Source: Turbatrix aceti
Taxonomy: Eukaryota > Nematoda > Chromadorea > Rhabditida > Panagrolaimidae
Reading direction: 5' to 3'
Assembly: GCA_963969345.1 (NCBI GenBank)
Contig: OZ017769.1
Coordinates: 10,047,725 to 10,111,724 of the forward strand
Length of the DNA stretch: 64,000 nucleotides
Both the position numbers and the translations under genes were made by a program. Shown here in pieces: positions 1 through 64,000 of this stretch. The notes beneath the pieces were generated by a model. The model had not been told where the DNA came from and did no database searches. It worked only from the letters and a program-made list of their open reading frames with translations. Position 1 is the stretch's first letter, and every line of letters starts with the position of its first letter.

Positions 1-2727
1 ACAAAAAACTGCTGACATTTGTAAAAAGTGTTCGCTTGCGTTCGGAATGTTATATTTGGCAAACTCAGTCAAAAAACATGAAAAAGAGAGAAATTTTGTA
101 TTTGGAAAAAAAGCTATGTAAAACAAAAGGACAAGAGGAAGAAATTCAAAGTCAATACGGCAGACTACTTTTCCGGACATGCATCTGTGTCAACTGACAG
201 ACACATCTACACAAATCATGAGGCTACAAATGTTTGGGGTTCCCAATCAACAATGTGCTATACAAAATTTTTTGAATTTTTGAACACATTTTTCAGTCCA
301 AAAAAACGGTAAACTAGATTTGGTCCAGCCCAAAAGGTCTGACTTGATTGGTGTTCAAAAAAAATTGATTTCTATAAGAAGTCTCGGTTCCAACGCATTT
401 CACAAAAAAAATAACAAATCAAGAACATCATTGCACCAAATCACCTGTCTGGGGCGTAGATCAGTTCACCTTTCCTTTCCTACCCCCTCAAGCTATTCGC
501 CCTCTGCAAAACACGATAACAGTGCATAGACATGGTACTCTGACCTGTCCCCTACCTATCTGCATTCCCTGTTTTTTTCGACAGTTAATCAGCGAATAAA
601 TAAATAAATCAGGAAGCCAAAAAACAAACCCATTTCCAGAACATTCCGGGATGGTCTATTTTTTTTAATTTGGTGATTTATTTATTTACTATTATATTTT
701 CATCGATCAATCAAAAGAATTATTTTTAGCTTGTTATCCCCGAATTTACTACGTATTCACCTGGGAACAACAGAAAAGTCAGAATTCATTTTATTATTTA
801 TTTTTCCGTTTTCTACTAAACTAAACAGAAAAAAAGACTGATGTCATGCGTCTTTTTTTTATATTTTTTCCGCGTCTGACGAATTTGAAATTCGTCAGAC
901 ATCACTAAGAGAACAACCAATCGCGAATAAAGAGCCACACCAGCTCACAAGCTTTCACAGCTTTGCCAAACATGCACAAATGGTCATTTTGCCGGTTACG
1001 GCACTGCAGAAAATTCCTGAACGACGCATCATAATTTATCGCCGTTCAAAAAATTTACAACCACCAATAAAAAATCATAACGATGTAAATCAACACCTTG
1101 AATTGCCGAACGAACCCCAAAAGGAACAATCGAACACATCTCACACCCCGACACTCCATTAAAAGTGACCATAAAACAAACCACTACAACCATTCACTAA
1201 AATTGTGTGAGAGGCAGCGCGTCCTAAACCCCCGTAATTTTTTCATCTGATTTTCTTTGCAACCATTGACTGTCTCGTTGTCTCTCTCTTACCCAAAGCT
1301 CCGCCTATTTTTCTGATTCACAAAAAAATTCCTGCGAGAAAATTTTTTTTCTTCTTGGAATTTTTGATTTTTTTTAACAAAGTGGTGATTTTTTGTCTTT
1401 GGTCAACCAACGCTGCAGAATAGAAAAAAATAAAACGAGTGATCTGCAAACGAGCAACCGTTCATTTATCACAAGATGGGAGCTACTAATTTTTTTATCC
1501 ACTATGTCAGGTAAGAGAGAGCGTGACCTCAAGATGTCCTAAAAACAAGTGCATACTGTTCACCTGTTCAAAATTAAAAAAAAAAATTACACTTCATTTG
1601 TTCTGCAGATCGGACCGTAGATGTCAACAAAATCTAAATTTTAATTAAAATTTAAATTTTTCAAACGTATTTACTCAGTAACTTGAAAAAAATGTAAAAA
1701 AAATTAGTAAAACCTAAAAAATGATTGAAAAAAAATTTCAAAAAAGCTACTTTTTAAAAGATTTGTTTGTTTCTGATTTTATGCCTCGGTTTATGTACGC
1801 CGCCACCTACAACGTACAAAAAAAATGTCAGAAGTAACCCAAAAAAGGAAGTGATAAACGAACATATGATTTAGGATATTTCAAGGTCAATTATACACAC
1901 GTTCAGTGTTCATCAGTATTTTTTTCGTTTTCGTTCGATCAAACACTTGAGTTTTTAGGGCAGGACGCCTATTTGAATTTTTTTCTTCAATTTTCAGCTA
2001 ATCTTTAGTAAAAAAAATTTCTCTCGCTATGAAATCATCGTAAACTATCTATTATACGATTCGTAATTCAAACATTTTGTTTTGTATTAAAAAAACATCA
2101 ACTAAACATTTTTTTCTGAAAACACATCATCCCCGTCTCCCAATGAACAACCAACGATCAAATTCAATACAATTCCCATCAGTTCAGTCCGTTTCTCATT
2201 TTCTGTTTCCCATTTTTTTTCAAACGAACAGATAATGGTCAATTTTTTTTCCAGAAAAAAAAAGCGAAAGCAAGCGATGATACGTGTCTGCTAGTGTCTG
2301 GCTTGCTTGAACTATTCTATCGTAAAACACGCAGTCTTTGACCAAAATCGAGACAGACGAGACCCCGGGAGCCCGTAGGGAAGAAGGGAAGAACAACTGT
2401 AGTACTGGTCAGTGCAATGCTACCAGACAGGATTAACCCAACTCCCGCCGACGAAGAGGAGGGGTATTCCCCGTCGATCGGTCCGGTCGGCAAAGGAGAA
2501 GGTAAAGATGACGTCTTACGTATCGGTCTGTCTTATCGGTGGTTTATTAGATAAGCAGAGGGGGCGGGCGATAGATTGCAGATCGCGTCCACCTGAGATA
2601 ATGTTTGGGTTTGAAAAAAATATGGATCAAGAAGATCAGAAATCGTTTAGACAAATATGGATTTTTTTTTTAAATTAAAAAGATTTTCAAAGCATCGGTT
2701 TTCTAATCCAAAAAAATTAAAATCACG
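1..2727. other. Intergenic, no gene recognised
   Basis: AT-rich sequence with many poly-A and poly-T runs. Short reading frames (for example around 320-529 and 980-1162) have no recognisable domain, no codon-like composition and no credible splice context. I see no RNA gene or mobile element boundary here. Confidence 0.6.
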
Positions 2728-2729
2728 TA

Positions 2730-4312
2730 CAGTAGCGACGGAAAGTTTAAGTGTGAATATTAATTTGTTCAGTGCCCTGTTCAAACGTGTTGGTTCAGGC
2801 TCAATTTTTTTTGATAAACACCCTTGCATATAGCCTTAGTATTGCCAAGTTTCAGACAGATTCGTTAGAAAATGGATTTTTGCGATATCGATTTGTACAA
2901 AACGTGCGGCGGAAAGTTTAAGTGTAAGGTACTTTTTGTGCTGTAAAAATGCGTTTTTTAGGTATGATGGCTGAGAATTGCGTTTTTATTACAAGGTGAG
3001 CATGTTTCATCGATTAGAAACACATATAGCTCGATACATTAGCTTTCCTGGAAAAATGGGGATCGCAGACGCTCTTCTCGGAAGCATAGCCGTCTAGGGG
3101 GGTTTCGAAGGCTCTGGAATTCTGGAATTCAGCTTTCTTTTCAATCTTAAGGTTTAAAATGCAAGCAGAAACTATTTTCAGAGAACACAAGCTCAGTGGA
3201 CCCCATGTAACCGCAAACAACATCAAGAAAAATTTTTTTCTGATGTTGAGGTAGAACCTCGACTTGAACCAAGATGATAAAAATGAGTCTCACGAGCGAC
3301 GCCGAGATGCTAAAATTAGGCCTTTAGTTCTGGAACAATTCCTTTATGTTGCCAAACATAATGGACAACCGTTTTTTATTTACCCACACATTTCCACAAA
3401 TAACAGGAGAACGGAACTCGATTTCACAATTTTACATCAACATCAGAATTTTGTGCCGACAAAAAGTCCACTATGACGACGTTTCAAAGGTAGAATTTGT
3501 TCGCAATATCATTTTTTAGTACATTTGACTTGTTTAAAGCAAAAAACCGTATCAGCGTAGTCATTTTTTTGGCAATCATATTCAAGCTCAAATATTCTGA
3601 TGTTGAGGTTTAACAGAATTGCAAGTTGACCACATATATCTTTGCGGAAATGTGTGGGTAAATAAAAAACGGTTGTCCATTATGTTTGGCAACATAAAGG
3701 AATTGTTCCAGAACTAAAGGCCTAATTTTAGCATCTCGGCGTCGCTCGTGAGACTCATTTTTATCATCTTGGTTCAAGTCAAGGTTCTACCTCAACATCA
3801 GAAAAAAATTTTTCTTGATGTTGTTTGCGGTTACATGGGGTCCACTGAGCTTGTGTTCTCTGAAAATAGTTTCTGCTTGCATTTTAAACCTTAAGATTGA
3901 AAAGAAAGCTGAATTCCAGAATTCCAGAGCCTTCGAAACCCCCCTAGACGGCTATGCTTCCGAGAAGAGCGTCTGCGATCCCCATTTTTCCAGGAAAGCT
4001 AATGTATCGAGCTATATGTGTTTCTAATCGATGAAACATGCTCACCTTGTAATAAAAACGCAATTCTCAGCCATCATACCTAAAAAACGCATTTTTACAG
4101 CACAAAAAGTACCTTACACTTAAACTTTCCGCCGCACGTTTTGTACAAATCGATATCGCAAAAATCCATTTTCTAACGAATCTGTCTGAAACTTGGCAAT
4201 ACTAAGGCTATATGCAAGGGTGTTTATCAAAAAAAATTTGAGCCTGAACCAACACGTTTGAACAGGGCACTGAACAAATTAATGTTCACACTTAAACTTT
4301 CCGTCGCTACTG
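2730..4312. mobile_element. Large fold-back MITE, Tc1/mariner type
   Basis: Two near-perfect inverted arms (about 2730-3399 and 3643-4312, roughly 670 bp each) flank a loop of about 240 bp. Both ends begin CAGTAGCGACGG reading inward and are flanked by TA (2728-2729 and 4313-4314), the target duplication of Tc1/mariner elements. The same 70-codon frame occurs in both arms on opposite strands simply because the arms are inverted copies. No transposase is recognisable, so the element is non-autonomous. The arms differ at few positions, suggesting recent insertion or arm-to-arm conversion. Confidence 0.85.
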
Positions 4313-4314
4313 TA

Positions 4315-6839
4315 CTTCAAAAAAATTTATTAAAAAAAATTAATATTTGCATTTGATCAAAAAATTGCAGTATATTATCGTTTTACGATTTTCTCACCGC
4401 CAAAAAATTCACATTTTCTTACTTCATTCAAAAAAAAAAGTTGATAAAAATTGTTCACAAATTTTAAACAAACACCAAAAATCGAACTGAAAATTCATTA
4501 ATTAAAAAAATTGAAAGCCATGTCTCAGAGTCTAGGCAAGAATAATCTATCGTCTTTCACTCTTATTGCAAGCAAAAAAGATAACGTAAAAGGAAAAAGG
4601 TGGATATCATCTTATCTCTTATCCCCCTCTCCCTCCCCCTTCTGTCTAGTTCAAAAACAAAGCACAGAAGTCAACTTCGGCCCTTGTCAAATTCACTCTT
4701 ATCGCTTCCATTAACTTTAACTTTATCTTGATAACTTATCTGTTCGCCCAAGTAAATATCCAACCATAATGGGGTCAAACATGATTTTTCGGAACCCAAT
4801 TCTAAAAAAATTAAAACAAAATTACAAAAATGAAGAAAATCGACAAACGTAAAAATGTGTTTCAAGAAAATAAACTTTATTTTTAATTTTAATTTTTGTA
4901 CTTGCATTGAAAAATTATTAAAAAAAATAGATCAAAAGCGTCCAAAAACCGGATAAGTCAATTTCGGGAAATGAAAAAAACAGGAAAATAGGATGAAACT
5001 TGACGTCGGCGAAATACGCGTAAAGATGAAATTGATAAGCAATTTTTAAAAGTAATAAAACTTTTTTTATAATAATTTGAACAACTAAAATGAATCAAAA
5101 ACTGATTATTTACAACAATTAATGTTAAATGTAAAAAAAGTAAAAAAAAAAAGTAATAAAACGCTGCCGGGAAGAAAATAAAAATACATCCATCTATGAT
5201 AAAAAATAAATACAAATAGCAACTTGAAACCCAAAACACAAGGCAGACAGACAAAAAGTAACGCAAACCCTTTAAAAGAAAAGAAAAAAGACGGCAAAAA
5301 GCCAAACAGACACCAGACAACAAACAAGCAGCAAGCCAATTTCGCGCAGAACAAAAAAAATATTTTTTCAACCCACCGCTAAATCGATAGACAGATTGAC
5401 CAAGTGTGAGAAAAAAAGAGATCGTCGAAAATGGCATGGAAAAAAAACCTAATCGGCATGGGAAAAAAAGAACAAATGCACAGAAATCATTTCAGCAAAC
5501 TGAGTTTTTATTAAAAAAAGAACAAATGAATTTTTTTAATTTAACAAATTGCAGAATAACGCCGAAAAATTAAATTCAAAAACAAAACTACGTTTAAAAA
5601 AACTTTTCTTCAACAAATAAAACCAAAAAAAAATATCTACAAAATTTTTTATCCAATCCTAACCAACAAATCCTCAAAAAATCATCAACAAAGTTCACAA
5701 TTTTTTATTACAAAGATTCTCAGCTTCAATATTCCAAACAAAAAAAAAGAACTGCCGTAAAAATCACATCCTAGCTGCAAAAGAACACGTCCGACCACTC
5801 ATCAAAGGCGTCGTCACTCAGGCAATCCGGTCGGGTCGGAGGACAAATGTCCACTTCTCACCCCCGAATTTATCACAAAATCCGAAACAACTGACAAGAA
5901 TGATTAGTTTTTTTCTTTCAAAAACGTCTAGGCGTTTCTAAACACCCGCCAAAAATAAATATTATACCCGATCCGATTTTTTTATTAATTTCATAAATTT
6001 CGTTTTTAACGTTATTTTCAGAGTTTTGAATCTCAAAAATCCGTTTTTGCCAGTCTGTTTGGCAAAACTGACCTTTTTCTTGGTTGCATTTGACACTATC
6101 CTGCGCCCTGCATGTGATTTTCTTCCCGTAGTCGCAAGTTGCGAGCGATGGCGACGCTGGTGAGCACAAAGAGCGACAACAGCCGTTGCAGCCGCGCGCG
6201 CCGCGGCTGCGATCTTGTTCTGAATCGCCGCAACGATTCACAACAAGGTGCTAAAACGGGTAGGAATGGCCCGGGCTTGGTTTTACGACCCGTGAGGCGC
6301 AAAAGAAACGCGAAAAAATGTTTTTAGTTATATTTTTTGGCCAACATCAGAAAACTTTTCGTGATTATTTTTTTTACTTTTTTAAAGAACGAAATAGAAA
6401 CCTCCAAACATGGCCGGTGCTATTTTTTGAAGAAAATTTTTTTGCAATTTTTTTAGTCCGTGATAATTTTTTTGTGTCTGACTGTAGCATTTTTCAACCG
6501 ATTGCTCATTTTTTTCGTGCTTCCTTATTTTTCCATTTGAATCCATTTCTTTCATCTGACTAAAAACAAACAACCCCAAGTCAACTCAGCCGGTGGTGGA
6601 AGGAATGGGGTGTCATCTACGCAAATGAGGGGTACAAGACAAGACGTCGTCGTCTTTCATCTGGGTTGCCTCTGTTCTGTTGCGTGCCTATCAATGACAT
6701 GGAGAAGATAACTCTTCCCCTCCCTGGCCTGTCCTTCTCAACCCTAAGAACTCAAGGGTTGGCTGTTGGCTGCGTACATGTACGTTTACTCAGGGCAGGG
6801 CACGAAGTATCTACATATCTAGTCCCTTGTCGAGGAGGG
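4315..6839. other. Intergenic, no gene recognised
   Basis: AT-rich DNA. A short GC-rich palindrome-like patch lies near 6130-6300. The open frame at 4958-5437 on the minus strand is a phenylalanine-rich translation of poly-A tracts and is not supported as a gene. Confidence 0.5.
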
Positions 6840-7795
6840 GAAAAGTCAGAGGGGGTAGTAGATGGATGGATATGGCTTGGCTAGGCTTAAGAAAACTACA
6901 GGGGGGGAGGACTCGGCTCCCGCCACCAAAAGCCAGCGGCAGAAGAGGCAAAGGCTAAAGGAGAAGAAGAAGCCTCCTCTTCTGCCGCTAGTCTTCCTTA
7001 TAATCGCGTGGCTTGGCTGGAGAGGGTCCCTGACTACTACTGGCGCTGCCGGCAGCAACCAACCAGCCAACTCTACCAACTCAGCAGCAGTAGTAGTCGG
7101 TCCTCTTTTCTTCTCTTCCTTCCCTGCTGCTCCCCTTGTGAGAGCAGCAGGGGGAAAGAAAGGAAGGGGCACAAACCAACCGCCTGCGACGAAAGCAAGG
7201 AGAGGAGACGACCAAGACCGCCGGCTGGCTGGCTGGTTCGTCTAGTCAACCCCTTTCCTCGTTGTCGTCGCAGGCAGCAGGCAGGCAGGCAGCCTTCCCT
7301 GCCTGCTCTCCCTAGTCGCTGCTCCGTGCTCGCGATGCGCGTGCGCGTGCGTGCATGGATATAGGCGAAGCGTACTCGCATTTTCATAGTCGCTGCTTTT
7401 TTGGAGAGAACGAGAACGAGCACGACACAACTACAACTACAGCAACCACCACCACCAGTAGTAGTAGTAGTAGTAGTTGTACCAGGCATGCATGCACGCA
7501 GGGCTGGCGGGCAGGGGCAGGGAAGGGGAAGAGGAGAGCAAAGCAAGGGGAGAATATACTAGACGTCGGTCGCATCTATCGCTGTTGCTGTTCGCGTCCT
7601 TCCAGCAGACGACGACTACGACTGCTACCCCCAGCCACCCCCTATACTGGCTATTACTCGGGCTGCTGCTCACTGCGCCAGGCTGGTGCTCGCTCCAAAG
7701 ACTGTTCTTCTTCTTCTTCTTGTTGTTGTTGGTTGTGACAACTTTCAAGCTCAACTTACTCGCTAGACATTTTTACTATTCCAAAAACGGATAAG
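6840..7795. repeat. GC-rich low-complexity block with trinucleotide runs
   Basis: Base composition changes sharply to GC-rich and repetitive. There are AGT repeats at about 7457-7477, CTT and GTT runs at about 7708-7735, and GCAGGCAGGCAG at about 7270-7290. Open frames exist in all phases on both strands, which is what low-complexity sequence gives, so I do not call them genes. The block could be the promoter or 5' leader of a gene whose first exon is just downstream. Confidence 0.5.
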
Positions 7796-7807
7796 TTGGC
7801 TCAAAAG

Positions 7808-7852
7808 ATGCTCATTGCACGTGGACTCCTCACCGGATCAATTCTCAATCCG
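7808..7852 (+). CDS. Possible tiny first coding exon (15 codons)
   Basis: An ATG after AAAAG opens a 15-codon frame reading MLIARGLLTGSILNP and ending at GTGAGA, a plausible splice donor in phase 0. It follows the GC-rich block, as a first exon near a promoter might. No downstream exon could be matched. Joining it to the HMG-box exon at 10510 is out of frame, so it would belong to another gene or to an untranslated leader. This is inference only. Confidence 0.2.
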
Positions 7853-7859
7853 GTGAGAG

Positions 7860-9206
7860 ATAAAATATAAAATATTTTTTTGGTTGTTTTTTTTCCATTC
7901 CATAGTACCACTTGACAACACAACACATCTCACGTCAACTAACTCGTGGTTAGTTCATTCGTTTCTAACGGCGAGCGAGCACACGGGGTAGTAGGGATGG
8001 TTAGAGGGGGACAGGGGGGTTCACCTATCATCATCGCCTGCTTCACCTGATGATTTGATTTTCAACCATACCAGAGTCGTCAGCCAAGCCAGCCTACAGT
8101 CGCTGACAACTCGCTCTCCCCCCTTCTCCCCACCTGGTTCGCTCTTCACGCCATGATGGTGTTTGGTCTGTTTTTTTGCGTCGCTGACGACGACGACACA
8201 AAAAATTATTTATTTGGAATTGTTTTCCCAGGAAACTTGTAGGGAAGTCAGAATATATATTTTTTTCAATTTAAAAAAATTCTGTTGTTAAAAATAGGAA
8301 AACATTTTTTGACTTTATTTTTCATTAACCAAAAATTAAGCACTTCTGTGCCATGAAATCCTAAAAAAAGCGGATAAAATCTGCGTTAGACGGTTCTAAA
8401 GATCCCAAACAGACGTCCAATTCAGAAAAAAATTTGTGACGGCCGAAAAGGCGTTTGGTATCGTAATCGGGCCAAGAATATGGTAGAAACGCAAAATGAC
8501 AAAAAATTGCAAAATTCGAAGCGCTTCAAACTGTAGTTCTTAGTAAGATTTTCTAAGAAAAAACAACTGCCCAGATTTCAAACTCATTTCTAACCCAAAT
8601 GCCGAAAAAAAGTTCCAAAAAAACTTTTTCACATTTCAAAATTCTTCAAAGCAATATTTTTTCCTCTCCATAATTCTTAACACCAAAAGCAACACTCACA
8701 TAGCGCAAAAGAATCCATAGCGCAAAAATAAGAATCAAAAAATTAGAAAAAAAACGTAAAACGTGCGTAAAAGACAAAAAATAGGAATCTTCCACCCAAA
8801 ACCAACTCCTACTGTTACTTACCGTTGTTGCGTCGTCAGAACAAGTCGTACCACGTCGAACAGGTAACGACCGGGTCGGAATAGAGTGAAAAACAGGTAA
8901 AAAGGCCCCGAAACAGACAAACAACCGGAAGCCTAAAAAAGTGTATTTTTTTCGTGCGACTTTTTTTACTTGCTTTTACATCCTTGGCATTATGCCCCGA
9001 ATGTCTTTGAACGGGAATTTTGGCGTTCAAAGAATCGAGCGCGTGCGCGCTCCGCCCCTTGAAGGTTATTTTACGCGCCATTTTCTTTCTCTGATCTCTC
9101 TGCTCTTTTGTCGTTGTTGTCAGGCTTTCACAACTGTTCTCTCGTCGCGAACGCACTCGCCTGTTCTGAGCACGCTTTTTGCGTTTTGGTCGTAATCGGG
9201 GGGCAA
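7860..9206. other. Intergenic, no gene recognised
   Basis: AT-rich, with scattered short frames on both strands and no domain that I can recognise. Confidence 0.5.
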
Positions 9207-9214
9207 CTCTGCAG

Positions 9215-9581
9215 CAGGGTGGCGAAACTCCCATGGGAATTAGAAATAGGGGAATTATCCCATGGGATTCCCATGGGAGTCCCATGGGAGTCCCCGGGGG
9301 TATTTTTTGGTACGTTTAAAAAAGTACATGTTCATACAAAAAAGATATCCAAAAACACACTTATTTTATTAATGTAATAAAATTAACAATGAAAATAAAA
9401 TCATTTACCTAATTTGAAAGAAAAAAGCACGCTCCTGCGTAAAATAACGGTGATATTTTAGGCGGGATCGCGCATTTTCAAAATTCCGTGGGGAATTATC
9501 CCCTGATAGATGGGAATCCCGGGATAATTCCCGGGATAATTCCCATGGGACTCCCATGGGAATCCCCTCTTCGCCACCCTG
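9215..9581. mobile_element. hAT-type MITE with CAGGGTGGCGAA termini
   Basis: Termini CAGGGTGGCGAA and TTCGCCACCCTG are inverted copies. The flanks carry an 8-bp direct duplication CTCTGCAG (9207-9214 and 9582-9589), the target length of hAT transposons. The subterminal regions are built from repeated CCCATGGGA palindromes. At 367 bp with no coding capacity it is non-autonomous. A decayed relative may lie near 41.45-41.69 kb. Confidence 0.88.
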
Positions 9582-9589
9582 CTCTGCAG

Positions 9590-10579
9590 TAGTTGTGGTG
9601 AAAGCTGGCAGGCTGAGCTGCAAAGAAAGGGAAGGGGTCGTCGTCAACGACGCAGTGGTCGTTTTTTTTTTCAGTACTCGCTCGCTCGCTCTTCTCCTTC
9701 CTCTCCGGCTTGCTTGCTGGCTGGCTTGGTTATAGGCCTGTCTTCTTCCCCTCTTTTCCCTTCCCTTGCCCGTCTCCAACGCCGCCGAACTACCGCGACT
9801 CTGGCGGCTGCGGCTGGTGGTGGTTGCTTAGCTTGGTCGCGTTTATTTTTCATTCTTTTTGCCTTTTTTACTTGTCGTTTTTCTTTTTTTCCACATTTTC
9901 TCTAAAAAAAAGCCTTACTGGATGTTTCTGATGTTTTTCAAACAATTTGTCTATTTTTTGTTCTACCAGTGAAGTGGACGATGACAGTAAGCCGCAGGTA
10001 GCTTGGTTACGTATTTTTTTGCTTTGAGGTCCAATTTTGATGAAAAATGGGGGGTTTTAGTAGTTTTGCTGACTGAATTGCAGTTTTTTGAAGAATTTCA
10101 TGATTTGAGACTTGTTCTTTGGTTTTTGTGATCTTTCGAAGAGGCACGTATGTCAAATTGCTGGGTCTTGTTATTTGGTGAAGAACAATTTTTTTTTGTT
10201 ATTTTTTGTGGATTGTGAGGTTCTTTTGGGCCTAAAAGCTGATTTTTCTCGTTTGTTGCTGAAAAAATTACCGGAATGACGAAATTGGGGGTTTTAAAAA
10301 ATAACGGTCACAATATCGTATATTTTCCCTTTAGTGTACTGTATTTGCTTAAAGTTTCGTTACTGCGTTGCTCTTTGTATTTTTATGCCTATTTTGTAAT
10401 TTTGTACCTTTTTGATATTTTTTACGTTGTTTTGTTCATTTCGCGTCGAGACCCGCGTTTTTTGTTATGCTTTTATGACTTTTTTTAGTAATGTTGTTAT
10501 CTTTTGCAGCTTTCAATCTCATTCTTCTCCGCTGATCTTTCTTTTACCCACTCATCCTCTATCCACACATCTATTCACA
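9590..10579. other. Upstream region and 5' leader of the HMG-box gene
   Basis: AT-rich. A consensus acceptor ends at 10509 (TTTTGCAG), 70 bases before the HMG-box start codon. This suggests a 5' UTR intron or a spliced-leader trans-splice site. I see no other gene. Confidence 0.45.
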
Positions 10580-10825
10580 ATGGCCAAGGGAGTTGCGAAG
10601 AAGGTCAAGGACCCTAACGCCCCGAAGCGCGCGATGACCGCCTACTTCCTCTGGCTCCAGGAGAACCGCGAAGCCATCAAGAAACCCGGTATGTCGGCTA
10701 CCGCTGTTGCCAAAGCCGCGGGTGCTGCCTGGCGTGAACTCGGCGACAAATCCAAGTGGGAAAAGGCTGCCGAAGACGACAAGAAGCGCTACGAGAGAGA
10801 AATCACCGCCTACAAGGGCCGCTAG
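10580..10825 (+). CDS. Single HMG-box DNA-binding protein
   Basis: The 81-residue protein is almost entirely one HMG box (about residues 12-79), starting with the family signature DPNAPKRAMTAYFLW and containing the conserved W-x-x-L-x-x-xxK-x-x-W and Y-E-x-E-I-x-x-Y helix positions. Proteins of this class (Nhp6/HMG-1-like) bend DNA without strong sequence specificity and act in chromatin and transcription. There is no acidic tail and no second box, so it resembles the yeast Nhp6 layout more than vertebrate HMGB. GC-rich codon use contrasts with the flanks and fits a highly expressed gene. The start is the first ATG after a splice or trans-splice acceptor at 10509. The exon ends with TAG and no further intron is needed. 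Confidence 0.93.
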   Translation: MAKGVAKKVKDPNAPKRAMTAYFLWLQENREAIKKPGMSATAVAKAAGAAWRELGDKSKWEKAAEDDKKRYEREITAYKGR

Positions 10826-11841
10826 ATTAGGACGAACCCATCCTTTTTTTTCTCTCTTCTCCCTCCCCCTCTTCGTCCGGAAAACTGCTGTATTCCATGT
10901 AAAAAGTTTGTTTCTTTTTTGATTTTTGGGGATCGACTCCCGAAGCCCTCTTTTTGATCCCTCACAGTAGTCGAATTTGACATTTTACCTCGATTTTTTC
11001 TCTCGCATCATATTTCTCTTCTCTTGCAGGAATCTCATCGATGCGAAGTTGGATGTCGTTTTTTGTTCCTCTATTTTTCACCACATTGGCCCGCTACTTG
11101 CCCTACACGTCATCTTCCTCGAATTGATGATCGTAATATTCTGTCATGCCCCTCAACTGTCAATTTTGTTCTTTTTTTCCCTTGATTTTTGTTCCTACTT
11201 GATCACGTTGAGTGGATGTGTGATAAAGTGTTTAATAACATGTTTTGTTGGATGAACGGTGGATTCAGGGAGGTTTAACGTGGTCAGAAATTTGCAGTAA
11301 TAGCCAAACGGTAAAAAAAAGTTGCAAGAATATTTGAAAAATGGTTCCGGTGCAAAAATTTGAATTTTCGCGGCGAGACCAATTTTGCATTTTAGCCTTA
11401 TTTTAGCCAGACGTTGTCCGCAACATGCGACACAAGCATTGTTTACAACCGAGCAATGCGGACGTGTTTGAATTTTGACGGCAGATCGGATCATTTGCTC
11501 ATGATCTGATCTGGATCATCTGCGATCTGCTCTGTTCTGACTCGATCCTACCCAAAATCTTGGAATATGGGGTCTAGGTTTGCGATCATGGTTCCCGAGA
11601 ACACTGGTTTCGAAAAAAAAAATGAATTGTTTTTTTGTTGAGAACTATCGTATTCTTCAAAAAACCAGCAATGCGGAAGCGGATGTGTTTTCTAGTGATC
11701 TGATCTGGGATCTGATGTGATATATGAGCTGATCTGATCTGATAAAAACACGTACACATTTTGACTTGCAATTAAAATTTATTAAAATTCAAATCAGTTT
11801 TTTAGAAGAAACATAACTGTTCGCACGGTTATGAAAAAACA
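10826..11841. other. Intergenic, no gene recognised
   Basis: 3' flank of the HMG-box gene, then AT-rich DNA. GATCTGATCTG-like repeats occur near 11495-11530 and 11697-11745 and recur near 17.62 kb. No coding frame is supported. Confidence 0.5.
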
Positions 11842-12006
11842 TCAGGCAGAGTTGCCATCGCAGATGTATTCTGAAACGTAGCAATTCGGCAAGTCGCCAG
11901 GACAGCCATAGTGGCAGAAAAACGGGTTGTGCTTGAAATTTCCTGGATACGCCGTCGAAATAGCCACGAGAGTGAGGAGAAGGAGGAGAGCAATGAAGGA
12001 CTTCAT
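11842..12006 (-). CDS. Small secreted cysteine-containing peptide (54 aa)
   Basis: A 55-codon frame starts MKSFIALLLLLTLVAISTAY, a clean signal peptide with a likely cut after STA (residue about 19). The mature peptide is about 35 residues. Four cysteines lie in C-x3-C-x6-C-x6-C spacing followed by DGNSA and a stop. A TATAAATA box sits about 53 bases upstream of the ATG at typical distance for a short leader. The size, signal peptide and even cysteine number fit a secreted effector, antimicrobial-like or signalling peptide, but I do not recognise the family and claim no activity. No intron is needed. Confidence 0.75.
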   Translation of the reverse strand: MKSFIALLLLLTLVAISTAYPGNFKHNPFFCHYGCPGDLPNCYVSEYICDGNSA

Positions 12007-12058
12007 TGTAGCCGATGGGTTACGACAACTTATACATGTCGCTGCTGATGTAAACTGG

Positions 12059-12066
12059 TATTTATA
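12059..12066 (-). promoter_or_regulatory. TATA box of the small secreted peptide gene
   Basis: TATAAATA on the minus strand, about 50 bases upstream of the start codon at 12006. Placement is consistent with transcription starting about 30 bases downstream. Confidence 0.6.
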
Positions 12067-12505
12067 CTTTCAAAAACAATCTGCATATTAATTTTTAAAG
12101 CATGTCAAAAAGCTGCTACCAAAAAAGAAAATTAAATTTTTCAGAAATCTGGAGGCGGTTTATCTCTCGTGTTCAAATTTCTTTTGTCCCGGTAGATATT
12201 TTGTTGGTGTACGCATACACTGTATTTGTTGTTGTTGATCCAAGTTCTAAAAAATTCCGAATTTTTCAAATTTCCGAAAAAAACCGTTTTTTCGGACATT
12301 TATCGACACGCAATCAAAAAACTGAGTATGTCGTTCGAAAGGAAATTTTGTTTTTAGTCTACCCTGAACTTTTCAGCTTTCTATCGACATTCCGAAGATC
12401 CGTGGATTTTTTCTTCCGAACCCTACTCGATTTTGATCAAAAATTGTCCCACAATTCCAAAAAACACATCAAAATGCTTCAAATATTATTGTCGCGAACG
12501 CGAGG

Positions 12506-13542
12506 TCAAGAGTCCTTCAACATTTAGGCCGTTTTGGGCATAAATGTTGAAGCACCAAAACGGCCTAAGCCAATATGTCTGCGCAACGATCCACGAGATC
12601 CAGAAAAACGCACGGTTTTGGACAAAACAAACAGGGACGAATTCGGCATTTTTCCACCTGTTGCTAAATTACCTCGCGCCGCCAAAAAGCGTAAAAAATC
12701 TTTGCCTCGGTTTACGGACCCAACTAATCCGAAGGCACGCATCCGAGCGTCGCTGTGCGTGGCCCGACGTAAGCAGTTTCAAGGTCTATCAACATCGGTT
12801 TCTACGGCATCACCCATCGATCATCAAATATTCCGTTACTTCTACACAAAACGTCAACTCTCGCTAGTTCCGAAGATTCGTACGATATTTTTCGCTATCC
12901 AGCAACATCCGTCGATCGTAATGCTTCAACGTCAGATCCGTTGGTTTCTTATAACTGTTTCTTGCTCTTCTTTCCCCTTCCTCATACTGCCCAGAGAGAT
13001 CCTCATTGCAATTGTTTTCTTGTCTTACGAACCCTTCTCCCCCTCATCCCCCAACAGGTACAGGAGCGTGGTAGGGTGCCATACGGTTGATAAAACGTAC
13101 TGGCAAGGCGGAAAGTTTGAGCGACTCATCGCCTTTACCAAACAGGCTCTCGTCAAGAAGTTTGGTAGGTGGCACACCACGATCCTCCGGAAAGCCCTGG
13201 CAACTCATCCAGGCATCAACCATTTGATCCCCCACCCGCCTGGCCGCGGCGCCCAAGGGCCGGTCCTGAAAACGGACCAGCAGCACATGCATCTTGCGAG
13301 GCCTTCCCCTGGTCGACTCAAACATGGACCAGAGCAACTCACTAATATCGAGACTGGCAATCTCACGGCGCAACGCTCGTCGAAGAGCAGACGAATCCGC
13401 AAGATGTTAGCTCCTGCTGGAGGCTAAACCAGGGCGTCGAAATCTTCCGCTTTTGGTCATCATCACGTTTCCTAATCCCTGTTCCCTCTTTGATTGTACT
13501 CCCGTCTTTCTCGTCTTTTTGCCCCTTGTGCCCTGGCCCCAG
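12506..13542. other. GC-richer segment between 16-bp direct repeats
   Basis: The 16-mer TGTCGCGAACGCGAGG occurs at 12490-12505 and again at 13543-13558, so the segment between could be an insertion with a long target duplication. It contains a 297-codon plus-strand frame (12534-13427) and an overlapping minus-strand frame (13044-13373). Neither has a domain that I recognise and there is no poly-A end. A related sequence to 12.37-12.45 kb reappears near 53.34-53.39 kb, so at least part of this neighbourhood is repetitive. A decayed retroelement is possible but not shown. Confidence 0.3.
12525..12569. repeat. Short inverted repeat (14-bp arms)
   Basis: TTAGGCCGTTTTGG at 12525-12538 is repeated inverted at 12556-12569. 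The intervening bases and flanks contain a second inverted pair built on CTTCAACATTTA. It looks like the tip of a fold-back sequence. Confidence 0.55.
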
Positions 13543-13559
13543 TGTCGCGAACGCGAGGC

Positions 13560-14171
13560 ATCATGCCGATTCCCACTCGCATTTGCATATCACTTCTCTT
13601 TTTCTCTTCCCTATCTCCGGGCCGGCAGTCGGCCGGGTTTGTCCCTTTGTGTTGTAAGTGAATAAACCCTAACTCTAACCCCGACTCTTGACAACCAGTG
13701 GATACCTGCCCCCACTGGTTTTTGCAACTAATTTGACCAGCGCGCTCGGGCAGCGGGAAAATCTCTCGCCATGAGTGCGACGCGCGCTGAACGAAGAAAA
13801 AGCAGCGCGCGTCAGACGTTGTCATTCAGAATCCAAAGAAAAAACCTCCATGGACTTTTTTTTTCGTTCTTTGGCAACTGACTCAACGGCGCTGTCAACG
13901 CCGTCAACGGACAAATCATCAAGATCGAAGATCAATAGAATTACTTCGGTGAGCCATGTCGACTACAGCAGTAAAACTTGACATATTGCGGTAAAACATG
14001 TCGTACCCCGGTGGTTTTGCGCAAACTTCGACTACGGCGGTAGTTACTGGTAGAAACTTGGTAAAAGTTTTTGCCTATGTTACTTGCGAAAAAGTATAAA
14101 ATTGTCACGAAATCATACTTTTCCGGCCGGTCGGATTCAAAACAGCCTGAATGCCACATTTTTCATTATAT
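13560..14171. other. Intergenic, no gene recognised
   Basis: Mixed composition with a CCCTAACTCTAACCCC stretch near 13665-13680. No coding or RNA gene is supported. Confidence 0.4.
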
Positions 14172-14175
14172 TTAA

Positions 14176-15519
14176 GAGGCAGTCTGCGACAGGATTTAGG
14201 AACAAGGGGGAGACGAGGACAAGACTTTTTTACACTTTCAAATATTTTGAGCCAGAATTGTTCCCCCCCCCCCCCCAAAAACGTCTAAATCCGCGATACA
14301 CGGATTTTTAAAAACATCGGATTCTATAATTCTGGATTCTGAAAGGTTTTTGATAAAAAATGATGGCACGTGCTCTGTTCATGGAGAAAAAGGCTGAAAA
14401 TTTTTTTAGGGGGGTTTTCATAGACGGGGAACACGAAGTCGTAATCAAAATTTTTTTATCGTTACGGTAAGTGCCACTTTTGGGCTAAAATTGATGGTTT
14501 TTTGGCCACCACAGATTGGGTTTTCAGAGGTGCCAACATTGGCATAGCCTATCTTTTTCCCCGTGTTTTCACGCGTCGAACGGGGTAACGCATGAAACAA
14601 AGGAGTGACCGCAATGAGGTCATCCATAGGCATTTATGATGCGCACTCGAGAAAACGCGCACAATTTCGCTTCAAGTGACAAAAAAAGAGCGTGCGCGCG
14701 CATAAAAGGTGTCATGTTCAAAAAAACGCCGTGAAGCCAATTTTTGTTTTCTATGTCCACGGTCACTTTGGTAGGCTTTGGCATGTCCCAAAGATTGATT
14801 TTTATCCTTGGGTATTTTACCTGACAATATTGGGCGATGCCACAGGCCTTGAAAAGACATGAAACTTTCAAATGCTGTAACTTTGTGCAAAATTATCCGA
14901 TAAAATGTGAAACTAGCTTAATGTGATATTTGGGACACGCCGAAGCCTACCAAAGTGACCGTGGACATAGAAAACAAAAATTGGCTTTTTGAACATGACA
15001 CCTTTTATGCGCGCGCACGCTCTTTTTTTTGTCACGTGAAGCGAAATTGTGCGCGTTTTCTCGAGTGCGCATCATAAATGCCAATGGAAGACCTCATTGC
15101 GGTCACTCCTTTGTTTCATGCATTACCCCATTCGACGCGTCAAAACACGGGGAAAAAGATAGGCTATGCCAATGTTGGCACCTCTGAAAACCCAATCTGT
15201 AGTGGCCAAAAAACCATCAATTTTAGCCCAGATGTGGCACTTACCGTAACGATAAAAACAATCTGACAACGACATCGTGTTCCCCGCCCCTCAAAACCCC
15301 CATAAAAAAATTTTCAGCTTTTTTTCTCATAAATAAAGCCCGTGGCATTGATTTTTGTCAAAAACTTCCAGATGCCAAAACTACAGATTCCGATTTTTTT
15401 TAAAATCTGTGTTTGGCAAGAATAGAGGTTATTAGGGGTGGGGAACAATTCTGGCTAAAAAAATAAAAAGTTGTAAAAAAGTCTTGTCGGCCGACCTAAA
15501 TCCTGTCGCAGACTGCCTT
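14176..15519. mobile_element. 1.34-kb palindromic element, possible TTAA target
   Basis: Inverted arms (about 14176-14792 and 14931-15519) flank a loop of roughly 140 bp. The ends share AGGCAGTCTGCGACAGGATTTAGG-type termini in inverted orientation. TTAA lies at both edges (14172-14175 and 15520-15523), which would fit a piggyBac-like target. Only the four-base duplication and one mismatched terminal base support that assignment. A run of 14 C is present at about 14262-14275. No transposase is visible. A partial copy lies at 56.02-56.24 kb. Confidence 0.75.
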
Positions 15520-15523
15520 TTAA

Positions 15524-16120
15524 TTGTCTTTGTGCAACGCCACAAATAAATTAAAAAAAAGGATGTATTTCACGTGTTCTTGCTACATATGTATATTACT
15601 AACTTACTCTGTTTGAAAGAGTCTTTTGTTGTGCTTTGATGCATCTTTTTGACATTTAGTACTAGTTTTCGCACGCATTATTTTTCACCGTGCTCAAAAG
15701 CGAGCAAGCGATTTTGTTGTGTAGTTTGGTTCTGTCAGTGTTGCCTTTTTGTTAATATTGTTTTCATAAATCAAAAAACAGGCATTTTTATTTGCCGACC
15801 TTGATTGTATTTTAATTTAAATTACTATGTCGAACATATTTAATTGCTAGCCAACAATCAATTCTTCAATAAATTGGACTTCATATTGTTATCCACAATT
15901 TCTAGTACGTAGTATAAATGTTTCTCGTGTTTCTCGTGTGCAACTTTTCATTTAGTAAATAATAAATATGTTACATACAAAAGTACATATAATGGCTATC
16001 CACATTCCCATGTGTCCATGATAACTTTAAATTCGAGCTTTTGTCCGCCTACGATAGAGACCTAATTTTTATAGTAAACATTAACAGTGTACATTGTATA
16101 CTGTTACACTGACGGATCTC
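15524..16120. other. Promoter region of the 16.1-kb receptor gene
   Basis: AT-rich intergenic DNA without recognisable elements. The reading frame of the receptor continues a short way upstream of its first ATG but only through a non-ATG codon. Confidence 0.4.
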
Positions 16121-17204
16121 ATGTCAATATGCAGTGCCAATATTTCTCTATTCGTCGACCCCCTCGAAAATTGGGAGATCAAGCTTCTAAACATCTTGGC
16201 ATTTGTTCCCTTTGTCTATAGCATCCCGACACTTGTTATTCAGTGCATGATGTTTTACGTCCTTCTACGACCACATGGACCAAAAATATTTAGAACAGGA
16301 TTTTATCGAATTGTGTTGTTTTCATTTATACCTGTAAGTCATATTTTTTTGGGATTTAATGATCAAATTAAGGATTTTAAGAATACATTAGTAATCATTA
16401 CCATGCCCTTTGTCACAAGGTTCGGTCACTCAACAATCCTTGCTCCGATATACGTTTGGTTTATGGATCATAGTTTTTTGGTATCAATTATAGTATCTGT
16501 AACGTTTTACTGTTACTTTGCGATTTTGTTAAACATTCTTGCAATTTCCTTTAATCGATACAGCCTTCTCGCCTGGCCTCTGAGTGCTCGGGTATTTTGG
16601 ACAAATCACACGACAAAAATATTGATTGTTCTGTATTGTATTCCTCTGATGCTGATATCACAAGTGTTCTACGGCGGAGGATGTGTCGAAATATTTCCGT
16701 ACGCTTATGGTATTGATTATCACACGGATGACATTCCACTGCGCTTGCAACTTCTTATGCTAATGGTTATTGTTGCCGTTCTTTGTTGTGTTATTTCTAC
16801 TTATTTGAATTTCTATGTACTTTTTCGCCTTATTAAGTACAAAAACACAAGAGACAAAGAATTCAGAATGACGGTGTACAGTACTGTGATTGCGGGGTGT
16901 TTGTTTTTATTCATCGTTATCGAAGTAAGTTTGCGTCCTTTGTCAAAATTTTCCAAATATTTAATATAGTATGTATTATAAAAATACCATTTTTTAGATT
17001 TGTGTAATGTTGTATGCAAGCACCGGCGCTCATCAGTCTCTTGTCAACTGGGCAGTAAGGTGTATACCATTTATCTGCGATGCCGTACTGCTTTGTCAGT
17101 GTTGGTTTTTGTTGGCATTGTGTTCAGACATTAGAAAACAGCTTCGACATATTATGAGTTCTGTTCATTCACAAACTGTAGTGCAAGTTACTAGCAGGCA
17201 TTGA
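16121..17204 (+). CDS. Serpentine 7TM chemoreceptor (Srg/Srv-like)
   Basis: Two exons (16121-16924 and 16998-17204) are joined by a 73-nt GT-AG intron in phase 0, giving 336 residues, the usual nematode chemoreceptor length. Hydropathy by eye shows seven membrane segments. The first ends in an IPTLVIQCMMFYVLL stretch, the third is followed by the DRY-equivalent FNRY, and the last is in exon 2 before a short cytoplasmic tail. There is an N-glycosylation site (NIS) near the N-terminus. The YSIPTL and FNRYSLLAWP motifs suggest the Srg/Srv superfamily, which are olfactory-type GPCRs of ciliated neurons. I chose ATG at 16121 because the upstream extension starts with TTG. It is transcribed away from the array gene and has no large ectodomain, unlike the minus-strand receptors. 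Family assignment is moderate. Confidence 0.85.
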
Positions 17205-17369
17205 CTTTATAAATATTAAAAAACATGTGTGCTCAGAATGTAATTTATCACCCTACGCGTAATTATCATACAAACACAAAACAATAAAGACGTTCATTAA
17301 AATACGTGAACTTTGTTCTCTTCTTTCTCATCTGGCCTATTTTTGTTGTTGTTGTTTTCCTTTATTACT

Positions 17370-17600
17370 TGTTGTGAGTGATAAAGATACTCGATATTTC
17401 TCTGGCTATTTCTCCACCCAGGTTCGCGCTGCACCGTGCCGCGACCTGCTACTCGCAACTCCCTCCACGACTCGCTGCGAACCCGCGCCCACGACCGCGT
17501 TCGGTGAGTCCCTTGTCTTTATCGTGACATTTTATTATACATACATTTACATTTTCATTTACATTTATTACTCTTACTCGTGCAATGTATAAGCCAACAT
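17370..17600 (-). mobile_element. Short retroelement remnant sharing a LINE 3' end
   Basis: On the minus strand a segment beginning near 17595 reads TGCACGAGTAAGAGTAATAAA, the same 3'-end sequence seen at about 26060-26085 before a TAAAG-repeat tail. Here the tail is a variant built of TGTAAA units. The rest (17410-17510) is GC-rich and non-coding. A SINE or truncated LINE mobilised through a shared 3' end is the simplest reading. TGATC repeats follow at about 17615-17645. Confidence 0.45.
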
Positions 17601-17884
17601 TCTAAAAGTGTTTGACCTGATCTGATCTGATCTGATTTGATCTCTACTCATTCCTAAATCTCAAAATTTTTGAGTTTAGGTTCGCGGTCGGTTTCCTAGA
17701 ACACGACATTTTTTTCCATTTCTGACGTGCGTTGCTTATTTATAAAACTTATAGAATTTTTGTCAGTAGATACATTAATATATTTATGCGCTTATGGCGA
17801 CAACACCAACTTATCACAAAATTTCCCAACTTGACACGTCTTATCGGGGATTGGTTGTATTGTCGCGTTCACAAAGTCGAGTTA

Positions 17885-20800
17885 TTAGTACAATTTAGGA
17901 GGCGCTGGTCTGCCATCAACGATTTCAATTGCACAAAGAACTTTGTTGTGATACCATGGATCTTCCAGGTACAAATCGTCTGTTCTACCGTATGCCAGCA
18001 TTCCTACGAATTCTTTGTGGTGAGCATTGTTCATATATTCTAGAGGCGCGGGTAGCGGGGTGTTGTCAATGTTCACAAAGCTTTTTTTGTTGTAAGGCTT
18101 TCCACACGGAATACGGATCCCAAGAAGAGTATACGAATGGGGGCTCACCAATTTTTCTGAAAGATGAACCGTAAAAATTATGACAATAATAGTTGTAAAA
18201 AAATACTCAGAAATTGGCGTTCTTTAATTGATTTGATCATTGCAGGAATGGCGTATTGATGAAGAGATTTGCATGCATTTTCCAATTCACATCGAGTAAT
18301 GTTGCTTTTTGATGTATATACTTTATAGCATTTTTTGACGCCTTTGATATTCTTGAATTTGTAGGTGTTATCGGGGCATCCGTCGTTCGTTCTTTTGGAC
18401 TTAATCGCTTGACGAGCACACTCAACGGCGTAGACTTCAGAATCGGTCGCCCCTGTAGTACCTGTACTTTTGCAGGCACTTTCAGGAGACTATTTAAATG
18501 TATCAGTAATTTTAAATGGTTTAAAGGAAATACTTACTGTTTTGCTTTCGTTATATGCAACTTGTCGAGAACAAATAGTGTCTCCCGTTAGAACACCATC
18601 ATTTGGTGGCTTGTATTCCGAAGGACATTCATACTCATCATCACCACAGGATCTTGATGATGATAATTCAAGTTGGAATGTCTCTTGCTCCATAAGTTTG
18701 GCTGGCTTGATAACTTCGTTCAATTTAGGAGGCGCTGGTCTGCCATCAACGATTTCAATTGCACAAAGAACTTTGTTGTGATACCATGGATCTTCCAGGT
18801 ACAAATCGTCTGTTCTACCGTATGCCAGCATTCCTACGAATTCTTTGTGGTGAGCATTGTTCATATATTCTAGAGGCGCGGGTAGCGGGGTGTTGTCAAT
18901 GTTCACAAAGCTTTTTTTGTTGTAAGGTTTTCCACACGGAATACGGATCCCAAGAAGAGTATACGAATGGGGGCTCACCAATTTTTCTGAAAGATGAACC
19001 GTAAAAATTATGACAATAATAGTTGTAAAAAAATACTCAGAAATTGGCGTTCTTTAATTGATTTGATCATTGCAGGAATGGCGTATTGATGAAGAGATTT
19101 GCATGCATTTTCCAATTCACATCGAGTAATGTTGCTTTTTGATGTATATACTTTATAGCATTTTTTGACGCCTTTGATATTCTTGAATTTGTAGGTGTTA
19201 TCGGGGCATCCGTCGTTCGTTCTTTTGGACTTAATCGCTTGACGAGCACACTCAACGGCGTAGACTTCAGAATCGGTCGCCCCTGTAGTACCTGTACTTT
19301 TGCAGGCACTTTCAGGAGACTATTTAAATGTATCAGTAATTTTAAATGGTTTAAAGGAAATACTTACTGTTTTGCTTTCGTTATATGCAACTTGTCGAGA
19401 ACAAATAGTGTCTCCCGTTAGAACACCATCATTTGGTGGCTTGTATTCCGAAGGACATTCATACTCATCATCACCACAGGATCTTGATGATGATAATTCA
19501 AGTTGGAATGTCTCTTGCTCCATAAGTTTGGCTGGCTTGATAACTTCGTTCAATTTAGGAGGCGCTGGTCTGCCATCAACGATTTCAATTGCACAAAGAA
19601 CTTTGTTGTGATACCATGGATCTTCCAGGTACAAATCGTCTGTTCTACCGTATGCCAGCATTCCTACGAATTCTTTGTGGTGAGCATTGTTCATATATTC
19701 TAGAGGCGCGGGTAGCGGGGTGTTGTCAATGTTCACAAAGCTTTTTTTGTTGTAAGGTTTTCCACACGGAATACGGATCCCAAGAAGAGTATACGAATGG
19801 GGGCTCACCAATTTTTCTGAAAGATGAACCGTAAAAATTATGACAATAATAGTTGTAAAAAAATACTCAGAAATTGGCGTTCTTTAATTGATTTGATCAT
19901 TGCAGGAATGGCGTATTGATGAAGAGATTTGCATGCATTTTCCAATTCACATCGAGTAATGTTGTTTTTTGATGTATATACTTTATAGCATTTTTTGACG
20001 CCTTTGATATTCTTGAATTTGTAGGTGTTATCGGGGCATCCGTCGTTCGTTCTTTTGGACTTAATCGCTTGACGAGTACACTCAACGGCGTAGACTTCAG
20101 AATCGGTCGCCCCTGTAGTACCTGTACTTTTGCAGGCACTTTCAGGAGACTATTTAAATGTATCAGTAATTTTAAATGGTTTAAAGGAAATACTTACTGT
20201 TTTGCTTTCGTTATATGCAACTTGTCGAGAACAAATAGTGTCTCCCGTTAGAACACCATCATTTGGTGGCTTGTATTCCGAAGGACATTCATACTCATCA
20301 TCACCACAGGATCTTGATGATGATAATTCAAGTTGGAATGTCTCTTGCTCCATAAGTTTGGCTGGCTTGATAACTTCGTTCAATTTAGGAGGCGCTGGTC
20401 TGCCATCAACGATTTCAATTGCACAAAGAACTTTGTTGTGATACCATGGATCTTCCAGGTACAAATCGTCTGTTCTACCGTATGCCAGCATTCCTACGAA
20501 TTCTTTGTGGTGAGCATTGTTCATATATTCTAGAGGCGCGGGTAGCGGGGTGTTGTCAATGTTCACAAAGCTTTTTTTGTTGTAAGGTTTTCCACACGGA
20601 ATACGGATCCCAAGAAGAGTATACGAATGGGGGCTCACCAATTTTTCTGAAAGATGAACCGTAAAAATTATGACAATAATAGTTGTAAAAAAATACTCAG
20701 AAATTGGCGTTCTTTAATTGATTTGATCATTGCAGGAATGGCGTATTGATGAAGAGATTTGCATGCATTTTCCAATTCACATCGAGTAATGTTGTTTTTT

Positions 20801-23800
20801 GATGTATATACTTTATAGCATTTTTTGACGCCTTTGATATTCTTGAATTTGTAGGTGTTATCGGGGCATCCGTCGTTCGTTCTTTTGGACTTAATCGCTT
20901 GACGAGTACACTCAACGGCGTAGACTTCAGAATCGGTCGCCCCTGTAGTACCTGTACTTTTGCAGGCACTTTCAGGAGACTATTTAAATGTATCAGTAAT
21001 TTTAAATGGTTTAAAGGAAATACTTACTGTTTTGCTTTCGTTATATGCAACTTGTCGAGAACAAATAGTGTCTCCCGTTAGAACACCATCATTTGGTGGC
21101 TTGTATTCCGAAGGACATTCATACTCATCATCACCACAGGATCTTGATGATGATAATTCAAGTTGGAATGTCTCTTGCTCCATAAGTTTGGCTGGCTTGA
21201 TAACTTCGTTCAATTTAGGAGGCGCTGGTCTGCCATCAACGATTTCAATTGCACAAAGAACTTTGTTGTGATACCATGGATCTTCCAGGTACAAATCGTC
21301 TGTTCTACCGTATGCCAGCATTCCTACGAATTCTTTGTGGTGAGCATTGTTCATATATTCTAGAGGCGCGGGTAGCGGGGTGTTGTCAATGTTCACAAAG
21401 CTTTTTTTGTTGTAAGGCTTTCCACACGGAATACGGATCCCAAGAAGAGTATACGAATGGGGGCTCACCAATTTTTCTGAAAGATGAACCGTAAAAATTA
21501 TGACAATAATAGTTGTAAAAAAATACTCAGAAATTGGCGTTCTTTAATTGATTTGATCATTGCAGGAATGGCGTATTGATGAAGAGATTTGCATGCATTT
21601 TCCAATTCACATCGAGTAATGTTGCTTTTTGATGTATATACTTTATAGCATTTTTTGACGCCTTTGATATTCTTGAATTTGTAGGTGTTATCGGGGCATC
21701 CGTCGTTCGTTCTTTTGGACTTAATCGCTTGACGAGTACACTCAACGGCGTAGACTTCAGAATCGGTCGCCCCTGTAGTACCTGTACTTTTGCAGGCACT
21801 TTCAGGAGACTATTTAAATGCATCAGTAATTTTAAATGGTTTAAAGGAAATACTTACTGTTTTGCTTTCGTTATATGCAACTTGTCGAGAACAAATAGTG
21901 TCTCCCGTTAGAACACCATCATTTGGTGGCTTGTATTCCGAAGGACATTCATACTCATCATCACCACAGGATCTTGATGATGATAATTCAAGTTGGAATG
22001 TCTCTTGCTCCATAAGTTTGGCTGGCTTGATAACTTCGTTCAATTTAGGAGGCGCTGGTCTGCCATCAACGATTTCAATTGCACAAAGAACTTTGTTGTG
22101 ATACCATGGATCTTCCAGGTACAAATCGTCTGTTCTACCGTATGCCAGCATTCCTACGAATTCTTTGTGGTGAGCATTGTTCATATATTCTAGAGGCGCG
22201 GGTAGCGGGGTGTTGTCAATGTTCACAAAGCTTTTTTTGTTGTAAGGCTTTCCACACGGAATACGGATCCCAAGAAGAGTATACGAATGGGGGCTCACCA
22301 ATTTTTCTGAAAGATGAACCGTAAAAATTATGACAATAATAGTTGTAAAAAAATACTCAGAAATTGGCGTTCTTTAATTGATTTGATCATTGCAGGAATG
22401 GCGTATTGATGAAGAGATTTGCATGCATTTTCCAATTCACATCGAGTAATGTTGCTTTTTGATGTATATACTTTATAGCATTTTTTGACGCCTTTGATAT
22501 TCTTGAATTTGTAGGTGTTATCGGGGCATCCGTCGTTCGTTCTTTTGGACTTAATCGCTTGACGAGTACACTCAACGGCGTAGACTTCAGAATCGGTCGC
22601 CCCTGTAGTACCTGTACTTTTGCAGGCACTTTCAGGAGACTATTTAAATGTATCAGTAATTTTAAATGGTTTAAAGGAAATACTTACTGTTTTGCTTTCG
22701 TTATATGCAACTTGTCGAGAACAAATAGTGTCTCCCGTTAGAACACCATCATTTGGTGGCTTGTATTCCGAAGGACATTCATACTCATCATCACCACAGG
22801 ATCTTGATGATGATAATTCAAGTTGGAATGTCTCTTGCTCCATAAGTTTGGCTGGCTTGATAACTTCGTTCAATTTAGGAGGCGCTGGTCTGCCATCAAC
22901 GATTTCAATTGCACAAAGAACTTTGTTGTGATACCATGGATCTTCCAGGTACAAATCGTCTGTTCTACCGTATGCCAGCATTCCTACGAATTCTTTGTGG
23001 TGAGCATTGTTCATATATTCTAGAGGCGCGGGTAGCGGGGTGTTGTCAATGTTCACAAAGCTTTTTTTGTTGTAAGGCTTTCCACACGGAATACGGATCC
23101 CAAGAAGAGTATACGAATGGGGGCTCACCAATTTTTCTGAAAGATGAACCGTAAAAATTATGACAATAATAGTTGTAAAAAAATACTCAGAAATTGGCGT
23201 TCTTTAATTGATTTGATCATTGCAGGAATGGCGTATTGATGAAGAGATTTGCATGCATTTTCCAATTCACATCGAGTAATGTTGCTTTTTGATGTATATA
23301 CTTTATAGCATTTTTTGACGCCTTTGATATTCTTGAATTTGTAGGTGTTATCGGGGCATCCGTCGTTCGTTCTTTTGGACTTAATCGCTTGACGAGTACA
23401 CTCAACGGCGTAGACTTCAGAATCGGTCGCCCCTGTAGTACCTGTACTTTTGCAGGCACTTTCAGGAGACTATTTAAATGCATCAGTAATTTTAAATGGT
23501 TTAAAGGAAATACTTACTGTTTTGCTTTCGTTATATGCAACTTGTCGAGAACAAATAGTGTCTCCCGTTAGAACACCATCATTTGGTGGCTTGTATTCCG
23601 AAGGACATTCATACTCATCATCACCACAGGATCTTGATGATGATAATTCAAGTTGGAATGTCTCTTGCTCCATAAGTTTGGCTGGCTTGATAACTTCGTT
23701 CAATTTAGGAGGCGCTGGTCTGCCATCAACGATTTCAATTGCACAAAGAACTTTGTTGTGATACCATGGATCTTCCAGGTACAAATCGTCTGTTCTACCG

Positions 23801-25378
23801 TATGCCAGCATTCCTACGAATTCTTTGTGGTGAGCATTGTTCATATATTCTAGAGGCGCGGGTAGCGGGGTGTTGTCAATGTTCACAAAGCTTTTTTTGT
23901 TGTAAGGCTTTCCACACGGAATACGGATCCCAAGAAGAGTATACGAATGGGGGCTCACCAATTTTTCTGAAAGATGAACCGTAAAAATTATGACAATAAT
24001 AGTTGTAAAAAAATACTCAGAAATTGGCGTTCTTTAATTGATTTGATCATTGCAGGAATGGCGTATTGATGAAGAGATTTGCATGCATTTTCCAATTCAC
24101 ATCGAGTAATGTTGCTTTTTGATGTATATACTTTATAGCATTTTTTGACGCCTTTGATATTCTTGAATTTGTAGGTGTTATCGGGGCATCCGTCGTTCGT
24201 TCTTTTGGACTTAATCGCTTGACGAGCACACTCAACGGCGTAGACTTCAGAATCGGTCGCCCCTGTAGTACCTGTACTTTTGCAGGCACTTTCAGGAGAC
24301 TATTTAAATGTATCAGTAATTTTAAATGGTTTAAAGGAAATACTTACTGTTTTGCTTTCGTTATATGCAACTTGTCGAGAACAAATAGTGTCTCCCGTTA
24401 GAACACCATCATTTGGTGGCTTGTATTCCGAAGGACATTCATACTCATCATCACCACAGGATCTTGATGATGATAATTCAAGTTGGAATGTCTCTTGCTC
24501 CATAAGTTTGGCTGGCTTGATAACTTCGTTCAATTTAGGAGGCGCTGGTCTGCCTTCAACGATTTCAATTGCACAAAGAACTTTGTTGTGATACCATGGA
24601 TCTTCCAGGTACAAATCGTCTGTTCTACCGTATGCCAGCATTCCTACGAATTCTTTGTGGTGAGCATTGTTCATATATTCTAGAGGCGCGGGTAGCGGGG
24701 TGTTGTCAATGTTCACAAAGCTTTTTTTGTTGTAAGGCTTTCCACACGGAATACGGATCCCAAGAAGAGTATACGAATGGGGGCTCACCAATTTTTCTGA
24801 AAGATGAACCGTAAAAATTATGACAATAATAGTTGTAAAAAAATACTCAGAAATTGGCGTTCTTTAATTGATTTGATCATTGCAGGAATGGCGTATTGAT
24901 GAAGAGATTTGCATGCATTTTCCAATTCACATCGAGTAATGTTGCTTTTTGATGTATATACTTTATAGCATTTTTTGACGCCTTTGATATTCTTGAATTT
25001 GTAGGTGTTATCGAGGCATCCGTCGTTCGTTCTTTTGGACTTAATCGCTTGACGAGTACACTCAACGGCGTAGACTTCAGAATCGGTCGCCCCTGTAGTA
25101 CCTGTACTTTTGCAGGCACTTTCAGGAGACTATTTAAATGTATCAGTAATGTTAAATGGTTTAAAGGAAATACTCACTGTTTTGCTTTCGTTATATGCAA
25201 CTTGTCGAGAACAAAGACTATCTCCCGTTAGAACACCATCATTTGGTGGCTTGTATTCCGATGGACATTCATACTCATCATCACCACAAGATCCTGATGA
25301 TAGTGTGAATGATTTGTTCTTCGTGGCCGACAATAGAGGGAGGGCACAAAAAAGGAACAGGAGAGAGAGTTGATACAT
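17885..25378 (-). CDS. Secreted nine-module tandem repeat protein
   Basis: Exon 1 (25178-25378) encodes a signal peptide (MYQLSLLFLFCALPLLSA) plus the first C segment. Nine A exons (283 nt, first at 24847-25129) alternate with eight B-C exons (449 nt, first at 24348-24796). A final B exon (17885-18156) ends PPKLY-stop. Introns are 48 nt (donor GTGAGT or GTAAGT, phase 0) and 50 nt (phase 1). Each 830-bp unit leaves 732 coding nt, exactly 244 codons, so the whole array stays in frame and predicts about 2203 residues. Each module has 11 cysteines. Segment A carries C-x-D and KCYKVY, then RCE and CKSLH. Segment B carries IRIPCGK, then FVN-DN-PLP and CAIEIV. These motifs, their order and the phase-1 A/B intron match the ectodomain of the four receptor genes next door. 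There is no membrane segment, so the product should be secreted and multivalent. The function is unknown; a decoy, ligand-binding or matrix role is inference. Confidence 0.85.
17891..25310. repeat. 830-bp tandem repeat, about nine copies
   Basis: Copies recur at exactly 830 bp with no indels and only scattered base differences. Diagnostic variants cluster. GTAAGGTTTT is shared by the copies near 18.93, 19.75 and 20.58 kb. GTTGTTTTTT is shared by the copies at 19.96 and 20.79 kb. ATGCATCAG is found only at 21.82 and 23.48 kb, two units apart. The outermost copies are more divergent, notably the one at 25.1-25.3 kb, as expected for an array homogenised by unequal crossing-over. Confidence 0.95.
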
Positions 25379-25649
25379 GATGAAACAGTGTTTTGTATGA
25401 AAAGTCAGCTTATATATACAAAAACGATTTCTTTAGAGAAAAAAATGTTTGCAGATCCGATTTTATGCGTGGGTTTGCAACGTGGCATTACGAATAAGTT
25501 TGCAGAACAACATAAATGTGATTTTTTGAAACAAGCGATAGTGATTATGTTTTGCAAAAAGCAATTCACGGTCCCAAACACTTTTGTTCGCATGACGTGG
25601 ATTTTTGTACAGAGCGTTTAGCACCCCCGAGGAGGATCAACGTTTTGCT
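25379..25649. other. Promoter region of the array gene
   Basis: AT-rich upstream region of the minus-strand array gene. A TATATAA-like sequence lies near 25411-25417 on the minus strand, about 35-40 bases from the ATG. Nothing else is recognised. Confidence 0.4.
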
Positions 25650-25766
25650 CAGAGTTGTTCGATGCTCACCAACTCACGAGCGCGAGCGGAGCGAGCACAA
25701 AAAATTGAATTGCTCAAAGAGCGCGAGCAGAGCGAGCGCTGAAAATTGTCGAATTGAACAACTCTG
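25650..25766. mobile_element. Short hAT-type MITE (CAGAGTTGTTC termini)
   Basis: Termini CAGAGTTGTTC and GAACAACTCTG are inverted copies. The 8-bp duplication GTTTTGCT flanks both sides (25642-25649 and 25767-25774). The 117-bp interior holds GAGCGCGAGCAGAGCGAGC-like repeats. A 489-bp relative with its own 8-bp duplication lies at 32.79-33.28 kb. Confidence 0.9.
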
Positions 25767-25800
25767 GTTTTGCTATATCAAATTTTTCTGATGCCCGATT

Positions 25801-25828
25801 ATATACACCTCATATATGAGGTGTATAT
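25801..25828. repeat. Perfect 28-nt palindrome
   Basis: ATATACACCTCATA followed directly by its reverse complement. It lies just before the LINE fragment and may mark an insertion junction. Confidence 0.8.
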
Positions 25829-25831
25829 ATC

Positions 25832-26100
25832 ATGGGACCTAAGCCGCTGGAAGCCGCAAGACCAGCCAGTGCCTCCGACCGCGCCAAAGAACAAGCGACC
25901 GCCAGGCCACCCTCCGAGGCGATGGAACGACGACTTTGCTGCCTTCCAGAACGCTCCTGCTAAAGACTACGACGTGACGCAGGTAGCTACGATTGACGGC
26001 GCCCTCTTCGTGCAATCTCGATACTCATCACTGTCTCTTTAATTTTGTAATGAGTAATTATGCACGAGTAAGAGTAATAAAGTAAAGTAAAGTAAAGTAA
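25832..26100 (+). mobile_element. RTE-like LINE 3'-end fragment
   Basis: The frame at 25832-26042 contains GHPPRRWNDDFAAF, the conserved C-terminal tail of RTE-like reverse transcriptase ORFs (compare GHPSLRWADSLN in the LINE at 59-60.7 kb). It is followed by a stop, a short 3' region and a TAAAG tandem tail (about 26075-26101), the tail type of LINEs. The fragment is severely 5'-truncated. Confidence 0.75.
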
Positions 26101-26228
26101 AGTGTATAGAATCAAGCGAACTAACGTCTTGTGAAATTGGAACTTTCCTAAAAGCTGGAACAGAAAAAAATACAATAAGACATGCAAACATGACATAAAG
26201 TTTCAAATGACCGATATTTGTTAAAATG

Positions 26229-28517
26229 TCAATTGCACATTTTTTTTAAGAATCTTTGAATTTCTCGGTCATAGAATAACAGCGATAAAGTGGGAAGTAA
26301 AATAATGATGTTATAGCCTATTTGCATGAACATCAAATTTCCAGCGTAGCTCCATGCAAAGGGCGGGTATGGCTGATCTCTTTGTTGAAAGTATGGTTTT
26401 ATGAAAGCTGGAATGGTGTTTGCAAAGGACAGAATTACTATTCGTTTCACGCTTTTTGCATATCTGGTACCCGATGTCCAAGATATAATCGTAAAAAATT
26501 TTCGACCATTTTGGAATCGGTATTTGATGTTGAAAGCAATTTCAAGTATAATTAAGGTGTTCATTGGTACAAATATGAAATAACGATATGGCGAATATGT
26601 AAAAAAATACACCTATAAATAAGTGTTTTTACTGTACTTTTATGGTTTGACCATACCCGCCAGGAGGCGTCCCCGATATTCCTCGGTGAATTATGCCATG
26701 GATTTCGGGGGATTCAAGGATAAAAATTTAAAAAGAAGCGTATTTTTGATTCCATTTAATTTTTTTTAATTTGCATCATCTTTGTCCCTGGCTCTCCCCG
26801 TGCCCGGACACACTTTTTGTACGAGTCCTAATTGTAAGCACAAAAGTTTAAAAAGTAAGTTTTAACTTTTTTAAAAACTTACTTGTAATTTTAGTGAAAC
26901 CACATCAGTTGTATACCGCCAAAACTGGAAAGTCTTATTCAGACGATCAATTGCAAAAAATATTTTTCCAAATAAGTTGATCAGAAGTAGTGAATTGATA
27001 CACAGCCATATAAAAATTGAAAACATATAAAGTATATGTCCCTCAAAGAATCGCTCATTCCATTGAGGAGAAAAGAAAATACAAAACTGACTAAATGCCA
27101 ATAACTGTAAAAATATTATCGTGACGACTTCATATATTTTATGGATTATTACTAGTTGGAGGGCACCAATTATCGTTGCGCTATCGATTTCGCGACTGGT
27201 ATATATACCAAAGAAAATTGATATTGATTCGATGAATGTTACTGTTGTCTGACCAATGTGTGCCAAAACTACGTTTAACAAAAACCAGTGATATTGTGTA
27301 CTTTTCTTTATTCTGAAAAACAAGATGTTTAAAAATTCGTTTTGGAGATATTACGTATTTTTTTGTGTATGTAACATCTCCAAGAAAATTTTTGTGTCAG
27401 ACCTACCGTGGATAAAAACCACAGCATAGGCAAATCAATAAACATGATCACACATCCCACCATGAAATTGCATAATGTTTGAATGACTACTGTTAATGTA
27501 TCATCCGACTCAGCATTATAACTTATATACGACGAATCTGAGTTATACTCAGGATAATCATCACCGATCTCTTCCGACGGCAGATATACAGAGCGATGAA
27601 AGCACAGCGTTTTGTTATCAATAGTTGCCAAATTGTAATTAGTCATATAAACTAAAATTGTCTTATTTTTGTTTTTATAAAATTTATATAAAATAGCAAA
27701 TAGCCTAGCCTGTAGAAACAAAAAAACAGAAGACAAATCCGGATTTGATAAAAAAAATTTAAGACTAACCCTCATTACACATGCGATTAACAGGTTCTAT
27801 GGGAAGAACTATCTCGCAGACTGTGTCGTCAACTATGGCCTCGCTTAGATGAATACTCTCCACCATTAAAAATCTTTTTTGTACGTTGTGCGACGCCAGA
27901 ATGCCTTCCCGAACGCTGCCATTGTCATTGTATCTGTAATCTTTGATTGAACTGATGAACGGCACAACGACAGGTGAACCGTTAGCGTTTATAAATTTGT
28001 ATTTTCCGTTGGGTTTTCTGATGCCGTGGCTGCGACAAGGAACGTGCATTCCTGTGGCATAGTTTTCAAAATACTCGTCTGAAAACAGAAAATTTACATT
28101 ATTTACAAAATTTCAGTTTAATAATGTTGTTATTCGCTTTCAAATTTGCAACTATTCAAAACAAAAAAAATCGGTTTTGTTTCTTTTAAAATTCACAAAT
28201 CGTAGCATTTTTTTGGAATAACAAAACATACCTAGAATATATTTTTCGTCCATTGACAAAATGGAGACAGGAAGCGACGATTCGTGAAGTGGCTTGCACC
28301 AGTTTGGAATTTCACATCTCGAAAGATTTTCGGGTCGATAAAACTTGTAGCACTTAGAATAATCATATGACATAATCAATTCCCAATCTTGATCTGGACA
28401 CTCAAGCTCGGTATATGGCTTTGGTCGTTGTGGAATGGGGATGATTCCATGGAGAAACAGTATTTGAAATAAAAAAAACAATATTTTTAAACAGAATGCG
28501 GATAAAGGTGTACACAT
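26229..28517 (-). CDS. 7TM receptor with cysteine-rich ectodomain, copy 1
   Basis: Five exons: 28232-28517, 27770-28078, 27407-27651, 26883-27305 and 26229-26612, giving about 548 residues. Exon 1 holds a signal peptide, then PIPQRPKPYTELECPDQDW and the KCYKFY, RCEIPNWCK, LHESSLP block (segment A). Exon 2 is segment B (GMHVPC, KFINANGSPVVVP, CEIVLP). Exons 3-5 carry seven hydrophobic segments. The third is followed by FSQFCIFFSP in place of a DRY/NRY motif. Two oddities are visible. The normal acceptor of exon 4 (at 27312) gives a frameshift relative to paralogues and only an alternative AG seven bases further on keeps frame. The conserved C-terminal tail (SNK-x-HV-x) is cut off by a TGA at 26229. 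It may therefore be a decaying gene. The neighbouring copies support the receptor family; the ligand is unknown. Confidence 0.72.
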
Positions 28518-28559
28518 AATTGATAAAAAATTATTAACAATATAAAATGTGACACCGTG

Positions 28560-28910
28560 TAATTTGACAATTATATAGTTGTTTTAGTATGGAAGTAAGC
28601 AAAGTCTGTGGAAGTTGTGCACTATTCCTAATTGCCGAGTGTCAAGCAAAATTTTCACCTGTATGTTTGCCACTACCGTTGTAATGGCAAGCATTCAGGT
28701 ATCTTGACAGCTGACAATACTTTTACTTTTACTTTAACGTCTTTAACGTCGGCCGTACATGGAAAGGTCATTTTTTACTTTAGACTGTTTTTACTGTAGA
28801 GCGCGGACAGCTGATACAAAGATTTGTGTAATACATATTTATTATTGTCAACGGCTTACGAAAAAACGTTTATTTTTGTAAAACTGAACAAAACAATAAA
28901 TAAAAGTGCT
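28560..28910. other. Intergenic between receptor copies 1 and 2
   Basis: AT-rich spacer with the promoter of copy 1 and the 3' end of copy 2. Nothing else is recognised. Confidence 0.45.
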
Positions 28911-30666
28911 TTAAACAACGTGAATCTTGTTTGATCGCCCGTTGCAAACGACTTTCAAAAAATCCCGAATATCCTGGTCGTACAATGCCAGTGACAACGT
29001 AGGTAGTAAAATTTCAAGTTCCGATAAGATTTCAACTGACACCAGATGCCAAACATAATTCCATTTAAATCTACTGTAAGTCTGATCGTCCGGAATCAGA
29101 AAATTCACCACTGCGTTAATTTGAATAATGAAAACAGGAATGATGTTAGCTGCCGAAAGAAACACAATTCGTTTCACGCTTTTGCCATACCGCGTGCCGG
29201 ATGTCCAGGATTGAATTGTAAAAAATTGACGTCCACTCTTGAAACGATATTTGATGTTTTAAAAAACAGATTTCAAAGATTATAAGGATGTTCATTGGCA
29301 CAATGATGAAAGAGCGGTAGGACATAGCTCTGTACAATAGTGACTAAAAATTATTATTTTTTGGTTTCTGTAAATTAACAAACACTAAAGCATACATTAA
29401 TAGTTTCTATTGCATCCTGAATTTTAAACCGCCACAAAAACAGAGGTGCATGCGATGTTTCCATTAACAACCGAATGAAAAGCGCAAAGTTGATATAAAA
29501 CCACATAAAAAGAGAATAGATGTACGGTAAGTGCCGGTCAAAAAAACGTTCGTTAGATCGAGGAGAAAAAAATATGAGAAACTGATTCATAGATAACAAC
29601 TGCAAAAATATACAAATAGCATTGGAAAACAAATTTATGCATATCTCGTCGTACAGTCCGGAATTAATCTTGGAAATGTCAATTTCATGACTGGTGTACA
29701 TGGCGATAAAAACTATGATGGATTTGACAAGCTCTATTGTCATCAGACAAATGTGACTCATAACTGTGTTTAATAGAAACCAGTAGTATGTTTCTTTGTT
29801 GGAATATTTATCACGGTTCTAAAAATAAGAGTTTTCATTAATTATGGAGATAACAGTAAAATGTTTCCCGCCACGATTATTTATTTTTATGAAGTTACAA
29901 ACTTACCGTACACAAAAACCACAACATAGGGAAGTCGATTATCAGTGTCATACTCGACATCATGGCACCACATACTGACTCTATAATCGTTGTCATACTG
30001 TAGAAAAAGAATAAATCACTCTGTGTATCGTCATATCTGTTGTACAATGGATCCGAGTTGTAATCGGGATAATCGTCATCGACCTCACCCGAACTTACTT
30101 GAAGATTGCCACCCGAAGGGAGATAAACCGAACGATGTAAGCACAACTTTTTGCCATCAATAATTGCCAAATTGTAATTTAAACCAAATTCTAAATAAGG
30201 TTTAAATAAATGTTGTAATTGAAATTTTAGCCATACCGTCCGCGTCGCAAATGCCGTCGACAGGTTCTAATGGGAGGACGATCTCGCAAAGAATATTGTC
30301 CATTTTGAAAACGCTTAGATCATTGAGCAGATTATACCCATACGACACGAGAATTCCCTCTTGAAGTTCGCCATTGTCGTTGTAGATATCGTTATAGCTG
30401 CTGTATTCTTTGTTTATGTTTGTATACGGTACTACGACGGGGGATCCATTTGCATTTATGAATTTGTACTTTCCGTTCGGTTTTTTGAGACTTTCATTGC
30501 GGCAGGGAACATGCATTCCTGTTGCGTAGGTATCAAAAACTAAGTCTAAAAAAATTTGAAAAAGTTTAAAACTAAAAAAAAAGATATTTTTTGACATACA
30601 TAACAAAACAAACCTAGCATATCTTTTTCGTCCATGGATAAGATGGATACCGGAAGTGAAGATTCA

Positions 30667-32010
30667 CACTGAAAAAAAAAACTGACGAATGAAAACGTCA
30701 GAATCAGTGAAAACGTTAGAAAAACTGACGATTTGCACAAAATCGTTAGAAAAACTGACGATCAGGGACGTCATGAAATAACTGATGATTTTAAAGGAAA
30801 ATCGTCAGTTTTTTCCTGACGTTTTGAGACAAGTACGCGTTTCACAAATCTTCATTTTTTTTCTAAGTAAAACGTCAGTTTTTTTCTGATGTTTTTGCCT
30901 GTATAGGTTGAGAATAAAATATTTGGCAATGTGCCACAAGTTTCTATCAATTTTACGCAAATTTTGCGACGAGCTCGCATTTCGCAATGATTTTTTCTTG
31001 TTTTTCTCATTTGTATTTTTTGAAGTTCAGCTCATTATTGTATTTCTCGTTGCCGCAGTGTAGTTGTTCATCAGTCAGTCCGTCTATCGCACTCTACTTT
31101 TTTTGGCAATGATCTTGAGAAGAACGGCAAAGCAACCCCGTAAGACGTTCAAATTACGGTTGACATCAATAACAGTAAGTTTTTTTGGTATGTGAAAGAA
31201 AACACTGTTTTAAAGCATTTGCAGAGAGTATGCTGACTTTGGCAGCTTCGCGCAATGGCATTTTTAGATTGTTAGCGATCTCATCTGCCGCAATGATTAG
31301 GGCAAGTCCTGAGATATCAAACAAGCTATCAACGGCACAAAAATGTTGATTTTTGGCACAGCTGCAATTGTTCGCAAACAAGGTGAAAGCACATGCTGTG
31401 CATTTTTGACAATGCATGAAGTGAAAACAACCTGTGGATTGATTATTCGCGTTTTACACTGGCATGTTATTTGTTCTAATAAGTCAAACTGAAACCTTCA
31501 ACAGCTCAAACAATAACTACTATTTATTTTCAGGTAAAGTCAGGCTATGAATGCTGTGGCTTCATAACAGCGACATTTGTCTACGCCTGCCAAGTTTACT
31601 TGAATCGAACCATCAACCGACGACAACGACAACATCAACGAATTTTTATTTTTTTGGATATAATTTGTTTTTTTATTGTATATGTGTATGTATGTAGAGA
31701 TAAATTAATGGAAGCTCATGCTATATATGTATTGTGTATGTGCAAACCAGTAGGCCAAGATTGTACAGCAAAACAATAAACCAATATTGGAGACGATTTG
31801 CCAAGCGGATTCGGGTAAAAACGTCAGTTTTTTTCTGATTTCTTCAATCGTCAGTTTTTCTAACGAATGCAAAACTGATTTCTTCAATCGTCAGATTTTC
31901 TAACGAATGCAAAACTGACTTTTGTAATCGTCAGTTTTTTTCTGACGAATGGGGACGTCAGTAAAACTAACGAAAAATCGTCAGTTTTTCTAACGTTTTT
32001 TTTTTCAGTG
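30667..32010. mobile_element. 1344-bp DNA transposon inserted in receptor exon
   Basis: Both ends read CACTGAAAAAAAAAAC inward, and the flanks carry a 2-bp CA duplication (30665-30666 and 32011-32012). The subterminal regions hold many copies of CGTCAGTTTTTCTAACG-like repeats in both orientations. One 83-codon minus-strand frame (31166-31417) has internal similarity to the arms of the 35.6-36.5 kb palindrome but no recognised transposase. The poly-T-CAG at the minus-strand 3' end of the element resembles a splice acceptor. I could find no donor in the right phase, so clean splicing-out is unlikely. The superfamily is unclear. Confidence 0.8.
31166..31417 (-). CDS. Small ORF inside transposon, function unknown
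   Basis: 83 codons with a CxxC-x-AC start (MHCQKCTACAFTLF) and a stretch MPLREAAKVSI that is echoed in the arms of the palindromic element at 35.6-36.5 kb (compare MLREASKVNT). Shared amino-acid-level similarity suggests a once-coding sequence, either a transposase remnant or captured host gene. I do not recognise it. Confidence 0.3.
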   Translation of the reverse strand: MHCQKCTACAFTLFANNCSCAKNQHFCAVDSLFDISGLALIIAADEIANNLKMPLREAAKVSILSANALKQCFLSHTKKTYCY

Positions 32011-32251
32011 CATGAAGCGGCTTGCACCAATTTGGAATTTCACAACGTGAAAGGTCTTCCGTGTTTCTATCTAGACGGTAAAGCTTGTAGCATTTAAAAT
32101 AGTCGCCAAACGTATCAAAATCCCAATTGTCATCGGGGCAATCGAGTTCAGTATATGGCTTTGGTCGCTGTGGAAAAGGCATTTTTGATCGAATAAACCA
32201 AATTTGGGAAAACAAAATTAATAACAACGTTATCGGAGATAGCATTGTCAT

Positions 32252-32785
32252 GCAGTTTTTTTGCTCATTGAGCAATAACTGTTGATGAATTGCCTTTACT
32301 AATGTTCAAAACATTGGGTCTTTTCACCTGGTATTTTAATTTTGGCAGCTTGCAAGCGGCTTCTTGACAGATGGTAAAAAAAATTGAGTGGCCACTTTTA
32401 CCACAAAAAATATAGGCTACATAAATACTAAATCATTTCACGTTATCGTAACTAGCAAGTAAGTTTAGTTATTTTGAGTCTCATTTTACAATCAGCACGT
32501 TGCATTCCCTCCAGGAACAGTCATCATATGAGCCTTTCACCAAACAAACTTGGGTGGTTCTCCATACAGATCGTTCATCATACACGCTTTTTACCATAAG
32601 GCGATTCACCATATCACCAAGTATACGGAATTTTTGGGGAGAAAATTGAAGGTTTAGTCACACATCTCAGATTTTGTAAATTTTTGAAGATTATATACGA
32701 CTTTTAAGTTTTTACAAATTAAAATTTGTAAATTGAAAAATGTTTGCTCGAACATTATTTTTGTAATGTTAAAAAACTCTAGATT
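32252..32785. other. Intergenic, promoter side of receptor copy 2
   Basis: AT-rich spacer without recognisable genes. Confidence 0.4.
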
Positions 32786-32793
32786 CTTATATC

Positions 32794-33282
32794 CAGAGTT
32801 GTTCGATGCTCACCAAATTGCTCCTGCTCACTGCTCGCTCCTGCTCAGCTCACGAGCGCGAGCACGAAAAATTGAATTGCTCAAAGAGCGCGAGCAGAGC
32901 GAGCAAGAGAAATTTTTAAAATAAGCACTGCTCACTATAAATTTAGTGCTACAAATACTAAAATACTGGTAATTTCGACCAAAAACACGATGTTGGGGGT
33001 ATCTCGAAGGAGTATACGGTCTTTCTTTTAGTGAGGAACTGAATTTTGGCTCAAAATTCACATTTTTATGTGTGAGCCATGTTTGCTCATTGCTCGCTCC
33101 TGCTCAACTCACGAGCGTGAGCAGAGCAAGAGCAGAGAATCTGAGAATAAAAGAGCGCGAGCGGAGCGAGCGCGAAAATTTTAGGAACTCAAAGAGCATG
33201 AGCAGAGCGAGCACGGAAAATTGAATTGCTCAAAGAGCGCGAGCAGAGCGAGCGCTGAAAATGGCCGAATTGAACAACTCTG
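32794..33282. mobile_element. 489-bp hAT-type MITE (CAGAGTTGTTC termini)
   Basis: Same termini as the 117-bp element at 25.65 kb and a distinct 8-bp duplication CTTATATC (32786-32793 and 33283-33290). The interior has several AGAGCGCGAGCAGAGCGAGC-type tandem motifs. No coding capacity. Confidence 0.9.
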
Positions 33283-33344
33283 CTTATATCCTTAGGCGTA
33301 ATAAATATTTATTTCATAAAAATTTGGTACAAATAAATCATGTT

Positions 33345-35387
33345 TTAAATCACATGAATTTTGTTTGACTGTCCTCTACATGTTACCGTCATAAATTTTT
33401 GAAGTTCCAGATCAAAGAACAATAATGACAATGTTGGAAGTACAATAATAATGTTATAAGCTGTTTGAGTAAACATTAAAATTCCAATGTAACTCCAAGC
33501 AAAAGGAGGTAACGGTGGTTCTCTATTTGGTTCGTATGGTTTTACAAAAGCCGGAAGAATGTTTGCGACCGCCAGAATCGCAATTCGTTTTACGTTCTTG
33601 CCGTATCTGATGCCCGATGTCCAGGGCATAACTGTAAAAAATTTACGACCGCTCTTGAATCGATATTTGATGTTAAAACAAAGTTCCAGTATGATAAGGA
33701 TGTTTAGAGGAACAAAAATGAAATAACGGTATAACAGAATGTTTTGAAGATACGACTGAAAACATTAAATATTTGCATTTTTTACATTTAAAAAATTACA
33801 CATACATGGACTATCATGGTGTACCTTTTCAAATTCCACCACAACTCAAACGGAATTTTATCAAATCTTGGAAACATTACTTCTAGAATAATAAGAATGA
33901 GAAGTGTTGAGTTGATATACAGCCATATAAAAAGCGAATACAAGTAAAGTGTGTGTCCCTCAAAAAGCCGTTCATTCCATCGCGAAGAGAAAAAGATGCA
34001 AAACTGACTGACTGTTAACAACTGCAGAAATATTGATACAGCATTTTCATACAAAAATAAGCTGATGTTAAAGTTTTGCCCAGAATTCACATCTGTTATA
34101 TCAACTTCATGATTGGTATACATGTAAACAAAACTTATTATTGATCTAAAAAAAGTTGTTGTTATCTGACAAATGTGTCCCAGAACAACATTCAACAAAA
34201 ACCAGTAGTACGTTTGTCTGTTTGAATATATTTTATGATTCTGAAAAAAACTTAATTTATGCATAAACATTTTGAGGACATTTTATGCTCGGATCGGATA
34301 TCTCAAATTTTCTATCAAACCTACCATGCACAAAAACAAAAACATAGGCAAGGAAGTAACCAAGACAATAAATGCTACCATCAGATTGCATACTGTTTGA
34401 ATGATCATAGTTATGACGTCATCAGAGTCAATATTATAACTAATGTACATTGAATCCGAGTTGTATTCAGGATAGTTGCTTGCGACCTCGTCCGGTGCAA
34501 GATAAACCGAACGATGAAAGCATAGCGTTTTGTTGTCGATTGTTGCCATATTATAATTCACTCCAGATGCTAAAAAATGATACACACACACATTTTTAAA
34601 TTTAGTATTCTTAAATATTTTTAATGAGGTTAAAAATATTATCGCAAGTGCCTTGAAAAGGTTTCAGAGGCAGAACTAGCTCGCAGATAGTGTAGTCAAT
34701 TATGGTTTCGATTAGGTGCGTACTTGACATTAAAACTGAAAAAAAATTTTATAACTGACAAATTGCGCAAAAACTTACCGTTTTTGCTTCTAATGTGCGA
34801 TCCCAGAATTCCTTCCCGAAGACTGTTATTGTCATTGTATCTGTAATCTTTGATTGAACTGATGAACGGCACAACGACAGGTGAACCGTTAGCGTTTACA
34901 AATTTGTATTTTCCGTTGGATTTTCTGATGCCGTGGCTGCTGCAGGGAACGTGCATTCCTGTGGCATAGTTTTCAAAATACTCGTCTGAAAACGGAAAAC
35001 TTATATTACAAAATTTCAATTTACGTTTGCATAAAATTTGAATTTTAAATTGAAGACAAAGTTGGTATTTGTCTTCAATTTTGCAACAAATATGTACAAA
35101 TACCGACCAAGTCGAATTTTTTCGTCCATTGACAAAATGGAGACAGGAAGCGACGATTCGTGGAGTGGCTTGCACCAATTTGGAATTTCACATCTCGAAA
35201 AATTTTCCGGTTGATAAAACTTGTAGCATTTGGAATAATCATATAGCATAATCAATTCCCAATCTTGATCTGGACACTCAAGCTCGGTATACGGTTTTGG
35301 TCGCTGTGGAATAGGAAATTTTCCGAAGAGAATCAAAATTGGGGACAACAACATTAACATTAAGCTCGTTGACAAAAACGTTGACAT
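33345..35387 (-). CDS. 7TM receptor with cysteine-rich ectodomain, copy 3
   Basis: Exons 35108-35387, 34779-34985, 34735 to about 34652, 34325-34569, 33806-34240 and 33345-33755, giving about 553 residues. The signal peptide precedes PIPQRPKPYTELECPDQDW. Segment A (KCYKFY, RCEIPNWCK) and segment B (GMHVPC, KFVNANGSPVVVP, CELVLP) are followed by seven hydrophobic segments and the C-terminal tail SNKIHVI. It differs from the others by an extra intron inside segment B (34736-34778, phase 1). The exon after it has no GT donor before a stop. A GC donor after CAAG at 34652 would keep phase but would drop the cysteine that ends segment B in paralogues. All other junctions are canonical and frames are open, so it is probably functional if the GC donor is used. 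Confidence 0.78.
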
Positions 35388-35555
35388 TAATATGGATTTA
35401 CAAAATATTATGGCGGGGTAGTATATTAGACGTTAAAATATTGCTATTCTGTTGTTTACGCATAAACATCAGCTCCACATGAGTATACAATAATTGTATA
35501 CTCAATTATTCAGTTGACAGTTTTTTTAGACTTTTACACCTCTGTATTTGTCACT
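35388..35555. promoter_or_regulatory. Upstream region of receptor copy 3
   Basis: Short AT-rich upstream region with an ATTGTATACTC/GAGTATACAAT inverted repeat at about 35481-35505. No defined promoter element is certain. Confidence 0.3.
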
Positions 35556-36526
35556 TTACCGCGTTGGCACAGGATGCGCCTTTGCGTCAATGGACCAAAA
35601 AAAGTGAGATTTTGCGCGTAGTGTGTTGACTTTGGATGCTTCGCGCAAAATCAGTTTTGGATTTATAAGTATCATTTTTTACAGACAGATTAATCATGTC
35701 CTGAATTTTGCAACGATCTAACTCCGGTAAAAAATAACAAGTTTGAGCATTATTGCAGTTATTTTAAGAACAACTTAAAAAAAAAAGCACAACTGCTAAA
35801 GAATTCGACCGATTAAAAAAAAAAGCCGTGGAGACATCCGTCTTATCGGTATCAACATGTATGCCAAAGCGTGATTCTTAAAAACTGATTTAACCGGAGT
35901 TCTGATCTGATAACCGTTTTATCCATAGTAAATGTGCGCGCGCCCCTTGCGATTTGTACGCTGAGCACTCAAACTTTTTGCCGCTTGCGCGCACCACGAC
36001 GTATGTTTTAAAACTAAATTTACAATTTGTTAATCATAAATATAAAACAAAGTATTTATTTTTTAAAGATTAATCATAATAACTCCCATCAAATCTATTT
36101 TTTACAATAACCCCGAGCGCATATAATAAGATATATGAGCATTTTTACTTCGAGCAAAATACTTATCAGATCAGAACTGCCGTTAAATCAGTTTTTCAGA
36201 ATCACGCATTTGCACACATGTTGATACCGATAAGATGGATGACTCCACGGCTTTGTTTTTAAATCGGTCGAATTCTTTAGCAGTTATGCATTTTTTTAAA
36301 GTTGTTGTTAAAATAACTGCAATAATGCTCAAACTTGTTATTTTTTTACCGGAGTTAGATCGTTGCAAAATTCAGGACATGCTTAATCTGTCTGTAAAAA
36401 ATGATGCTTAAGAATCCAAAATTGATGTTGCGCGAAGCTTCCAAAGTCAACACACCAACATGCGCGCGTTTTTTTTACCATTGACGCAAAATAAGGTGAA
36501 GGCGCATGCTGTGCGTTGGTACGAGG
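35556..36526. mobile_element. About 970-bp palindromic element
   Basis: Arms of roughly 350 bp (about 35556-35910 and 36175-36526) are inverted copies, with several substitutions and small indels between them, so it is older than the 2.7-kb fold-back. The edges read as GCGTTGG-x-CACAG-x-ATGCGCC inward. A target duplication is not clear. Both arms contain a coding-like stretch (AKEFDR in one direction, REASKVNT in the other) that resembles the ORF in the transposon at 31.2-31.4 kb. Confidence 0.65.
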
Positions 36527-36625
36527 TTGCATGACACCTCATAGACATTCATATTTATTACAGCCAGCATGCACAACAAGTAAAAAATATATTTAAAAAT
36601 ATGTTGGTCAGCATAGTGCTAGGTA

Positions 36626-37911
36626 CTCACAAAAAAATGATATTCACCGGTAATTGAAATGTCAATCCCAAGTAATGGACATGTCAATCGTTTCATGCAA
36701 TAATAGACAAGTCCATTCCCTCGGGTTGAATAGATAAAGTCCATTATCCTTGAAAGACAATGTCCATTCCCCAAAGCTTGGCAAAGTGTCATGAATATTC
36801 TTTCGCTGCGAATTCGTTCTGCTCTGATCCCATTCCACCCACGCGTTTTGCTACAGTATGCCACTTCTATTTACCAACGATATCATACATATAAACAATA
36901 AATTACATTCAAACAGACAAAAAATTACGTTGTCGAGAGAACGGTCACTTGATCTGATTGATTCGACGAGAGAGAAGCTTGAGGACGATTCCGAAGATGT
37001 CGATTTCGGCGGCGGCAATAACATTGGCATCCTAAAAAATGAAAATACTTCATGAAAAAAATGGTCTTGAGGTGCATGACATGTGTTTTTCTAACAAGTT
37101 GTATAGTAGTGCTTTGGCAACGCATGCAGTTTTGAAACGCCGTAATCAACAAATCTTCATCCAATCGTCATCAACCTATTCTTCCCAAAACTCAAACGCC
37201 AACCTCAAAATACTAACAACACGCAGAATCAAAACCACAACATTGCCAACTGACGACTATACGGTTTTGTTAGAAAAACACATGTCATGCAAACCCCAAA
37301 CAGTAAATATTACTCGAGCAAAATTCTTACCATGGTTGGAGTCAATCAACAATTCGTCTAAGTAGCACACTGTGCTAAGCACAGCCGTTGACGGCGAGCA
37401 GAAAATATACGACGGAGGGAAACAACATAGCAGCAAAGCACTTATAAACAAACACAATTGAAAACATGAATGAAAACGATAGGACAAAAATTATTATAAT
37501 TTTAAGTTCATAATGCGAGAATGCGCAAAAAATCGCGCCGAGAATCACGATAAGAAGAAAAAATGACAAAAGCTCGTTTTCGACTTTTGTCATTTTTTCA
37601 AACCCATCGCCACAAACACTTGCAAATTATTTTGCATTTGTTTTTGTTTTTGATTATCAATAAGTCTTTTCAATTTAATGGACATTTTTCATTTAAAACA
37701 CACATGCAAATTAGTTTGCATCTGTTTTTGTTTTTTCGAGGGTCAAAATCTTTTCAATATAAAAGACATTTTCCATTTCTCAAATTTTGAGTTTTGTCTT
37801 TTACGGGTAAAAGTTTTTTTCGAGAATTAATGGATTTTGTCCATTGCGGGTAATGAATATCGATACAAATTTTTTAATGGAACATGTCCATTCGAGTCAT
37901 TTTTTTGTGAG
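36626..37911. mobile_element. 1286-bp MITE with TA target duplication
   Basis: Termini CTCACAAAAAAATGA and TCATTTTTTTGTGAG are inverted copies flanked by TA (36624-36625 and 37912-37913), consistent with a Tc1/mariner-type element. The interior contains repeated GGACA/TGTCC motifs near both ends and an inner inverted pair around 37073-37100 and 37261-37290 (ACATGTG-TTTTTCTAACAA). No transposase is recognisable. Confidence 0.75.
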
Positions 37912-38384
37912 TAGTCGAATGCAGAGTGGTGAAGGAAAAAAGGAAGAATATTCGAGATTAATCTCCAGGGATTGCATAATATTAAAATTAAATACAACCT
38001 ACTTCAACATTAAAGTGAGATCGGAAGCCCCAAACTTTAATAGAAAATAATCACATCTATATTTACTTTTTTAATATTTTTCATACTACGATCTTGATAA
38101 GAAATGAAGGAGCATGCACTTCTTGTCTAAACTGTCCGATTCTGGAAAAAACTCCATCTCTTCCATTTAATTTGCAGACAAACAATTTGTAATATTTTTT
38201 GCTATTTATGCTTGCTGCCATTCAAATAAACCGTTAAAATTATTCTTGCCGTCCGTTGTGTTAAACGTAATGGATAACTCGAATAAAATCACGCCTGCTG
38301 TGTGTTTTCATCTTTCTGCCTTGCTTCGTCGTCGTTAGCGCTCAGGTGACGACGTCTTGTCCTGTGGGATGGATCAAGGACACC

Positions 38385-38456
38385 GATCGTTTGCCTTGTG
38401 ATATCCACAAGATCAGTCTTCGAGCCCCTTTCTCTTCGTCTGCATCCAGGAGCTTC
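38385..38456 (-). mobile_element. RTE-like LINE fragment
   Basis: The stretch TTGCCTTGTGATATCCACAA and the following 50 bases match, with substitutions, the antisense of the reverse transcriptase tail of the LINE near 59445-59515 (Q-G-K-R region). It is a small decayed piece, oriented like the receptor genes and just downstream of copy 4. Confidence 0.6.
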
Positions 38457-38528
38457 GTATATTATGAATGTTCATTATCGATATTTACAACAACAAATTG
38501 CCCCGAACAAAGAAATAATATTTATTAT

Positions 38529-40547
38529 TTAGACAACGTGAACCTTGTTTGATCTTCCCTTACACACAATTTTTAAATAATTTCGAATGTCTTGATCAGT
38601 AATTAAAAGCGACAATATAGGAAGTATGCTTTCTATAGCGTATATAATTTCACGTAATACATTATGTTGTACAATTTCCCAAGAAACCGTTTTTCGGAAA
38701 TCGGAAGTAAAAAGATCTGTGACAGGCAACAAAACCTTCTTAACAGCGTAAAATATATTTTCAATGTTGGGATAAAAAAAAGCCAGAATGATGTTTGCGA
38801 TTGCCAGAATCACAACTCGTGGTGCACTTTTGGAATACATAGTGCCCGATAACCATGAAAAAATTGATAAGAATTTACATCCGCTCTTGATTCGATACAG
38901 GATGTTGAAATAAATTTCGAGACTGATAAAGATGTTCAATGGTACAAAAATGTAGCAGCGGTACGCCAAAGCTGTGTATACGTGTTTCTAAAAAATGTTC
39001 AGCTTCAAATTTTCAATTTAAATTTTTTTTACTTATAATAAACATACGTTTAAATCTACAGTGAAGCTCTTTATGGCTATCCGCCATAATACAAATGTAG
39101 AACTCAAATCTTTTGCATGCAATGTTTCGACCATCCATTGAACAAATAATGTAAAGTTAATATAAAGCCATACCAAAAAGCAAAATAAATAAGGCAAATG
39201 CCCCTCAAAAAGTCGTTTATTCCATCGAGGAGAACAAAAATTTAGAAACTGTTGAATAGTCAACACTTGCAAAAATATTGATGACACATTGGTGTATATT
39301 TTGAAAATTATCTGATCGTACAATTCAAAATTGATTTTTCTAAGATCAACATCGTGGTGATTGTACATGGCGTAATAAATTGTGATTGATTTAACAAAAA
39401 TTATAGCCATCAGACAAATGTGTCCCAAAACTATGTTCAAAGCAAACAGATGATACGTTTTTTTGCATGAATAATTTTTTTGATTCTGAAAATGTAAATA
39501 TTAAGTGAATTGGCAATTAAACGCATTTTCTTCGCTCTATCGGGCTTACCGTATACAAAAACCAAAACATAACCAAGTCAATAAATAAAATGTGACTAAC
39601 TAACATAGCTTTGCAAACCGATGCTATAATGTGATGTATCATGTTAAAATAATACACATCATATTGTTGATAGTCATATCTGTTGTACAATGGATCCCAG
39701 TCGTAGTCGGGATAGTCGTCATCGACTTCTCCTGAAGGCAGATAAACCGATCGATGAAAGCACAGTGCTTTGTTGTCAACAGTTGCCAAATTGTAATTTG
39801 CTCCAAAATCTGAAACGCATTTTCATTTTCATTTGCCATAAAAACCATACTCTTATGTTTGCAAGTGTTGTTAACAGGTGCCAAGGGGAGAACTATTTCG
39901 CAGAGAATGTTACCAATTAATGCCACATTTTGGTCATTAAGTAATTCTTCGCCTAAAGACATCAAAATGCCTTCCTGAAGACTTCCTTCGTCGTCGTAAA
40001 TATCGTCATCGTAATAGTTGTATGCTTTGTTCAGACTGGTGTACGGTACAATAACAGGTGATCCGTTTGCATTTATAAATTTATATTTTCCGTTGAGTTT
40101 TTTTAGGCTGTCGTTACGGCAGGGAACGTGCATCCCTGTAGCGTAAGTACCAAAAATGTCGTCTGTAAAAACAGGCAAATAAAATAAACAAATCTAAATT
40201 TTTTTATGATAGATCGATGTTAAAACAAATTTGTTATTTTTTTTGCTCAAAAAACGTCAACCTAGTTCATATTTTTCATCCATTGACAAGATGGAAACAG
40301 GAAGCGAAGATTCGTGAAGCTGCTTGCACCAATTTGGAATTTCACATCTTGATTTGTTTTGTGGGAAATATAACTGATAACACTTTTTAAAATCACCAGT
40401 ATCCCAATCAATTGTTGCCCAGTTTTCATCGGGGCACTCGAGCAAGGTGTACGGCTTTGGTCGCTGTGGAGGTGTGACTTTCCCATACAGAAACAAAAGC
40501 TGGGAGAGAAAAATGAATATTAAGTTGGTAAACGCAAGCGCTGCCAT
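38529..40547 (-). CDS. 7TM receptor with cysteine-rich ectodomain, copy 4
   Basis: Exons 40262-40547, 39851-40162, 39550-39809, 39048-39485 and 38529-38987 join in frame (phases 1, 1, 0, 0) to give 584 residues. All donors are GT and all acceptors AG. The signal peptide (MAALAFTNLIFIFLSQLLFL) precedes PPQRPKPYTLLECPDENW, then KCYQLY, RCEIPNWCK and LHESSLP (segment A) and GMHVPCRND, KFINANGSPVIVP, CEIVLP (segment B). A stalk rich in D, Y and N leads to the first of seven hydrophobic segments. Segment 3 is followed by IQQFLNFCSPRWNKRLF rather than a DRY/NRY motif. The C-terminus is GRSNKVHVV. I chose ATG at 40547 because the upstream extension begins with TTG and because it makes exon 1 exactly 286 nt, as in copy 1. 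This is the most intact member of the cluster. Confidence 0.85.
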
Positions 40548-40679
40548 ACTGCTCGACAAATGAGTTAATGGCTATAAAAGCACTGCTACCTGTCTAATTT
40601 GTTTGAGAAAACCAAAGCGGATTTTTCACCTGCAACACGGCGCACCGCAAGAGCCTTTCAAATGTGTAAATGCTGATTA

Positions 40680-40961
40680 TCAACCATTTGTGCTTACGTA
40701 CTTAATTTTTTTAATGCGAAGTTTTTTGAGGTTTGTATCCCGGGTAGCCTTTTCAACTTTGCACTCTGGAACAAGCACATTAACGGGACGTATACAATTC
40801 AGAAGATGCAATGCGACGGGTTGCTTGCTGCCTGCGGTTTGAGATACATATAACTGGACAAGACCAACTGAACCCATCGTGTAAAGACATTTGGATGCCG
40901 GATGTTTTAAAGAAGACAAGATTGACTGCGATAAAATATTTTTAATTTTTGCTCTATCCAT
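40680..40961 (-). CDS. Unrecognised 93-codon ORF
   Basis: An ATG-started frame with reasonably balanced amino-acid composition lies upstream of receptor copy 4 (MDRAKIKNILSQSILSSLKH at its start). It has no signal peptide, no domain that I recognise and no clear splice partners. It could be a real small gene, a fragment of a repeat or chance. Confidence 0.25.
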   Translation of the reverse strand: MDRAKIKNILSQSILSSLKHPASKCLYTMGSVGLVQLYVSQTAGSKQPVALHLLNCIRPVNVLVPECKVEKATRDTNLKKLRIKKIKYVSTNG

Positions 40962-43900
40962 CCATTGTTATTTGTCAATGGGAGAATAAGACTTTTTTGG
41001 GAGGGCTTCATGATTAGTACAACGATTGACAAACCGATTTTTTTGAACAAAACACATTTTTTTTGTGTAGATGTTTTTTGTTGAGAATTTGGAAAAAAAT
41101 AGGAAAAGAAACAATTTTCCACTTTAGATGATGCCGAAACCCTTTATTTGTTCTAGAGAAAAACTTGCCCATTGTTTTTTTTTGCCCTTGAACTTTTTGA
41201 TTTTTTTGTCATTTTTAGACAAAAACAAAGAACACAATGTTTATCTTGAACAAATGTATACCAGTTAAAAAAAACTTTTACATTGTGACAAAAAATTTTT
41301 AACTGGCAGAAAAACAATTGCTGTTCTTATGTCAAAGTGCCATCCATCTAAAAAAAGAATTATGGAAGGTTTACATTTGATGTTTCTTGCACTCAACAAA
41401 TGTGTGTTCTGTTTTTTTTTCAAATTTGTGGCATGGTCACTTTTGTTGCGTCAGGAGGCCAGAATCATGGTAGCAGACAAAGAGGGGATTCCCATGCTAG
41501 TCCTGTAGGCAAATTATCATGAATAAAAATTTTGAAAAATTGCGCGCCCGACTAAAATAACGCCATTATTTTTTTCCAAATTGGGGTAAGATTTAGTACT
41601 TACATACAAAAAATATCTCACAGGATTCCCAGGGGACTCCCATTTGATAATTCCCCTATTTCTAATTCCCCTAGGAATTTTGCCACCCGGAGTAGCAGTT
41701 ATTCCGGCAAGAATCATGATTAACGATTTTAATCGTTAATCATTTTTATTTTTTGTCATTAACAAGTTTAAAAACAATCTGGGCTGCATCGATAGGTTAT
41801 CGAGAACTTCATTTATAATATATTTTTTTATCGAAAAGTCCTATGAGAATATCCTGAAAATCCCCTTTTCGTATCCCTGACTTCCGGTAGAGTTTCGGAT
41901 GTTTTGAATGACAGGTAACTTCCTGCCTCGATGTTCACTCTCGTCGTTTGACGCTCCTGTTGGAACCTAACATAAATGGTCTACCGGAAATCTTGTTTGG
42001 CAATATTTGTGTCGGTTTGCTTTTTGACTAGCTCATCATTATTTGCCGCTTGTTGGCAGTGCTTTTGGCATGCGAGACAGCGTTAGGCCAGCTTTTGTAC
42101 CGCCGATTTACGGACATTAATAATTTGGGTTCAAATTTTTTTAAATAAATGTTTTCGTTTTTTCGAGTTTGTATTCGTGGCATTGAGGTACTGAAATTCT
42201 GAAATGATCCCCATGGTCCTGAATCAATTTTCAGCTGTTTTTTGTTTGCTTTCAAATAGTACAGATTTTTTGTCTTCCAAAAAAATATTTCTAAATAGTG
42301 CTAGAATTTTTTTCAATTTTTTAAGGTCATCAAAAATGGGAAAAAAAACAATCATTCATTAATGCCCAACTTTTGGTGTGGCATGCAATTTGATTGCTGC
42401 CAGATGGCAAACTCAAAATAATAGAAAGAACGAAATTGGCCCAACGGTTAAATAGATTGCATCCTGTCATTGTTGGCGGTCGGCATTGTCTAACGAGATG
42501 CCATCACACACACCCCGGGGTGTTGTAGTTCCTCATTTACGCCTCGCGCCAAGCTGATGCCACCAATGATGGTTCGCTTTCTTGCTTTGCCCAACACCAA
42601 GTTAGTCGCAGACCGGCCAGGCTGTCTAAACAAGCATGTTACGATTCGTCATTCCCAGGGATGGTGGGTGAAAAAGAAAAAAAGAAGGATGGATAACTTT
42701 TTGGTCATTGAACTGTGTGAAATGTTTTTTGCTAACTTTTTATTGTTGAAAAAAAGTTTTAATTGTCAAGGAATCAAGACGGGGCCTTGTCGGGAACCGT
42801 AAAATTTTTCGCTAACACCTGCGCTATCAATACAAATCGTTACTCTTTGGCTAAATTTTCAAAAATAAAATTTCTGAATTTCCATTTTTGAACGTGTCCA
42901 ATTTATTATTTTCCCTCAAGCATTCCCATTTTTTGCCAGAAAAAAATATGTCACACTTGATTGACCCTCAATGGCCTCAATTTTTTTCAATTTTTTGTTT
43001 GATTTAGCAGATAAGATAACGAAACCAAAATGCTCGCTTCCAGGATTTATGCTTTGGAGGCATTCAATCTAATCTTCAGTGTAGGCAGAGATACAAACTA
43101 GACCAGACCATGCGCCTCTGGTCTGCGTGAAGATGCGACTTCAACTTGCATATCACATAATGTCACGGCTTCCTTCTGTTTTGTTGTGCTCGCGTTTTTC
43201 TTTACTTTATCTACTTCTCCCAGACCCCCTACTCTTGACTGGACTCGGTTTCTTTAGCTTTTGTCTTCCCTACGGCATTTTATGGGAGTTGAGTAATATT
43301 ACTGTCTTCTTCTTTTTTTTCAGAATGGCGTAAAAATTTTTTTGTTCAGTTGATGCTGCAACAATCGAAGGGAGGGAGCCCGAAAAAAAAGTACCCGCAA
43401 AAGAAGTCTGGGTACTTGCTTGTAGATATTTATAAATCCCAAGACGCGCGCCCGCGCCCCAAGCAGTGTCATCAACCGGGAGACGGGACCAAAAGTGCCA
43501 AAAGACTTGTGGAAAATTTTTGAGCATCGTTGTCGTGGTGTCATCGTTCATGCCTTCTTTCTTTGATGTTGTTGGTTGGTTAGTAGGGGGAATGGAGTCG
43601 ACAAGTGCGCTGCTGTCTAGCCAGTTAGCAAGTTTGCACTCTCCGACTATGGGATCGTTTTGGGAAATCGTTAGATAATTTTTTTGGTCCAAAAAAAGAT
43701 TTTTCGTTTGACAAAAAAAAATTATTACGATAAACCGAAAACTTTTTTGGGGAGTAGATGCACGATATTCTGTGTTTCTAAAATTCTTTTCACAGAAAAA
43801 TAAAATCGTTCTTTAAAAAAAATGATTCCTAACGGATTTGAACCCCCGACCTTTCGTGATCACTGAACTTTTTCGTGCCTCTGCGTGACGCGCCACAAAA

Positions 43901-44338
43901 ACAAAAGTTAAACAAAAAAAACAAAAACTTTGCATGCTCACAAAAATGGATAGGTTTTTTTAAATCAATAGAACGAACCCATATCAATTTGCATCAACCG
44001 CTTAATTTATATGCGAAACTAGACGTCCGCTTGCACGTATTTTTCTACTATTTATCTTGGCACAAACCCGACTCAAAAATTTTATGAGAACACGCAGTTG
44101 GCATTTCCTTTTGTTGCATACAAGATGTAAACAATGTTGTTTTACCGTCCATTGCACGTTTTTTAACCTTATGTTTTTTTGGTTTGCTTATTTGGTATTC
44201 GGGTCATTTTTATTGTTGAATTCATAACATTGTACATTTTCAGCGACTAGAAGAAATGTTATTTCATATTAGTAATTTCTAATTATTTTTCAAAACTTTT
44301 AACGGTATAAAAAAATTTTCCGTCCAGCAAAGAGCAAA
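40962..44338. other. Intergenic, mostly repeats and AT-rich DNA
   Basis: A decayed relative of the CAGGGTGGCGAA hAT MITE may span about 41450-41690 (TTCCCATG and TTTTGCCACCC motifs). A tRNA-like T-arm on the minus strand (GGGGGTTCAAATCC, followed by a T run) lies at about 43825-43845. The frame at 43270-43692 on the minus strand lacks any recognised domain. I see no gene that I can support. Confidence 0.4.
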
Positions 44339-46333
44339 ATGATTTGGGCATTTTTGTGTTGCTATCATCTTCGGGATTACCTATTTCATTATCGAAAGCC
44401 TATCGGAACGAATGTAGGTTGTGTGATTTTCATAATTGTGTATTCCATTATTGGCGGATACATTTTTATGCACTTTGAACGACCCTATGCGAACTATGCT
44501 ATGCAGACGGCAATTGAGGACAAAACAGCGTGTGTGTACAATATTATGGAAGCGTAAGTTTTTTACATAAAGAAAAAATGTTTTCAAAAAAATACGATTA
44601 TTGTGCCCGAATTCTTTTTGTAGTGCACCGGTGAGATTTTGAATTTTAGAACCAATGGGGGGGGGAGTTCAAATCCTGATGGGGCCAAAATTTTTTGTGT
44701 GCAATCAAATTTTTTTTCATTTAATTTTATTTAAATATACAACGTTGTAATCAACTTCCAGGTACGCACACTTAAACAAAACCGAGTTGTCAGCCCTAAT
44801 AACCGAATATTGTTTTGTTAGTGCAAACGTGGACGAACGACAGATTTGGAATTTAAAAAACGCGATGCTTTACTGCTTTGGCATTGTCACAACGCTTGGC
44901 TACGGCAAAGTTGAACCCCAAACTATCAATGGAAGAATTTTTACCGTAATTTACGGGTTTATTGGAGTGCCAATTACGGTTATCATGTTTACGAATTTTG
45001 GACGATACATGCAGGTTATCGAGCAGTTTATGAGAAAAAAGTTTTGTTGTTGTTTTGGTCGACGGAAGAAAAATCCTCTGTCTGGGAGTCACGAATCTCT
45101 GGATTCTAACTCGATAGACGAAATTGACCAAATACCATGCACGTTACTGGTCATCATAGTTTCGTTCTATCTCGTAATTGGAGCTTTGTTTATTCCATAT
45201 TTAAATGGTAAATTTGATTTCTTCAATGGTATATACTGGTCATTTTTATGTTTTACTGCCATTGAATTTGGTGACCTCATTCCGCAGTTCAAGTAAGTTT
45301 TTCAAGTCAGCTTCAAACGGTTTTTAAATAATCACAATTTTAGTTATCAATACGTGCCATTGGTAGTGTTGTACATATGCTTTGGATTGGCATTATCAAC
45401 TATTGCTCTTGGTAGGTTAACTCATTTTTACGATGTGGTTCAGGGGATAAAACTTGGTATCGCCGTAGTTAATTTTTTTGTCATTGGGGTCTTGGGTTCG
45501 ATTCCTGGCAATGACAAAAACATTTATATCAGTTAAACGTCTTTTTTTAGATCTCGGTTCAACTTACGTCCGAAAACTGTATTTTTTGGGCAAAAGCATT
45601 GGACACATGGCAAGCGTCAAGATGTGGTTTGGTGCGAAAGAGTAAGTTTTTTCAAGGGAAAATTTGTAAATTCAAAATTGTTTGCAGGCTAAGCGTAAAA
45701 GAACTAATCACAGCTCTCGGCCAAAACATGGGACTAGAAACCAATTTGATGCGCGAAATAAACCTCGAACAGCTTATCTCGGACGCTATTCAAGTCAAAG
45801 AAGGCAAGCTAAGTCGAGTCCCGCAACGAAATATGCTGGTTGACGGTATCTGGCCTCCAGAATTAGTTCCACTGTTTTTGAAAGACGGCGAGTTGCCAGA
45901 CTTTGTCGACACAGAGGAAGAAATGGATCCTGACACTCCCCCAAAGGTTCCTCCCCTGCCCTACGGTCTGGGAGACAATAATTATGTTCCACAGTCGCAT
46001 ATCTCGCTTCCCACTCGAACGAGATCTCGAACATCATCAGTGGCAAGCGGTGCGATCAGACGGTTATCCAGAGCATTGTCGACAGCTTCGTCGAGAAAAG
46101 GTGAACGACTGACCGTCAGATTCGAGGACGTTGTCTATTCCGATGCTGATGCACCAGATTTTGACGACGCTTCGATACAACACATCGAAAACCGAACAAC
46201 TACTGACGTGGAAACACCGTCAGCATTCAGCGATCGAAGTTCGTCGGTTATTAGCTACAACAACTTTAATCATCACAGCCCGGATGATTCTTTCGATTCA
46301 AAAGAGGGAGGCGAAGGAAATTACGATTCCTAA
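44339..46333 (+). CDS. TWK-type two-pore-domain potassium channel
   Basis: Five exons (44339-44553, 44762-45292, 45344-45411, 45551-45641, 45688-46333) join in frame (phases 2, 2, 1, 2) to 516 residues. Membrane segment 1 is at about 24-46. Pore loop 1 has the filter TLGYG (residues 116-120) and segment 2 is about 129-154. A basic loop with CCCFGRRKK precedes segment 3. Pore loop 2 reads AIEFG (about 238-242) before DLIP, and segment 4 follows in exon 3. The cytoplasmic tail begins YVRKLYFLGK and contains the nematode TWK-like GLETNLMREINLEQLI, then a Ser/Arg-rich and acidic region. K2P channels form dimers carrying leak K+ current. The unusual point is Glu in place of the usual first glycine, and Ala for Thr, in the second filter. 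The start ATG follows an AT-rich leader. Confidence 0.9.
45485..45521 (+). other. tRNA-like T-arm remnant in channel intron
   Basis: Inside intron 3 of the channel gene, GTCATTG and CAATGAC form a 7-bp stem around a perfect B-box sequence GGGTTCGATTCC. It looks like a minimal tRNA 3' half (acceptor plus T-arm). There is no D-arm or anticodon arm, so it is at most a tRNA- or SINE-derived remnant. Confidence 0.35.
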
Positions 46334-49300
46334 TTTTGTAATTTTCATCGCCTCCAGGCTAAAAAAACCCATGCATGTTTAATTACGGGTATCAAATGAA
46401 TTTGTAGTCAGCTGTTGTAATCACCCGATCTCCTTTTTTTCTTGTTTTTTTTTCTGCCACCTGTGCTATTTAAATTCGACACCAATCACTTAAAAAAGTT
46501 CTATGTATAACCATGTAATTTAAATTTTTTCCGTAACACTTTTTTTTTCATTTTTTTGACCCCTTCAACGTGTGTTTGTTTATGAATAAAAAAATTTGTA
46601 CCACTGAGAAAATGCGCAATAAATGTGTAATAACGACTGCTACTCAAACCATAATGACACACAACCTGCACTTACGTTTCTTTCGAATTTTTCGCTATAA
46701 GGATTACGATGGACATGGTTGTATACAGAAGGCATGCGTTGCGGGGGGGGGGAGGGTGCGTAATGCGGAAAGGGAAATGATTTAAATTAGAAATTATCTT
46801 GACATGACGTTTCTCTTTTAACTAATATGTGTTCAAACAAAGAAATACACGTGAATCCATTAGCCGGAATATTTAGTTTTATAAACCTGAATATTTTCTT
46901 TTTCGTGGTTTTTTACATACACATATGTACATGTGTATCTGTTTTATTAAATGTAAATATTTTTAATTATTATTTGACTGTTTGCACATTTGTTTTTTTG
47001 GTTCATCATAAAAATTTTGACCTGCAAAAAAGTGGAAATTTTCTTAGTGTTAGTTGTGCAAAAAAAACAAACGCCATTTCAATAATATGTATTTGTGCAA
47101 AATGCATGATAAATGTTTAGTATAGGTCAACATAAGCTTTCTTCTCTCTTATGCACCTGTTTACAACAGCTTTTCGACATTATAATGCCTTTGACACACA
47201 TTTGATATTGTCTGACAAGGGATAAAAAAAATGTCTGCAGACAATGAGAAATGTTTTTAGGGGTACTTATGATATTGCACATTTTTGTATTTATCTACAA
47301 ACGCCTGCCTAACTTTTGAAGTGAAATTTTGGTCGTGAAGAATATTTTTTTGTATTTTCAGAGTTCGGCATTGAATTTGCTTTCGTGGCCAAATTGCAAA
47401 AGGCGCTGATATTGTGAACACTTTTGAGGCGAAGGTTCGTTTCCCCAAAGCGGAAAAACTTTTTGGTTACGTTATTGCACGCGTTTAAAGCCTTCCAATT
47501 GTGATTTACAACCTTGCTTACATAATATCAAGTTTTTCCGCCAATCAAACCAGATTGAGAGATGTGTATGTAACCACGTTTTTTCCGCAACTTTTACGAT
47601 ACCCGTGTTTTTTTACCTTTATTACACCAAGGTCCCCCTCAATTGTATATTACATTGGGTACCGTTGGCTTGATGACGAAGCAATAATGAAAAGATGAAA
47701 AATTTCTTCATATCCGGCCTTTGAAATAAATATTTAGTAAATCTTGTTTGGCTATTTACCCTTAATTATCTATGCCTCTGACTCTTATCACTTGCAGCCG
47801 GTCGCATTGCATCAATCATCCACACCCAAGTTTGGAGATCAGGGCAACAGAAAAAAATGATTCAATGATTCTGTCCAAACATACTTCAGCCTGACCATGG
47901 TCCATTATCCCCCGAGATGATTAAAACTAGTTAACGAGACCGGTCGAGCGTTGTTTTTGATGCAACCTTCCTTTGTCTTACGCAATTAATGGGATAACCG
48001 GGCAGGCGGCAGGAAGGCGCCTCGTACGAAGGGAATTACCGTGCAAGCAATGCGCAATCACGCTGTCGAGTTTCATTCATCAAAGCATAAAAAAATTTCA
48101 GAGTGGTTTTTGTGTTTTGGAACTTTTTAAGTTTAAAAAAAAGCAAAAAAAAACGGAAGAACAAATTTCTAAGTCGATAAATGTTTTCTGGAAAAGCGGA
48201 AAAAATTGGTACTTGACAAGATTTAAAAAAATACGCATTATTTAAATTAAAAAAATATGTATAGCCCCTGAACTATCACGCGGCACAAATATGTATGTAA
48301 AAATTCACATGTACAAATTTTTTTTTCAATCTTTTGTTCAAATTTTTTGATTCAGTTGCATTTTAATTTTTTTTCCTTTTTTTCAAACACTAATTGAAAA
48401 CTCGTTACGCTATTTTTATCTTGGCTGCAAAAAAAATGTTGGACAAAAAAAGTGGAATCACTACAAGTGAGAGAATTTCTATGCAATCAGGCGGCGAGGC
48501 GGCAAGCAGCAAGCACTTTAGCCAAAAAAAGACAAAACTTGAGTACACCACTTTCGCATAACGTCTTCCTTCTGATCCGGTTTCCTCCTGTCACATAAAC
48601 TTTAATATGGGCATTTCACACGCGAACGCAAAAATTGACCATTTGGGACCAAAAAAACTAAACGGTCAACTTGTAATGCTAAAATATGGCTAAAAAGCTG
48701 TCTGCTGGAACAAATTGGAAGTGTAAAAAAACAGCTTGCGCTTGAAATAAAAAGATAACAATAAAATGTGCGCGCGTGTGATTTGATTCTGAATGTGCTA
48801 CAGATTCTGTTTCATATATTCTTACTATGAATTTTTTGGTTTTAACATTATTTTAACCTGAAATTTTAATATTAATTTAATAAAATGTTTTACACAATGA
48901 TCAGTTTTCTTTCGTAAAATAATTTTAAATTTATTGTTCCAGTTTAAAGAAACGGTGATACCATCACTGTTATAGGTTTGGTACCATGCACATACGTATC
49001 CGGGCCATTTATCTTTAAACTTTATTCTTTTAGCTATCAAAAAAAAGATGTCGATTAAAAAATCTTGCTTTTTAATGTGATTTTTGGTGACATTCCCGAC
49101 GACATCCTATTTTTTTGTTTTCTTTTACCAAATTGGTCACCTAAAAGTAATATATTTCAGTTCCGTATACTTTTTTGCCACAACCTTTTTTTAACACACT
49201 ACTGCACTTTATTCACACGATGCGCTGTGACACCTTTGTGGGCATTTGCATTCCGTTGTTCTGCAAGAAAACATCAACATGATCTCCCCTCCCAACACAA

Positions 49301-50277
49301 AGCATATCCAAGTGAGTGCATAGAAAGAAAGGGATCATGCGAGATTATGCAATAAAACATCCCTGACCCCTACGCATGGATACCTCAATTGACTCACGCG
49401 TGTGTCAATAGGTCGCCCGTGTCCAACCGGATAAATTTGATTTTAGAGATATATCCACTAATCTGTCATTTGCTCAAAAAAGTGAGATTATAAGCTTCTG
49501 AAAGAGAAAAATTGAGGAATTGAACCGCGGACAATTCATCTATTTGTGTATTTATTGTGAAAAAAAGTAATTGAATTGTACTGTTTTGCTGTTGGCTAAA
49601 GTGTCGGTTTTTTTGAAAACTTAGCTGGGTTTTAGGTTTCGTGTTCAAATCCCGTCGGCGACAATGTTTTTTTTATTTTCGGAATAATTGCTTTTCTCGC
49701 ATTTTCAAATCCCGAAGTTTGTTATTTGTACCGTTTTATAGGTTAACTTCCTCGTTGCGAGAACTCGTTTTACAAAAGATTGCAAATACATCGGCGGGCC
49801 AGTCAGTCACTGACAATTTTTTATTTTTTTGTCATAGTGGTCATGGACATTTGGTATGGCCTCAGGGCACCCCTCCACCCTGCGAGCTTTGTCACGAAGA
49901 TGGGAGTGGGCGTGGCTTCTGACCGAATGAAGAAGATAGAGTGACACATCTCTCAATCACGTTCATGATACACGGACATGAAGAGAACGGAGGGTAACAG
50001 GAGATGCAAAGAGAGAAAGAGAGAGGTGGAGAAGATGTTTTCAAGTCTTTATAAAGCCTCACATGCTGCAAACCGCTTTATCAGGTGGTTGGTTGTCCAC
50101 TCATTATTTAGTCATCATGCCTGATTCCTTTGTATAAATAAATATCCGTCCACTTGAAGTGGTCATTGTTACGCTATCGTTGTCATCGCGTTGGGTTGCT
50201 GCGTGTCGCGCGTGTCCAAATAGAAAATGATGCGTTATGAAACTTTTTTTTTGCAACATTTTTGTTTTACAGGAAAC
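46334..50277. other. Intergenic, no gene recognised
   Basis: AT-rich, with an AATAAA-type polyadenylation context near 46585-46625 that could end the channel transcript. Degenerate tRNA-like patches occur near 49590-49675. A TATAAAG motif near 50050 may belong to the ground-like gene. No coding region is supported. Confidence 0.45.
49585..49673 (+). other. Degenerate tRNA-like or SINE sequence
   Basis: An A-box-like TGGCTAAAGTGTCGG (from about 49592) and a B-box-like GTGTTCAAATCCC (about 49641-49653) are spaced as in a tRNA, and TTGCTG can pair with CGGCGA at the ends. The anticodon arm does not pair well and the T-stem has a mismatch, so I do not call a functional tRNA. A pseudo-tRNA or tRNA-derived SINE head is likely. 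Confidence 0.3.
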
Positions 50278-52725
50278 ATGAACCCCGCAAGAACGAGACT
50301 TGCCCTGGTCGTGGCACTCACCTGTGGCATTCTGATCTCGCCGTCTTTGGCATGCTTTGGTGGCACCGGCAGCAGCGCTTGTTGTCCGGCTGCTGCTACC
50401 TGTGGACCGGCTACTCCTCCGTGCGGTGGTAGATCGAGGTGAGTACATTTTTCGGGGTATTGTAATTTCGCTGTAGGAACCATTTCGGGTACTGTAAATT
50501 ACATTTTTTTTGCTTTTTACGTTCAAAAAAATTTGTTTTTCTCAAAAACATAAAAAAAAACAAAAAAAATAGTAGCATCACTAATGCCTAATAAATCCTA
50601 CAAAACAATAAAACAAATTTATTGGTTGTAAAAAAATGCCACACCAAAACAAGGCCGTAACCACGCTACCTTTTTTTGCGCCACTTGTTCTAACTTTTCT
50701 GACCGTCACCCACTTTTTTACCCTCGAACAAACCGGATTCTGACATGCGCGCATTCCTTTCCTTTTTCCAATATTTCCTTGAATGACCGATCACAAGACG
50801 CCATTAAAGAGCAGAACGATGGCATGAGTCACGACAATGTTGCTTTGGACAAGTAGGAGAAAAGAGGGAAAAATATGAAGTTGGAGGAAAAAATGAAGAA
50901 ACCGAAAGTCTAACAAGCGATAAATAATATCTCCCTAAATCATCCGATTTTACCAGCGGGATGCCACCCACGGATCAGACGTCTGTGTATCGTTAAACCT
51001 TTTTTTACAAATTGAAGAAGATATTTACTGGATTTTTTTCTTGAATTCGCCACAGGACAATTTCAAAAAAAAAGATGCATCATCCGATTATTTTCGAACA
51101 ATACAATAACAATTTTTGGAGTTTATTTCGGGTGATTTGAATAAATTAGGATTTTAAGAAAATGCGAATGCAAAAAAAAATTGTACGTGCACATAAAAAA
51201 GCTGGACCCTTAATTTCAAGATGATCAACGCAGAAAAAAAAGAGTTGACAAAGTAGTGTTTCATGAGTTCCGTTTTTCGAAACTTCATAAATTTTTTTCC
51301 TTAATCAATTTTACTGCGTTTTCTGACGTCATTAAACCTAAGTACCTGTTTTTTAGTGGAGGCGGAGCTTACGCAGCACCAGCAGCAGCATCTTACCCCC
51401 GACCCCTTGGCTACGCGGCTCCCGCCGCCCCGATTGGTGGAGCTTATAGCGCTCCTGCCATTGGAGCAAGCTACGGTGGAGCTCCTACCTACGGTGCAGG
51501 CCCTACTGCCGGTGCTAGCTATGGTGCTGGCCCAGCTGCAGGTGCTGGCTATGGTGCAGGCCCCGCTGCCGGTGCCAGCTATGGCGCTGGTCCCGCAGCG
51601 AACATTGGAGGCAACAGTTACGGTGCTGGCCCGGCTACTGTCGGCGCTGGCAGCTATGGCTCCGGTCCGGCTGCTGGCAGTTATGGCGGTGCCGCACAGG
51701 CTGTTAACAGTGGATCTGGAAGCTACGGTGCTGGACCAGTTTCTGGCGCTGCAGGCGGTTACGGTGAACTCGCTCCTCCGGCTCCCGCTCCGGAACGCCC
51801 CTACGCTCCGGTAGCACCCCCGGCAAACATTCCTGAAGTAGTACCTGAACCCGCTCCGGCACCTGCTCCCCCCGCCCCGCCCCCGTACGAACCAGAAGTT
51901 GCCCCGCAGAAGACCACATCGGTTGTTGAAGCAGAAGTCGAATCAACTTATGACGAAATCGCAGCTGAACACGATGATGATGATATCCACGAGGCTGCCT
52001 ACGGTGCACAGGCTCAGCCTGCTCCTCCCCCGACGGCTGTTGCTCCTCCCGCAAATTCTTATGAAGCTCCGGCCCCGGCGCCAGCTGCGACGTCTTATGA
52101 AGCCCCTGCTCCGGCCCCGGCTCCGGCACCCGCGTCATCGTACCAAGCTGAGACCCCCGCTCCTGCGGCAAGTGGTTATGAAGCCCCCGCCCCGGCTCCG
52201 GCCCCAGCTGCAACACCGTATGAAGCACCCGCTCCGGCAGAGACCCCCGCCCCCGCGCCATACGAAGCCCCTGCCCCGGCTCCGGCAGCCACATCATACG
52301 AAGCCCCAGCCCCAGCCCCCGCTCCGGCTCCTGCAAGCTCCGGATACGACGCCCCCGCTCCAGCCCCCGCACTGGCTCCGGCCCCAGCGGCGAAACCCGC
52401 ATCCGGTTACGAAGCCCCGGCCCCGACAGGTTACGAAACGGAAGACGCAGCAGTCCACGACTACGCGGACGAGACAAACGTCGTCAACGACGAATCCCTG
52501 GCCTGCGAAGACCCCGAGCTCCGGGCAATCGTCGAAAACGCTCTGACATCGAACAAGGACAACCTCGATGCAGCACGCAAGATTGAATCCGAAGCCGCAG
52601 CCAAGTTTGGTGGACGCTTCAACTCGATCGTTTCGAGCAACGAATTTGCCTATGTCAATTGGTACGGCAAGCGCAACTGTCAGCTGCGGGTGAACAATCG
52701 ACATTCTCTCACCTGGGAAGACTAA
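50278..52725 (+). CDS. Ground-like domain secreted protein, Ala/Pro-rich
   Basis: Two exons (50278-50438 and 51357-52725, phase 2) give 509 residues. A signal peptide ends near residue 22 (ISPSLA), followed by a short cysteine cluster (ACFGGTGSSACCP, then TCGPATPPCGG). The middle has Gly/Ala/Tyr repeats of the type SYGAGPAAG, then many YEAPAPAPA-type repeats. The C-terminus (about 437-509) is a ground-like domain, starting CEDPELRAIVENAL with the AAAKFGGRFNSIV core and ending NCQLRVNNRHSLTWED. Ground-like proteins are nematode-specific, secreted and related to Hedgehog-related families, often expressed in hypodermis or other cuticle-facing tissue. The usual final C-x-x-F-like motif is absent. 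The start is the first ATG after an acceptor (TTTTACAG) at 50272. The repeats resemble cuticle proteins, which suggests a matrix role (inference). Confidence 0.9.
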
Positions 52726-52773
52726 ATTTCGTACAACTACTAGTTCTCAAATTTTTTTTTACTCACTCAATTG

Positions 52774-53711
52774 GGTTCAGTGTCGAAACTTCGAAAATAT
52801 TGAACTTCGAAAATTTTGAACTTCGAATTTATTGAACTTCGAAAATATTGAATCGCAAAAATTTTGAAATGTGAGTTGACCGAACTTCGAAAATATTGAA
52901 CTTCGAAAATATTGAACTGCGAATTCAATGAGCGGCTCGCGGAGAACTTCGAAAATATTGAACTTCGAAAATATTGAACTGCGAGTTCAGTGAGCGGCTC
53001 GGGGAGAACTTCGAAAATATTGAACTTCGAATTTATTGAACTTGAATTACAAAGTTCAATTGAAGCAAACGGGGGGAGGGCGCGTGCGCATTGCAAGTAA
53101 AATAAATTCAGATTTGAAAGTTCCAAAAAAAATAAAAAAAACAACATATTAAAAATTTGTTAAAAATCGTTAGTAAAATTAATTGAAAACTCCAAAGATT
53201 ATAGATGTATTTAGATGTAGATGCCGGTGAAAGTTCCAAAAAATTTAAAAAAGGTTAGATGTATACCATAACTTTAGATCACAAATGAAAATTTAATTTG
53301 AAGTCTGTATCGAAATATTCAGTTTTTTTTTTCGGCATTTTGAAGATCTGTGGATTTTTTCTCCGTACCCTAGTCGATTTTTATAAAAATCAATTGAACT
53401 TTGTAATTCAAGTTCAATAAATTCGAAGTTCAATATTTTCGAAGTTCAATATTTTCGAAGTTCTCCCCGAGCCGCTCACTGAACTCGCAGTTCAATATTT
53501 TCGAAGTTCAATATTTTCGAAGTTCAATATTTTCGAAGTTCTCCGCGAGCCGCTCATTGAATTCGCAGTTCAATATTTTCGAAGTTCAATATTTTCGAAG
53601 TTCGGTCAACTCACATTTCAAAATTTTTGCGAATCAATATTTTCGAAGTTCAATAAATTCGAAGTTCAAAATTTTCGAAGTTCAATATTTTCGAAGTTTC
53701 GACACTGAACC
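52774..53711. mobile_element. Fold-back element with 9-bp target duplication
   Basis: The ends GGTTCAGTGTCGAAAC and GTTTCGACACTGAACC are inverted copies, flanked by ACTCAATTG on both sides (52765-52773 and 53712-53720). Nine base pairs is the Mutator-type target length. Both arms consist of many tandem GAACTTCGAAAATATT units and CGGCTCGCGGAGAAC-like spacers. No coding capacity is visible. The insertion is 48 bases past the stop codon of the ground-like gene, so it may lie in the 3' UTR. Confidence 0.85.
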
Positions 53712-54044
53712 ACTCAATTGCCTGTAAATATCATGGTTTCACTGTCTTTCTGTTGTCCTGCACGTCACCCGCCCACACATGTCATGTCGCCATCAGTACG
53801 AAAATCCGCCGGTTTGCGGTTCTTTTTGCCCCAATTTTTTTGCACCCTAACAGCGTAGTTGTCAGATTTTTTATCATTTTTTTGTTGAATTATGGTTGTT
53901 TTTAAATGCCAAATGTGTTGCCAGTGTGCTTTGGTCGTCTGACCCTGCCTACAGATAAGTGCAATTTATTTTTTACTCTCGATATTATTGATGAATAAAT
54001 AAACGAAATTTGAAAAAGGTCAAGTGTTGCACATGAGTATCTTT

Positions 54045-54112
54045 ATCCTTCCAGCGATGGGCTTTCGGTTTTTTTGCGCCTTGTTAAACCGAAAGCCCAT
54101 CGCTGGAAGGAT
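54045..54112. repeat. Perfect 27-bp hairpin with 14-nt loop
   Basis: ATCCTTCCAGCGATGGGCTT and seven following bases (54045-54071) are repeated exactly inverted at 54086-54112. The transcript would form a long perfect stem, the size of a small-RNA precursor. The right arm is also the start of a transposase-like coding remnant, so an inverted duplication in a decayed transposon is the likelier origin. Confidence 0.85.
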
Positions 54113-54262
54113 TGTTGTTTGTTTTTGAACCCATGCACTCCGGACCTTGTTATCATGGACAACGCTGGCCCTTATGTAGATAGTCGTCGACTGCAAGGCC
54201 CGAAAAAACATGGGAGCAAGCAAGGAAGACAGAAACCAAAGAAAGGTATCCTTAATCATTGA
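54083..54262 (+). pseudogene. DDE transposase-like fragment
   Basis: The frame reads VKPKAHRWKD, then a segment ending TPDLVIMDNAGPYVDSRRL. The VIMDNAGPY stretch is typical of the second catalytic aspartate region of Tc1/mariner/IS630-type DDE transposases (DNA-x-x-H). Only about 60 residues remain and no partner domains are seen nearby. Confidence 0.45.
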
Positions 54263-56016
54263 TGGAATACTCTGTTGGGGTTCTTCGAAAAATTATGTTG
54301 CTAGATAATTTTTGATCAGTGTACTTTTGATTACTTCTCACATAAAAATATATATCTAAATGTAAATAGATAAATATGTCTATAAAGAGTTGTAGACATA
54401 ACTATGGGCTCAGCACCTGATACACAAAACTATAATTCGGAGCACTGTATAGACAAAACTATAAATCAAACAAGCTTGGCAAAGCGTGTTCAAAAAAAAA
54501 TAACCACATCCTTTTACTTTTCTTAAATTTTTCGGGAGTTTGCCGGGGAATTTTGTGGGGAATTTGGCAGAAGTTGGGGGAATCCCCGGGGACTCCCGGA
54601 AATGAAAGTCCAGGCTGCATGTAGATCGATGTATATTTCTATAACAATCTATAACAAAGCAGATCGGTTTTCGACTTTTTCAGATAATTATTTGTTTGTT
54701 TTTGCTTGTACTTCCTCGAATTTTTGTGACAGTAATAAATGCAGTTGATGATGCTGGAAATTACGGTATCAGCCGCTTCGCACAGCCTCTGATAGCAAAG
54801 AAATGCAATATCACATCAAAACAAGAATTCGAGTTCTTGTGTATGCCAATAATTTTATAAATGCCTTGTATTCCGTTTGTTCACTCAGATATTCTTGACG
54901 TAGTCGATGTAGTGCCGGCGACAGCGGAATGGCATTCACGTAACGCTCGTAGACGATAAGGCCTTTCGAATTCAGCACATTTTCGCCTCCGGTTACGACT
55001 CTATCACAGGTACTGAACAAGACAACAGACAAAAATTGAATGAAGCAGAAATCACAGCGACAGCAAGAGACCGTAGAGTCTACGGCGTAGACACGGGAGG
55101 ATTCAATCAAGAAATTTCCTAAACACAGGTAAATTATAATTTTTTTTGAGTCCGGCAGGTGGTGTTGGCGTTGAACATAATGCACACCGCTTCTGCGACA
55201 ATGCTGTGGTGTTGGGGGAGGGGGTTTTATCTAAAAAATAGCAGCCAATTGTTAAATAAATTACATAAACTTCTGGTTTTTACTCAAAATACCATGTTTT
55301 CTATTTGTAGAAAACATTATTGATTAAAGACCGGGCCAAAACGGGCTTTTCCGGGCCTACTGCAAAGTCACAGACCCGCCCAAGCCCGGCCCGGGCCTGA
55401 GCCAATTTGGCAATTTTTTGTGTTTGGAGAAAAACATAATTTTCTTTTTCAAAAAAAACACAATTTTTTATTTTTCTGGCAAACGTTCCCTGTCAAAAAA
55501 ATATCGGTGCTTGACTCAAAATCATCTCCAGATTCCTATCAGTTGAAAGCCGGTCTCGTTTCACGACTACAATGTATCCAGTTTTGTCGTTCCTGTTTTC
55601 CTCACCGGGATTTCAAGTAAAACTCTGTTCAACAGACGCGCAAAACATTGGGACATTCAAAGCGCGCATGATTCGCAGAGTTGATTAACTCAAAGTTGAT
55701 TCAGTATCTTCCATGCCATCTACAACGCCTAAAGGCTCTATTGTTAAGAATCTGGATTTGAATTGGCATGCCAGTTTGTGATTCGTAAATGATTTTTTGA
55801 ATAGATGCCAGTCCATTTTTTGCTGTGTCCAATCGTGGATATGGATATTTATAGATTATTTATAAAATATTTATAAAATAAAATTTGTATAATCTTTTGT
55901 AAATCCGACAACCTTCTTTGTTGTTTTCTGTACCGCTGTCTTGAAGTGCGTCATCAGGTACTAAGAATATTTGTGTTTTATAGCCAGACTGTCGCGTTTA
56001 TTCTTCAAAGTGCTTT
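54263..56016. other. Intergenic, no gene supported
   Basis: AT-rich DNA with GGGG/CCCC-rich patches near 54535-54605 and 55325-55410 that resemble decayed transposon ends. A 124-codon minus-strand frame at 54811-55185 (contains VVTGGENVLNSKGLIVYERY) reads somewhat like protein but has no domain that I recognise. Confidence 0.35.
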
Positions 56017-56237
56017 TTCAGCCTTTTTCTCCATGAACAGAGCACGTGCCATCATTTTTTATCAAAAACCTTTCAGAATCCAGAATTATAGAATCCGATG
56101 TTTTTAAAAATCCGTGTATCGCGGATTTAGACGTTTTTGGGGGTGGGGAACAATTCTGGCTCAAAATATTTAAAAGTGTAAAAAAGTCTTGTCCTCGTCT
56201 CCCCCTTGTTCCTAAATCCTGTCGCAGACTGCCTTGT
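56017..56237. mobile_element. Partial copy of the 14.2-kb palindromic element
   Basis: The sequence from about 56017 to 56237 repeats, in inverted orientation, the outer part of the left arm at 14176-14400, including AAATCCTGTCGCAGACTGCC at its end and a shortened G run in place of the 14-C tract. The second arm and the loop are missing. Confidence 0.8.
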
Positions 56238-56239
56238 AG

Positions 56240-58578
56240 TTTGCACTTTTTTGTATTTTTTTCCAAATTTATTACAAGCACATATATATGAAAGTCTTAA
56301 AAACAACTTTCATATGAATAAAAAAACATAAACAGATTACAAACCAAGGCGAAATTTGGGATCAGAGATAAAGAAAGTCGACAGCAAATCGGCATTTAGA
56401 ATTTTTTTTAGATTTTTAGGATTTTTTGTCTAAACTATTGCGTTTGCAAAGCGGATCTAAATTTTTGTCACAAAAATCCAAAACTCCTGAAACTAAATGA
56501 TAACTCTCGACGAAAGCACTTGATAATATCCCCTCATATGACCGCCTTTGTTTACGTTCATCCCGATGAAAAAAATGGAAGCAGATCAACTTACTGACCC
56601 ACGGTTTTGAATCATAACCAGTCCGCATTACGATGAATAAACAAAAGATTGATAGTAAGCACCCAAATCAGTCTCCAATATGTATATTCACTTGATTTTT
56701 GGTTTTGATGAGATGTAAAAATCTGCTGCAGCTTTTTTGCGGTTCTACGAACCGTCCCCCAGCTAACCGATCGTGGCGGCGAGGCCAAGAAGACCAAACT
56801 GGCTGTCTGTAGGCTCACTCTTGTAATCCTTTGCTCAAGCACTGTGAGGATTTGTTCTGCGCTCGTCCCTAGGTCTTTTTTCTTTGCATTGGCCCTCGCG
56901 GCGACTTGTGTTCACTCTTGCTACACACCTCGGATTTTTTCGCGGTGTAGAAAAGTCGAAGGTTATCGGAAATTGTATATTGTAGGTTGATTGTAGGGTT
57001 GAATCCAATGGTAACGTTTTTTATGTCTGAATTTGGTGTCAAAAAAGTTTCAATTTCAATTTCAATTTCAATTTATCTCTTACTTGATTTTTGTTTAATT
57101 TTATTTTATTTTTGAGCGCGCTTAGTTTTTAAACAAAGTTATCCCAGATAAAAACTGCAGCACGCCACAACACCAATGGTTAAGGATGCATTTCTGTCGT
57201 TTCCCTCGCTCTTCACTGCTCCACTGCGTACACAGGATCCCTAGATGACGACTATGTATATAAGACAGCGGGTTAAATTTTAACCAAGGAGGTCCGGAGA
57301 TCATGGGTTATCATTCACATTCATTGAAACAAACGCCCCATGTTCATACCTTGACCTTTTTGTATTTTTTAAATTTTTTCATAAAAAAATGTGATTTGCA
57401 ATGTTCCTATTTGGAATTGTGTTTTACTTTGAAGTTGTTGCGTCTCACGGAACTATCGCATCCCACGAGCTGCTTTTCACACCTTCCCAGAGCGCGTTGA
57501 AGGTCCTATCGCATAAGAAAGCCGCCATCATTTGGTCTCAAATTTGAATACACGATAATCTGGATGATTTTTTTCACTTTCTGTATTGAGTGTTTACAAA
57601 GGGTCAATCTTAAATTGCATTTTTTTGAGTATTATCTAAAAATTTTGTTTCTTTCTCCCATCTTAAAAAAATTCCAAACGTTCCTCGTTTTCTTGAGAAT
57701 CTTCCCTCGTTCACCGACAACAACAAAAAAACCCTTCTAACATGTATTTACGACACCAAAACAGACAGCTTGCTGAATTCATGTGCGTTTATCTTCTCTT
57801 ACAAGTGGATGATGACTTGTCTGGTTTTGTCTTGTCTTGTCTTTTTTTTGTCATAATAAGTTGCGTTCTCTTTACTCTTGGGTAAAGGGAACTGATGAAC
57901 GCCTGCGTTCATCAATATCTATAGCTTGTTTGATCGATTCAGGTGCACATAAACAGGATACGTTTCGTGGATCCGTATTGACCATTTTTTTAGTGAGAGG
58001 ATGTTGATTTTTAAAATTTTGCTTTTCCGGTTTCACAGCTCTTTTTGGGTGGTTTGTGAATGTCTAGATTTTTTTGATGGAATTTTGAATTTTTTTTTTT
58101 TTTGGTTTTGTGATTTTAATCGGTTTTAAATAAATACAACTACAAATCTAACTTTGCAAAATTAGTTTTTATTTTACATAACACTTTGTTTTAATTTTGT
58201 ACCAAAGTACAAATTTTAGACTGGATCTGCGTAAAAAGTCACTGAAGCTAGTTTTTAAAGTTTCAAAAAATTTCTTTGAGTTTAATTCATTTTCCCATAT
58301 CTGTTGTAAAACCAAAATCACAACACAAATCCCCGAGTTCCTTTCTTCTGCAGAACAGACCCCAAGATACACCTTCAACATTGTTGCAACATTTATCCTA
58401 CTCAAATCACCCCCTCCCTCCGTTTTTTTTCTCTCCTTCAAATCCAACGCACGCGTTGTCGTGCCTGCGTGAGACTGGGTCAGGTATTTTACTTAACCAA
58501 GTTCTTTTCCGATTATCAAAACCGGTGGGTACGAGTGGTAGCGAGCGCCCGCGCGTGGACGACAAGCGCAAGACGACA
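56240..58578. other. Intergenic, no gene recognised
   Basis: AT-rich DNA with a TTTCAA microsatellite at 57048-57074 and a TTGTC-rich tract near 57815-57850. No coding region is supported until the exon at 58579. Confidence 0.45.
57048..57074. repeat. TTTCAA hexanucleotide microsatellite
   Basis: About 4.5 perfect tandem copies of TTTCAA. Confidence 0.9.
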
Positions 58579-61500
58579 ATGACGTCCTCTCGCTATCCTT
58601 TGATATTTGGCGGCGAAAAAGGCTACAAAAAAAGACGCCGCAGATTCTCAGGAAATTCGCCGATTCCAATTTATACGGCCAAAGGGAAGCGATGGATTGG
58701 GCCCACGAATTTCAAGCCGTTAATTATTACTAATTCGTCGTCGTCGTGTTTGTCTGAAGATGATGGATTCAAGTGAGTGATTTTTTTGGGTGTTAATTAA
58801 TTTTCAATTTGTGTACTTTTTAATTTTTATTTGTTTTTTTTGGCACTTGACACGATTTTCTGCTAACACCTTACATTTTTTTTGTTCGACGTTTGCACAC
58901 TGCGACAACATTTTTGTTTTTAATATATCCCTGTTCCATTTTAGTTTTTTTTCAAAAAAAAACATTTTTACATGCTTTGTTGAAAAAACATCGACAAAAG
59001 TGGTGCACAAACCTTTCTTTCTCGGTGTGAGTCAAATCCTGTCACTCGGGGCATCAACGCGTGAATTCAACCGTGGTAAACCATTGTTTATTTTCGTGTG
59101 AGTAAAACGATTTTTGTTTCTTGACAACAAATTTTTTTTGCGTTTGCTTGTCTGGGTGTATTTTTTTTCTGTCTGACATGAATCTTTTTTTTTGTTCGTT
59201 GAACGAAGGATGTAGTATAATTTTATTAGCTTTTATTATTATTATTATTTCACCATTACTCAGTGGTTAGTTATCATTAGACCAGATGTTAGGAGGCACA
59301 AATGACGTCCACGTAGGCGTAAATGTCTCGATTCGTTTTGGTCGCGATTTCTTCTTCCCCTCGTCGTTGTGGTCTGTTTTTCGTCTTGTTGAACACCGAG
59401 TTGAGCGAATCGGCCCATCGTAAGGAAGGGTGTCCCACGGGTCGTTTTCCTTGTGGTATCCACAAGGTCAGTCGTCGGGCCCATCTGTTTTCGTCTGCCT
59501 CCAGGAGCTTTCGCGCGTATGTCCATTTTCGGCGTTCCGCTTCCTTCACCCAGTCTTTGAGTTTTGTTCTTCGTCGGATGATTTTGTTTCGGACTTTGTC
59601 AGACCGTCGCAGCCCGAGGATGGCTCGTTCGACTCGGTGTTGAGCATTGCGCAACGTAGATCTTGCCGTTTCTGTCAGCGCCCAGGTTTCACAGCCGTAC
59701 AACACCGATGGCAAGATGCAGGCATGGATCAGGCGGCGCTTCAAGTACATTGGCGTGCGTTTGGAGCGCAGGAGATCTGAGTTCCGGTAGTAGATGGACC
59801 TTGCTGTCGAGATGCGATTACGTATCTCAACGACGTGGTTGCGCGGCCACTGCATCTTTTGGCCTAGATAGATGAACGACTGCACCCGTTGGATAACCAG
59901 GCCGTGGAGGGAGAGCTCGAAATCATCCTCGATGTCCTTGAGGAGAAGTCCGGAGGAGATAGGTCGCTGATCCCGCCGTTTCTGTACCATCCACTGCGTC
60001 TTCTTGACGTTGACTTCCAGTCCGACGTCTTTGCAGGCGATGGCCATATCCGACAGCATTTCCTGAAGTTCTTCGCCAGTGTGGGAGAAAAGAACGACGT
60101 CGTCAGCGTATGCCAAATACGCTAGCCGCTGACCATCAACCTTGACGCCTCTGCCTGTCAGCTGTGCGGCGTTAAGGGCTCGTTGGAGAACTAGGATGAA
60201 AATTAGCGGGCTCAGCGTATCGCCTTGCCGTACTCCTTTCTGCGTTTGGAACTCCGCCGTCCTGTCGCCGACTTTGACTGCCGAGTTTCCAGCTGCATAC
60301 AGCCATCGCACCAGTTCGGTGATGCCGGGATCCACGCCGATGGAGTCAAGCGCTGCCCAGATTGAATCAAAGCTGATCGAGTCGAACGCCTTGCGAAAGT
60401 CGACGAAGACAGCGACCAGCGGCTGATTGTACTCCCGTAGCTTCTCAGCGATCATGTTGATGCTCTGAATATGATCTACAGTGGAGTAAGACTTTCGAAA
60501 ACCAGCCTGTTCCGGGGGAAGTATTCCAGTGACTTGTGCGGCTTCCCCGATCCGCTGCGCGATGACTTTTGTGAGCGCCTTGTAGATTGCCGAGAGCAGG
60601 CTGATGGGCCTGTAGTTATTGAGGTCACTGGGATCGCCCTTTTTCAGCAGCAGGACAGTCACAGCGTTCGCAAATTTTTCAGGCAGTTCACCGCTGTTCG
60701 CGATAGAATTGAACAGTGCAGTGAGTGCTGGCGATTTTATTAGCTTATTATCCAATTATTCAATTTGTTTGTTCATTGTGCATTCACCTGTCTGACTGTA
60801 ATAGGACACGCAGTGCACTCTATCTGGCTCTCTGTTCTTGAAATAAGAAGGATTTTTTTAAATTCTTTTTATTTGCTGGTTGTTGGGAACGTAAATTTTA
60901 TTGGAATCAATGTTAACGTCAGAATCGACGCCAAAACTGCGACTGGTACCAAAATTGACAGAAAAGATGGAAAACCAAAATTGGATACCGTCAATGAATT
61001 TGAAAAATGATATGTTTTTGGTTTTCAAAGCGTGCTTACGTTTTCTCGATTTCGTCAGACTGAAATCAAGACATTTAAAAAGTGAGTTTTCTTAAATAAA
61101 AATATTTTTTTATAAAAAAAATCGTTTTGTAAAAATATTTTTTTATAATTAAAAAAAATTGTTTGGTCATTTTTTTGTACTTTTAAAGATTTTATTTAAA
61201 AAAAAGGTTTTTCCCATTTTGAAATAAAATTATTATAATAGAAAAAAATGTTTTCCCAACCAATTTAAAAAAATAATAAAACAATAATAAAAAGTATTAG
61301 CTTCCAAAAGCAGAAATTTTTTATTGCCGTTGTAAAAAAAAAGTTCTTTAGATGAAATAAACGCACTGGATGAAATGATTCAACTTTTGGTCTCCAGCTA
61401 CGCTACGTGCTGGTTTTTCTCCAAAAACTTGGTGCACCCCGATGATGACGAGCCGCTGCCTATTGATGACGCTGTTAGCGTTTTGAAACAATGCATGACG

Positions 61501-62631
61501 ACTATCGGTCTCCCGACCTTTTCGTCTTACACAATTCGTCAACAAATTATGGAATCGTTTTTGCAAACTTTTCCGGATGGACGATTTTTGGCTTCTGCGT
61601 TGGAAACTGAAAAATTAATGAAAAAAGAATGGGGAAAGAGTCAGAAGAAAATGTTAGTCAGATCCAAAACGACTTCTGTTCTTGAGCGGTGTGAAGAAGA
61701 AAAAATTGGAAAAATGGTTAAAGAAGCTGTAAAAATTCAAAGTGAAATTGGAAGAACTGGAATGCAATTTGGAACGGAACAAAAACCTAGAAAAAAATTA
61801 AAACTGTGCTTTGGTGGAAAAATAGGTTAGTTAAAAATTTTTTTTGGGAGCATGAAATAAAAAAAATAGAAATAAAAATTTGTGTTGAAAAAATATTTTT
61901 TTAGTTTTTTTTTACATTCCAAAGTCATTTTATATCAAAAAATTTTTGTCACGTGAAAATCACAACGTTTTTGTAGCGTTTTTAAAGTTCGTATTTTGTA
62001 CCAAAAATCCACCAATTTCCATAATTTTACATTTTTTCTCGTCACAGAAAGCAAAAATGAATCCTCCCGCACAAAACTTTCTCGCCCTTATCCGAATGAT
62101 GCAACAGCCGACGGACAATGTTCAGCAGCGGCAACTACAGTTTCAGTGGTATCGACGCGTCCTCGCCAAATTTTGATGACGTCCTGCAGCGTCAGTGATT
62201 ACTCTTTCATCGACACTGCCTCTGCAACACCACCGGCTATCGAACAACGAGATTTTTTCCAAAAATCTGGAAAAAAGGTTCTATTTTTTGGCAAGTTCAA
62301 AAAATTTGGAAGTACATTGTTTCGACGGAGCATGTCGACGAATTTGGTTGGTGAAATAGATGACAGCGGCGGCATTGCATCAGCACCGGTGACGCCATCG
62401 TTTGAAATTACACCGCCTTCGCCGCCACCGTCGGTGTCGTTGTCAATGAACAACCTGGACGTTGATGGAGGCGCGATACAATCAAGACTACCTACTATGT
62501 TCGTGAGGAGAGGGGAAGTTTTCTTGCGGGAGTCTGATGATTTGCGTATAAATTTAAAAGCAAAAAAAAAATTTTTAATTATTTTTTTCCATTTCAAAGA
62601 ATTTTGTTCATTTTTTTGTATTGTATTCTAA
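58579..62631 (+). CDS. Unrecognised multi-exon gene
   Basis: Candidate exons are 58579-58772, 58945-59097, 60923-61081, 61352-61825 and 62048-62631. Junctions 1-2 (phase 2), 3-4 (phase 1) and 4-5 (phase 1) are frame-consistent with GT-AG introns. Junction 2-3 is not in phase, so an exon may be missed there, or 5' and 3' parts may be separate genes. A truncated LINE lies in that intron. The N-terminal part is basic (GYKKRRRRF). Exon 4 encodes an acidic helix-like region containing HPDDDEPLPIDDAVSVLKQC and TFPDGRFLASALETEKLMKK. The last exon is Ser/Pro-rich with FEITPPSPPPSVSLS. I do not recognise a domain. The final stretch after RESDDLRI may be intron read-through, so the gene may continue further right. 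Confidence 0.5.
59233..60733 (-). mobile_element. 5'-truncated RTE-like LINE with 13-bp duplication
   Basis: The minus-strand ORF (stop at 59289, open to the truncation point at 60733) encodes most of a reverse transcriptase: LNNYRPISLLS, AGFRKSYST, the catalytic FVDFRKAFDS and YADD boxes, GVRQGDTLSP, and the C-terminal GHPSLRW tail typical of RTE-type elements. The endonuclease and the start of the RT are missing. A 3' region with an AAT-repeat tail follows. ATTTTATTAGCTT flanks both ends (59220-59232 and 60734-60746), a target duplication from target-primed reverse transcription. The frame is intact, so the insertion is young. It lies antisense in an intron of the 58.6-62.6 kb gene. Confidence 0.93.
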
Positions 62632-63854
62632 AATGTTGTACCCTAAATCCGGATCAAACTTCCTCGTTACTTTGCACATCATATCATCCCTGATAACAAA
62701 TTGGACTTTGACTAGATCAACGGTATATCTGATTAGTCTCATTTTGATCTTCGAATAACGATAGTGTCATTAATTAGTAAAAAACAAAAATAATTAATAT
62801 TCAAAATAATTAACAAAATTGTTTTTATCTAGTTTTGTCTCAAAATCGTTAATTTACAGTAATTAGGTTATTTTTACCAAATTTTATTTTTTTGCAGTTT
62901 TACCCAGTTTTTTGAAAATTAAATTATATTCGTTAGCAAACAAATAATCAGTAAGCGTTCCCCTATTTTTGCAACCCTTTCGCTAAAAACCAGGTGCATC
63001 AATCTGCCACGTGTTATTTATCCCCGAAAAGTGCAAAATCCAAAAACAACAATTGCTGCTAAAAATCATCAATCCGGTGTTGATCTATCAAACATAATAC
63101 ATATCTGATGATCAGACTTTTGATCAGACTATCACAAATCCATCTCATCCGCTTCGGCCAAAAAAGGGGACACTAATTTTTGATGCATGACAGTTTATTT
63201 CATCTAATCGCATCAGACAAATATTCAAAATGCGTATAAAATGCATCGAATTTCCCTTCTACAGGAGTCGGGGATAAGTGCCTGCATTCATTGTATTTTC
63301 TTTACCTTTCTCCTACGATTAATTTTTCTCCGCAAGGCAATCAATTTTCTATTCTTTTGCTTGCGCGTGTAGTTATAAATGAATATTTATTCGGATATTG
63401 CTACATTCTACTATTGTGGTTCACGATTGATTAGGGTGGAAAGAGTGGTCTTTTGTCTTTTTATTTTTTAATAAAAAATGTATCGTAAAAAAATTAGTGT
63501 TTGTTTTGCAACGATTTTTTTTTCAAAAGTCATCCTTGGTTTCTATTTTTTTTAATTTTTGGTGTATTTGTTATGATTTCCCAAACTTTTGTTTGCTTTT
63601 GATTTCAAAAATCACCCTTCCCCCTCAAAGCATTCCTTAGATAGTGAATTCTAAATAAATTCTATGTTTACGTTCATTTTACTTTGTGTATACAAAGCGT
63701 GTAAACTTTTTTTACAATCACGATTTACTCTTTTTTCCTGAACATACCTTTTCCTGACACAGACGTCAGACATTGCATAATCGGGCAGATCAAATCAATT
63801 TTTTGGTGCACACGTGTGCAGTACAATTTTGATGATTTTTGTTCTTTTTGAAGA
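62632..63854. other. Intergenic or 3' region, no gene recognised
   Basis: AT-rich, no supported gene. The 3' end of the preceding gene may extend into it. Confidence 0.4.
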
Positions 63855-64000
63855 ATGAAGCGTTCTTTTTTTCTACCTTTTTGCTATTTTATGCTCATGG
63901 CTAGCGTGTTTCGGCTGGCGGACGCTACCGGCGCTGTGTGGCCAGTCAGTCAGCAGGCTGGCTGGCCACCTGTCTTGCGGAAGGTGTTATCTATCTATTT
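63855..64000 (+). CDS. Partial secreted protein, first exon at window edge
   Basis: An ATG opens MKRSFFLPFCYFMLMASVF followed by RLADA, a convincing signal peptide with a likely cut after ADA. The mature part begins TGAVWPVSQQAG. The frame is open to the end of the window, though CGGAAG followed by GTGTTA near 63978-63985 could be a splice donor. The GC-rich ending contrasts with the AT-rich upstream. The product cannot be identified from this fragment. Confidence 0.5.
   Translation, partial: MKRSFFLPFCYFMLMASVFRLADATGAVWPVSQQAGWPPVLRKVLSIY

What the first reader, a model, noticed from the sequence alone, without database searches (positions are those of the whole stretch)
17885..25378. A nine-module secreted protein built from a receptor ectodomain
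Seen: an 830-bp tandem array in which two short introns leave exactly 244 codons per unit, so nine copies read as one open frame from a signal peptide to a stop, with no membrane segment. Segments A (KCYKxY, RCE, CKxLH) and B (xxPCG, FVN/FIN-x-N-x-P, CAIEIV/CEIVLP) match the ectodomain of the four adjacent receptor genes. The intron between A and B has the same place and phase 1. Inference: a receptor gene lost its membrane exons and its ectodomain exons were tandemly amplified, giving a soluble multivalent product that could bind the same ligands (decoy, carrier or agglutinin) or bind the receptors. I know of no described system of this form.
Basis: partly seen in the sequence, partly recalled or inferred. 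Interest (0 to 1): 0.88.

Follow-up and report, generated by a model that had tools for sequence, protein, structure and literature searches.

The report
Nine-copy secreted nematode lectin-like polyprotein
A nematode gene encodes one secreted protein made of nine nearly identical copies of a divergent C-type-lectin-like module, most likely amplified from an ordinary secreted gene and not from the neighbouring receptors, and each copy carries a possible cutting site that could release it as a separate protein.

Summary
The array is real: nine 830-bp units, two tiny introns each (48 and 50 nt), 244 codons per unit, one 2203-residue frame with a signal peptide and no membrane segment. Segments A+B are homologous to the neighbouring receptors' ectodomain, with the same phase-1 intron. 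[quoted passage not shown] reversed control 74). The receptor-loss origin is not supported. The genome holds about 100 such modules, mostly in one- to three-module genes without a 7TM match. The array's closest relative is a single-module secreted gene 72 kb away; the receptors form a separate clade. A second, independent 7-module array lies 6.5 Mb away. Each unit carries one KSKR, matching the published cleavage consensus of nematode polyprotein allergens, in the linker before the CTLD; cutting there would release eight CTLD-tail proteins in the domain order usual for the family. I favour a tandemly repetitive CTLD polyprotein over an uncut nine-valent agglutinin, but no expression or protein data exist. 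Copy number rests on the assembly. New variant of a known kind.

The parts
17885..25378 (-). whole array gene: signal peptide, nine tail+CTLD units, stop; 2203 aa, 18 introns
25325..25378 (-). signal peptide (about 18 residues, MYQLSLLFLFCALPLLSA; cut site assumed by eye)
   Evidence: hydropathy maximum at the N-terminus
24459..25288 (-). unit 1 (most divergent)
23629..24458 (-). unit 2
22799..23628 (-). unit 3
21969..22798 (-). unit 4
21139..21968 (-). unit 5
20309..21138 (-). unit 6
19479..20308 (-). unit 7
18649..19478 (-). unit 8
17885..18648 (-). unit 9, ends ...PPKLY-stop where the inner units run on into the linker
25130..25177 (-). intron 1 of unit 1 (48 nt, phase 0, inside the tail segment); repeated every 830 bp
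24797..24846 (-). intron 2 of unit 1 (50 nt, phase 1, between CTLD halves A and B); repeated every 830 bp
24848..25018 (-). CTLD half A of unit 1 (same place in each unit)
24564..24773 (-). CTLD half B of unit 1 as matched by the profile, including the variable loop region
26229..28517 (-). neighbouring receptor R1: signal peptide, CTLD A, CTLD B, stalk, about seven hydrophobic helices (helices by eye)
28911..32305 (-). receptor R2; its A half is interrupted and continues about 1.3-1.4 kb on
33345..35432 (-). receptor R3; its B half matches only to position 48 of 72
38529..40571 (-). receptor R4

Best explanation
The gene makes a secreted, tandemly repetitive protein whose unit is a Cys-rich tail segment plus a divergent C-type-lectin-like domain (shown by sequence). 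It arose by recent tandem duplication of a single-unit secreted gene of a large CTLD family in this genome, not from a 7TM receptor (tree support, inferred origin). Most likely the precursor is cut by a subtilisin-like convertase at KSKR, present once per unit just before the CTLD, releasing about eight near-identical 244-residue CTLD-tail proteins plus end pieces, in the manner of nematode polyprotein allergens (inferred). The array would then be a dosage device for one soluble binding protein whose ligand is unknown. Anatomy and origin about 0.85; cleavage step about 0.5.
For: One frame from signal peptide to stop with no other hydrophobic stretch. CTLD: the secreted-only profile A4 finds LY75 at E 1.7e-7, and 57 of 59 matched PDB sequences at E up to 10 are CTLD proteins by name or recall, as are all 10 below E 0.01; the same sequences reversed matched one PDB sequence at E up to 10, not a CTLD. 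Origin: array sister to single-module secreted gene L009p, 100/98; 201 bits against L009p versus 63 for the best receptor; intron 2 of L009p begins with the same letters. KSKR occurs once per unit, nine times in all, in the 13-residue linker between tail and CTLD; 15% of shuffled units hold such a motif anywhere, which scales to under 1% for that linker (scaling my own). [quoted passage not shown] Cutting there gives fragments of 82, 8 x 244 and 151 residues after an assumed 18-residue signal peptide, with the tail after the CTLD; outside the window the tail begins within 20 nt after a B half in 17 of 20 matches. [quoted passage not shown] here they are 48 and 50 nt. All nine loop regions are identical, as expected for dosage, not for breadth.
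Against: No transcript or protein data. The motif was looked for after the NPA parallel came to mind, and identical units make it one observation. The same motif type lies inside the A-B domain of 7 of 88 distinct modules, where it is unlikely to be a release site, so it also arises by chance or other constraint. Lys at P4 is weak for furin itself (recalled). The second array (7 modules) has no Lys or Arg in any of its 6 linkers. The one other gene with tail before CTLD (L009, minus strand) has no such site there (read). Two- and three-module genes with very short linkers suggest that the family also uses uncut multivalent proteins.
Confidence: 0.5

Rival explanations
1. The protein stays intact and works as a nine-valent secreted CTLD agglutinin or coat component, whose identical sites give avidity for a repetitive surface such as microbes, cuticle or eggs.
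For: Multi-module genes are common in the family: of 51 non-receptor gene clusters in the fetched stretches and window, 18 had one A-B pair, 18 two, 5 three, 1 seven, 1 nine and 8 no full pair (approximate, one single-pair cluster is an overlap of two fetched stretches). The 7-module array has no basic residue in its linkers. Eleven Cys per unit, an odd number, leaves one that could cross-link chains (count, rest inference). A secreted nematode CTLD protein, Mermaid, aggregates symbionts on the cuticle (PMC7308585, passages).
Against: KSKR in each unit's linker. The classical Ca-dependent sugar-binding motifs (recalled) are nearly absent: EPN in 0, WND in 0 and QPD in 1 of 88 distinct modules.
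Confidence: 0.35
2. One reading: a receptor gene lost its membrane exons and its ectodomain was amplified into a soluble decoy or carrier for the receptors' ligands.
For: Shared A-B homology and phase-1 intron, a tail segment that resembles the receptor stalk by eye, neighbouring position on the same strand.
Against: Array sits next to L009p in the tree, receptors form a distant clade, joint clade p-AU 0.030; array-receptor identity about 30% (three receptors) versus 67% to L009p. A decoy role without that origin remains open.
Confidence: 0.05
3. Assembly or annotation artefact: the number of units is wrong, or the array is an unexpressed or decaying amplification of a coding exon set.
For: Units are over 99% identical apart from unit 1, hard for assemblers; no expression evidence available.
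Against: Units carry different SNP combinations and a distinct first and last unit; frame and splice sites are intact in each of the nine units; homologous genes at many loci.
Confidence: 0.1

Closest known systems
Nematode polyprotein allergens (NPA, ABA-1)
   Different: The NPA unit is an all-helical lipid-binding fold (same passages); here it is a Cys-rich CTLD plus tail. Cleavage here is not shown.
Multi-CTLD proteins (LY75/DEC-205, mannose receptor family)
   Same: Several CTLDs in one chain; an LY75 CTLD is the best PDB match
   Different: Those are membrane proteins with divergent CTLDs and other domains (recalled); here nine near-identical copies, secreted, with a tail segment in each unit.
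Nematode small C-type lectins (clec genes)
   Same: Large nematode family of mostly secreted proteins with one or two CTLDs (PMC3534327, passages)
   Different: The modules here fall below Pfam Lectin_C detection, carry their own six-Cys pattern and a conserved phase-1 intron, and reach seven and nine copies.
CTLD-bearing GPCR of Bursaphelenchus (Bxy|Bu_11124, latrophilin-like)
   Same: CTLDs fused to a 7TM receptor in a nematode (PMC9085898, passages)
   Different: That is an adhesion GPCR with a GPS site; the 7TM part here gives only a weak srxa chemoreceptor match (E 0.64, below cut-off).

Membership tests
C-type-lectin-like domain superfamily | Sequence profile similarity to known CTLDs | tested here: met
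   Secreted-only profile A4: LY75 E 1.7e-7, 57 of 59 matches CTLD; reversed control 1 match, 0 CTLD. But Pfam Lectin_C: 1 of 27 members, E 0.062, below cut-off.
C-type-lectin-like domain superfamily | CTLD three-dimensional fold | not testable with these tools
C-type-lectin-like domain superfamily | Receptor ectodomain alone recognised as CTLD | tested here: inconclusive
   Receptor profile A3 (9 receptors, 2 L050 modules): 3 matches, one a CTLD at E 0.15; but A3 versus A4 profiles align at probability 99.6.
Ca-dependent carbohydrate-binding C-type lectins | EPN or QPD plus WND motifs (recalled) | tested here: not met
   EPN 0, WND 0, QPD 1 of 88 distinct modules. Fold membership does not depend on this.
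Tandemly repetitive polyproteins (NPA-like) | Near-identical tandem units in one secreted frame with very small introns | tested here: met
   criteria from PMC3079579; one message not shown
[quoted passage not shown]
   KSKR at residues 97, 341, 585, 829, 1073, 1317, 1561, 1805, 2049: nine of nine units
Tandemly repetitive polyproteins (NPA-like) | Actual post-translational cleavage | not testable with these tools
   no protein data
Nematode polyprotein allergens proper | NPA lipid-binding unit | tested here: not met
   Pfam scan of the unit gave one weak match, not an NPA; the unit is a CTLD plus tail.
Receptor-derived soluble ectodomain | Array groups with the receptors in a tree | tested here: not met
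   (p-AU 0.030)

The most novel reading that the evidence does not exclude
First tandemly repetitive polyprotein built of C-type-lectin-like domains: a nematode lineage uses the same divergent CTLD both as ectodomain of a chemoreceptor-like 7TM family and as mass-produced soluble units, in two independently amplified arrays, one homogeneous (dosage) and one with a homogenised scaffold and several loop types (breadth), so that soluble and receptor forms could read the same class of ligands.
Probability: 0.3. Interest if true: 0.75.

Novelty: new variant of a known kind. Interest (0 to 1): 0.52.

Why it matters
If the KSKR sites are used, the tandemly repetitive polyprotein strategy, which PMC3079579 (passages) calls rare and illustrates with filaggrins and NPAs, would extend to lectin-like recognition proteins. 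The comparison of array 1 (nine alike) with array 2 (constant scaffold, several loops) would make the question of why such polyproteins evolve testable within one genome. The family also ties a CTLD ectodomain to chemoreceptor-like 7TM proteins, a possible route from microbe or glycan binding to signalling in nematodes.

Tried and rejected
Receptor-loss origin: not supported by tree, identity and AU test. Common origin of the two arrays as one amplification: rejected, p-AU 4.2e-5. Pfam for the unit: only a weak Furin-like match (E 0.061, 13.6 bits against a cut-off of 26.8). DUF7495, a weak match of one distant member (E 1.8e-4, 22.2 bits against 27): a search of this genome found nothing, but its controls rang nowhere either, so uninformative; no paper names it in the library. 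Protein database searches with one module and with profile A2 found nothing at E up to 10, which I take as lack of nematode coverage, not tested. A Lectin_C search of the genome listed 32 classical places, none of them in the fetched A-B loci by my comparison of coordinates. Paper searches aimed at nematode CTLD chemoreceptors, CTLD tandem proteins and polyproteins, and concerted evolution of CTLD arrays listed nothing that by title or abstract describes this form (one search asked for either of two terms, so it is weak; most listed papers were not opened). The receptor-only profile does not reach CTLDs on its own: a limit. In one search splice choice favoured phase 1, so the count was redone without that. 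One search failed (wrong splice, then an error) and was replaced. The dibasic listing had an index slip and was not used.
Full report
OBSERVATION. The window lies in a 59.9-Mb genome of 28 contigs, at C5:10047725-10111724; 145 exact copies of the nematode SL1 leader (sequence recalled), with none of the reversed control, mark it as a nematode. On the minus strand, 25378 to 17885, nine 830-bp units, each with introns of 48 nt (phase 0) and 50 nt (phase 1), give one frame of 2203 aa; unit starts are spaced exactly 244 codons in 8 of 8 steps. Beyond the signal peptide the highest 19-residue hydropathy mean is 0.45, so no membrane segment. Units 2-9 differ at four positions (213, 420, 532 and 616 of the + strand unit), plus two at the 3' end of the last unit: by my reading, of the four, two change an amino acid, one is silent and one is intronic.

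DOMAIN IDENTITY. Across 27 aligned modules five of the six cysteines of A+B are invariant and one is in 26 of 27, with motifs such as KCYK and IPC. Pfam does not recognise the domain. A profile of those 27 modules, however, finds C-type-lectin-like domains: 59 of the 60 PDB sequences shown (65 matched at E up to 10) are CTLD proteins by molecule name, best LY75 at E 4.1e-7 over nearly the whole domain; only 6 of the 60 lie below E 0.01, and many chains are variants of one protein. A secreted-only profile of 12 gives LY75 at 1.7e-7 and 57 of 59, with all 10 below 0.01 CTLDs; the first 10-sequence profile gave 9 of 12. The same 12 sequences reversed give one match, a nucleoprotein at E 0.021, and no CTLD. 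The receptor profile (9 receptors, 2 L050 modules) is too narrow (3 matches, 1 CTLD, E 0.15), but receptor and secreted profiles align with probability 99.6 over the full domain, and 10 of 10 receptor ectodomains in the set score 48.9-63.2 bits against the array module while the best of 1540 shuffled sequences reaches 25.4. The A-B intron is phase 1 in 86 of 88 distinct modules, counted without a preference. So the homology claim holds, and the shared domain is a divergent CTLD.

THE UNIT'S OTHER PART. The rest of the unit is a Cys-rich tail in two exons. Its first exon was matched 20 times outside the window: in 17 of 20 it begins within 20 nt after a B half, in 2 (both weak) within 200 nt, and in one gene (L009, minus strand) it precedes the CTLD as in the array. 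The phase-0 intron inside it also recurs in the second gene of L010 (read by eye). The receptor stalk (C...Y...T..K.LC...SVYLP) resembles it by eye.

FAMILY AND ORIGIN. Searches with single proteins led to 40 further fetched stretches. In these, the six stretches and the window I found 100 A-B modules (one place counted twice where two stretches overlap), 88 distinct. This is a lower bound: searches scored only 150 of 220 and of 201 candidates, and not all hits were fetched. Of 51 non-receptor gene clusters, 18 hold one A-B pair, 18 two, 5 three, 1 seven, 1 nine and 8 no full pair (approximate, neighbouring genes may be merged). I call these genes secreted because no listed match to the receptors' 7TM part falls in them; signal peptides were seen only in a few. 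At least eleven receptor genes carry one module each, four of them in the window. In one of them (L047) the B half, stalk and first membrane helix lie in a single open exon, so the fusion to the membrane part is directly visible. A tree was built of 80 distinct modules; the other 8 (partial, or without a phase-1 splice, R3 among them) were left out. The receptors form one clade (100/98), the array modules another (100/98), and the array's sister is the single-module secreted gene L009p (100/98), 72 kb beyond the array. Holding array and receptors together costs 36 log units (p-AU 0.030); holding the two arrays together 82 (p-AU 4.2e-5). Only 136 alignment columns were kept, 18 of 77 inner branches are open and some end branches are long, so deep branches are unsure. 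The array therefore most likely grew from the secreted side of the family.

SECOND ARRAY. At C5:3529288-3532870 seven 520-bp units of A+B (one 46-nt intron each) form a second array, with a two-module gene downstream. Its units 1 and 2 have no differences in A (183 nt) or the B core (123 nt) but 28 in the last 111 nt, the region that in CTLDs holds the ligand-binding loops (region by analogy). Units 2-5 share one loop type, 1 and 6 have related loops of another, 7 a third. Units 6 and 7 also differ from the rest in the B core. Array 1 in contrast has one loop type. Between array 1 and L009p the loop region has 14 non-synonymous to 2 synonymous changes (dN/dS 1.7) against 0.4-0.5 elsewhere: few counts, suggestive only.

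MECHANISM. Shown by sequence: a soluble tandem protein of nine tail-CTLD units, recent homogeneous amplification. Inferred: processing. Each unit has exactly one KSKR, in the 13-residue linker just before the CTLD. [quoted passage not shown] Cutting here would give eight 244-residue CTLD-tail proteins, the domain order normal for the family. This is why I put a cleaved polyprotein first (0.5) and an intact nine-valent agglutinin second (0.35). Against it: the second array has no basic residue in its linkers, 7 of 88 distinct modules carry the motif inside the domain, and there is no protein evidence. The ligand is unknown; classical sugar-binding motifs are nearly absent (EPN 0, WND 0, QPD 1 of 88). 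A decoy function for the neighbouring receptors' ligands remains possible though unsupported.

LITERATURE. What I saw: passages of PMC3079579, PMC9085898, PMC3534327, PMC7308585 and PMC5297725; the rest only as search listings. In C. elegans 236 small C-type lectins with mostly one or two domains are counted, 83 of them upregulated on pathogen exposure (PMC3534327). A CTLD adhesion GPCR is described in Bursaphelenchus (PMC9085898). I found no description of a CTLD polyprotein or of chemoreceptor-like CTLD receptors in the listings, which cover openly licensed papers only.

Noticed in passing
L010 2289-5871 (C5:3529288-3532870): Independent seven-module CTLD array with 520-bp units; scaffold largely homogenised, loop region in three types; its linker (PNSPHPGYSLLAAQTASNG) looks like a remnant of the signal-peptide region.
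   Followed up: partly
L043-L049; L047 1186-1676 and onward: Seven further CTLD-7TM receptor genes outside the window; in L047 the ectodomain B half and first membrane helix share one open exon.
   Followed up: partly
L050: Three similar genes, each with two A halves and one B half; the two that entered the tree are sister to the receptor clade; architecture not resolved.
   Followed up: no
L009 minus strand, about 1490-2379 of the reverse complement: CTLD-like gene with a C-terminal hydrophobic end, perhaps membrane- or GPI-anchored (by eye).
   Followed up: no
C4:5143769-5145254, 5150516-5152001, 5157345-5158830: Three copies of a three-module gene with equal match scores, two of them inverted relative to the first.
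   Followed up: no
window 16085-16969 +: Open frame of 294 residues with several hydrophobic stretches, a likely serpentine receptor without CTLD (by eye, not searched).
   Followed up: no
window 44303-46333 +: Likely two-pore-type potassium channel (the exon at 44751-45293 matches Ion_trans_2, E 2.8e-23).
   Followed up: no
window 51214-52725 +: Low-complexity Ala/Pro/Gly protein ending in a Ground-like domain (E 4.1e-14).
   Followed up: no
window 59289-60755 -: Reverse transcriptase frame of a retroelement (RVT_1, E 3.1e-38).
   Followed up: no
C4:728148-753676: Run of SL1-leader copies spaced about 1.5 kb, probably a spliced-leader gene array.
   Followed up: no
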